DNA from: Planctomycetota bacterium | GTDB taxonomy: Bacteria > Planctomycetota > Planctomycetia > Pirellulales > PLA5 | Direction: 5' to 3' | Assembly (NCBI GenBank): GCA_003576845.1 | Contig: QEVJ01000054.1 | Span: 1-36,445, forward strand | Length of the DNA: 36,445 nt | In this document: positions 1 through 36,445 of the stretch, in pieces | Layout: every line of letters begins with the position of its first letter | Numbering within the stretch: the stretch's first letter is position 1 | Notes under the pieces: generated by a model | The model's input: the letters and a program-made list of their open reading frames with translations, nothing else | What the model was told of the DNA's origin: nothing | The model's database searches: none | Program-made: the position numbers and the translations under genes

Positions 1-1579
1 CAACGAGCCGTTTGAGCGATTCGGCGTCGGTCGTGCCGACGTTGAAGTCGCCGTCGGTGCAAAGGATCACGCGGTTCGCGCCGCCCTTGACGAAGTGATC
101 CTGAGCGATTTGATACGCCAGTTCGATGCCCGCCGCGCCGTTCGTCGAGCCGCCCGATTCGAGCGCCGCGATGGCCGAGCGGATGCGTTCTTTGTTCGCT
201 TGCGTGCAGGGCGTGCTGGCGAGCACGCACCCGCTGCTGCCGGCATACACGACGATCGCCACGCGGTCGCGCTCGTCGAGCTCGCCCACAAGCCGCAGCA
301 AACCCTGCCGCACGAGCGGGAGTTTATTCGCGGGCTGCATCGAACCCGACACGTCGACCAGGAACACAAGATTGCTCGCGGGCCGATCCGCCTTCGCGAT
401 CTCCTTACCCTTCAAGCCAATCCGCACGAGCCGATGCTTCACCGCCCAAGGACAAGCCGCCACGTCCACATGGACGGCAAACGGCGCCCCGTCGGTCGGC
501 TGCGGGTAGCTGTAAGAAAAGTAATTCACCAACTCTTCCACCCGTACCGCAGCCGGCGGCGGAAGCTGCCGAGCTTCGATGCGACTCCGCACGACGCTGT
601 ACGACGCGGTGTCGACGTCGATGGAGAACGTCGAGAGCGGATTGTCGGCTGCCGCAAGAAAGCGGTTGTCCGTCAAGCGAGCAAAGCGGTCGCGGCCTTG
701 CTGTTCGAGGTCGATAGGACGGCGACCTTCTGGCAGATCAAACTGTGCGCGGCCGTCAAGACCAGGTACGGACCACAATAGCGGCGGAGGTGATTTATTC
801 TGATTCCAGTCAAGTGCTCGCGTGCGTGGTGCCTCGGCCAATCCCGCTGAGATCCCGTCGTCAATTCCAGCAAGAACATCCCACGCCATACCTTCTTCAA
901 CGTCCCCCACGCCGTACAACTCATTGCGCTGGCTCTCGCGAGGGGAGGCGGATGACCGAGGACCCGTGGTTGGCATTTTTTCCAACGTGACGACTCCACT
1001 GGCATCCACGGAAATCCCTCCGGCGGGTCCAGCGGAGATATTGATTCGGTTCTCCGCAGTTTCTTTTGCGCGCTGAACCGTCCTTTCTTGCTCAATAAGC
1101 TCGCGTATTGCTCTAGCTTGGGATTCCAATCTCGCAATTCCTTCGGCCTTCCCGTCGCCGTTCATATCGCCGCGCCGAGACGGCCTCATGCTCTGGCTGT
1201 CATCGACGAATGCGTCGAAGATCGGGGCCGGTTCCGTTGCGGGCGCCTCGCGGCCTTGCCAATCTCTAGGGCCCAACGGTTGATACTTTGAGGCGTTTTT
1301 CGGAATCGCGTCGGCTGCGACATAAGTGCCTGTGACCTCCACACGCTGCTCCGACGAGCCAATCCACTCGGAAACACCGATTCCCACCGCGACCAACACG
1401 GATGCAGCGACGACCAGCCGAAACCACGTCCGCGCCATCAGCGGCGTCGCCCGCAGCGTCTCGACGTTGCCAATCTTGTCAGCCAAATCGCACGGCTTCT
1501 CCGGGCCGAGCTTGCGCCGCAAGGCAATGTCCATCAGGCGGTCTTGCAAGTCGTCGCGTATTTCTTGATCCTGTTCCAT
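1..1579 (-). CDS. YfbK-like von Willebrand factor A domain protein (partial, 3' end off the window)
   Basis: The reading frame from ATG at 1579 stays open to base 1 (526 codons seen). The first ~45 residues are charged and cytoplasmic-looking. A single membrane segment follows at about 51-70, then a long low-complexity extracytoplasmic linker. Next comes a block around residues 310-345 ([20 protein letters not shown]) typical of the region preceding VWA in the YfbK/Ca-activated chloride channel family. The VWA domain then carries a MIDAS metal site DVSGS (D409, S411, S413) and the later [17 protein letters not shown] and [10 protein letters not shown] blocks. An in-frame TAG lies 21 bases upstream of the ATG, which fixes the start region; the ribosome site is weak. 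The gene lies directly downstream of an ECF sigma gene in the same direction, so co-transcription is likely. With a cytoplasmic N-terminus and one membrane span it could act on that sigma factor, but this is inference. The ligand is unknown. Confidence 0.9.
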
Positions 1580-1624
1580 CGCATCACCAATGAAAAGCTA
1601 GTCACCATGAAGCGGATCTGAGAG

Positions 1625-1722
1625 CTGAAATCTGAAATCTGAGATTTGAAATTTCAGATCCTCACCCCTCAATTCTCAATCCTCAATCCTCAATCCTCGA
1701 TCCTCAATCCTCAATCCTCATT
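1625..1722. repeat. Tandem heptanucleotide array, 14 units in phase
   Basis: Read on plus in steps of seven from 1625, every unit resembles its neighbour: CTGAAAT twice, CTGAGAT, TTGAAAT, TTCAGAT, CCTCACC, then CCTCAAT variants to 1722. The unit drifts from CTGAAAT to CCTCAAT along the array. The last unit covers the stop codon of the upstream sigma-factor gene (1718-1720), and the array fills most of the spacer to the VWA gene. The left part (1625-1658) is also partly self-complementary and could fold. See the findings for the other five period-7 arrays. Confidence 0.85.
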
Positions 1723-2284
1723 CCTTCACCTTCCGCTCCACGCACTGCCGCAGCACGTCGCGGGTTCTTCTCAGCAGCGACTTCACGCCGCTTTCGGTCA
1801 TGTCCATCGCCGCGGCGATGTTGGTTCGCGAGCGGCCTTCGCGGTACGTAAGGTCAATGACTTGTTTCGCCCGGCCTTCGAGTTGGTCGAGGCAATCGCC
1901 CAAGGCGTCCAGCCAGGCGTCGTCGTTGTCTTCGCACTGTGCCGACGTCCAGGCTCGTTCGGCGGCGTCGAGATCGAACTCGGCTTCGCGGCGGTACTTG
2001 CGGAGCGATTCGACGAACTTGTTGCGGGCAACCGTTCGCAGGAACACTCGCACGGCGGCCGGCCCGAGATCGGTTGGCGGCTTCTTGAGCACCGCCAGGA
2101 ACGTTTCTTGGGCCAAATCGCTCGCCTCTGCTTCCTGGCTGCCCAAAAACCGCAAGTACCAGTAGATTTCCTCCTGGTGCCGGCGAACGAACTCGGGGCC
2201 GACGGCGCAGAGCGTCGCCGCAGCGGTCCTATCCGCCGGCCGATCGTCCGTTGCGTCGAGCGGTTCCATATTCGCCGTCGCCAT
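1718..2284 (-). CDS. RNA polymerase sigma factor, ECF family
   Basis: A 188-residue extracytoplasmic-function sigma factor. Sigma region 2 lies at about residues 35-105, with the core-binding helix block DLAQETFLAVL. Sigma region 4 lies at about 130-185, with the helix-turn-helix NIAAAMDMTESGVKSLLRR. It would direct core RNA polymerase to a small set of promoters. The length is normal for the family. It is transcribed toward the membrane-anchored VWA gene, and no classical anti-sigma gene with a zinc-binding motif is visible beside it, so the VWA protein is the only nearby candidate partner (inference). The stop codon lies inside a heptanucleotide repeat array, so the extreme C-terminus (VERKVKE) ends exactly where the repeats begin. 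No strong Shine-Dalgarno precedes the ATG. Confidence 0.93.
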   Translation of the reverse strand: MATANMEPLDATDDRPADRTAAATLCAVGPEFVRRHQEEIYWYLRFLGSQEAEASDLAQETFLAVLKKPPTDLGPAAVRVFLRTVARNKFVESLRKYRREAEFDLDAAERAWTSAQCEDNDDAWLDALGDCLDQLEGRAKQVIDLTYREGRSRTNIAAAMDMTESGVKSLLRRTRDVLRQCVERKVKE

Positions 2285-2391
2285 GACTCAATAAATGCGC
2301 GAGGTCGGCCGAAAGGGCGCAGGAAATCTTGCCGCTGCGAAGTTTTATTGACACCCGCCGTGTCCCGGGCCGCAGCCAGGTTTCCGGTTGA

Positions 2392-2419
2392 GTGGGCAGT
2401 GGGCAGTGGGCTGTGGGCT
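2392..2419. repeat. Tandem heptanucleotide array, 4 units
   Basis: Four consecutive 7-base units, GTGGGCA twice then GTGGGCT twice, lie in the spacer between the end of hpnE and the start of the ECF sigma gene. The rest of this 186-base spacer has a small perfect stem (GTCGCT/AGCGAC, about 2444-2458) just downstream of hpnE and presumably the sigma-gene promoter. Confidence 0.75.
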
Positions 2420-2470
2420 GTGTTTAACGAACCCGCCTTGTCGCTGGTAGCGACCGCGAGCAGCGCGACG

Positions 2471-3889
2471 CTACTTAATCAGCCAACGAGCGAGCCAACC
2501 TCTCGGGAGGTCGGGCGCGACGATCGGATCGTGCGTCACGTCCCGTCCCGCCTTGCACAGCACGGCCTCGGCCGCCAGTCGTCCGCTCCGCACCGCGCCT
2601 TCCATCGTCGCCGGCCAACCGGTCGCCGTCCAATCGCCGGCGAGGAACAGATTCGGCACGGGCGTTGTCTGCGTCGGCCGCATCGCTTCCCAGTCGGCCG
2701 TCGGCGTGAACACGGCGTCGCGGTCCGTCACCACCCGCGCGCGCAGCAGCGCGGCCCCGCGTGCCGCCGGAAACGCGGCTTCGAGCTCGCCGCGAACCGT
2801 CGCGACGATATCCTCGTTTCTCCGCGCGGCAAGACTTCGCGACGCGCTGATCACGACCTGATAATGCCACCCGCCGGGCCGTTCGCCGTTCTCCCTGCTT
2901 ACGCCATGCGCAAATACCCATTGCGAAAGCTTGCCGATCAGCACGGCATGGTCGAGCGGCGAAATTGCCCTGTCGAACCACAAATGCACGGCCGAAATTG
3001 GCGCGGCCGGCATTTCGCTCAGGCGAACCAGATGCGGCATGGCGGCGCGAAGGCGGTCGTCGAGTAGCTTCGGCGCGATGCTCCACGGAACCGCCAGGAC
3101 ATAATGGTCGAAAGTTCGTCGCGAACCGTCGCGCAGCGCGAGCGAATCGACACCCATCGAGGTCCCCACAATCCGCTCGACCGCCGTTTCACGATGAATC
3201 GCCACGCCAATCTCCCCGAGTCGCCGCGCCACGAACTCGTCGTACAGCGCCGCGAGCGGAATCGTGGGCACATACACCTCATACGCCTCGCGGGCCGCCA
3301 TGAACCCGTCGACGAACACCTTCCGCGCCGCCGCCAGAGACGCGCGCTCGATCTCTTCGCCCAGAGCGCTCACCAGCACGACCGACCAGAACCGCTCGAT
3401 CTGCCGCGGCGGTTGCCCCTCGCGGCGAAGCCACTCGCCTACCGACTTCGCCGCCGGCGCGGCGCGTTGCCGGGCCAGCTTCGCCAGCGCCCGCCCGATC
3501 GATATCCGCTCGCGCAGCGAAAGAAACCTCAACCGCCGCATTGCCGCCGCCAGGTGCAGCGGCGCGGGCAGCCATCGCGATGGCGAAAAATCAGACCGTT
3601 CTCCGTCCGGCCCAATGAAGTGCAGCGTCCGCACGCGACGCAACGACTCGAACGCTCCGACCCGCCGGCAGAAGTCGAGATAATTCGTGCAGCAGCCCAT
3701 TGCCACGTGCTGGCAATGGTCGATGGCTTCGCCGGTCGCTTTGTCGACGAACGAACCGGCCCGCCCGCCGAGATTCCGCTTGGACTCGAAGAGCTCGACG
3801 GCACAGCCGCGTTCCGCCAAGGCCAGCGCCGCCGAAAGCCCCGCCAGACCGCCGCCGACCACTGCCACCCGCGGACGAGAATCGCTCAT
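2471..3889 (-). CDS. hpnE: Hydroxysqualene dehydroxylase HpnE (FAD-dependent amine-oxidase fold)
   Basis: A 472-residue flavoprotein that catalyses the last step of the HpnCDE route, reductive removal of the hydroxyl from hydroxysqualene to give squalene. The N-terminus has the dinucleotide-binding signature VAVVGGGLAGLSAALALAE (about residues 8-26), followed by an acidic strand end (ELFESKRNLGGRAGS) that binds the FAD ribose. The C-terminal FAD motif is LFLAGDWTATGWPATMEGAV. The start was taken at ATG 3889 (MSDSRPRV) rather than an upstream in-frame codon, because it begins right at the Rossmann strand and overlaps the hpnD stop in an ATGA arrangement (3886-3889), a sign of translational coupling. 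It is the third gene of hpnC-hpnD-hpnE. The alternative, a generic phytoene desaturase-like carotenoid enzyme, is much less likely given the neighbours. Confidence 0.93.
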   Translation of the reverse strand: MSDSRPRVAVVGGGLAGLSAALALAERGCAVELFESKRNLGGRAGSFVDKATGEAIDHCQHVAMGCCTNYLDFCRRVGAFESLRRVRTLHFIGPDGERSDFSPSRWLPAPLHLAAAMRRLRFLSLRERISIGRALAKLARQRAAPAAKSVGEWLRREGQPPRQIERFWSVVLVSALGEEIERASLAAARKVFVDGFMAAREAYEVYVPTIPLAALYDEFVARRLGEIGVAIHRETAVERIVGTSMGVDSLALRDGSRRTFDHYVLAVPWSIAPKLLDDRLRAAMPHLVRLSEMPAAPISAVHLWFDRAISPLDHAVLIGKLSQWVFAHGVSRENGERPGGWHYQVVISASRSLAARRNEDIVATVRGELEAAFPAARGAALLRARVVTDRDAVFTPTADWEAMRPTQTTPVPNLFLAGDWTATGWPATMEGAVRSGRLAAEAVLCKAGRDVTHDPIVAPDLPRGWLARWLIK

Positions 3890-4809
3890 GACGCCGCCGG
3901 CTCCGACCGACAAGGCCGACTTGGCCGAGCAACGAGCGCCCGCGCGGCCAATTGCACCTTCCGCCACGTCGGCACGCGCACCCGCCGCGTCAGCACGTCG
4001 CTGCCCGCGCGCTCCACGCGGTCCAGCAAGTCTCGATACGTCGCATACATCGCCGCAAACGCGCGCCGACCGTCCGCCGAGAGATAGTTGGACAATTCCG
4101 AGGCCGCGGCGAAGTGCCTTCGGGCAACGGCAACCTGATCGTCAAGCACCGCCGCGAACCGCGCGTCCGCCACGCCGGCCACAAGCTCTTCCGGAGCATA
4201 TCCGCGCCGCCGCAGATCGTCGAGCGGCAAATAAACCCGGCCGCGAGCCGCGTCTTCGCCCAGATCGCGCAAGATATTCGTCCACTGAAACGCCAGGCCG
4301 CACCGCTGTGCCGGCTCGAACGCCGCCGGAGAACGGAATCCCCAAATGTGAATGCACGAGAGTCCGACGACCGACGCAACCCGATAGCAATACGCTTCGA
4401 GCTCCGCCGCCGTCGCGTATCGCCGCTCGTCGAGGTCCATCGCGACGCCGTCGAGCGCGTCGAATAGGTACTCGCGCGGAATCGCATATCGCCGGACCGT
4501 ATCGACGAGGGCCGGCAACAACGGATCGGCCGCATCGCCGTCGAACGCGCGGACCAGCGCTTCGCGCAATGCTTCCAATTCGATTCGGCGTCGCTCGACC
4601 GGCAGCGCCGCGTCGCCGATATCGTCGGCGCGGCGCAGGAACGCATACAGCGCGCACATCGCTCGCCGTTTCGCGCTCGGCAACAGCCAAAACGCCAGAT
4701 AGAAGCTCGATGCGGCTCGCCGCGCGTGCACCGAGCAGCGCCGATAGCTCTCGGCCAACGAAACCGGCGGCAAGCAGAACGTCCGATCGCCCGAGACGGC
4801 CACGCTCAC
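3886..4809 (-). CDS. hpnD: Presqualene diphosphate synthase HpnD
   Basis: A 307-residue squalene/phytoene synthase-fold enzyme that condenses two farnesyl diphosphates to presqualene diphosphate. Both metal-binding aspartate-rich motifs are visible: RRADDIGD near residue 60 and NILRDLGEDAARGRVYLP near residue 185. The start is a GTG (4807-4809) and its first bases overlap the hpnC stop (GTGA overlap at 4806-4809); the C-terminal stop overlaps the hpnE ATG. Such tight coupling at both ends supports a single operon. Assignment as HpnD rather than HpnC rests on similarity in length and motif spacing and on the gene order C-D-E; the two are paralogues, so some uncertainty remains about which is which. 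The last ~20 residues are arginine/proline-rich. Confidence 0.9.
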   Translation of the reverse strand: MSVAVSGDRTFCLPPVSLAESYRRCSVHARRAASSFYLAFWLLPSAKRRAMCALYAFLRRADDIGDAALPVERRRIELEALREALVRAFDGDAADPLLPALVDTVRRYAIPREYLFDALDGVAMDLDERRYATAAELEAYCYRVASVVGLSCIHIWGFRSPAAFEPAQRCGLAFQWTNILRDLGEDAARGRVYLPLDDLRRRGYAPEELVAGVADARFAAVLDDQVAVARRHFAAASELSNYLSADGRRAFAAMYATYRDLLDRVERAGSDVLTRRVRVPTWRKVQLAARALVARPSRPCRSEPAAS

Positions 4810-5858
4810 GACGCCGCTCCTTGCCGCTCGGTGGCACGATTAGCTTGCGCGCTGGTGAGCAACGCCGTTGGAGCATCCAATGCAACGCCAGTGGGCGAGG
4901 CGCCAATGCCGCTCTGTCGCCGCCGTCGCCACCAACTCGAAGCGAGCAATCCGAGCTTCTTCCACTTTCCGACCGTCGGACGCTTGCGCCACACGTCGTA
5001 ATCGATCGCCCGAATCGCCTCGACGATCGCCAGCCCGCCGCGCGCAAACAACTCGATCTGCACCTGGAATTCCGGCGGCATGCGATCGGCGAGGGGCATC
5101 CCCGCGATTAGGAATGCTTCCGCCCGCGCCACCTCGACCTCCATCACCCGGCGAAATGCGGCGTTCATCTCCCGGCGGGCGAACATCGCCTCGTCGTAGC
5201 CACATCGTCGCCACGACTCGCCCGGCAAATAAATCCGCCCGCGATCCCAATCGTTCGCCACGTCCTGGCAAAAGTTCGCCAGTTGCAGCCCCGTGCAAAT
5301 CTGGTCGGAAAGCTCGCCGCGCTCGCCGTCGTGGGCGCGGGCGAGATACAACACGAGCCGCCCAACGGGATCGGCCGACCCGCGGCAATACGCACGCAAG
5401 TCCTCGAACGTCGCGTACCGCGTCTGTTGCTGGTCGCGGCGAAATGCGGTCAACAAGGCGAGGAACGGCTCGATCGGAATCGCAAACTCGGCGATCGTTT
5501 CGCCCATCGCGACAAACACCGGATGCGTCGCCCGGCCGCGGTAACACGCTTCGAGCGACTCCTGCCACCAGTCGAGCAGCGCCAGCGACTCGTCCGCGGA
5601 ACCGGTCTCGTCGGCCAGGTCGTCGGCCCAGCGGCAGTAAGCGTAAATTGCGTGAAAATGCGGCCGCAACGCTCGGGGAACGAGAAAACTGGCGACGGTA
5701 AAGTTCTCGTAATGCGTCCGCGCCAGGCGCCGGCAATACGCTCGCGCATCCGCGAGCGTCGGCGGCGTCGAGGCGACATGCGGCCCGAACCGTGCCAGGT
5801 CGTTGATAATGGACGAGCGCGGCATCGTGTGCTGGTCGCCTCTCGATCCGCTCGCCAT
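4806..5858 (-). CDS. hpnC: Hydroxysqualene synthase HpnC
   Basis: A 350-residue enzyme of the squalene/phytoene synthase fold, first gene of the squalene operon. In this pathway HpnC converts presqualene diphosphate to hydroxysqualene. The first Asp-rich motif is YCRWADDLADE (about residue 75), and the second is FCQDVANDWDRGRIYLP (about residues 195-215), both intact. ATG 5858 is preceded by a GAAAGG purine stretch 9 bases away; a second ATG at 5825 (MPRSSI) also has a possible ribosome site and would give a length closer to the family norm. The C-terminal ~50 residues after the catalytic domain are unconserved-looking. It is divergent from ispH, which supplies upstream isoprenoid precursors. 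No squalene-hopene cyclase or sterol cyclase gene is in this window. Confidence 0.91.
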   Translation of the reverse strand: MASGSRGDQHTMPRSSIINDLARFGPHVASTPPTLADARAYCRRLARTHYENFTVASFLVPRALRPHFHAIYAYCRWADDLADETGSADESLALLDWWQESLEACYRGRATHPVFVAMGETIAEFAIPIEPFLALLTAFRRDQQQTRYATFEDLRAYCRGSADPVGRLVLYLARAHDGERGELSDQICTGLQLANFCQDVANDWDRGRIYLPGESWRRCGYDEAMFARREMNAAFRRVMEVEVARAEAFLIAGMPLADRMPPEFQVQIELFARGGLAIVEAIRAIDYDVWRKRPTVGKWKKLGLLASSWWRRRRQSGIGASPTGVALDAPTALLTSAQANRATERQGAAS

Positions 5859-6001
5859 AATCGTTCGCCTTTCCCACCCGCGGGCCGGTCATTATGATGC
5901 ATGGTAGGCTTCCACAGCCCGTAGCGGAAGTCGCCGAGATGTCCGCTACGGAATACCCAATCTGTCAACCGCCCACTGTCCACTACGTCCCCGCCGCCGC
6001 C

Positions 6002-6940
6002 ATGAAAGTCCTGCTAGCTAGCCCCCGCGGATTTTGCGCCGGCGTGAACATGGCGATCGAGTGCTTGGACCTGGCCCTGCGGCTCTATGGCCCGCCGGTC
6101 TACGTGTATCATGAAATCGTCCACAACAAGCACGTCGTCGACGAGTTCCTCGCCAAGGGGGCGGTGTTCGTCAATTCGATCGACGAAGTGCCCGTCGGGT
6201 CGCACTTGCTCTATTCGGCCCACGGCATTTCGCCCACGGTCCGCGCGGAATCCGCCGCCCGAGAGCTTCACGCCATCGACGCCACGTGTCCGCTGGTCAC
6301 GAAAGTTCACCTCGAAGCAATCCGCTACGCCGAGCGCGGTTATAAAATCCTGCTCATCGGCCACGAAGGGCACGACGAAGTCGTCGGCACGATGGGCGAG
6401 GCGCCCGACGCGATCGTGCTCGTGCAAACGCCCGAAGACATCGACGCGCTCGCCTTCCCGCCGGGCACGAAACTCGCCTACGTCACGCAAACCACGCTGT
6501 CGGTCGACGACGCGAATCGGATCATCTCGCGGCTCAAGGCGCGCTTTCCCGCCATCGCCGCGCCGCCCAAGGAAGACATCTGCTACGCGACGCAGAACCG
6601 GCAAGAAGCGGTAAACATCCTCTCGCAAGAAGCGGAGTTGGTCCTAGTGCTGGGCAGCCAGAACAGCTCCAACAGTCAGCGGCTCGCGGAGCTTGCCCGC
6701 CAGGCCGGCCGCGCGGCGTACTTGGTCGATGGACCCGGCGATCTCGACGAGTCGTGGTTCGACGGGGTCGAAACAGTGCTCGTCACGGCCGGCGCCAGCG
6801 CCCCGGAAACGGTCGTCCAGCAGGTGCTCGACTATCTTCGCGAGCATTTTGCCGCCACGGTAGAGTCCCGTTCGATCCGCGACGAGGAAGTTTATTTTCC
6901 GCTTCCGCGCGAACTCCGCCGGGCGACGGCCAAGGCCTGA
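6002..6940 (+). CDS. ispH: 4-hydroxy-3-methylbut-2-enyl diphosphate reductase (IspH/LytB)
   Basis: An iron-sulphur enzyme of the methylerythritol phosphate pathway that reduces HMBPP to IPP and DMAPP. The three cluster cysteines are visible in SPRGFCAGV, DATCPLVTK and DICYATQNRQEAV. The catalytic glutamate region GHEGHDEVVGTMGE and the substrate-binding GSQNSSNSQRL block are also present. Starting at 6002 (MKVLLASPRGFCAGV) gives 312 residues, the usual family length, and begins right at the first beta strand. In-frame ATGs at 5894 and 5939 also exist; the 5939 codon has a better ribosome site (GGAAG, 8 bases away) but would add 21 unconserved residues. The gene is divergent from hpnCDE; its products feed the farnesyl diphosphate used there. 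Confidence 0.95.
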   Translation: MKVLLASPRGFCAGVNMAIECLDLALRLYGPPVYVYHEIVHNKHVVDEFLAKGAVFVNSIDEVPVGSHLLYSAHGISPTVRAESAARELHAIDATCPLVTKVHLEAIRYAERGYKILLIGHEGHDEVVGTMGEAPDAIVLVQTPEDIDALAFPPGTKLAYVTQTTLSVDDANRIISRLKARFPAIAAPPKEDICYATQNRQEAVNILSQEAELVLVLGSQNSSNSQRLAELARQAGRAAYLVDGPGDLDESWFDGVETVLVTAGASAPETVVQQVLDYLREHFAATVESRSIRDEEVYFPLPRELRRATAKA

Positions 6941-6967
6941 CAGCACGTCGAAGACCGCACACTGAAT

Positions 6968-7039
6968 TGTAGGAGGCGAATCCTTTCGCCGAAGTCCTCG
7001 TGGAAAGCGTCGAATTGGCGAAAGGATTCGCCTCCTACA
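6968..7039. repeat. Long perfect inverted repeat between convergent ispH and APH-fold gene
   Basis: Arms at 6968-6990 and 7017-7039 are perfect reverse complements (23 bases; core GTAGGAGGCGAATCC / GGATTCGCCTCCTAC) with a 26-base loop. It lies 28 bases after the ispH stop and 30 bases before the stop of the minus-strand gene. It could act as a bidirectional terminator or mRNA 3' stabiliser. There is no T-run, so classical intrinsic termination is not shown. The arms look like a dispersed palindromic element. Confidence 0.8.
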
Positions 7040-7068
7040 GCGGTATTTGGACAGGCTGCAAAACCGGT

Positions 7069-8142
7069 TTACCCGCTGTTGAGAATCAGCGTGGTTCCGC
7101 CGCGCGGCTCCGAAACGAGTCGTTCCAACCGCGCTACGGCGGCTAGCAGACGCTTCGTGACCGCCGCCGGATCGTCGAACGTGCGTCCGTCGACGAGCAG
7201 CCACCGCAACCACAGGGCCGGCGACAGCGCGATGTTGGCGCGTTCGATGACGATGACTAGGCAACGCTCGTCTGCGTCGAGCGGACGCACGATTTCATAC
7301 GCCGCCGCGCCCAAGTCCCGCGCCGCGGCGTCGCTGGCCGCGAGACTTCCGAGCAGCCGGGCGATGTCCGCCGCAACCGAATCGACGCGCATCGCACCGA
7401 GGTCGACAATCCCCGTCACCTCGTCGCCGACGAACAGGACGTGATCGCTCCAGACGTCTCCCAGGCAGGGTTGCAGCGCGACATCAAGTCGCGTCGCGTC
7501 CTCGACGAGTGGCCCAACCAACGCCGCAGCGCGCGGAAAAAGCGACACGAACCGCCGGCACGCATCGGCGACCTCGGGAGCGACGGGCCGCGAGGTCAGC
7601 GCCGCCGAAAGCTCCTCCAAACCGCCCACCAACAATCGCGCCAGCCGTGCGCGGCGCTCGACGATGCCGGGCGATGGTCCTCGTTGCAACTCAATGAATG
7701 GAAACGATTCCACCGCGCGATGAAACCGCGCCAAGGCCTGCATCGCGTTCGAGAGTCGCTCGCGGCTCGGCCGCGCATGATAATCCGCCACGCCGCCGAG
7801 CCACGGCGCCAGTTCCCACAACCGCCCGGCGCGATAGACGAACGTCGCGCCGTCGGTCGTGCGAACCGGCTGCGCGAGAAGCGTGAAGCCATTCGCCAAG
7901 GCATGCGCCGCGACGTGGTGAATCCAAGCGAGCCGCTCCGGCGAAGGATGTTCCTGTGGCCAGCAGCGCAGCGCCAGCGTTCCCCGCGCGGCCTGCAACT
8001 TCCAAATCCGCGCCCCGCTAAAACCGCCAGCCGAGCCGAGCGCAACGCCGCTCGCCGCGCGGCAATCCGGCGGATAACGCTCCAGAACGGCTTGTACGTC
8101 GGCGTCCATAGGTCCGGTAAGCCCGTAGTGCGGCGTCCACAT
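7069..8142 (-). CDS. APH-fold (aminoglycoside phosphotransferase/homoserine kinase-like) protein
   Basis: A 357-residue protein with the two-lobed small-molecule kinase fold. The N-lobe starts with GSAGGFSGARIWKLQ (about residues 37-51, the nucleotide-loop equivalent). The C-lobe has LGDVWSDHVLF (227-237) followed by GEVTGIVDLGAM-like sequence at 240-251. In active family members the first motif reads HGDxxxxN; here the histidine is leucine and the asparagine is histidine, while the catalytic aspartate (D229) and the metal-binding aspartate (D247) are kept. The substrate cannot be read from sequence. ATG 8142 was chosen because upstream codons lie inside a palindromic repeat; ATG 8109 is also possible and neither has a clear ribosome site. 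It stands alone between ispH and the divergent yqiJ-like gene. Confidence 0.75.
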   Translation of the reverse strand: MWTPHYGLTGPMDADVQAVLERYPPDCRAASGVALGSAGGFSGARIWKLQAARGTLALRCWPQEHPSPERLAWIHHVAAHALANGFTLLAQPVRTTDGATFVYRAGRLWELAPWLGGVADYHARPSRERLSNAMQALARFHRAVESFPFIELQRGPSPGIVERRARLARLLVGGLEELSAALTSRPVAPEVADACRRFVSLFPRAAALVGPLVEDATRLDVALQPCLGDVWSDHVLFVGDEVTGIVDLGAMRVDSVAADIARLLGSLAASDAAARDLGAAAYEIVRPLDADERCLVIVIERANIALSPALWLRWLLVDGRTFDDPAAVTKRLLAAVARLERLVSEPRGGTTLILNSG

Positions 8143-8151
8143 CGAGAATTG

Positions 8152-8241
8152 GGGTGCCACTGCTGGCTTGTCCAGCAGTGCGGTTCGCGAGGCAACGTCA
8201 AACGGCAATTCTCACTGCTGGACAAGCCAGCAGTGGCACCC
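8152..8241. repeat. Long perfect inverted repeat upstream of the APH-fold gene
   Basis: Arms at 8152-8180 and 8213-8241 (29 bases each, core CACTGCTGGACAAGCCAGCA) are perfect reverse complements, separated by 32 bases. Each arm also contains an internal CTGCTGG/CCAGCAG dyad. A degenerate third copy of the core occurs at about 8373-8399 (CTGGACAAGCCGCCAGTACC), and a related ACTGGCGGAGCCAGTGGCAC occurs near 30635-30654, so this is a small dispersed repeat family. It occupies the divergent spacer ahead of both the APH-fold and yqiJ-like genes. Confidence 0.8.
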
Positions 8242-8482
8242 TACCCGACTTGCCGCATGACTCCGCCGGCGGCGATTCGCCAGCCGATTTTCGGCAATAC
8301 CGCGTCCCTTGCCGCGAATGAACTATCAAACCGGAACATCTCCCGTCCCTGCAAGCCCCGCAGGCCGTACGCGATGCTGGACAAGCCGCCAGTACCGCCC
8401 GATTGCGGCTATCGGGGTTCACGACGTACCATAGTGTGGCATCGGGCCGCTGCGCGCAGGGAACGCCTGGGAGGATCGCGAT

Positions 8483-9202
8483 ATGGACTTCATCAACTTC
8501 ATTACGCTCGTATTTGACCTGCCGATTCTGCCGTTTACCGTGCTGCTGATCCTGGTGTTCCTGTATTGGACGCTGGTGATCGTCGGGGCGCTCGCGCCGG
8601 ATTCGTTGCACATCGACATCGACGGCGATGTCGACGTGGACGTCCACGCGGACATCGACGCCGGACACGTCGACGTGGGACATGCCGACGTCGGTCACGC
8701 CGACGCGGGCGACGCCGGACACTTGGACGCCGGCGGTTCGATGCTCGGCAGCGTGTTGCACTTCGTCAACGTCGGCGAAGTGCCGTTGATGGTCGTGGCC
8801 AGCTTTTTCATCTTCGCCCTCTGGGCCTGCACGCTGATTTCCTACGAATACCTCGGAGCGACGCTGGGACCGCTTGTGTCGATCATCATGCTCGTGCCGA
8901 ATGTGATCGTCAGCGGCCTGGTCGCCAAAGTCGTTACGACGCCGTTCAAGTTCATGTTCAAGCACATGAACGAAGGGATCGCCGCCCCCGCCAAAATCGT
9001 GGGCAAAACTTGTATCATCAAAACACCCACCGCGGACGAGCGCTCGGGCCAGGCCGAAATCCGGACCGATAGCTCGCCGCTGCTGCTCAACGTGCGCACC
9101 AAGCCGGGCGAATCGCTGGCCAAGGGAGACGAAGCCCTGGTCGTCGCCCACGATCCTCAACGGGACACTTATACGGTCGTCAAGTTCGACCTGGAGATGT
9201 AG
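8483..9202 (+). CDS. YqiJ-like (DUF1449/OB-fold) membrane protein
   Basis: A 239-residue membrane protein. The first membrane segment is at about 12-38. A 45-residue linker made almost only of Asp, His, Val, Gly and Ala follows (about 42-86). Two further hydrophobic segments are at about 100-120 and 128-152. A C-terminal soluble domain (about 160-239, AKIVGKTCIIKTPTADERSG onward) has the five-strand pattern expected of the OB fold that ends YqiJ/NfeD-type proteins. In that family the protein works beside a flotillin, and here the flotillin starts two bases after the stop codon, so the pair is almost certainly translated together. A GGGAGG site lies 8 bases before the ATG. Its probable role is organisation of a membrane microdomain with the flotillin; the biochemical activity is not known. 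Confidence 0.85.
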   Translation: MDFINFITLVFDLPILPFTVLLILVFLYWTLVIVGALAPDSLHIDIDGDVDVDVHADIDAGHVDVGHADVGHADAGDAGHLDAGGSMLGSVLHFVNVGEVPLMVVASFFIFALWACTLISYEYLGATLGPLVSIIMLVPNVIVSGLVAKVVTTPFKFMFKHMNEGIAAPAKIVGKTCIIKTPTADERSGQAEIRTDSSPLLLNVRTKPGESLAKGDEALVVAHDPQRDTYTVVKFDLEM

Positions 9203-9204
9203 AC

Positions 9205-11313
9205 ATGGGAACGCTTCAGATGATCTTGTATGTCGGAATTGTCCTGGCCATCCTGGTCGCCATCGGCTTTCTGATCCTGCTCGTCAACTGCTACAAGAAA
9301 GTCGAGCAAGGCACGGCCGTCGTCCGCAACGGCGTCGGCGGCACGCGGGTGAGTTTCTCCGGCATTTTCGTGATCCCCGTGTTCCACCGCAGCGAGCGGA
9401 TGGACATCTCCGTCAAGCGGATCGAAATCTACCGCCACGGCGCGGAGGGTTTGATCTGCCTCGACAACATCCGGGCCGACATCAAGGTCGCGTTCTTCGT
9501 CCGCGTCAACCAGACGCAGCAAGACGTAATGCACGTCGCCCAGTTGCTCGGCTGTCCCCGGGCGTCGGAAGAACGGGCTCTCGTCGAATTGTTCGACGCG
9601 AAGTTTTCCGAAGCCCTCAAGACGGTCGGCAAGCAATTCGACTTCGTCGATCTGTACAACTCGCGCGAGCGGTTCAAGGCTGAGATTCTCAAGACGATCG
9701 GCACCGACTTGAACGGCTACGTCCTCGACGACGCGGCCATTGATTACCTCGAACAGACGCCGATCGAAAAGCTCAATCCGGACAACATTCTCGACGCCGA
9801 GGGCATCAAGAAGATCACCGACCTGACCGCGAAGCAACAGGTGCTGGCGAACAACATCCGCCGCGACAAGGAAAAGACGATCACGAAGCAGGACGTCGAA
9901 GCCCGCGAGGCGATTCTCGAACTCCAACGTCAACAGGCCGAAGCAGAAGAAAAGCAGCACCGCGAGATCGCCGAAGTCCAGTCCCGCCAGCGGGCCGAAG
10001 CCGAGATCATCGCCCAACAAGAGCGCAAGCGGAGCGAAACGGCCCGGATCGCGGCCGAGGAAGAAATCCAGATCGCCGAGGAAAACAAGCAGCGGCAGAT
10101 CGTCGTCGCCCTCAAGAACAAGGAGCGCACGACCGCCGTCGAGACGGAGCGGGTCGAGCGCGACCGCCTGCTGGAAGTCACCGAGCGGGAGCGGATCGTC
10201 ACGCTCGCCCAGATCGAGAAGGAAAAGGCCGTCGAAGTCGAGCGGAAGAACATTCAAGACGTAATCCGCGAGCGGGTCGTCGTCGAACGGGCCGTCGTCG
10301 AGGAGCAAGAGAAGATCAAGGACACGCACGAATTCGCCACCGCGGAACGGGCGAAAAAGGTCACTATTACGCAGGCGGAGGCCGCGGCACAGAAGGACTT
10401 GGTGCATGAAGTTCAAGCCGCCGAAGCGTCGAAGCAATCGGCGTCACGGCTGGCCGAGCAAAAGCTCATCGAAGCGGAAGCCGCCCGCGCCGCCGCGGAG
10501 AAGCAAACCGAAGCCAAGAAGATGCTCGCGGAAGCACTCACGGCGGAATCGGCGGCGGTCGGTCTGGCCGAAGCTCGCGTGCTCTCGGCGAAAGCCGAAG
10601 CCGTCGAGAAGCACGGCACGGCGGAAGCCGTTGTCGTCGAACGCAAGGCGGTGGCCGAAGCCAAGGGTCTGTCGGCTCGTGCCGAAGCCGTCGAGAAGGA
10701 AGGCACCGCCGAAGCCAAGGTGCTAGAACTCAAGGCCAAGGCCGACGCCGAAGGCATCAAGCAGAAGGCCGACGCGATGAAGCTGTTCGACGGCGTGGGC
10801 CGCGAGCACGAAGAGTTCAAGCTCCGGCTGCACAAGGACCGCGATATCGAGCTGGCCGAAATCAACGCCCAGAAGGACATCGCGTCGAGCCAGGCGATGG
10901 TCGTCAGCGAAGCGCTCAAGAGCGCGAAAATCGACATCGTTGGCGGCGACACGACGTTCTTCGACCGGATCGTGGCCAGCGTGTCGAACGGCAAGGCCCT
11001 CGATCGGCTCATCGAGAACAGCGACGTGCTGACCGACGTGCGGCATTCGCTGCTCAACGGCGACGGCGGCGACGCGGATGGAACGCATTTGCAGGACCGC
11101 GTCGCGGCGATCGCCCGCAAGATCGGGTTTACGACGGAGGACGTGAAGAACCTGACGATCACGGCGCTCGTGCTCAAGATGATCGGCCTGGCCGACACGG
11201 ACGGGCTGCGCGGCGAGTTGTCGAGTCTGCTCGAACGTCTGCGGCAAACGAAGCTCGGCGATTCGCTGGCGTCGACGCTGAACCTCGGCAAGGCCAGCGC
11301 AGCGAAAAAGTAG
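9205..11313 (+). CDS. Flotillin-family (YqiK-like) SPFH membrane scaffold protein
   Basis: A 702-residue flotillin. A single N-terminal membrane segment (about residues 5-28, IVLAILVAIGFLILLVN) is followed by CYKKVEQGTAVVRNG, the start of the SPFH/band-7 domain (about 30-205). A very long alpha-helical region rich in Glu, Ala, Lys and Arg follows (about 210-570), with repeated EAVEK.GTAEA-type units around 465-520. The C-terminal tail (about 600-700) is more globular. Flotillins oligomerise through these coiled coils and build membrane microdomains. The length matches the longer YqiK type rather than the ~500-residue FloA/FloT type. The start has a GGAG site within the end of the preceding gene. 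It is the second gene of a three-gene module whose third member is a giant AAA+ ATPase. Confidence 0.93.
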   Translation: MGTLQMILYVGIVLAILVAIGFLILLVNCYKKVEQGTAVVRNGVGGTRVSFSGIFVIPVFHRSERMDISVKRIEIYRHGAEGLICLDNIRADIKVAFFVRVNQTQQDVMHVAQLLGCPRASEERALVELFDAKFSEALKTVGKQFDFVDLYNSRERFKAEILKTIGTDLNGYVLDDAAIDYLEQTPIEKLNPDNILDAEGIKKITDLTAKQQVLANNIRRDKEKTITKQDVEAREAILELQRQQAEAEEKQHREIAEVQSRQRAEAEIIAQQERKRSETARIAAEEEIQIAEENKQRQIVVALKNKERTTAVETERVERDRLLEVTERERIVTLAQIEKEKAVEVERKNIQDVIRERVVVERAVVEEQEKIKDTHEFATAERAKKVTITQAEAAAQKDLVHEVQAAEASKQSASRLAEQKLIEAEAARAAAEKQTEAKKMLAEALTAESAAVGLAEARVLSAKAEAVEKHGTAEAVVVERKAVAEAKGLSARAEAVEKEGTAEAKVLELKAKADAEGIKQKADAMKLFDGVGREHEEFKLRLHKDRDIELAEINAQKDIASSQAMVVSEALKSAKIDIVGGDTTFFDRIVASVSNGKALDRLIENSDVLTDVRHSLLNGDGGDADGTHLQDRVAAIARKIGFTTEDVKNLTITALVLKMIGLADTDGLRGELSSLLERLRQTKLGDSLASTLNLGKASAAKK

Positions 11314-11330
11314 AATCGATCGTCTCTTAA

Positions 11331-11522
11331 CGCAGAGGGGGCAGAGGTTTCGCAGAGGGCGCGGAGCAGAACACCCACGATAACGAAGAGAGATAATCCA
11401 CCGACGGCGCAGATTGTCGCAGATGAAACCAAGAAATGATGGATTGATTGTCTAACTGGCAGGGATGCGACGCTGCCAGGCATTTTCCTCTGCGACCTCT
11501 GCGCGTCCTCTGCGGCCTCTGT
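11331..11522. repeat. Inverted array of CGCAGAGG-type repeats in the flotillin-ATPase spacer
   Basis: The 312-base spacer between the flotillin stop and the ATPase start holds three CGCAGAGG/GCAGAGG copies at 11331-11360 on plus, and four CCTCTGCG copies at 11487-11522, i.e. the same motif inverted. The two clusters could pair in a long stem around a ~125-base loop. Repeats of this kind recur in intergenic DNA of several bacterial phyla. No other gene is seen here; any internal promoter was not recognised. Confidence 0.75.
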
Positions 11523-11607
11523 GTTGAAGACGTAACCAACTCGTTTTTGATTCGAGTCCGAGGCCGTCGTAAGACGCGTCATCGCGAAGTGGTAGTGACT
11601 TCGCATT

Positions 11608-11623
11608 CGGAAAGTGCTTTCCG
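11608..11623 (+). promoter_or_regulatory. Short hairpin covering the ribosome-binding region of the DUF3686 ATPase gene
   Basis: CGGAAAG-TG-CTTTCCG is a perfect 7-base-pair stem with a 2-base spacer, ending three bases before the ATG at 11626. The GGAAAG half is the only purine-rich ribosome-site candidate, so the stem could mask it and lower translation of this very large protein relative to its neighbours. The 2-base loop is tight, so partial opening at the tip is expected. Confidence 0.45.
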
Positions 11624-11625
11624 CT

Positions 11626-14600
11626 ATGGCTGATGCCGAAAAACCCACTTCCGAGCAAGTTTCCAGGGCACCGGATTCTTCGCCAGCGTCCGCCGACGCG
11701 CAGCTCGATCGCGGCACGTACGAGATCATCCGGCAGCGGCTCGACGGCCATGCCGCCGAACTCAAGTCGCGGCTCGACAAGCTCAACGCGGCCCGCCGCG
11801 ATGTGTTCGGTTCGATCGAGACGAAGCTCCTCGCGACCGAGCGGATCACGACCACGAACAACTGCATCGCCCGCGACATGGTCGCGCTCGGCGAGCGGTT
11901 CCTGTTCGGGTACAACGTGCATCTGGGCCTGAAAAGCGAAACGTCGCCGGCCGACGTGCTCGCCGTGCATCGCTTCGACGGATCGGCGTTTCATGCCGAA
12001 TCGCTCGATCTGGTCGCGGACGCCCGCTTCGAAACCGACTTCCAGCAGTTGTTCAAGTATTACAAGGAGCCGAAGTTTACGCGGTTCTATCGCCGCGGCC
12101 CGGCGCTGTATCTCGTGTTTCAGGTCGGCAAGTCGGCTGCCGACATCAAGGCGTTCAAATGGCTCGTCGAGGGCGATAAGCTCCGCTACGTCGACAACCG
12201 CAGTGACCACGAAGTCCGCTTTCCGAGCCAGCATGAATTCGAGTGGAAGCGGACCCACCGCGACTTGCAGCGTAAGGGGTTGCACCCGCACATCTCGATC
12301 GAAGACCGTCTGTTCGTCGAGTGCGTCGGCGGCGACTTGACGATCAAAATCGAGGACAACACGGACTCGGGCGAAGGCATCTACAGCGAACCGGTTGCCA
12401 ACGCCGACCAGACGCTCGACGACGCGGAAATCTTCTACGCCTCGCTCGGCAACATCATCCTGCTCAAGGTTCGGCCGTATCAGGAAAAGGCTTACCGCTA
12501 CATCGCCTACAACGAGAAGGTGCAGAAAGCGATTCGCATCGACGCCATCGAACAGGCGTGCGTGCTGCTGCCGGAGGATCATGGCGTCATCTTTTCGAGC
12601 GGCTATCTCCTGCAAACGGGAGCGCACAAGACGTTCGATAGCGGCCTGGCCGGCTTGATGTTCGACCACAAGATCGCCTCGCCCAACGGCGAAGACGTGC
12701 TCTACGTGTTCTACCATCCGGAAACCGGCCAGCACGTGCTGCTCTCCTACAACCTGATCGAACAGCGAGTCGACACGCCGATCGTGTGTCATGGCTATGC
12801 CCTGTTCGAGTCCGGCAAGCTGCTGTTTTTCAAGGCCGTCGACGAGCCGCAAAAGCACCACGCAGTCCAAATCTGGCAAACGCCGTATTTGGGCGCGGAC
12901 TATGCCGTGCCGGCGGCCGACGCGGCGAAGAGCGATTCGCTGCTGTTCAAGGTCGGCAACCGCGACGTGGTGCGGGCGATGGCCGAGTGCCACGAGATCA
13001 TCGCGCTCGCCGGCAAGGACGATACTTACGCGAATCTGTACGTCGACATCGTCAAGCTCACCGGCGACGTGCTCGACACGTACCATTGGCTCGCGCAGGA
13101 CGAGGCCGCCAACCTCGCCGCGCCGCTGGCCGAGATTCGCAGCGCCGCGGCCGCGGCCGTCGACGAGTTCGACAAGGTTGTCCGCGTTCGCCGCACGACG
13201 CAGCAGCGGTTCGACAAGGTGTCGGGCGACGCGAAAAAGCTGCTGTCGACCGTCGGCGCAAAGCGGTACGAAGCGATCAACGACTATGTGGCGTCGCTCG
13301 CTGAGTTGCGGAGGGCACGCGGCGACGTGATCGGCCTGCGCGACTTGCGGTACGTCGACCGGCCGGCCGTCGATGCGATGGAGAAGCAGATCGCCGGCGA
13401 GGCGGACAAGCTCGCCGCCAAGTCGGTCGAGTTCTTGCTCCGACCGGACGCGCTCGCGCCCTACGAGCAGCGGATCGGCGGTCTTCGCGGGCGAATCGAC
13501 GCCGTGCCCACCGCCGCCGAAGCGAAGAAGCTCGACGAAGAGTTCGCCTCGGCCGGCGGCGAACTCGAAATGCTCATCGACGTGGTGGGCAATCTCAAGA
13601 TCGACGACGCCACGCGCCGCACCGCGATCACCGACGCCATTTCGACGATCTACTCGCAGCTCAACCAGGCCCGCGCGGAACTCAAGAAAAAGGCCAAGGA
13701 GTTGCTGTCCGTCGAAGGGGTCGCCGAGTTCGCGGCCCAAATGAAGCTGCTCGGCCAGGCGGTGACGAATTACCTCGAATTGTGCGACGAACCGCGCAAG
13801 TGCGACGACTATCTCACCAAGGTGATGGTGCAGATCGAGGAACTCGAAGGCCGGTTCGCCGAGTTCGACGAGTTCGTCGAGCAACTCGCGGCGAAGCGCG
13901 ACGAAGTCTACACGGCGTTCGACACGCGCAAGGTGGCGCTCGTCGAAGCCCGCAACAAGCGCGCGGCGTCGCTGCTCGCCGCGGCCGATCGGATTCTCAA
14001 GGGCGTCGCCACGCGGGTCGCGGGTTTCAAGGAAGCGGCGGATATCCACGCCTATTTCGCCGCCGACCTGATGATCGACAAAGTCCGCGACCTGGTGCGG
14101 CAACTCGGCGAGTTGGGCGACTCGGTCAAGGTCGACGAGATTCAGAGCCGGCTCAAGACGATCCGCGAAGACGCCTTGCGGCAGCTCAAGGACCGCAAGG
14201 AACTGTTCGTCGACGGCCAGAACGCGATCCGCTTCGGCAAGCACGCGTTCTCGGTCAATACGCAGGTGCTCGATCTGACGACCGTGCTCAAGGACGGCCG
14301 GCTGTGCTTGCACCTGGCCGGGACGAACTTCGTCGAGCCGGTGGCGGACGAAACGCTGCTCGCGGCGCAAGACCTGTGGGACCAGGAAGTCGTCTCCGAA
14401 AACAAGGACGTCTATCGCGGCGAGTTCCTGGCGTATCGACTGCTGCGCGAGCTGGAAGAAGGTCCGGCGGCGGACTTGGACGCGGCGACTCGGCTCGACG
14501 AAGCGGAATTGCTGCTCCGCGTTCAGCAGTTCATGTCGCCGCGCTACGCCGAAGGCTACGTCAAAGGCGTTCACGATCAGGACGCGGCCAAGCTACTTAA

Positions 14601-16986
14601 GGCGCTCCTTGAAATCCGTGCGTCAATAGGCCTGTTGCGGTTTCATCCGCAAGCCCGGGCCCTGGCGATGCTCTGCTGGCTGCACGAAGACGACGCCGAG
14701 CGAAAGCAGCATCTCTCGGCCAAAATTCGCGGCGCGGGGGCCGTGTTCAAGGCATTTCCGGGCGTCGATATCGCCGATGCCTACGTCGCCGAATTGCGCC
14801 CGCTCTTGGCCGCGTTCGTGCATCGCACGGGTCTGTTCGCCGAGTCGCTCGTCGAGCAGGCGGCCGAGTATCTGTTCGAGGAATTGTCGCAACACGAGCA
14901 TTTCGCACTCCACGAGAAGTCGGCCGGCTTGCTGCGCGAGTTCGGCGCCCATCTCGACAAGCACCGGCTGCGCGAGTCTTATGAAAAGTCGCTCGCGCCG
15001 CTTAGAAAGAACGTGCAATCGGCGTTCGTCGTCCTTCGCGATTGGGTCGGCGCATTTTTGAGCCAACGCGGCGCGGGCGAGGACGCCGTCTATGCCGATG
15101 CGGTGGCCGTGTCGCTGTTGTATCGTCCGCCGGTCGAACGGCCCGTGCTCGGCGGGACGTCGACGCGCGAACTTACCGGTTTTCTCGGTCAGCACGCGAC
15201 GATCGACAACGGCGTTTACAAGCTCGACTACAACGCTTTCCGCCTGAAGCTCCGCCGCTACGAGCGCGACCTCGCCCCGCGGTTCGAGGCGTATCAAACG
15301 GCCAAGAAAACGCTGCTCGCCGGCAAGCGCGAGGAACTCAAGCTAGAAGAGTTCAAGCCGAAGGTGCTCACGTCGTTCGTCCGCAACAAGCTGCTCGACG
15401 AGGTGCTGCTGCCGGCGATCGGCAACAACCTGGCCAAGCAGATCGGCGTGGTCGGCGAGGAGAAGCGGACCGATTTGATGGGCCTTTTGTTGCTCGTTTC
15501 GCCGCCGGGCTACGGCAAGACGACGCTCATGGAATACGTCGCCAATCGCCTCGGCATCACCTTCGTCAAGGTGAATGGACCCGCGATCGGCCATGCCGTT
15601 ACGTCGCTCGATCCGGCGGAAGCGCCAAACGCCGGAGCGCGCGAGGAAGTCAATCGGCTCAACCTCGCGCTCGAAATGGGCGACAACGTCATGCTGTATA
15701 TCGACGATATCCAGCATTGCAACCCGGAGTTCTTGCAGAAGTTCATTTCGCTCTGCGACGCGCAGCGAAAGATCGAGGGCGTGTACCGCGGCAAGACGCG
15801 GACCTACGACCTCCGCGGACGGAAGGTGTGCGTCGTGATGGCGGGCAATCCGTACACCGAGAGCGGCGAGAAGTTCAAGATTCCCGACATGCTCGCGAAC
15901 CGGGCCGACGTGTACAACTTGGGCGACATCGCCGGCGGCAACGCGGAAGCGTTCCGCTTGAGCTATCTCGAAAACGCGCTCACTTCGAATGCGGCCCTGT
16001 CGGTGATTTCCTCGCGGAGCCACAAGGACGTGCACGGCATCATCAAGATCGCGGCGACCGGCTCGGCCGAGGGGATCGAATGGGATGCGACGTACTCGGC
16101 GGAAGAGCTGGCCGACGCCGTGGCCGTGATGAAGAAGTTGCTCCGCGTGCGCGACGTGCTACTGCGCGTGAACGAGGAATACATCCGTTCGGCCGCGCAA
16201 GCCGACGAATTCCGCACGGAGCCGGCGTTCAAGCTGCAAGGTTCGTATCGCGACATGAACAAGCTCGCCGAACGCGTCGTGCCGGTGATGAACGACGCGG
16301 AGTTGGAGGCGACGATCGCGGCGCATTACCGCAATCAGGCCCAAACGCTCACGACCGGCGCCGAAGCGAACCTCCTCAAGCTCAAGGAAATGTTCGGCCA
16401 GTTATCAGTGGAAGAGGCCGAGCGGTGGGAGAATATCTGCCGCACGTACCAGCGGAACCAAATGCTCCGCGGCGTCGGCTCGGACGACAAGACGGGTCTG
16501 GTCATCGCGCAGCTCACCGCGCTCGGCGAAGGATTGGCCGCGATCAACAAATCCTTGGGCGGCGCCGTCGACCGGATGAGCCAGCGGCGCGAGTCCGCAG
16601 AGCCCACCGCGACGCACGAACAGATTGCGGCGGCGCTCGCGCACCTCGAATCGCTCGGCGAACGGCTCTCGGCGGTGCAGACGACGCTGGCCGACGGGGC
16701 GGGCAAGCTCGGTGAAACGCTGTCGGCCGCCGCCAGGAAGACCGACGAACCGGTCGTCCCCGCCACCGTCCAGGTCGTCAACCGCGTTCCCCGAGCGTTC
16801 CTCGACGTGATTCAAACGCAATTTCAACTGCTCTACGCCTGGATGCGGGCGAGCGTCGCCAAGGAAGCGTCCGGAGACAACGGCGAAGGCGACCGCGAAA
16901 AGTTCCGCCAGGCAGTCGACGAAACGATGCAGCGGTATCAGGTGCTCATCAAGAAGCTCGAAGAAGGCTCGCAGCGCGGCGGTTAG
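11626..16986 (+). CDS. DUF3686-type 'DNA repair' AAA+ ATPase, 1786 residues
   Basis: A giant soluble protein. Residues ~25-480 form the beta-rich DUF3686-like N-terminal region with many aromatic repeats resembling propeller blades. Residues ~490-1250 are mostly helical or coiled coil. The AAA+ module follows: Walker A SPPGYGKTTLM (about 1292-1302), Walker B NVMLYIDD (about 1354-1361) and a sensor-1 asparagine in VVMAGNPYTES (about 1408). The last ~250 residues are again helical with repeated HLESLGERLSAVQ-type heptads. ATG 11626 (MADAEKP) was preferred over an in-frame GTG at 11614. Members of this family are annotated as DNA-repair ATPases from weak similarity only; function is unproven. 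It follows the YqiJ-like and flotillin genes in the same direction and meets the YhaN-like ATPase tail to tail. The protein has no membrane segment, so the flotillin could recruit it to the membrane (inference). Confidence 0.9.
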   Translation: MADAEKPTSEQVSRAPDSSPASADAQLDRGTYEIIRQRLDGHAAELKSRLDKLNAARRDVFGSIETKLLATERITTTNNCIARDMVALGERFLFGYNVHLGLKSETSPADVLAVHRFDGSAFHAESLDLVADARFETDFQQLFKYYKEPKFTRFYRRGPALYLVFQVGKSAADIKAFKWLVEGDKLRYVDNRSDHEVRFPSQHEFEWKRTHRDLQRKGLHPHISIEDRLFVECVGGDLTIKIEDNTDSGEGIYSEPVANADQTLDDAEIFYASLGNIILLKVRPYQEKAYRYIAYNEKVQKAIRIDAIEQACVLLPEDHGVIFSSGYLLQTGAHKTFDSGLAGLMFDHKIASPNGEDVLYVFYHPETGQHVLLSYNLIEQRVDTPIVCHGYALFESGKLLFFKAVDEPQKHHAVQIWQTPYLGADYAVPAADAAKSDSLLFKVGNRDVVRAMAECHEIIALAGKDDTYANLYVDIVKLTGDVLDTYHWLAQDEAANLAAPLAEIRSAAAAAVDEFDKVVRVRRTTQQRFDKVSGDAKKLLSTVGAKRYEAINDYVASLAELRRARGDVIGLRDLRYVDRPAVDAMEKQIAGEADKLAAKSVEFLLRPDALAPYEQRIGGLRGRIDAVPTAAEAKKLDEEFASAGGELEMLIDVVGNLKIDDATRRTAITDAISTIYSQLNQARAELKKKAKELLSVEGVAEFAAQMKLLGQAVTNYLELCDEPRKCDDYLTKVMVQIEELEGRFAEFDEFVEQLAAKRDEVYTAFDTRKVALVEARNKRAASLLAAADRILKGVATRVAGFKEAADIHAYFAADLMIDKVRDLVRQLGELGDSVKVDEIQSRLKTIREDALRQLKDRKELFVDGQNAIRFGKHAFSVNTQVLDLTTVLKDGRLCLHLAGTNFVEPVADETLLAAQDLWDQEVVSENKDVYRGEFLAYRLLRELEEGPAADLDAATRLDEAELLLRVQQFMSPRYAEGYVKGVHDQDAAKLLKALLEIRASIGLLRFHPQARALAMLCWLHEDDAERKQHLSAKIRGAGAVFKAFPGVDIADAYVAELRPLLAAFVHRTGLFAESLVEQAAEYLFEELSQHEHFALHEKSAGLLREFGAHLDKHRLRESYEKSLAPLRKNVQSAFVVLRDWVGAFLSQRGAGEDAVYADAVAVSLLYRPPVERPVLGGTSTRELTGFLGQHATIDNGVYKLDYNAFRLKLRRYERDLAPRFEAYQTAKKTLLAGKREELKLEEFKPKVLTSFVRNKLLDEVLLPAIGNNLAKQIGVVGEEKRTDLMGLLLLVSPPGYGKTTLMEYVANRLGITFVKVNGPAIGHAVTSLDPAEAPNAGAREEVNRLNLALEMGDNVMLYIDDIQHCNPEFLQKFISLCDAQRKIEGVYRGKTRTYDLRGRKVCVVMAGNPYTESGEKFKIPDMLANRADVYNLGDIAGGNAEAFRLSYLENALTSNAALSVISSRSHKDVHGIIKIAATGSAEGIEWDATYSAEELADAVAVMKKLLRVRDVLLRVNEEYIRSAAQADEFRTEPAFKLQGSYRDMNKLAERVVPVMNDAELEATIAAHYRNQAQTLTTGAEANLLKLKEMFGQLSVEEAERWENICRTYQRNQMLRGVGSDDKTGLVIAQLTALGEGLAAINKSLGGAVDRMSQRRESAEPTATHEQIAAALAHLESLGERLSAVQTTLADGAGKLGETLSAAARKTDEPVVPATVQVVNRVPRAFLDVIQTQFQLLYAWMRASVAKEASGDNGEGDREKFRQAVDETMQRYQVLIKKLEEGSQRGG

Positions 16987-17161
16987 GCGCGCGCGGCGGT
17001 CAGCGCGTAGGTCAGGCCAAGCGGCGTACCACTCGACCACTCTCGAATCGCCAAATCCGCGCCGGCCTGACAAACGTCGCTGGCGAGCCGGGGCGGATCG
17101 AGTGTTTCGCCAAAGGCGCGGCCGCTTGCCGCTTGGCTCGACCGACAAGCGGGATCGCGGG

Positions 17162-20100
17162 TCAACCTTGAAGCAGCGTGGGCGCCGGCGTATTGCTCGT
17201 GCCGCGTTTCCGTTCGCGGCGTGGCGGCTCGTCGCGCTCGCTGCCGGCCAAAAAGTGCGTGCAATAGCCGCCTGTCGGCAAATGTTCGGCCGCGAGGTCG
17301 AGCACGTGGCGGTGATGGGTGAAGAAGATGACTTGCGTCTTTTTGGCCAGTTCCGCGAACGCCGCTAGCGCCGCGGCGGCCCGGCGGTCGTCGAACCGCT
17401 GAAGCACGTCGTCGACGATGAACGGAATGGGTGGGTGATTGTCGAGATAGTGCTCGACGCTGGCGAGGCGGAGGGCAAGGTAAAGCTGGTCGCACGTGCC
17501 GTCGCTCATGCCGGTTACACGTACGAACTTGCCCGACGAAGCGCGCACGGCGACGAGGATGGGCTTTTCCTCGTCGTGATCGGCCCTTAGTTCGGAGAAG
17601 TCGCCGCACGTAAGGCGCGAAAAGATGGCGCTGGCCCTGGTCAAGAGCGGCGCTTCGTTCGCCTTGCGATACCGGTCGATGGCCAGCCGCAGCACGGTCG
17701 ACGCCAACCTCAACTGAGCGTAGCGGGCGACGTCGCCTTCGAGTTGCGCTTTTTGCTCTTGCAATTGGGCGTTCGCAATGGCCGCGTCGTTGCGCCCGGC
17801 GTTCGCCAGTTCTTCGCGCTCGAGATGCCAAATCTGCTTTCGCAGAGAATCGAGCTTCTCGACAAGGTCTCTATGGCGCGCGGCCAGCCTCGCCTGTTCG
17901 CCGGGAAGGCCGTCCTGCTCGACGCGCGAAAGGTCGTCTAGGAACAATTCCAGCGACGCCCCCGCCGCTTGCGCGACGAGCGCCTCGTCGACTTCCGCGA
18001 GCTGCCCTTGCAGTTCGGTCCACCGTCGCCAGCGCACCTCGATCGTCGGCAGGTCGCTGACGGATTCCGTGCCGGCTTCCCGGCAAAGCGCGGCCATCGC
18101 GGCTTCCGCAGAGTCGACGTCCTGGCGAAACTGTGCCAACTCGGTCTCATGGCGCTCGCGGTCCGCGATATGCCTACGCCGCTCGCCGTCGTCCTCGCGG
18201 GCTTCGCTCAATCGAGCGCCCAATGTTGCAACGAGCGTTGCGACCGCAGGGAAGTCCCCCGCGATCGCCGCGCGGGCGTTGAGTTCCGGGCACGATCGTG
18301 CGGCAACATCGGCGACTTGCGACGCATACTCTCGCGCATCGCGGTCGATTCCGGCGATTCGACCCGCGCCGTCGGTTCGCTTTTCGAGCAGATTGCGCAG
18401 CTCGGCGAGCGCGGCGAGCAACGCCTGTGCCTGTGCCGGTGTCAGTTCGTCGTCGTGCCCGAGCGGTTCCACCGCGGTTGCCCAAGCTTGGCGCCACTCG
18501 TCTCGTTCGTTCTCGCAGCGATTCAGATCGTCGTTGGCTTCGGCCAGTTCGCGGGTATCGTCGGCACAGGATGCCTCCAACGACTGCCGGCGGGCGCGGC
18601 GGGTCTCGATTTGGTCTCGAATCGCTTCGAGCGCTTCGGCGGCATGGGAGAGCGACGAACCGCCAACTTGGCCGCGCAGCGCTGCAAGCACGGCAACCGC
18701 TTCCTCGCGGGCCTCCTCGAGCTGCCTGGCGACGGCCGCATGCTCGGCGAAGCGTTGGCGAAGGGCGGCCGCGCGATCGCACAGCCTTTGTCGCTCGCCG
18801 GCCCAAGCGAGCATTTCGCGCGGCGCGCCCGGCGAAACGCCCGATGGCTGCCAAAGCGCCGTCCACTCGCGTTCGCCGGCCGCGTATTGATCTCTGGCGT
18901 GGGACAATTGATTATCGGCCTGGGCTAGGGCCGCGCTCTTCTTCACCAATTCGCTTTCTAGCGAGCTTCTCCTCGCGACGGCGTCGGCGTCGCGTCGCAT
19001 CCGGTCGGCAACGGCATCCGCGGCAGCGACCAGAGGCTCGAATCGCAGGGCGCAAGTTTGCGCCGACGCAAGATCGCCGGCGGTAAGTGCGTCGCAAAGC
19101 GCTCGCCACGCCGCATCGCGCGCTTGCCGAGCCTCGACAAGGGCGCTTTCCGTTGGCGCCTCCCCGCTGGCATGCAGCGCCGCCAAATCCCGGCGCAAGT
19201 TCGCAACTTCGCTGGCAAGGGCGTCTCGACGTCGAATCGCTTCTTCGACCCTTCCGCTCTCCGTGGCCAACCGCGCTTCGTAGCTCCGGATCGCGTCCAT
19301 CGCGGGAACGGACAAGCGTTCGAGGGCGTTCAGATTGCCGTCCCAACGTGCCAACTGAGCCGTATCGACGGCAAGCTGTTCGTCGTCGGCCGCAAGCCGC
19401 TTCGTTTCGACCGCGTGCGGCGCTTCGGAGTGTACGAGCGGTGGAAGGCGCTTGAGCAATCGTTTAAGCGCATCGTCGTCGCCGACCGGCGGTAGCTGCG
19501 CGAGTTTGCTTTGTGCTTCGGCAATGCGACGTTCGAGTTGGGCCCGCCGATGCAAGGCGTTATCGCGGCGAGCGGCAAGGTCGCGATACCGGCCGCTTAG
19601 TTCCTCGATCCGCACGCGGTCGGCGGTCCGCACGACGATCTTCAACTCTTGGTTGTCATCCGAATTGCGGCCGATCATTTCGAGCTGGGATTGTATATCC
19701 CGATCCAGTTGCTCTTTTTTGTGGGCAAGATCGACGCGGTCCGTTGCGGCCTTGGCGTGACTGCTCAAATCGCGGCAGATCGCATCGACCGCCGCGGCGT
19801 GTTCGAGAATCGGCGGCGGAACGCCGAGATTGGAAAGTCGCAAATCGATGCGGTTAAGCTCCTGCTCGGCGCGGTGCCTCGCGTCCGTCGCGGATTGCAG
19901 TCGCGTCGCGGCTTGCTCGCGACGTTCCGCAAAATCGTGGGATAGAACGGGCGCGCTGCCGATTTCCGCAAGCTCCGCCAGTTTCGCCGCGCGACGGGAC
20001 GCGAGCGGCAAGGCCGCCTGGATTCGGGCGAGCCGCGTGCGCGCGGCGTCGAGCGCGGCAAGTTCCTTTTCGATCGCCGCGATCTCGGCCTTGGCAACGG

Positions 20101-20743
20101 CCAGCTCCCGCTCGCGGCGAAGCCAATCGTCGGCCGAAAGCTGAATGTCGCGCAGCGTTCGGGACGCTTTGTTGTACTCGGCGAGCGCCGCGTTGATCGG
20201 CAGTACGCGGGCCTGGGGCTTGTATAGCGCTTCGGCGCTCGCGCGGAGGGTCGCCTGCAATTGGCTGATATGAGCCACGCCCGCACTTGCCGCGAACAGC
20301 ATTTGGCCCACGTCGCCCTTGCCGAGCGCCATTTCCTCTCCGCCTTTGACGAGCGTCTCGTGGTCGAGGCCGAACCGCATCCTGAATGCCGCTTCGTCGA
20401 TATGCCCGAGGGCCTTGGCGAGTTCGTCAGCGGCAATCGGGTTCGTGTCGCTTGCGTCGCGGAGCGTGTTCTTGTTTCCCTTGCGACGCACGATTTGCAG
20501 CGTCTCGCCAGTGGCAAAGCGGACCGTGGCGCCAATCCGCATATCGTTGTACGGATGCACGTGGTCGTCCGTCGATCGCGACTCGATGCCGAACAGCAGC
20601 CCCCGTAGCGCGCGGAGCGCCGTGCTCTTGCCCGCCTCGTTGGGGCCATAAACGATGTGCAGCCTGTCGCTTCCGGCGGCGAAGTCGAGCGATGCGCCGG
20701 TGAACGGACCGAAGGCGAGCAGATCGAGTTCGAGAATCTTCAT
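17162..20743 (-). CDS. YhaN-like (SbcC/Rad50-type) AAA ATPase
   Basis: A 1193-residue SMC-like ATPase. The N-terminal half-site starts MKILELDLLAFGPFTG and carries Walker A YGPNEAGKST (about 33-42), the form typical of YhaN/AAA_27 proteins. About 800 residues of coiled coil follow, in two stretches. The C-terminal half has the ABC-type signature MSDGTCDQLYLALRLA and Walker B PFIVDDVLQRFDD, with a final histidine switch in FFTHHRH. No CxxC zinc hook is seen at the middle, unlike Rad50 and SbcC. The product is expected to partner the YhaO-like nuclease encoded immediately upstream, whose stop overlaps this ATG by four bases (20740-20743). Probable role: ATP-driven DNA-end processing or repair. 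The exact substrate is not readable from sequence. Confidence 0.92.
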   Translation of the reverse strand: MKILELDLLAFGPFTGASLDFAAGSDRLHIVYGPNEAGKSTALRALRGLLFGIESRSTDDHVHPYNDMRIGATVRFATGETLQIVRRKGNKNTLRDASDTNPIAADELAKALGHIDEAAFRMRFGLDHETLVKGGEEMALGKGDVGQMLFAASAGVAHISQLQATLRASAEALYKPQARVLPINAALAEYNKASRTLRDIQLSADDWLRRERELAVAKAEIAAIEKELAALDAARTRLARIQAALPLASRRAAKLAELAEIGSAPVLSHDFAERREQAATRLQSATDARHRAEQELNRIDLRLSNLGVPPPILEHAAAVDAICRDLSSHAKAATDRVDLAHKKEQLDRDIQSQLEMIGRNSDDNQELKIVVRTADRVRIEELSGRYRDLAARRDNALHRRAQLERRIAEAQSKLAQLPPVGDDDALKRLLKRLPPLVHSEAPHAVETKRLAADDEQLAVDTAQLARWDGNLNALERLSVPAMDAIRSYEARLATESGRVEEAIRRRDALASEVANLRRDLAALHASGEAPTESALVEARQARDAAWRALCDALTAGDLASAQTCALRFEPLVAAADAVADRMRRDADAVARRSSLESELVKKSAALAQADNQLSHARDQYAAGEREWTALWQPSGVSPGAPREMLAWAGERQRLCDRAAALRQRFAEHAAVARQLEEAREEAVAVLAALRGQVGGSSLSHAAEALEAIRDQIETRRARRQSLEASCADDTRELAEANDDLNRCENERDEWRQAWATAVEPLGHDDELTPAQAQALLAALAELRNLLEKRTDGAGRIAGIDRDAREYASQVADVAARSCPELNARAAIAGDFPAVATLVATLGARLSEAREDDGERRRHIADRERHETELAQFRQDVDSAEAAMAALCREAGTESVSDLPTIEVRWRRWTELQGQLAEVDEALVAQAAGASLELFLDDLSRVEQDGLPGEQARLAARHRDLVEKLDSLRKQIWHLEREELANAGRNDAAIANAQLQEQKAQLEGDVARYAQLRLASTVLRLAIDRYRKANEAPLLTRASAIFSRLTCGDFSELRADHDEEKPILVAVRASSGKFVRVTGMSDGTCDQLYLALRLASVEHYLDNHPPIPFIVDDVLQRFDDRRAAAALAAFAELAKKTQVIFFTHHRHVLDLAAEHLPTGGYCTHFLAGSERDEPPRRERKRGTSNTPAPTLLQG

Positions 20744-22002
20744 CGCCGCTCCTCCTCGCCTCGCAAGTGGCCTACGAGCAGCGATTCGACCGCCGCCAAT
20801 TCGTCGCGCAACCAGGCAAAGTCGCCGCCTTGAGCCGAGTCGCCGCGAAATTCGGCCAGCGTCCCCGTCGCCCGCAGCTCGGGTAGCTCCTCCGCCAGCG
20901 CGAGCAGCGCTTTGTCGTCATGCCGTAACTCGCGTATCACCGAGGTCAACTCACCCAGCGGCCCGTCGAGCGCGAAGTCGTCGGCGATCGTCCGCGGCGC
21001 CGTGCGCTGCAGCACTTTTTCGATCCACAGGCTTCCATCGCCCGGATGATTCGCCGGATTGCGGACCTCTTGAACGATTCGCTCCGCATGGACGGCGATC
21101 TGCTCGTGCATTGCCGTTGCGCCCGCGAGCGTTACGCGAACCGCCGTCGGCAGACCTTCGGCATTGCGCCAGCATTCGCTGAGCCGCTCGCGGACGAGGG
21201 CGAGCACTTCGTCCTCGTTCTCGGCCGTCGCGAGATCGACCGCGACGTGCTCCCAGCGCAGGACGTCGAGCGGGACGAACTCGACTTGCGTATTGTGGGC
21301 GTTGTCGACCTCGACGATGACGCAGCCTTTCGCGCCCGTTTCGCCGATGTCGCGGCCCTGGACGTTGCCGGGGAACACGACGCGGGGCTCGATGCAGAGT
21401 TCGAGGTCGCGCTTGTGGACGTGGCCGAGCGCCCAATAGTCGTATTGCCGCCGCCGCAGGTCGTCGAGCGAGCAGGGCGCGTATTTCTCGTGCCGATCGC
21501 TTCCCGTCGCACACGTGTGCAATAGGCCGATGTTGTATAGACCCTTCACCGCGGCGGGGTAGCTTGCGGCGAGGTTCTCGCACACGTCCGCGCGGGCGAA
21601 TCCCTGCCCGTGCACGGCAACGCCGAGATCGTCGAACGTCACCGTTTCGGCTTCGTCGACCGCGAGCGTGCGGCAATTCGGCGGCAGCCGCAGCGACCGC
21701 GTCATTTTGTTGGCGGCGTCGTGGTTGCCGGAGATGAGCACGACGTGGATGCCTTCCGCGGCGAGGCGTTGCATTTGGGCCGAGAAGAACAGGGGCGTGT
21801 TGAAGTCGCGGCAGTCACCGTCGTAGACATCGCCGGCAATTACGACGAGCGAGGCCTCTCGTTCGATTGCCAGGCGGACGAGGTTCTCGACCGCTCCGCG
21901 GAGGGCCTGCTGCATGACTTCGACGGGGGCGCCTTCGTAGCGCGCAAGGCCCTTGAGGGGACTGTCCAGATGCAAATCGGCGGCGTGTAGAAATCGAAGC
22001 AC
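20740..22002 (-). CDS. YhaO-like (SbcD/Mre11-type) metallophosphoesterase, DNA repair exonuclease
   Basis: A 420-residue calcineurin-fold nuclease. All the phosphoesterase metal motifs are present: HAADLHLDSPL (motif I), VIAGDVYDGD (II), ISGNHDAA (III), the GLLHT histidine (IV) and WALGHVHKRD (V). The C-terminal ~170 residues form the capping/dimer region. The start is GTG at 22000-22002, preceded by a strong AGGAGGT site six bases away. The 4-base overlap with the YhaN-like ATPase gene indicates translational coupling and, by analogy with SbcCD and Mre11-Rad50, a two-protein nuclease complex. A TA-rich stretch near 22064-22071 (TTAATATA on the minus strand) is the best candidate for a -10 element; no good -35 is seen. 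Confidence 0.93.
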   Translation of the reverse strand: MLRFLHAADLHLDSPLKGLARYEGAPVEVMQQALRGAVENLVRLAIEREASLVVIAGDVYDGDCRDFNTPLFFSAQMQRLAAEGIHVVLISGNHDAANKMTRSLRLPPNCRTLAVDEAETVTFDDLGVAVHGQGFARADVCENLAASYPAAVKGLYNIGLLHTCATGSDRHEKYAPCSLDDLRRRQYDYWALGHVHKRDLELCIEPRVVFPGNVQGRDIGETGAKGCVIVEVDNAHNTQVEFVPLDVLRWEHVAVDLATAENEDEVLALVRERLSECWRNAEGLPTAVRVTLAGATAMHEQIAVHAERIVQEVRNPANHPGDGSLWIEKVLQRTAPRTIADDFALDGPLGELTSVIRELRHDDKALLALAEELPELRATGTLAEFRGDSAQGGDFAWLRDELAAVESLLVGHLRGEEERR

Positions 22003-22236
22003 GCGGACCTCCTGTCACCAACGATCTGGGCAAGGGCGTGGGCGGGCAGGCGTGGACTTCTGTATATTAACGATTCGCGGCGGGTGCACAAGTAGGCCGC
22101 AGTCGCCCCCGCAAAGGCCACGGGCATCGTCGCCGCCGAGAGCTTGGAGCGGATCGCCGCTCGACAGAGTTGTACGCGATTCTTGGCCGGATTATGGTGG
22201 GGGATACTTCAGCAAGCGAACATGGAGTCGAGTCCC

Positions 22237-24705
22237 ATGCCCGTAGCTCGCGTAACCTGTCCCGGCTGCAAAGCTTCTTTTCAACTGGACGCGGCCAAGA
22301 TCACCCCCACGGCGCACGGCAAATGCCCGAAGTGTTCGGTTCGCTTTCCGTTGTCTTCGGCGGTGGAGACTGGGCGGGATGGACCTTCGGACGAGGCCAC
22401 GGCGCGCGCCGCAGTCTCTCGATCCTCGCCAAAACCCGCCGTTCGCGCGGAGGGCGCGAGCCGGCAAGCAATCTCGCCCGAGCAGAAGCCAGCGCCCGCA
22501 GAACAGATGGCGAGTGGGTCACCGGCCGTGCAGGATTCGACGACGTTAACTGCACTCGCAGCGTGGCGGGGCAATATCGAGCCGGTGTATACGTCGATCG
22601 GCTATCGTCTGGCGGTATTGGCCGTGATGTTGGTGGTCGTGGCGTTGCCGGTCTTGTACGTCGCGCTGATTGCCGCGGTGGGTTGGGGCGTCTATTGGCA
22701 CGCCGTAAACGACGTTTTCTGGCTGCAATATGGCAGGGGGAGAGGAAAGGTATTGATGTTGGTGGGCTATCTGGCTCCGATCGTCGCCGGAGCGATTCTC
22801 GTCTTGTTCATGTTCAAACCGCTATTCTCGCGCCCGGTGCGGCAGGGCCGCAATCGAGCCCTGAGTCGCGACGGCGAACCGGCGTTGTTCTCGTTCGTCG
22901 ACCGGCTCTGCGCCGCGGTCGGCGCGCCGCGTCCTAGCGCGATCGAAGTCGACTGTCAAGTGAACGCTTCCGCGGGACTGCGAAGGGGCATGCTGAGCCT
23001 CGTCGGAAACGACCTGGTGCTGGTAATCGGTTTGCCGCTCGCAGCGGGTCTGACGCTTCGGGAGATGGCCGGCGTTTTGGCCCACGAGTTCGGGCACTTT
23101 GCCCAGGCGTCGGGCATGCGCGTCTCCTATGTCGTGCGGTCGATCAACATGTGGTTTCAACGGGTGGTGTACGAGCGGGACGAATGGGACGAACGATTGC
23201 GGCGTTGGTCGAGCGAAATCGACATTCGTCTTGGCTTCCCGCTGTTGCTGGCGCGGGCGTGCGTGTGGGGTACGCGGAAGATCCTGTGGTGCTTTATGTT
23301 CGCGGCACACGCGGTAAGCTGCCACTTGCTCCGGCAGATGGAGTTCGATGCGGACCGTCACGAAACACGGCTATCCGGTTCGGATGTGTTCGAGTCGACG
23401 TCGCGCAAGCTGACGATTCTGAATCTTGCGCATCAGGGCGCGATGTCCGACCTCGGTCAGTCGTTCGACGAAGGCCGGCTGGCCGACGATTTGCCGGCAT
23501 TGATCGCGGCGAATGTCGAGCAGATTCCGCCGACGGTCGTGGACGCGTTCGTCAAGCAGTCGGAAGAATCGAAAACCGGCTGGTTCGATACGCATCCCGC
23601 CGATAGCGAACGGGTCGCGAGCGCAAAGCGCGAAGCCGCCGTCGGGGTGTTTCGAATCGAGGCGCCCGCGTCGATTTTGTTCGCCGACTTCGGAAAGCTA
23701 TGCCAGAGCGTCACGAGCGGTTTTTATCGCGACGTGCTCGGCCCCGAGGCGAAAGTGGCGATCGTGCCCGTCGCCGAGATCGTCTCGCGCACGAAAGCCC
23801 GGCAGGAAGCCGGCAAGGCGATCGACCGGTACTTCTTCGATGCCTGCGGAGTAACAAGACCGTTGGTCTTGCCCTATGCGCCGCAGTTTGCCGAACCAAT
23901 TTCGGCGGAGGAATGCGCTTCGGGGATCGTGCAAGCCCGCGAACGCGCCCGCGAGCTGGCTCCGGCGTATCAGTCGGCGTTTGAGCGATTCAACCATTAC
24001 GATTCTCGGCTGACCAAGGCGGTTCTTGCGGCATCGGTGTGTCGGGCGGAGCTCAAGATTCCCAAGGATGCGTTCGATTTTCCGGCGCACTCGATCGGTG
24101 CGATCGGCGATGTGCGGCGCGAAGCCCAAGGGCATCAAGGCCGCTTTGCCCGCGACATGGAAGACTTCGAGCGCGCGGTGGCGGAGCGGATGGCACTGTC
24201 GCTGCGCTTCTTGTACAACCCGTCGGCATTCGAGCTTTGGGAAGATGCCGAGTCGCGACGTGCGGAATGCACGCGACTGGTCGAGGCGCTGGCCGCGCTG
24301 ATTGCCCAATTGGAAACGATTCGTTCGTTCCGCGGCAACAAGGGAGCGTTCGATGCAATGTGCCAGTGCCTGAGCGAGGAGACGCCGACGCCGGTCATCG
24401 AGGAGTTAAAGGACTTGATGAAGAAACTTCATCGCGAGATGGGCGTTCTCAGGCAGGCGCTCGGCGAGGTGGACTATCCGTTCGACCATGCGGCGGGCGA
24501 GATCAAGCTGGGCAAGTTCTGTTTGGAAAGCTTGCCGGAGCCCGACGATCTCGGCGGAATTTACAATGCGTCCGAGGGCATGTTGGACCGGCTGGTCGCG
24601 TGCTACTACCGCATCATTGGCCGTGTGGTCGTCCTCGCTCTCGACGTCGAGAGTGCGTTGGGCGTTTCTGAGGTCGATGCAGCCGCGGAACCGTCCGCCG
24701 CGTAA
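22237..24705 (+). CDS. M48-family membrane metallopeptidase with N-terminal zinc ribbon
   Basis: 822 residues from ATG 22237, chosen because a GGAG site lies nine bases upstream and the zinc ribbon begins at once. The ribbon is of the MJ0042 type: VTCPGCKASFQ and HGKCPKCSVRF (C8, C11, C30, C33). A Pro/Ala-rich linker follows to about 120. Two membrane segments are at about 135-165 and 180-205. The peptidase domain has the zinc site LAHEFGHFAQ (H283, E284, H287) with the third ligand probably the first glutamate in MEFDADRHE (about residue 369); another hydrophobic stretch lies between. The C-terminal ~350 residues are helical and unrecognised. M48 enzymes of this layout cleave or quality-check membrane proteins, as HtpX does. 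The upstream neighbour is divergent (YhaO-like); the gene appears monocistronic. Confidence 0.9.
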   Translation: MPVARVTCPGCKASFQLDAAKITPTAHGKCPKCSVRFPLSSAVETGRDGPSDEATARAAVSRSSPKPAVRAEGASRQAISPEQKPAPAEQMASGSPAVQDSTTLTALAAWRGNIEPVYTSIGYRLAVLAVMLVVVALPVLYVALIAAVGWGVYWHAVNDVFWLQYGRGRGKVLMLVGYLAPIVAGAILVLFMFKPLFSRPVRQGRNRALSRDGEPALFSFVDRLCAAVGAPRPSAIEVDCQVNASAGLRRGMLSLVGNDLVLVIGLPLAAGLTLREMAGVLAHEFGHFAQASGMRVSYVVRSINMWFQRVVYERDEWDERLRRWSSEIDIRLGFPLLLARACVWGTRKILWCFMFAAHAVSCHLLRQMEFDADRHETRLSGSDVFESTSRKLTILNLAHQGAMSDLGQSFDEGRLADDLPALIAANVEQIPPTVVDAFVKQSEESKTGWFDTHPADSERVASAKREAAVGVFRIEAPASILFADFGKLCQSVTSGFYRDVLGPEAKVAIVPVAEIVSRTKARQEAGKAIDRYFFDACGVTRPLVLPYAPQFAEPISAEECASGIVQARERARELAPAYQSAFERFNHYDSRLTKAVLAASVCRAELKIPKDAFDFPAHSIGAIGDVRREAQGHQGRFARDMEDFERAVAERMALSLRFLYNPSAFELWEDAESRRAECTRLVEALAALIAQLETIRSFRGNKGAFDAMCQCLSEETPTPVIEELKDLMKKLHREMGVLRQALGEVDYPFDHAAGEIKLGKFCLESLPEPDDLGGIYNASEGMLDRLVACYYRIIGRVVVLALDVESALGVSEVDAAAEPSAA

Positions 24706-24744
24706 CGGGATTCGATTCTCAAACGGGCTGGCCGCGAAAAGCCA

Positions 24745-24783
24745 AGGGCGTCGTGCCGGCCGACTTGGCCAGCGCGACGCCCT
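24745..24783. terminator. Strong 17-base-pair hairpin between convergent genes
   Basis: Arms 24745-24761 and 24767-24783 (AGGGCGTCG...CGACGCCCT) pair over 17 positions with two non-Watson-Crick positions and a 5-base loop. It lies 40 bases after the M48 peptidase stop and 90 bases before the channel gene's stop. The position suggests transcription termination in both directions, but neither strand has a T-run, so it may instead protect mRNA ends. Confidence 0.6.
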
Positions 24784-24831
24784 GTGGGCTCTTTGTGGGT
24801 ATCGATCCGGCGCGGTCGCCTCGAAGCGCGG

Positions 24832-24866
24832 CTCGAATCCCGAATGCCGCGCCCCGAGTCCCGCGC
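24832..24866. repeat. Tandem heptanucleotide array, 5 degenerate units
   Basis: Read in sevens from 24832: CTCGAAT, CCCGAAT, GCCGCGC, CCCGAGT, CCCGCGC. The array ends seven bases from the stop codon of the minus-strand channel gene, i.e. directly in its 3' untranslated region. Confidence 0.7.
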
Positions 24867-24872
24867 CCCTTG

Positions 24873-25739
24873 CTACCGCACCGCTTCGTGCAGCATCTTG
24901 GTGTTCGGCACGCTGCGGCGATTCATTAGACCGTCTTCTTCGGTTTCGACGATCGTGGCGACCGGGCCGACTTCGCGGACGCGACCTTCGAGCGTGCCCA
25001 CCGTGACGAAATCGCCGGCTTGCAGGCGTTGGCGGAGGTAGTAGCCCGACAGGATGCCGGCCACCACGTCGCGTCCACCGAGACCGACGGCCAGACCGAA
25101 GGCCAGGGCCATGCCGCCCAAGACGATCAGGATCGCCTGGTTGAGCAGGGCGAACTCGATGCTGATTTTCTCGAACGCGGCCATCAGCGTGACGAGCACG
25201 ACGGCGTAATAGGCGACGTTCGCCAGGCCGGTCGAGTACGACACGCCGACGCGATCGGCACTCGCGGCGACAACGCCGCGAAGGAAGCTGGCGGCGAGCA
25301 AACCGACGACCACGATGACGAGCGCGCCGAGCACGCTGGGCATGTAGACGAACACTTCATTCATCGCGTCGGAGACTTCCGTGAAGCCGAGGGCTTTCGC
25401 CGCCGACATCACGAACAGGACGATCAACGTCCAGAACACGACCGTGCCGAAGATGGCCGGCACGCTGCGTTTGATGCCGATTTGCTTGAGCGATTCGACC
25501 AGACCGCCGCGTTCGGCGGCATATTGCAGGTTGATCTTTTCGCCCAGCGTCGTGACGAGCTTGGCGACCAAGCGGGCGACGACGTAGCCGACGAGCAGCA
25601 CCACCACGGCGACGATGGCGTTGGGCAGCCAGTTCATCGTTTGCGTGTAGAGCGTTTCGAAGGTCGAGGTCAGGGTTTCTTGCGTTTTTTGGGCGGTGCC
25701 GGCAAGGTTACCGGCGGTTTCTGCGAGCAACGTGGACAT
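24873..25739 (-). CDS. Small MscS-family mechanosensitive channel-like protein
   Basis: A 288-residue membrane protein with four or five hydrophobic segments: about 37-60, 93-118, 132-155, 170-190 and 200-225. The last segment, MALAFGLAVGLGGRDVVAGIL, has the Gly/Ala pattern of the MscS pore helix. A short beta domain follows (LQAGDFVTVGTLEGRVREVG...) ending in RSVPNTKMLHEAV, the equivalent of the family's (I/V)PN motif. The large C-terminal alpha-beta vestibule domain of MscS is absent, so this is one of the short members with conserved TM-helix repeats. Expected role: release of solutes on membrane tension, or a small-conductance channel. A GGAGAG site is seven bases before the ATG. Its upstream neighbour in the same direction is the 85-residue membrane protein, 90 bases away. 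Confidence 0.87.
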   Translation of the reverse strand: MSTLLAETAGNLAGTAQKTQETLTSTFETLYTQTMNWLPNAIVAVVVLLVGYVVARLVAKLVTTLGEKINLQYAAERGGLVESLKQIGIKRSVPAIFGTVVFWTLIVLFVMSAAKALGFTEVSDAMNEVFVYMPSVLGALVIVVVGLLAASFLRGVVAASADRVGVSYSTGLANVAYYAVVLVTLMAAFEKISIEFALLNQAILIVLGGMALAFGLAVGLGGRDVVAGILSGYYLRQRLQAGDFVTVGTLEGRVREVGPVATIVETEEDGLMNRRSVPNTKMLHEAVR

Positions 25740-25829
25740 GATGATCTCTCCAGGGAACGGGGTGGCTTGCTGAAAGCGGAATGGGGGAACGCTAAACGTC
25801 GAACTCGCTGCAAAATCAGGGTTGCGTCT

Positions 25830-26087
25830 TCAGAGGTCGTCGATGTCGGGCGTGTCCTCGCTTGGTTGGGGTTGCTTCGGGAAGCTGCCGGATACGGTCA
25901 ACACGATCCAACCGCCGATCGCCTTGGCGAAATGGGCACAAGCGTAGGGAATCGCCCGAATTGCGAAGTCGAGCATCTGCCCAATGACCAGGGCCCGATT
26001 GAGCCGCTCGTGCACGGCGCGATCGAGTTGCTCGGGCACGGGCGGCACGTGCGTTTCGGCCAGGCGATCGAAGAGGTCGGTGGACAT
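25830..26087 (-). CDS. Small membrane protein downstream of an ECF sigma factor
   Basis: 85 residues, not recognised as a named family. It has an amphipathic N-terminal helix (FDRLAETHVPPVPEQLDRAVHERLNRAL), then a hydrophobic stretch (about 33-66) interrupted by a few charged residues that could form one or two membrane helices, and a Pro/Asp-rich tail ending DIDDL. It lies 165 bases downstream of the sigma gene in the same direction. Small single-span proteins in this position sometimes regulate the sigma factor, but no anti-sigma motif is visible, so this is only a suggestion. The ATG has no ribosome site; instead a heptanucleotide repeat array begins five bases upstream. Codon use looks like that of its neighbours. 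Confidence 0.75.
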   Translation of the reverse strand: MSTDLFDRLAETHVPPVPEQLDRAVHERLNRALVIGQMLDFAIRAIPYACAHFAKAIGGWIVLTVSGSFPKQPQPSEDTPDIDDL

Positions 26088-26091
26088 GAAC

Positions 26092-26293
26092 AGGGGTCGG
26101 GAGTCATGGGTCGGGGGTCAGGGAAATGCCGTTTGACATTTCTGCCAACCCGGTCTCGCCTGCACCCCACATTTTGTTCGTATCCGCATAAGGGGATCGC
26201 GTCACATAGTTTCTGTTCTCGATCACGGGGCGACTCGAATAACGCGCATTTCTCATGTCCCCGACCCCCGGCCCCCGACCCCTGACCCCTGAT
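26092..26293. repeat. Pair of inverted heptanucleotide arrays flanking a 139-base core
   Basis: The left array (26092-26119) reads AGGGGTC, GGGAGTC, ATGGGTC, GGGGGTC. The right array (26259-26293) reads CCCCGAC, CCCCGGC, CCCCGAC, CCCTGAC, CCCTGAT, i.e. the same kind of unit in inverse orientation. The right array lies inside the 3' end of the ECF sigma gene and encodes its last residues. The left array ends at the start of the 85-residue gene. The core between them contains AAATG/CATTT dyads near 26130-26147 but no gene. Confidence 0.75.
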
Positions 26294-26849
26294 CTCCAAA
26301 CTTCTCTTTGACTTTCTCCCGCGCTCTGCTGATTCGCATCTTGCAGGCGCTAATGGAGATGTCGAACATTTCGGCCAGGTCTTCGTGGCTGTAGTTCTCG
26401 GCGTACTTGAGCAGGAGCATCGCCCGGTCGCTTTCGTCGAGGACGTCGAGCATTTGGGTCAGGTCGAGATGATTGGCGGCGGCATCGCGCGGCTCGTGGG
26501 CCGCTTCTTGCTCGATCATTTCGTCCGAAGCACTGGCCACGCGGCGCTCGCGGCGACCGCGGGCACGCCGCATGGCCAGGCAAGTTCGCACCGCGACGCT
26601 GTGCGCCCAGGTCGTGTACTTGCTGCGACCGGCGAACTTGTCGCGATTGAAAAACAACCGCACGAACACCTCTTGGGCGGCGTCAGCGGCGTCGTGTTCG
26701 TTGCCCATCAGGCGGAAGCAAATCCGCCAGACGGGATCGCGGAGACGCCGAACCAACTCGGCAAACGCCGGCCCGTCGGAACCCTCTCGGGCGGCTTCGG
26801 CGGCAAGTTGTTCGTCGGTCCGTTCGGTTTGGTCCACTTCGGTGTTCAC
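26253..26849 (-). CDS. RNA polymerase sigma factor, ECF family (second copy type)
   Basis: 198 residues from GTG 26849 (MNTEVDQTERTDEQ). Sigma region 2 spans about 25-95, including the block EHDAADAAQEVFVRLFFNRD and the promoter-melting region KYTTWAHSVAVRTCL. Sigma region 4 spans about 130-180, with LLLKYAENYSHEDLAEMFD and the recognition helix SISACKMRISRAREKVKEKF. An upstream ATG at 26951 would add 34 Arg-rich residues with no family resemblance, so the GTG was preferred, although neither has a clear ribosome site. The last residues (GDQGSGVGGRGSGT) are read from a G-rich heptanucleotide repeat, suggesting that the original stop was lost and replaced. Probable targets include its own operon with the small membrane protein (inference). 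Confidence 0.9.
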   Translation of the reverse strand: MNTEVDQTERTDEQLAAEAAREGSDGPAFAELVRRLRDPVWRICFRLMGNEHDAADAAQEVFVRLFFNRDKFAGRSKYTTWAHSVAVRTCLAMRRARGRRERRVASASDEMIEQEAAHEPRDAAANHLDLTQMLDVLDESDRAMLLLKYAENYSHEDLAEMFDISISACKMRISRAREKVKEKFGDQGSGVGGRGSGT

Positions 26850-27393
26850 CGCTCGTTCGAGTCGCGAAGATCGCGACCGCTCCGCGAGGACGCTCGATCC
26901 TTCGAGCCGTCGGTGATGCGTGGCGATCCGCCTCGTCGCAAGCGGGTGCATCGAGTTAGTGCCCGCGGTGTCGCCCGGCGTCACATGGGGAGCGTTCGAG
27001 TCGCCGCAAATGCTTGGCGGGCATGAAGATGCGCCGCGAATCGAGCGGCATTGGAGCGGCCCGGACGGCGGCCCGTCAAGAGCGATTCCAGGCTCTAGGG
27101 CCACGTTTTCCGCCCCGATTTTCCCCGCCGCGGTTCGGGTTGCCGCATACGATTGAGATGACAATACTGTCGGCACGAACATCGGGCGTCGGCGTAGGGT
27201 GGGCTGTGCCCACCGGAACCTCCGAGCAGAAGCCGTTCGAAACAGTTCAGCCCGCCATTTCTTTTCGACTCCACCGAAGAACGAGCGCCACGCAAGCGCA
27301 ACCTCGGACAAAATGGATGAACTGGTGGGCGCAGCCCACCCTACATGTCTCGCCCATACGATTACTGCATTTCTCGCCGCGCAAGGACTCGCC
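26850..27393. other. Divergent intergenic region between ECF sigma gene and 2-oxo acid decarboxylase gene
   Basis: 544 bases with no convincing gene. The proximal ~100 bases may belong to the sigma gene if its start is the upstream ATG. The distal half holds an inverted-repeat element listed separately. Open frames that cross it are read through from neighbours and have no coding character. Promoters of both divergent genes should be here but no clear -35/-10 pair was recognised. Confidence 0.6.
27194..27345. repeat. Inverted-repeat element with self-palindromic ends
   Basis: The left end 27194-27214 and right end 27325-27345 are near-perfect reverse complements (GTAGGGTGGGC ... GCCCACCCTAC). 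Each end is itself a palindrome (GGTGGGC-TGT-GCCCACC on the left, GGTGGGC-GCA-GCCCACC on the right). They enclose 110 bases with no ORF. The layout resembles a miniature inverted-repeat element or a paired REP-like sequence. No target-site duplication was identified with confidence. Confidence 0.65.
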
Positions 27394-29124
27394 ATGTCGA
27401 CCGCCGATATCATTCCCGTTCGGCCCGAAATGCGCCGCGAGGCGCCGCCCGCTTCGGCGGTGGCCGGGCTGTCGATCGGCGGCTATTTGATCCGCCGGTT
27501 GCAGGATTACGGCATCCGCGACGTGTTCGGCATTCCGGGTGACTATGTGCTGGCGTTCTACAACCTGCTGGAAGCAAGCCCGATCAACGTCGTCGGCTGT
27601 ACGCGCGAGGATTGTGCCGGGTTCGCGGCCGACGCCTATGCCCGCGTGAACGGGATGGGCGCGGTCTGTGTGACCTATTGCGTGGGCGGCTTGAGCTTGT
27701 GCAATTCGATCGCCGGGGCGTATGCCGAGAAATCTCCGGTCGTGGTGATCACCGGTTCGCCGGGGATGAACGAACGGGTGAACAATCCACTGTTGCACCA
27801 CCGGGTCCGCGATTTTCGCACGCAGCTCGAAGTGTTCGAGAAACTGTGCATCGCGGGCGCGGAACTAAGCGACCCCGACACGGCGTTTCGCGAGATCGAC
27901 CGCGTGCTCGACACGGCGGCAAGCTTCAAGCGGCCGGTATATCTCGAAATTCCGCGGGATATGGTGAACGTCGTTCCGCAGGTGCCTCATGCCTATCGCC
28001 ACATCGAGCCGGCGAGCGATCCGGCGGCCCTGGCGGCGGCTCTCGACGATGCCATGGCGTGGGTATCGTCGGCGGAGCGGCCCGTGATCATCGGCGGCGT
28101 CGAGATTCACCGCTTCGGCTTGCAGGACGAAGTGCTCACTTTGGCCGAACGGGCGAAAATTCCGGTGGCGGCAACGATGCTCGGCAAGAGCGTTGTCCGC
28201 GAGACGCACCCGCTGTATATCGGCCTGTACGAAGGCGCGATGGGCCGGCAAGACGTTACCAGGTTCGTCGAAGAGAGCGACTGCGTGCTGCTGTTGGGCA
28301 CGTTCATGACGGACATCAATCTCGGGATCTTCACGGCCAATCTTTCGCCCGATCAGTGCATTTACGCGACGAGCGAAAAGCTCCGCATTCGGCAGCATCA
28401 TTTTCAGGAAGTTTTGTTGCCGGACTTCATTCGCGAGTTGGCGTCGCGGGCGGAGGAGCTGGTCAATCCGGCGGCGCCGGCGCGGGAGTTACCCAAATCG
28501 CCCGAGGCCGGCGGCTTCGTGATGCGGGCGAACGAACCGATCGGCATTCGGCGGTTGATCGCCCGGCTCAACGAGCAACTCGACGACGAGACGATCGTCA
28601 TCGCGGACATCGGCGATTCGCTGTTCGCGGCGACGGAACTGGTTACGCACGGGCGCAGCGAGTTCTTAAGTCCCGCGTACTACACGTCGATGGGCTTTTC
28701 GCTTCCGGCCGCGCTCGGGGCGCAGGTCGCGCGGCCGAACATGCGGGCGGTGGTGATCGTCGGCGACGGGGCGTTTCAGATGACCGGCATGGAGCTCTCG
28801 ACGATCGCCCGGCACGGGTTCCCGACGATCGTGATCGTGCTCGACAACAAGGGCTACGGCACGGAGCGGTTCTTGCACCACGGCGAACATGCCTACAACG
28901 AAATTCATCCGTGGAATTACCATAAGTTGCCGGAAGTTCTCGGCCGCGGCACGGGCTATGAAGTCCGCACGGAGGGCGAATTCGACGCGGCGCTCAACAA
29001 AGCCTGGGCCGATACGAGCGGGTTCAGCTTGATCCAGGCCCATCTGGCAAAGACCGATTGCAGCCTGGCGCTGGAGCGGTTGGCGGAGAAGCTGAGCAAA
29101 CGGGTGGCGGGGAAGGCGCATTAG
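27394..29124 (+). CDS. Thiamine-diphosphate 2-oxo acid decarboxylase (pyruvate/indolepyruvate decarboxylase family)
   Basis: A 576-residue cytosolic enzyme that decarboxylates 2-oxo acids to aldehydes. The N-terminal PYR domain has the catalytic glutamate in [16 protein letters not shown] (E72, aligned to the ELNAxYAAD motif) and the adjacent histidines of [11 protein letters not shown], which distinguish decarboxylases from acetolactate synthases. The central domain is at about 190-340. The C-terminal PP domain has the cofactor motif [16 protein letters not shown] (G457-D458-G459) through LDNKGYG (D484-N485). ATG 27394 (MSTADII) is preceded by AAGGA at seven bases, so longer upstream reading is rejected. 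Substrate preference between pyruvate, indolepyruvate and phenylpyruvate cannot be decided. In this context it may supply fermentative or redox balance. Appears monocistronic. Confidence 0.9.
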
Positions 29125-29143
29125 GCATTTCCCTTGAAGTTCA

Positions 29144-29341
29144 ATGGACGCTCCACTTGCGCGTTTCGTTTCGTCCATCGTAACGGCGTATCTCGTGGCG
29201 ATTGTCGTATGGCCGCTGCTCAGGCGCCGCTTCGAACTCAACCTTGTTGGAACCGCGCTGGCAATCGTTGGAATCTCGGCTTGCCCTGCGTTGATTCTCC
29301 CGGCGAACGTTGCGGCCAGAGGTTTTGCACGCCTTTTGTAG
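29144..29341 (+). CDS. Short membrane ORF, possibly an N-terminal remnant of a larger membrane protein
   Basis: 65 residues with two hydrophobic segments (about 10-24, VSSIVTAYLVAIVVWPL, and about 35-54, GTALAIVGISACPALILP) separated by LLRRRFELN. It starts 19 bases after the decarboxylase stop and ends in TAG; no continuation of a larger protein is evident in the other frames downstream. The arrangement recalls the first helices of MBOAT/wax-synthase-like acyltransferases, so it may be a truncated relic, but the resemblance is weak. The ribosome site is poor. It could equally be a chance ORF. Confidence 0.35.
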   Translation: MDAPLARFVSSIVTAYLVAIVVWPLLRRRFELNLVGTALAIVGISACPALILPANVAARGFARLL

Positions 29342-29498
29342 GTAATGCGGTCGAGCGAAAGGTCAGCCGTTCTCGACCGTGTCATCCTGCCGTTTTCGCG
29401 AGAATTCCGGGCAGCGCGGGGTGGGATGGAACGATCCACGCGGGTTGATCGTCCAACCGGCGGAGAATCCTGTGTTGTTTACGATTGGAGGTTCGGCC

Positions 29499-30020
29499 AT
29501 GAAGCGGGCGAATATCGTCGTTGCCGTCGTCGTTGTTGTTGTCGTCGTTGCTGTCGCTGGCTGGGCGCTGCCGGTGTACGCGGATTACAGCGTGACGCGG
29601 AGCGGGGCGTGGCCGGCGAGTTGGCCGGCGGAGCTCGAGCCGCTGCGGAAGGAGGCCCGGACGCTCGAAGGGCCGATGGTGCTTTACTTGCACCATGCGA
29701 TCGCGTTTTCGGACCGGGCGGCGTTCGAGGCGGCGTGGCCGCACCTCTTGAAGGTCCGCAGTCCGGGAGCGCCGATCGTGTTGCGGCGCGGGGCGAGTTT
29801 TTGGCTGGGCGGCGGGAAAGCGGCGGGAGTTTGCATCCACACGCCGCCGGCCGGCGAAGAGCCGCTCGTCGACGCGAAACAGGTCAACGGCCGCTGGGCG
29901 AAGACGGTGTATATCGAGCTGATCGTCGACGGCGAGATCGTGGACTTGAATCGGATCGCCCTGCCGCGCGAGGCGGTGGTGATCGACGAGCGGTTTGAGG
30001 AGGGGAAAGGGAAGCGCTGA
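29499..30020 (+). CDS. Hypothetical exported or membrane-anchored protein
   Basis: 173 residues from ATG 29499, which has an ideal GGAGG site seven to eight bases upstream; longer in-frame starts are not needed. The N-terminus is MKRANIV followed by a run of valines and alanines to about residue 25 (WALPVYA), a signal peptide or anchor. The mature part (about 27-173) is a mixed alpha/beta domain with no recognised motif; it contains PMVLYLHHAIAF, VLRRGASFWLGGGKAAGVCI and a strand-rich end (VYIELIVDGEIVDLNRIALP). It seems to belong to a group restricted to planctomycetes, which is an impression and not a search result. The stop is followed by a possible weak terminator at 30047-30068. Confidence 0.75.
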   Translation: MKRANIVVAVVVVVVVVAVAGWALPVYADYSVTRSGAWPASWPAELEPLRKEARTLEGPMVLYLHHAIAFSDRAAFEAAWPHLLKVRSPGAPIVLRRGASFWLGGGKAAGVCIHTPPAGEEPLVDAKQVNGRWAKTVYIELIVDGEIVDLNRIALPREAVVIDERFEEGKGKR

Positions 30021-30369
30021 ACTGGATTGCGCGAAGGGGCCGGGGTCGCCTTGGCGCGTGCTTTTTTTCGGCAGGTGTAAAATTCTTCGTGGACTTTTGG
30101 GAGGGGGTTTGGTAGGTTTGGCGGTGCGGGCGCGCGGGCTGGGTGGTCGCGCGGCTGTTATTGCTGCTGGCGATTGACCGAGAGCGTCCAGGGGCACGGC
30201 GCGGTTTTTTTCGACGGCTGTCGCACGGCACGGAAGAGAGAGTTTTTTCAGCCCTTTCCGTGGGGCGGCCCAGGCGCGTGTTGAAAAACCTAGCGGGGAA
30301 ATGGCAAGCGTTTTTGGGCGGGAGCGGGTGGAAAGTTGGGGCCAAGCTCCCCGGAAGAGGGAATTATTC

Positions 30370-30388
30370 AACGCTTCTCGCGTTTTTT
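30370..30388 (+). terminator. Possible intrinsic terminator inside the non-coding region
   Basis: AACGC-TTCTC-GCGTT makes a 5-base-pair stem with a 5-base loop and is followed directly by TTTT on the plus strand. The stem is short, so efficiency is doubtful. It would mark the 3' end of a transcript crossing 30050-30390, if one exists. Confidence 0.35.
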
Positions 30389-30788
30389 GGGCGGCAAGGC
30401 GCGATTGTGCGGCCGTGGATGTGCGGCGATGGGTCCGAGGGATGGGCCTGCGAGAAATGGCGACGAAGCGTCGTTTGCCGGTGGCTATGAATTGTTCTTG
30501 GGGAGGTTGCTGGCGCCGAGCGGCTTTACGATGGGGCGTGCTTGGCGGGGCACGCGATGGCGTTTGCAAAGGGGGAGTAGTGCCCAGGTGCGGGTTTGGA
30601 CGAACGAGGATGGCGGGACGGGCGGCGGTTCAGCACTGGCGGAGCCAGTGGCACCCCACGAGAATGGAAAGAACCCGGTCGTTCGCAAAGTCAATGGTGC
30701 GGATAGTGCCACCCCGTCGCGGGAAGTCACGTGTCTTCGACGGTGCCACCCCGCCGATACCGCTTTCTCTTATTAGCGATACTTGTTC

Positions 30789-30799
30789 ACAGTAACTGT
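30789..30799. promoter_or_regulatory. Palindrome immediately upstream of the methyltransferase start
   Basis: ACAGT-A-ACTGT is a perfect 11-base dyad that ends one base before the ATG at 30801 and replaces any ribosome-binding sequence. It could be an operator for autoregulation of the methyltransferase or a small RNA hairpin. Methyltransferase genes of restriction systems are often controlled this way, but no regulator gene was seen here. Confidence 0.35.
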
Positions 30800-30800
30800 A

Positions 30801-31706
30801 ATGAAAAAACGCCAGCGAGATTCAAAAGGCAAGCAATCGATAGCAAAGCCATGTTCGACTTTGGCACAGCCGACGCACGGGATAACTCGGTGGTCCGGAA
30901 TAGCGAAAAACGGATGCAGTTGGGAAATACTCCGGAGCGATGCGAAGACAGCATTGGCGTCCATGGAGAACGAACGTTTTAGGTGCGTGGTCACCTCACC
31001 TCCATATTACTCGCAACGTGACTATGAGGTTGATGGGCAGATTGGGTTGGAAAAAACGATTGCCGAGTATGTGAGCCGGATTGTTGACACGTTCGATGAA
31101 GTAAAGCGCGTTCTTGCTCGGGATGGCTGTTTGTTTCTTAATCTCGGTGACACCTATTATTCTGGCAAAGGGCAACCGAGGGGCAAGGATAGAAAGAATG
31201 GGGCGAGGCGGTTTGGGTTGCGGCCAGTCGATGCAAGCGGCTTGGGCGTCGCACGAAAAACGACCATTGGAATTCCGTGGAGAGTGGCCCTTGCCATGAT
31301 CGAAAGAGGTTGGACGCTTCGTTGCCCAATTGTCTGGTTGCGAAACGGTACCCCGCCGGAACCGACCGCCCGTGATCGTCCCTGGAAAACCTACGAAATG
31401 GTGTTCCTTTTTGTCAAAGAACCAAGGTATTTCTTTCAGCGATCCGGACTGAACGGCGAAGAGGATGTTTGGAGAATATCTAATCGCCCTAAGCACTCGC
31501 GTGGAGTGCATTCCGCCGCTTTTCCCGATGAATTGGTACAAAGGTGTCTGAAGGTGGGATGCCCACCCAACGGCGAAGTCCTCGATCCATTTGCTGGCAG
31601 CGGAACCGTAATGCGAGTAGCGCTCGCTAGCGGCCGGCCGGCGGTCGCAATTGATTTGAGCGAAAAGTATTGCAAGCACATGGCGCAAGGTGTTGAGCAA
31701 CTTTAG
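30801..31706 (+). CDS. Site-specific DNA methyltransferase (SPPY type, N4-cytosine or N6-adenine)
   Basis: 301 residues. The catalytic motif IV is TSPPYY (65-70), a form most common in N4-cytosine enzymes, and it precedes the AdoMet-binding motif DPFAGSGT (262-269), so the motif order is the circularly permuted (beta-type) one. Between them lie LFLNLGDTYYSGKG and IPWRVALAMIERGW, typical of this group, and the probable target-recognition part (about 110-240). ATG 30801 was chosen; an upstream TTG is in frame but lacks support. There is no ribosome site. The stop (31704-31706) is directly followed by the stop of the convergent DUF262 gene. Base composition is visibly AT-richer than the genes to the left and right, suggesting transfer. 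No classical restriction endonuclease is adjacent, so it is either an orphan or part of the island described here. Confidence 0.9.
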   Translation: MKKRQRDSKGKQSIAKPCSTLAQPTHGITRWSGIAKNGCSWEILRSDAKTALASMENERFRCVVTSPPYYSQRDYEVDGQIGLEKTIAEYVSRIVDTFDEVKRVLARDGCLFLNLGDTYYSGKGQPRGKDRKNGARRFGLRPVDASGLGVARKTTIGIPWRVALAMIERGWTLRCPIVWLRNGTPPEPTARDRPWKTYEMVFLFVKEPRYFFQRSGLNGEEDVWRISNRPKHSRGVHSAAFPDELVQRCLKVGCPPNGEVLDPFAGSGTVMRVALASGRPAVAIDLSEKYCKHMAQGVEQL

Positions 31707-32858
31707 TTACTTCCCTTGCATCTTTCGTTTAGGCTTGCCACCGTCCTTTGCCGCCTCGACGGTACATTCTGCAACGATCTCATCCAGCAGCGAGTCAATC
31801 ACTTCGGCGCGATCAACGCGAGCATATTTGTCATTTGTGGCTTTTGTTGCCGCTTTCAGATACCGAAAAACTCGATCGGCAGATTTTCCTGACTCTGTAT
31901 CTTCGACAGGAGTTCTCAGTGCAAATCTCTCGTCAACCTCTCGATAGAACGCGTCGAGTACCTCGCCTACTCGTTTCGCGTCGAGGTCGGTTTTCTTCAG
32001 GTAAGTCGAAAGTTCAACGATTAGCGTAAAGAGATCGGTCTTCTTCCACACGCGACATTTCTTGTCGAATCCGCACTCGTCAATGAAATTAAACACTTGC
32101 TCAATCTGTGATTTGATTTTCTTCCCCTTGGGGAAGGAGTCGTTGAATCTCTCGAGGTATTCGTAGTTCAGCTCGTCACGGTGATAGTACGTCGAGAGCA
32201 ACGTAGTCGTAAGTATGACGCAGAAGTCGAGGTCTCTCATGCGCCGCAAATCTGCGAGTGAGAATGTGACATGTTTGTCGAAAAAACTGTGCTTCGACAA
32301 GGTGTCGCAGAATTGTTTGTACTCCCCACTGAAGCGCGCATTTAGACGCTCAATTGCTTTGAGGGCATAGTCGGTCGAATTAATTCGCGCAAATACCTCC
32401 TTGATTTGTTCGGGTGTGCGTTTACCTAGATCACGAACCACGACTTCATAGTCAAGGAAGCGGCCCTTCTGCTCGACGGTAAGCTCGGCGTACGGTGGTA
32501 CCTTCGACAGCACCAAATCCTCTGACCCGTGGACATACTCGCGCAATGTTGAAATGCGCTGTTGACCGTCGACGAGGAGGGTGCTGCGCAACATTGTAGT
32601 CGTGTCGAGTTCTCCGGTTGCAATGAATATCTCAGGGAAAGGCAGGCCGAGCACGACGGTTTCCAGGAAGTGGTCTTTTACGACGTTCGTCCATACCAAG
32701 CGACGTTGAAAGGCTGGCTTCAGAATGAGGACGCCCTGATCGACCTCGCGTATGAGGTCGCTTACGCGACGAATGCTCACACCAGCATTAAAAGGTTGTT
32801 GTGGCTCAGTTGCTAAGTGCGCTTGCACACTTTTGGACGGCGATTTCTTGATAGGCAT
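31707..32858 (-). CDS. DUF262-domain protein (GmrS/ParB-nuclease-like)
   Basis: 383 residues from ATG 32858. The DUF262 domain runs from about 25 to 210: FNAGVSIRRVSDLIREVDQG, LKPAFQRRLVW (47-56), the hallmark DGQQR (97-101) and ARINSTDYAL. The C-terminal ~170 residues are helical and charged, ending in a Lys-rich tail; the HNH nuclease domain (DUF1524) found in GmrSD-type fusions is not present. In GmrSD, BrxU and SspE the DUF262 domain binds nucleotide and controls DNA cleavage. This gene overlaps the end of the nucleotidyltransferase-fold gene by 53 bases (103 if an in-frame ATG at 32909 is used), which implies coupled translation. The family is common in defence loci. The protein here may sense or regulate; the nuclease activity is uncertain. 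Confidence 0.87.
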   Translation of the reverse strand: MPIKKSPSKSVQAHLATEPQQPFNAGVSIRRVSDLIREVDQGVLILKPAFQRRLVWTNVVKDHFLETVVLGLPFPEIFIATGELDTTTMLRSTLLVDGQQRISTLREYVHGSEDLVLSKVPPYAELTVEQKGRFLDYEVVVRDLGKRTPEQIKEVFARINSTDYALKAIERLNARFSGEYKQFCDTLSKHSFFDKHVTFSLADLRRMRDLDFCVILTTTLLSTYYHRDELNYEYLERFNDSFPKGKKIKSQIEQVFNFIDECGFDKKCRVWKKTDLFTLIVELSTYLKKTDLDAKRVGEVLDAFYREVDERFALRTPVEDTESGKSADRVFRYLKAATKATNDKYARVDRAEVIDSLLDEIVAECTVEAAKDGGKPKRKMQGK

Positions 32859-33399
32859 CGAAACGTGACCATGTTCTATAGAGTCGGGCGGAAATCCGGC
32901 GTTTTCCAAAGCGCCGCGATCGCATTAGTTCATCAAAGAACTCTGTCCACCGCGCGGCTTCTTTGAAACTGGGAACTGGCGGCAGCCACCGCGGGTCAAT
33001 CCACCCGCGGAAGAGTGTATTCACGAATCTCCGATACCGTTTCGTGGCGTGCCACGCGCGGTCGACGCGAGAATACGCAAATACACTTTCCCAATAGACA
33101 TCGAAACGTTCAGCGGAGACAATTGCAATGTCGAGGTCTGAGCCAGCATGAGCGGGATTCCACAGCTTCTTGGGAACGATGCTGAAGCCAAGGCGACAAG
33201 AACCCACCAATACGACGGCGCTAGGGTGAATTGAAAACTCTTCAGCAACAATACGTCGCAACTCAAAATAATCCTCTTCGGAAATCTCAGTCGGCATTCC
33301 GGTCGTGATGTACTTCCGTACGGAATCCTGCGGCGAAAGCCGTTTGAGGTCCGCTTGAAACCGGTCAATCAACCGTTCGTCGTTCGGAAACGTGCTCAT
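32806..33399 (-). CDS. Nucleotidyltransferase-fold protein
   Basis: 197 residues. The pol-beta-type signature is clear: VVLVGSCRLGFSIVPKK (about 62-78) with the glycine-serine pair at 66-67, then GSDLDIAIVS (86-95) with the two metal-binding aspartates D88 and D90. A third carboxylate cannot be assigned with confidence. The C-terminal half is rich in Trp, Arg and Phe (RFVNTLFRGWIDPRW, WTEFFDELMRSRRFGKRR) and is probably helical and nucleic-acid-binding. It lacks the size and features of CBASS cyclases, and no HEPN partner gene is adjacent, so a MNT/HEPN antitoxin is not favoured. It is the first gene of a two-gene operon with the DUF262 gene. Composition is AT-rich like the rest of the island. 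The substrate (nucleotide, RNA or protein) is unknown. Confidence 0.8.
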   Translation of the reverse strand: MSTFPNDERLIDRFQADLKRLSPQDSVRKYITTGMPTEISEEDYFELRRIVAEEFSIHPSAVVLVGSCRLGFSIVPKKLWNPAHAGSDLDIAIVSAERFDVYWESVFAYSRVDRAWHATKRYRRFVNTLFRGWIDPRWLPPVPSFKEAARWTEFFDELMRSRRFGKRRISARLYRTWSRFDAYQEIAVQKCASALSN

Positions 33400-33432
33400 T
33401 GTTGCTCTTCTTATCGCGGTTAATTCTGCAAT

Positions 33433-33463
33433 CCTTTTTCGACGCGTACAAGCTCGATGATTG
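33433..33463 (-). promoter_or_regulatory. Possible promoter of the nucleotidyltransferase-DUF262 operon
   Basis: On the minus strand TTGTAC and CAGAAT are separated by 17 bases, 30-60 bases upstream of the ATG at 33399. Each hexamer matches the housekeeping consensus at four of six positions. The 155-base spacer to comM contains nothing else recognised. Confidence 0.3.
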
Positions 33464-33554
33464 CGAAATCCCGCGATTTGGCTCGATGCGCCTGACAGTA
33501 GCCGATAGAAGTAAAGTCCTTGTGCGTCTTGTCGGTTCTAGACACGGTGGTTGC

Positions 33555-35135
33555 TTACGTCCACAGATTCCGATCCAGCATCCGGTAGTTGATCGCTTCG
33601 CTCAAGTGGTTTGCGGCGATGGTGGCGGCTGCGTCTAGGTCGGCGATGGTTCGGGCTACTCGGAGGACTTTGTCGTGGGCGCGGGCGGAGAGGCCGAGGT
33701 CGGACATGGCGGCTTTTAGGATGTTTTGGGCGGGTTCGTCGATTGCGGCGTGTTGGCGGAGTTGGCGGTGGTTCATGTGGGCGTTGTATCGCGTGCTCGT
33801 GCCCCGGTAGCGCTCGCGTTGGATTTGCCGGGCGCGTTCGACTTGCTCGCGCATGGTTTGGCTGGACGTGCCGGGGGTTTGGCTGGCGAGCTCTTTGTAA
33901 GGGACGGCCGGAACTTCGATGTGAATGTCGATGCGGTCCAGGAGCGGGCCGGAGATTTTGGCCATGTAGCGCTCGATCTGTGGGACCGTGCAGTGGCATT
34001 GGCGGTTCGGGTCGGTGCGATAGCCGCAGGGGCACGGGTTGAGCGCGGCGATTAGCATGATGCTGGCGGGGAAGGTGCTGCTGGCCAACGCGCGGCTGAT
34101 CGTGACGGTGCCTTCTTCGAGCGGCTGGCGGAGGACTTCGAGCGTCTGGCGGTTGAACTCGGGCAGTTCGTCGAGAAACAGGACGCCGTTGTGCGAGAGG
34201 CTGATTTCGCCGGGGGTGGGCGTGCTGCCGCCGCCGACAAGGCCGGCGTTGGAGATCGTGTGGTGCGGCGAGCGATAGGGCCGCGTGGCCATCAGCGGTT
34301 GGCCTTCTTTCAAGAGGCCCATGGCGCTGTAGATGCGGGTGGTTTCGATCGACTCGCCGGCGGAGAGCGTGGGCATGATTGTGGGGACGCGTTTGGCGAG
34401 CATCGTTTTGCCAGAGCCGGGCGGGCCGAGCATCAGGAGGTTGTGGCTGCCGGCGGCGGCGATGGTGAGGGCGCGTTTGGCCATTTCCTGGCCGCGGACA
34501 TCGGCGAAGTCGACGTCGTAGCGGGAGAACTCGTGGAACCACTGGTCGATGCGGGGCGGGGTGGGTTCGATTTCGAGCTGGCCGGAGAGAAAGGCGACGG
34601 CTTCGGCGAGGCTGCTGACCGGGATGACTTCGACGGCGTCGACGACGGCGGCTTCGCGAGCGCTGGCGGCGGGAACGATCAGGCCGCGAAGCTTTTTGTG
34701 CTCACCGTTGTGGGCCGCGGCTTGTTTGGCGGTATTGGCTTGCTTCGCGGCGGAGATGGCCATCGAGAGAGCGCCCTTCACCGGTCGCGTGCTGCCTTCG
34801 AGGGCGAGTTCGCCGACGATGGCGTATTGGTCGAAAAGGTCGCTGGCGAGTTGCCCGCTGCCGGCGAGCATGCCGAGAGCGATGGGGAGATCGAAGGAGG
34901 CAGCTTGCTTGGGAAGCTCGGCGGGAGCGAGGTTGATGACGATGCGGTCGTTGGGGCGCATGAAGCCCGAGTTGACGATGGCCCGCTCGATGCGATGGAC
35001 GCTTTCCTTGACGGCGGCTTCGGGGAGGCCGACGAGGATGGTTTTGGGCAGGGCGCCGGGGGAGACGTCGACCTCGACCTCGACGGGCGCGGCGTCGATG
35101 CCGAGGAGCGAGTAGGTGTTGAGTTTGGCGAGCAT
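33555..35135 (-). CDS. comM: YifB/ComM family Mg-chelatase-like AAA+ ATPase
   Basis: 526 residues, full length for the family. An N-terminal Lon-protease-like (ChlI) domain at about 1-170 contains VGLPEAAVKESVHRIE and RIVINLAPAELPKQ. A linker is followed by the AAA+ Mg-chelatase domain at about 200-400, with Walker A LGPPGSGKTMLA, Walker B GVLFLDELPEF and the family signature FPASIMLIAALNPCPCGY, which supplies two of the zinc-type cysteines. The C-terminal lid domain (about 420-526) includes LSARAHDKVLRVARTIADL. ComM homologues are hexameric helicases that promote branch migration of DNA taken up during natural transformation. The ATG at 35135 has no ribosome site; a C-rich leader encoded by a heptanucleotide array lies just upstream. 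The AT-rich defence-like island lies immediately downstream. Confidence 0.95.
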   Translation of the reverse strand: MLAKLNTYSLLGIDAAPVEVEVDVSPGALPKTILVGLPEAAVKESVHRIERAIVNSGFMRPNDRIVINLAPAELPKQAASFDLPIALGMLAGSGQLASDLFDQYAIVGELALEGSTRPVKGALSMAISAAKQANTAKQAAAHNGEHKKLRGLIVPAASAREAAVVDAVEVIPVSSLAEAVAFLSGQLEIEPTPPRIDQWFHEFSRYDVDFADVRGQEMAKRALTIAAAGSHNLLMLGPPGSGKTMLAKRVPTIMPTLSAGESIETTRIYSAMGLLKEGQPLMATRPYRSPHHTISNAGLVGGGSTPTPGEISLSHNGVLFLDELPEFNRQTLEVLRQPLEEGTVTISRALASSTFPASIMLIAALNPCPCGYRTDPNRQCHCTVPQIERYMAKISGPLLDRIDIHIEVPAVPYKELASQTPGTSSQTMREQVERARQIQRERYRGTSTRYNAHMNHRQLRQHAAIDEPAQNILKAAMSDLGLSARAHDKVLRVARTIADLDAAATIAANHLSEAINYRMLDRNLWT

Positions 35136-35143
35136 GGAGGTGC

Positions 35144-35200
35144 GGGGCGCGGGATTCGGGATTCGGGATTCGGGGCTGGGGACTGGGGCTGGGGCTGGGG
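35144..35200. repeat. Tandem heptanucleotide array upstream of comM
   Basis: Starting at 35144: GGGGCGC, GGGATTC three times, GGGGCTG, GGGACTG, then shorter GGGCTG units. On the transcribed strand of comM this gives a C-rich leader beginning nine bases before the ATG; the opposite strand has many G3-G4 runs that could form quadruplexes. The rest of the 300-base spacer to the isomerase-like gene (35201-35435) has no recognised element. Confidence 0.75.
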
Positions 35201-35435
35201 AAACGGGTGTTCACCATTTTGGCTGGCTTGGCGCAGGCTCGCAAGCGTTGCGCCGGTGCGCGAGCGCGGCGGCGCGGTTTGCGGACGCGATTAGATCGCG
35301 CGCGGAGGGAGGTTTCCGCAGTCGCGCGGCGTGTAGCGTCCGTCGCGGACGAGGCGGTTGGTTCCGCGTGTTGGAGACGGGTGCGCGCGAGCGGGGCGGA
35401 AGTCGGGCGGCTTGCGCTACGACCTTGATGCGAGA

Positions 35436-36182
35436 TTAGAGGAGGCTTTCGAGCAGCAGCCGCATCTTGCGCATTTCGCCGGCGTGGTCGACGTCTTCCA
35501 TGGGGGCGATATGGACGACCAGGGCGCGGCGGTAATTCTCCTTGGCGAGTTCGGAGATCAGGCGGCCGTATTCGATTTCGCCCTGGCCGACGCGGACCTG
35601 GAAGTGGTCCTTGGTCGAGTCGCGGAGGTGGACGTTGACGACGTATTTCATCACCTGACGATACTTGCCGCCGCGCAAGGGGCCGGCGACGTAATGGCTG
35701 GGATCGAGGGTGAGGCCGAGGCCTTTAACCTGATCGCAGAGGACGACGGCCGTGTCGGGGTTTTCGGTGAGGCAGCCGATTTGCGTCTTGAGGCCGACGA
35801 GGACGCCTTCGAGCGTGGCGATGGCGTGCAGGCGGCGGAGGCGCTCGATTTCTTCGTTGAACGGCGTGCCCAACTCGGCGGCGGGAACGACGAGCGTGAC
35901 GACCTTCATCGCCTTCGCGAGACGGCAACAAGCCTGAAACTGCTGGTAATACTCTTCGCCGGTGGCGGTGAAGTCGAGGCTCAGGCTGACCGTGGTCAGC
36001 CGCGTCGAGCGACAGAACATCAGGGCCTTGTCGAATTCGGCGGCCACTTGCGAGGGGCGGAGTTGGTTGCTTTGCTCGTGGATCGCAACCTCGACGCTCG
36101 TGTATTCGAGGTCGACGAGCCGCTCGAACGCGGCCGGTAGGGAAAGCTCCGGAAAACACTCCGTTGACGCAGCAACAATCAC
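35436..36182 (-). CDS. Sugar phosphate isomerase/epimerase-like TIM-barrel protein
   Basis: A 248-residue AP-endonuclease-2/xylose-isomerase-like TIM barrel. Successive strands are visible: VEVAIHEQ (about 30-37), TTVSLSLDF (about 63-71), VVTLVVPA (about 94-101), VGLKTQIG, LGLTLDPSHYVAG (about 158-170, with the metal-site Asp/His pair), VVNVHLRD (about 183-190, second His/Asp) and ALVVHIAP. The conserved acidic and histidine residues fit a divalent-metal isomerase or epimerase; the true substrate is not readable. The start is GTG (36180-36182) with an excellent AAAGGAGT site nine bases away. The proposed length is short compared with many family members (270-300 residues) but the barrel appears complete. 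It lies in the same direction as comM but 300 bases upstream, so co-transcription is uncertain. Confidence 0.85.
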   Translation of the reverse strand: MIVAASTECFPELSLPAAFERLVDLEYTSVEVAIHEQSNQLRPSQVAAEFDKALMFCRSTRLTTVSLSLDFTATGEEYYQQFQACCRLAKAMKVVTLVVPAAELGTPFNEEIERLRRLHAIATLEGVLVGLKTQIGCLTENPDTAVVLCDQVKGLGLTLDPSHYVAGPLRGGKYRQVMKYVVNVHLRDSTKDHFQVRVGQGEIEYGRLISELAKENYRRALVVHIAPMEDVDHAGEMRKMRLLLESLL

Positions 36183-36346
36183 CGTCGGGACTCCTTTATG
36201 GCACAGCGGCTTGCGGGCCGCGAAACGTCGATAGCAGGCGGCACGATAATGTACCGCGGGCGGCGACTCGGAGGCAACACCGACGCGCCTAAGAGGCTAT
36301 CCGGGGTTTGGGCGTCACGATTGTAGGTGGGAAAATCGGCTGTGAA

Positions 36347-36375
36347 TTGGTACTGTCTGTCGGATTGCCTATTTT
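36347..36375 (+). promoter_or_regulatory. Possible housekeeping-type promoter
   Basis: TTGGTA and TATTTT are separated by 17 bases, ending 26 bases before the ATG of the gene at the right edge. Each hexamer matches the consensus at four of six positions. The rest of the 219-base divergent spacer shows no repeat. Confidence 0.4.
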
Positions 36376-36401
36376 CCGCTTTGATTGCAGGAGGTTTGGC
36401 C

Positions 36402-36445
36402 ATGGAAGGTCGCGTTTGTCCGGAGGGGATGTCGGCTGAGCAGTT
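36402..36445 (+). CDS. Start of an unidentified gene (partial, right edge)
   Basis: ATG at 36402 is preceded by a strong GGAGG ribosome site seven bases away (36390-36394) and a promoter-like pair further upstream. Only 14 codons are seen (MEGRVCPEGMSAEQ); the product cannot be identified. It is divergent from the isomerase-like gene. Confidence 0.6.
   Translation, partial: MEGRVCPEGMSAEQ

Follow-up and report, generated by a model that had tools for sequence, protein, structure and literature searches.

The stretch of DNA analysed here (the window) is contig QEVJ01000054.1, positions 1 to 36,445 of the forward strand (36,445 nt), from the Planctomycetota bacterium assembly GCA_003576845.1. 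It carries three consecutive genes, in the order YqiJ-like protein, flotillin and DUF3686/AAA+ protein, for which the ORF coordinates give products of 239, 702 and 1786 aa (Table 1); order and sizes agree with the preliminary description, which had a membrane protein, a 702-residue flotillin two bases later and a 1786-residue AAA+ protein. The 2-base gap separates the yqiJ stop from the flotillin start. At 312 bp, the spacing between flotillin and ATPase exceeds the median among relatives (about 136 bp, with their starts set by a simple start-codon rule). The AAA+ reading frame is counted from the ATG at 11626, and an alternative GTG 4 codons upstream would give 1790 aa. In the source genome, the flotillin and the ATPase are each present as a single copy. 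A YhaON-like gene pair adjoins the module tail to tail.

Table 1. Features of the YqiJ-flotillin-DUF3686 locus, in window coordinates
Feature	Position	Strand	Remarks
YqiJ/NfeD2-like membrane protein	8483..9202	+	239 aa, three TM segments; Pfam YqiJ_N, family profile, hydropathy
YqiK-type flotillin	9205..11313	+	702 aa; single TM helix at the N-terminus, SPFH domain and a long helical/coiled-coil stretch
SPFH (Band 7) domain of flotillin	9289..9825	+	
C-terminal HEEF...IDIVGGE box of flotillin, ATPase-paired flotillins only	10765..11022	+	candidate docking site
Flotillin-ATPase gap	11314..11625	+	312 bp; inverted CTCTGCG-type repeats inside
DUF3686 AAA+ protein	11626..16986	+	1786 aa
DUF3686 domain: N-terminal helix and beta-propeller	11758..13086	+	Pfam E 3e-187; AlphaFold2; WD40 propeller matches
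Long helical/coiled-coil region of DUF3686 protein, includes DUF7902	13411..14205	+	
AAA+ domain, beta-hairpin ahead of sensor 1	15352..16344	+	
Walker A SPPGYGKT (aa 1292-1299)	15499..15522	+	invariant in 67 relatives
Walker B YIDDIQH (aa 1358-1364)	15697..15717	+	DDIQH invariant in 67 relatives
Sensor 1 region AGNPYTESGE (aa 1406-1415)	15841..15870	+	AGNP invariant in 67 relatives
Putative arginine finger region DMLANRADVYNLGD (R1426)	15886..15927	+	R invariant in 67 relatives
Putative sensor 2 region LQGSYRDMN (R1542)	16234..16260	+	R invariant in 67 relatives

The first gene product had been described as an OB-fold membrane protein. The membrane part of this claim is borne out by three hydrophobic, presumably transmembrane, segments in the hydropathy profile and by a Pfam YqiJ_N match that, at 24.1 bits, is barely above the cut-off. 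The OB-fold part has no direct Pfam match and is reached only through the family: a profile built from the YqiJ family of the window aligns with almost the whole of E. coli YqiJ (E 2e-13), a protein that carries YqiJ_OB. The flotillin presents a similar picture. At full length it has no Pfam match; its SPFH domain alone matches Band_7 (E 1.3e-8), a match seen in each of the 45 aligned sequences, and this part shares 34% identity with E. coli YqiK. The features that define YqiK-type (SPFH2) flotillins, namely an SPFH domain, a single N-terminal TM helix seen in the hydropathy profile and an NfeD2/YqiJ partner gene, were all found in the window. The canonical C-terminus, as found in E. coli YqiK, is absent from the window flotillin, and the HEEF...IDIVGGE box stands in its place. 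As judged from sequence, the window flotillin is a separate subtype among YqiK-type flotillins. In the PDB, a search with its sequence alone gave no match, the SPFH profile reaches flotillin-1 weakly (E 0.008), and the box shows no convincing relative of solved structure; TIM21, considered as a relative of the box, scored E 0.01 and is likely a chance match.

On the third protein, Pfam recognises DUF3686 (622.9 bits), DUF7902 and AAA. Across 67 relatives, Walker A (SPPGYGKT), Walker B (YxDDIQH), N1408 of sensor 1 and R1426 vary little or not at all, and the AAA+ protein retains every catalytic residue; the Walker A, Walker B and sensor 1 that had been called intact at the outset were all found and are conserved across this set. 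Structure models were computed from alignments without plasmid sequences. AlphaFold2 models the N-terminal helix and beta-propeller with a pLDDT of 91.3, and the structural matches of the propeller are WD40 propellers (best Z 9.9). The model of the C-terminal part has long helices followed by a single AAA+ domain (pLDDT 86.2), in which a beta-hairpin precedes sensor 1. Since the sequence search reached p97 and RuvB at the Walker A region only, a placement of the AAA+ clade with either was dropped and the clade was placed by structure. The best structural match is the MoxR-type CbbQ (Z 16.5 over 253 residues, rmsd 3.9), followed by NorQ (Z 15.8), a dynein AAA fragment (about 15) and ClpA/ClpB (about 13). 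The core features of the MoxR group (Walker A and B, sensor 1 and the beta-hairpin before sensor 1) are present; the sequence profiles of the domain are general AAA and AAA_5 only, and the likeness to the MoxR type comes from structure. From the model, the AAA+ domain is probably MoxR-like, with a modest margin of CbbQ over other AAA+ proteins. No gene for a VWA-domain partner was found among the window proteins scanned.

How regularly the ATPase and the flotillin occur together was read from phylum-wide samples of 294 planctomycete-phylum and 296 Bacteroidota genomes, not picked by closeness to the window. DUF3686 is present in 39 of the 294 planctomycete-phylum genomes, and the flotillin box was found in the same 39 and in 2 more, whose contigs stop 270 and 460 bases past the box. 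In the Bacteroidota, DUF3686 and the box fall in the same genomes (8/8). In all 47 DUF3686 genomes, a flotillin of this one subtype precedes the ATPase gene by at most about 3 kb, and the two share contig and strand. Fisher's exact test of box against DUF3686 gives 1e-46 over the 294 genomes and 3e-12 when restricted to SPFH carriers, values that overstate independence because the genomes are related. The 80 best named relatives are a biased set, as they are the closest ones; among their loci, flotillin was found in 70 of the 76 that could be tested, and in the 61 with at least 4 kb of upstream sequence, it was found in 58 and the full triad in 55. No flotillin is seen in three loci (L052, L056 and L065) whose upstream sequence exceeds 8 kb. 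Plasmids of Pseudomonas, Hymenobacter, Streptomyces and Deinococcus also carry the module, as does one Proteus record, and the flotillin lies immediately upstream in all 6 loci examined. Pairwise distances, with the species tree not factored in, correlate at r 0.81 between ATPase and flotillin and at r 0.54 between ATPase and YqiJ. A regular association of DUF3686 with flotillin, which the preliminary description had proposed to check by a neighbourhood survey, holds up well in these counts; the opposite pattern, DUF3686 homologues mostly lacking a flotillin, which that description had named as speaking against its idea, was not seen. The genome comparisons show YqiJ, a particular flotillin subtype and a predicted beta-propeller/coiled-coil/MoxR-type AAA+ protein as one co-inherited unit. 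Functional coupling of the flotillin scaffold and the AAA+ protein is strongly supported, because adjacency is obligate in 47 of 47 DUF3686 genomes and because the flotillin subtype is specific to the ATPase.

The flotillins lacking the box are instructive in this respect. Box-less YqiK-type flotillins occur in 27 genomes (16 planctomycete-phylum and 11 Bacteroidota), and none of the 27 has the ATPase. The 10 that were inspected keep the YqiJ gene, lack the ATPase and carry another C-terminal segment at the position of the box; E. coli YqiK likewise has a different tail where the box would be. Because the box-less flotillins and E. coli YqiK carry another C-terminus and have no such ATPase, the HEEF...IDIVGGE box is the strongest candidate on the flotillin for contact with the ATPase. 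The box could also reflect plain subfamily divergence, with no docking role, because the SPFH domain falls into the same two groups: in both samples, box carriers score 226-312 bits, whereas flotillins without the box and without DUF3686 score at most 208 bits.

The gene set has been described before. Ravi et al. 2024 (PMC11237479) report operons of flotillin, YqiJ/YuaF and a beta-propeller AAA+ protein beside PspA operons, and explicitly give an abbreviated form without PspA. The window shares all three gene types, including the 3-TM YqiJ/YuaF-type protein and an AAA+ protein that has both a beta-propeller and a coiled coil, and it matches the abbreviated form, since a CesT/Tir-PspA pair beside the module is absent. 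To speak of a module of unknown function, as was done initially, was therefore too strong, and the locus is a further case of an already described gene set. The accessible text of that paper treats the operons as context of PspA, without counts, a flotillin subtype, an AAA+ clade or a test of function; a literature search for the term 'DUF3686' found no paper, and in the literature, so far as its text was accessible, we did not find the co-occurrence counts, the flotillin subtype and its box or a MoxR-like assignment for the AAA+ domain. Several better-known systems resemble the module in part. The E. coli YqiJ-YqiK pair (an SPFH2/NfeD2 operon) has the gene order of the window and, as noted, a related SPFH domain, but it has no AAA+ neighbour, and its YqiK is 553 aa and without the box. 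HflK/C-FtsH likewise joins an SPFH scaffold to an AAA+ protein at the membrane (PMC13220708), but FtsH is a membrane-anchored protease, whereas the DUF3686 protein has no TM segment by hydropathy and no protease domain by Pfam. The MoxR-type NorQ/NorD and CbbQ/CbbO systems provide what, from the model, appear to be the nearest solved folds to the AAA+ domain; they differ in that the window protein, of 1786 aa, joins its AAA+ domain to a beta-propeller and coiled coils, and a neighbouring VWA gene was not found among the window proteins scanned. In B. subtilis, YdjI-PspA links an SPFH protein to PspA at the membrane, and a giant AAA+ protein is not mentioned in the accessible part of that report (PMC8581546).

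The likeliest reading, and one in which we place about as much belief as doubt, is that a flotillin scaffold here has its own ATP-driven remodeller or chaperone for the membrane proteins that it holds. The flotillin would oligomerise with YqiJ on the inner face of the membrane, and this scaffold would hold stressed or unassembled membrane-associated proteins, as FloA/NfeD holds unfolded proteins, reportedly spending no ATP (PMC11222466). The AAA+ protein would form a ring, which may be brought to the scaffold through the flotillin box, through its own beta-propeller or through both, and ATP hydrolysis would remodel or free the clients or the scaffold itself, in the manner in which the MoxR AAA+ protein NorQ remodels its partner NorD (PMC13036017). 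In gene groups that also include PspA and CesT/Tir, and in one case FtsH, the module is probably coupled to membrane-repair polymers and to proteolysis. A more specific form of the idea, put forward tentatively and with more doubt than belief, is that a flotillin subtype with a dedicated docking segment for a giant beta-propeller MoxR-type AAA+ motor makes up an ATP-driven, non-proteolytic counterpart of HflK/C-FtsH, refolding or assembling membrane proteins within the scaffold. The proposal that a flotillin ring recruits an AAA+ remodeller survives in its coupling (the 47/47 adjacency and the subtype) and in the remodeller, which fits the MoxR-type fold; a role against invading DNA is not supported, with no relative found in phages or viral contigs and weak PADLOC matches. 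The role of bacterial flotillins is a long-standing question, and a subtype never seen without its own AAA+ motor in the sampled genomes offers a genetically tractable case, with one motor, one scaffold and one candidate docking segment.

Two other membrane readings use much of the same evidence. The AAA+ protein might act in a Vps4-like way on PspA polymers, as in ESCRT-III disassembly, with the flotillin positioning it at the membrane. Of the 61 named loci with enough upstream sequence, 18 have PspA upstream within the gene group and 17 have CesT/Tir; PspA is also in the module's gene group on pQBR103, and one planctomycete-phylum locus reads FtsH-PspA-PspA-YqiJ-flotillin-AAA+-PspA. ESCRT-like roles have been proposed by Ravi et al. 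(PMC11237479). Neighbour clustering for further conserved partners gave only a divergent HTH regulator beside the CesT/Tir-PspA loci (18 loci). Across genomes PspA is commoner with the ATPase (30/39 against 13/41 comparison genomes), although this enrichment may track phylogeny, and since it is undetected in 9 of the 39 ATPase-positive genomes, some of them more than 90% complete, PspA is a frequent and not an obligate partner, whereas the flotillin is never missing. The source genome itself has two PspA genes, away from the module. With an AAA+ model that fits MoxR-type proteins better than Vps4, we consider PspA disassembly improbable. Alternatively, the ATPase may assemble, open or dismantle the flotillin/YqiJ scaffold, with no separate client. 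The obligate partner is one flotillin subtype and no other gene, the C-terminal box is specific to the paired flotillin, and the ATPase co-diverges most closely with the flotillin, all of which such a regulator would predict; the same evidence fits a recruitment role equally well, and box-less flotillins cope without such an ATPase. This, too, we regard as an unlikely account of the module.

Readings centred on DNA fare much worse. A patchy distribution, copies on plasmids and weak IetA and JetC matches in PADLOC might suggest an anti-phage or anti-plasmid defence module. The best PADLOC match is partial (E 1e-4) and none is strong, recurring defence neighbours are absent, and the conserved partners are membrane-stress proteins; searches of phage records and IMG/VR viral contigs found no relatives, and a phage or viral origin of the module was rejected on the same searches. 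Defence is, in our judgement, very improbable. The idea of a DNA-repair ATPase, which goes back to the Pfam text for PF12458 and a RuvB-like Walker A, is scarcely credible. The similarity to RuvB spans about 45 residues around Walker A; beyond it, Pfam and NCBIfam found no DNA-processing domain in the DUF3686 protein. No repair genes recur as neighbours of the module in the loci examined, and the DUF3686 protein is obligately paired with a membrane flotillin. The YhaON pair, whose tail-to-tail placement had been correctly noted, was seen in none of the other loci examined, and a functional link to it is not supported. The preliminary description had held that the DNA repair label rests on weak similarity, and we concur that it is unsupported. 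The pairing points instead to a putative ATP-driven machine for remodelling membrane proteins, and the analysis sets right the misleading name "DNA repair ATPase" for a family that is widespread, with at least 582 relatives among the genomes of the collection.

The YhaN-like/Mre11-SbcD-like pair faces the YqiJ-flotillin-ATPase module tail to tail, an adjacency that is not kept at other loci. Around the methylase and GmrSD_N genes, GC content is about 50-52%, against a window average of about 63%, and this region is probably an acquired restriction/defence island.

Features of the window outside the module
Feature	Position	Strand
YhaN-like AAA_27/SMC-type ATPase and adjoining Mre11/SbcD-like phosphoesterase	17162-22002	-
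M48 peptidase (853 aa, N-terminal zinc ribbon)	22144-24705	+
N6/N4 DNA methylase and adjoining GmrSD_N-type restriction protein	30783-32909	+ (methylase), - (GmrSD_N)

Within the module, CTCTGCG/CGCAGAG inverted repeats lie between the flotillin and ATPase genes (11314-11625). A compact FtsH-PspA-PspA-YqiJ-flotillin-DUF3686 AAA+-PspA group occupies 91-12837 of L166 (G142:C89), from a 2.8-Mb planctomycete-phylum genome, and on the Pseudomonas plasmid pQBR103 (L035, 5980-19184) the module forms the last part of a YjfI-PspA-rhomboid-DUF2491-DUF350-DUF1190-glutathionylspermidine synthase group. At locus L083, the ATPase is divergent from flotillin and YqiJ, rather than having both upstream on its own strand.

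Follow-up and report, generated by a model that had tools for sequence, protein, structure and literature searches.

Proteins with a DUF262 domain recur in phage defence, and the DUF262 systems reviewed in the available excerpts of PMC10952713 are anti-phage systems; how the DUF262 proteins that lack a nuclease act is unsettled in the literature searched, as far as its accessible parts go. GmrSD, BrxU and SspE share with the locus described here a DUF262 domain carrying the motifs QR, DGQQR and FxxxN, which the accessible part of PMC12137116 names for GrwA, and the predicted fold of our DUF262 protein aligns with BrxU at Z 9.2 (rmsd 16.8 over 287) and with SspE at Z 8.8 (rmsd 3.7 over 142). 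Unlike GmrSD, however, the locus, part of the window (the whole stretch of 36,445 nucleotides of planctomycete DNA that was analysed), shows no DUF1524 His-Me nuclease, either fused or as a partner, in a Pfam scan of its three proteins and has instead a helical C-terminal half and a separate gene for a small nucleotidyltransferase (NTase). The two-gene systems TgvAB and GrwAB are also made of DUF262 proteins, but according to the excerpts available both of their partners carry DUF262 and one of them DUF1524 as well, unlike the NTase-DUF262 pair.

Menshen was considered as a second relative; among PADLOC models, NsnA matches the DUF262 protein best (E 2.8e-30, residues 47-379). However, neither NsnB nor NsnC was matched by the DUF262 protein, the NTase or eight other proteins of the window including the flanks (PADLOC), nor did they appear among the best 25 of the 60 PADLOC families matched by the DNA methyltransferase (MTase) of the locus. 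Conversely, the three strongest of the NsnA loci fetched (L155-L157) encode an AAA-type ATPase, tested with Pfam in L155 and L157, and a third gene, but no NTase. With an NsnA-like protein but no NsnB or NsnC match here, and no NTase in these three NsnA loci, membership in Menshen was rejected.

Other known systems were compared with the locus. HEPN-MNT toxin-antitoxin systems also consist of two genes, one for a small NTase of the pol-beta type with GS...DxD, and show a weak fold match, but the partner there is HEPN and here DUF262 (85/91 loci). In the MAE_28990 system, the HEPN gene stands in an operon with genes for a ParB nuclease and a DNA methylase (PMC3710099, available in part); the likeness consists of a ParB-fold protein, taken as being of the DUF262 type, with a small partner and in some cases a DNA methylase, whereas the partner is HEPN, encoded downstream in the Bacilli loci examined, and here an NTase encoded upstream. 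As to the CD-NTases of CBASS, the NTase of the window has only 197 residues, aligns with CdnD at Z 3.4 (rmsd 4.0 over 107) and has no PADLOC cyclase match. A DNA MTase as in type II restriction-modification is present (Pfam PF01555, E 1.3e-35; PADLOC MTase_II, E 1.3e-75), but Pfam recognises no known nuclease domain, although the PADLOC model PDLC03418 (REase_II) matches the DUF262 protein with E 1.5e-9. In the open-access literature searched, which was covered in part and not exhaustively, no description of an NTase-DUF262 pair was found.

Layout and base composition of the locus

The three ORFs between positions 30783 and 33399 are all intact (Table 1). The initial annotation had described three tightly packed genes, and ORFs, domains and coordinates were as it had given them: the stop codons of the MTase and DUF262 genes abut (31706/31707), and the 3' end of the NTase gene reaches about 50 nt into the beginning of the DUF262 gene. 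Since the MTase gene is convergent to the two others, the locus consists of two convergent units and not of one operon.

Table 1. Features of the locus, in positions of the window
Feature	Position	Strand	Basis
PF01555 N4/N6 DNA methyltransferase (MTase)	30801..31706, alternative start TTG 30783	+	Pfam, PADLOC
DUF262/GmrSD_N protein, 383 aa	31707..32858 (start ATG 32858; the frame extends up to TTG 32909)	-	Pfam PF03235
Small nucleotidyltransferase (NTase), 197 aa, leading gene of the pair	32806..33399	-	ORF, conserved motifs
Low-GC stretch with all three genes	about 30770..33540, edges approximate	no strand	500-nt GC windows

In windows of 500 nt, the GC content amounts to about 0.48-0.54 inside the low-GC stretch and to at least 0.58 outside. 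Similarly, GC3 is 0.53-0.58 in the three genes (0.54 in the MTase gene) as compared to 0.80 (27277-29124), 0.80 (29379-30020), 0.84 (33555-35135) and 0.82 (35436-36182) in four neighbouring genes, so that the lower GC noticed in the initial annotation was borne out. Its description of the flanks was right for one side only, where the comM assignment of the neighbour at 33555-35135 agrees with a Pfam match to Mg_chelatase (E 4.3e-95). The hpn/flotillin genes expected on the other side are not there; that flank is formed by a small ORF and a gene for a thiamine pyrophosphate enzyme (Pfam TPP_enzyme; 27199-29124), and the hopanoid/flotillin-like genes, as placed by likeness, are 19 kb distant, at about 2-11 kb in window positions. 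The low-GC stretch looks like an insert between the TPP-enzyme region and the Mg-chelatase-type comM gene, within which the MTase may have arrived together with the NTase-DUF262 pair. No convincing flanking repeats were found as an insertion footprint at the window locus, and the second genome of the genus that was examined, a draft that is 92% complete (G298), gave no match to the DUF262 protein. In G298, the contig ends about 206 nt after comM and does not show the corresponding site.

The conserved NTase-DUF262 module

NTase and DUF262 form a conserved two-gene module. Plasmids, viral contigs, planctomycete genomes and a species-level genome collection were surveyed starting from the NTase, which gave 90 loci besides the window, including one E. 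coli locus found through DNA similarity to DUF262. The main genome survey was likewise led by the NTase and used one conserved ten-residue pattern; 80 of its 85 confirmed genome-contig matches entered the counts, and L001 and the other copies from the window's own genome were excluded. In 85 of the 91 loci, window included, the DUF262 gene follows directly downstream of the NTase gene on the same strand, a proportion which, in an NTase-led survey, says little on how often this clade of DUF262 proteins occurs without the NTase. The co-occurrence of NTase homologues with DUF262, proposed as a check in the initial annotation, was thus found. The pair is present in 75/80 genome contigs, 6/6 viral contigs, 1/2 plasmids, the single E. 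coli locus, the single planctomycete genome locus and the window itself; the six loci without DUF262 (L004; L049, at a contig end; L083, L085, L087 and L088) were counted as misses.

The two genes are separated by a median gap of -4 nt, and 80 of the 85 pairs fall between -70 and +15 nt. The five outliers are the window, for which the longest start was taken, and four loci with broken frames, where either the NTase is frameshifted and DUF262 intact (L073, L080, L082) or DUF262 has an in-frame stop and the NTase is intact (L051); these four breaks could be sequencing errors. The distance matrices of NTase and DUF262 are correlated with r = 0.914, a value that 999 permutations never approached (none above 0.129). 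Hosts of the pair belong to several bacterial phyla, in addition to prophages, and the phyla are mixed in the DUF262 tree, as would be expected for transfer; this tree was built rapidly and not bootstrapped, and none of its branches with a support of 95 or more places the window. The pair is rare: at E 1e-5, it was detected in 2 of 294 planctomycete genomes, the window's own included, and by DNA similarity at least 4 of 5426 E. coli genomes carry it. A phage collection searched with two NTase queries gave no match.

The DUF262 protein matches Pfam PF03235 (GmrSD_N) with E 2.2e-16 and has DGQQR at residues 114-118 (codons at about 32556-32570). Its AF2 model (pLDDT 87) consists of a ParB/Srx-type NTPase domain and an all-helical C-terminal half. 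A Pfam scan of the three proteins revealed no known nuclease domain, DUF1524 and HNH-like domains included, and no HEPN, in line with the initial annotation, where no such effector had been visible.

The NTase is matched by Pfam NTP_transf_2 only below the cut-off (E 0.013) and by no PADLOC model at E 1 or better, cyclase models included; a weak PADLOC cyclase match (E 0.0054) was obtained for its relative in L004, which lacks DUF262. A search of solved structures with the NTase sequence gave no match, and Foldseek with its AF2 model (pLDDT 94) gave nothing below 1e-3. Among aligned solved folds the MNT antitoxin 8xeo is the closest, though weakly so (Z 5.2, rmsd 4.1 over 91), and the MNT protein 8xeh aligns at Z 4.5. 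The motifs GS at codons 66-67 and SDxD at codons 87-90 are present, with D88 and D90 encoded at about 33130-33138, and G66, S67, G71, S73, D88 and D90 are invariant in all 91 NTase homologues. Beyond D88 and D90, none of the acidic positions is invariant, and residue 172, which we take to lie on the strand expected to bear the third catalytic aspartate of the pol-beta fold, is glycine in 63/85. Catalysis by the NTase is therefore unsure, although acidic residues are common at 100, 137 and 181. The structure alignments took in 77 of the 91 NTase and 73 of the 85 DUF262 sequences.

Partner exchange was studied in Bacilli, where NsnA-like DUF262 genes occur in 26 of 250 genomes at E 1e-25; 20 of the 32 matches were fetched for their neighbourhoods. 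Neighbours were of HEPN type, encoded downstream, in five cases above and in three below the Pfam cut-off, AAA-type ATPases in four (Pfam confirmed two of them, sequence likeness the other two), SIR2 below the threshold in one and an NTase in two, while none was recognised in five; partners in L166, L167, L169, L170 and L172 were judged by eye, and those in L156, L160 and L108 by likeness. With HEPN, AAA, SIR2-like or NTase neighbours, DUF262 seems to be a shared sensor whose partners can be exchanged, which favours the NTase as an effector.

From the order, spacing, co-inheritance, invariant motifs and predicted folds of the pair we infer, with about even chances of being right, a mobile two-gene anti-phage module in which DUF262 would act as an NTP-hydrolysing sensor and the NTase would replace the usual effector. 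The DUF262 protein, given its ParB/Srx fold and its QR, DGQQR and FxxxN motifs, would bind and hydrolyse NTP and, like GmrSD, BrxU and SspE, sense DNA that is foreign or altered. Without an attached DUF1524 nuclease, it would pass the signal to the NTase as a separate effector, which might add a nucleotide to a target, either RNA or protein, and so halt the infected cell. In some lineages, the pair has become attached to a DNA MTase within an operon of the restriction-modification (RM) type. More tentatively, and at somewhat less than even chances, we propose an undescribed and widely transferred immune module in which a nucleic-acid-sensing ParB-fold NTPase switches on an NTase effector and which RM operons have recruited repeatedly as a back-up.

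If this is true, the GmrS sensor would be coupled to killing by nucleotide transfer and not to DNA cutting alone. A compact pair that ranges from Planctomycetota to E. coli prophages makes the action of nuclease-less DUF262 proteins directly testable, as the partner is one small protein with two invariant aspartates and as natural variants with and without an adjoining MTase exist.

The methyltransferase as an occasional companion

The MTase of the window, with its TSPPY motif at about 30993-31007, is an occasional companion and not a constant part of the NTase-DUF262 module. A DNA MTase adjoins the pair or shares its operon in 13 of the 85 loci, window included, and is mostly of the C5 type: among the other 84 paired loci, 12 have an MTase, 11 of them C5 and one of PF01555 type. 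The C5 gene adjoins the pair in ten loci (L052, L055, L057, L058, L070, L075, L076, L077, L084 and L086), and in L090 the gene order is C5 MTase, NaeI-type nuclease, Vsr, NTase and DUF262. The PF01555-type enzyme, a weaker homologue of the window's, lies directly upstream of the pair in L078; further weaker homologues, outside the 13, are separated from the pair by one gene in L035 and by two genes in L039. In 72 of the 85 pairs, no adjacent or same-operon MTase was detected by models built on genes of the C5, PF01555 and Dam types from these loci or by searching for a short motif, an approach which other types may escape.

Recurrence of the C5 enzymes was also seen in a neighbour scan of 145 near proteins, drawn at random from 296 collected with those above 1000 aa excluded, and 145 of 188 far proteins. 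Among the 25 commonest of the 144 PADLOC families matched by near neighbours, C5 MTases (7, from 6 loci) were the sole recurring families, and the top Pfam matches were otherwise a mixture of phage, transposon and housekeeping families. For the far neighbours, none of the 25 commonest of 73 PADLOC families had more than one member; among them were one MTase_II and several MTase_I models. A general defence-island setting of the pair is neither borne out nor contradicted by these counts. Nine of the C5 loci belong to one clade of 14 rows in the DUF262 tree, L055 and L090 lie far away, and the well-supported branches of this tree require the C5 label to have changed two times or more (L055, L078 and L090 having long branches).

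Relatives of the window's MTase were detected in 13 of 294 planctomycete genomes at E 1e-20, window included, and in none of the viral contigs. In the 12 planctomycete relatives that were fetched, neither NTase nor DUF262 was found near the MTase, which was re-found in 10 of them, five having an HNH-like gene alongside (four confirmed by Pfam). The three genes as one fixed system, proposed in the initial annotation with methylation that would be sensed through DUF262, did not hold up: with an MTase at 13/85 pairs and the pair at 0/12 MTase relatives, these neighbourhoods rule out a constant three-gene unit, and the two-gene NTase-DUF262 unit stands.

A narrower form of this idea, to which we assign a rather low probability, is a modification-dependent or RM-like system of three genes in this genome, where the MTase would mark self DNA and the NTase-DUF262 pair would restrict unmarked DNA. 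The abutting genes, the low GC3 common to all three, the C5 MTases found with the pair in 11 other loci, the PF01555-type gene of L078 and the homologues in L035 and L039 are consistent with it, as is the HNH-like gene beside five of the ten re-found MTase relatives, no such gene being found among the three proteins of the locus. However, the MTase is encoded on the strand opposite to the pair, its planctomycete relatives stand apart from the pair, most pairs have no detected MTase, and in the window's own clade of 25 rows (SH-aLRT 92, moderate support) no other member has an adjacent MTase, although L018 encodes a large protein with an NPPY motif at a distance of two genes. The MTase of the window is either an orphan that shared the ride or a local recruitment like those elsewhere.

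Regulatory readings and genomic settings of the pair

That the best, though weak, fold match of the NTase is an MNT antitoxin would fit a regulator better than an effector. In a control of the HEPN-MNT kind, the NTase would be an antitoxin or regulator that nucleotidylates or binds DUF262, and DUF262 would be a toxic or DNA-acting nuclease or NTPase of the ParB type. The MNT folds 8xeo and 8xeh as closest aligned ones, the small, single-domain NTase, the REase_II match of DUF262 and the ParB nuclease whose gene shares an operon with those for HEPN and a DNA methylase (PMC3710099, in its accessible part) point in this direction. However, a Z of 5.2 is weak, and either partner was found broken with the other intact, three times the NTase and once DUF262, so that, sequencing errors being possible, neither behaves as a strict antitoxin. 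We consider such a control rather unlikely.

In E. coli strain 1500, the pair lies between replication endonuclease and portal genes beside P2-type capsid genes, that is in a P2-like prophage, and the viral contigs L009 and L010 show the same setting between replication endonuclease and portal. According to the available excerpts of PMC9122126 and PMC9519451, the gpA-gpQ site of P2 (old, tin), at which this copy lies, is a hotspot of anti-phage systems. Such prophage-hotspot settings, together with the RM operons, point to defence. Many neighbours elsewhere are ordinary genes, so that context alone does not prove it. A non-defence accessory unit of prophages or plasmids, for example for addiction or lysogeny control, would agree with several copies in phage-like regions and ordinary-looking neighbourhoods elsewhere, but is improbable in view of the RM-operon settings and of the anti-phage role of the DUF262 systems in the excerpts of PMC10952713.

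Three further E. coli chromosomes carry the pair, and the two whose annotation was read show a phage-like setting, in which the pair, with the NTase confirmed in both, lies between early phage-type genes and the gene for antitermination protein Q; by this reading of the annotation, the site belongs to a lambda-like prophage. The pair was also detected on a 6-kb Cronobacter plasmid.

Possible partners of the nucleotidyltransferase and of DUF262

Relatives of the small nucleotidyltransferase were also encountered without a DUF262 gene, namely at loci L088, L085, L083, L087, and L004. At L088 the gene has a DPPY-motif gene on one side and a DUF499 gene on the other. At L085 it lies close to a SIR2-looking gene (judged by eye), and at L004 it adjoins a DUF4365 gene and a TIR gene is also in the vicinity. 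Other defence partners may exist for the nucleotidyltransferase family. Among Bacilli, the DUF262 gene is followed by a HEPN-type gene at eight loci (L158, L159, L161-L165, and L173), and the HEPN-type genes exceeded the Pfam cut-off in five cases and missed it in three.

Broken copies of the nucleotidyltransferase-DUF262 pair were found as well. The nucleotidyltransferase frame is broken next to an intact DUF262 gene at L073, L080, and L082, and at L051 DUF262 carries an in-frame stop beside an intact nucleotidyltransferase; sequencing errors are possible in all four.

Methyltransferase loci

At L106-L110, from the planctomycete phylum, a small HNH gene adjoins the PF01555 methyltransferase, and the two apparently form a compact RM pair. 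The Arm-DNA-bind_5 domain, matched in a C5 methyltransferase at L075, is found in integrases.

Other features of the window

The SbcC-like ATPase, also matched weakly by other ATPase models, is encoded about 10 kb away from the nucleotidyltransferase/DUF262/methyltransferase island.

Coordinates of additional features
Feature	Location	Strand	Remark
C5 methyltransferase	L075:5746-7971	+	Arm-DNA-bind_5 match at N-terminus
SbcC-like ATPase, 1193 aa	window 17165-20743	-	weak PADLOC LmuB match, E 2e-18
High GC skew, ~750 nt	window 30020-30780		directly before island; without clear gene
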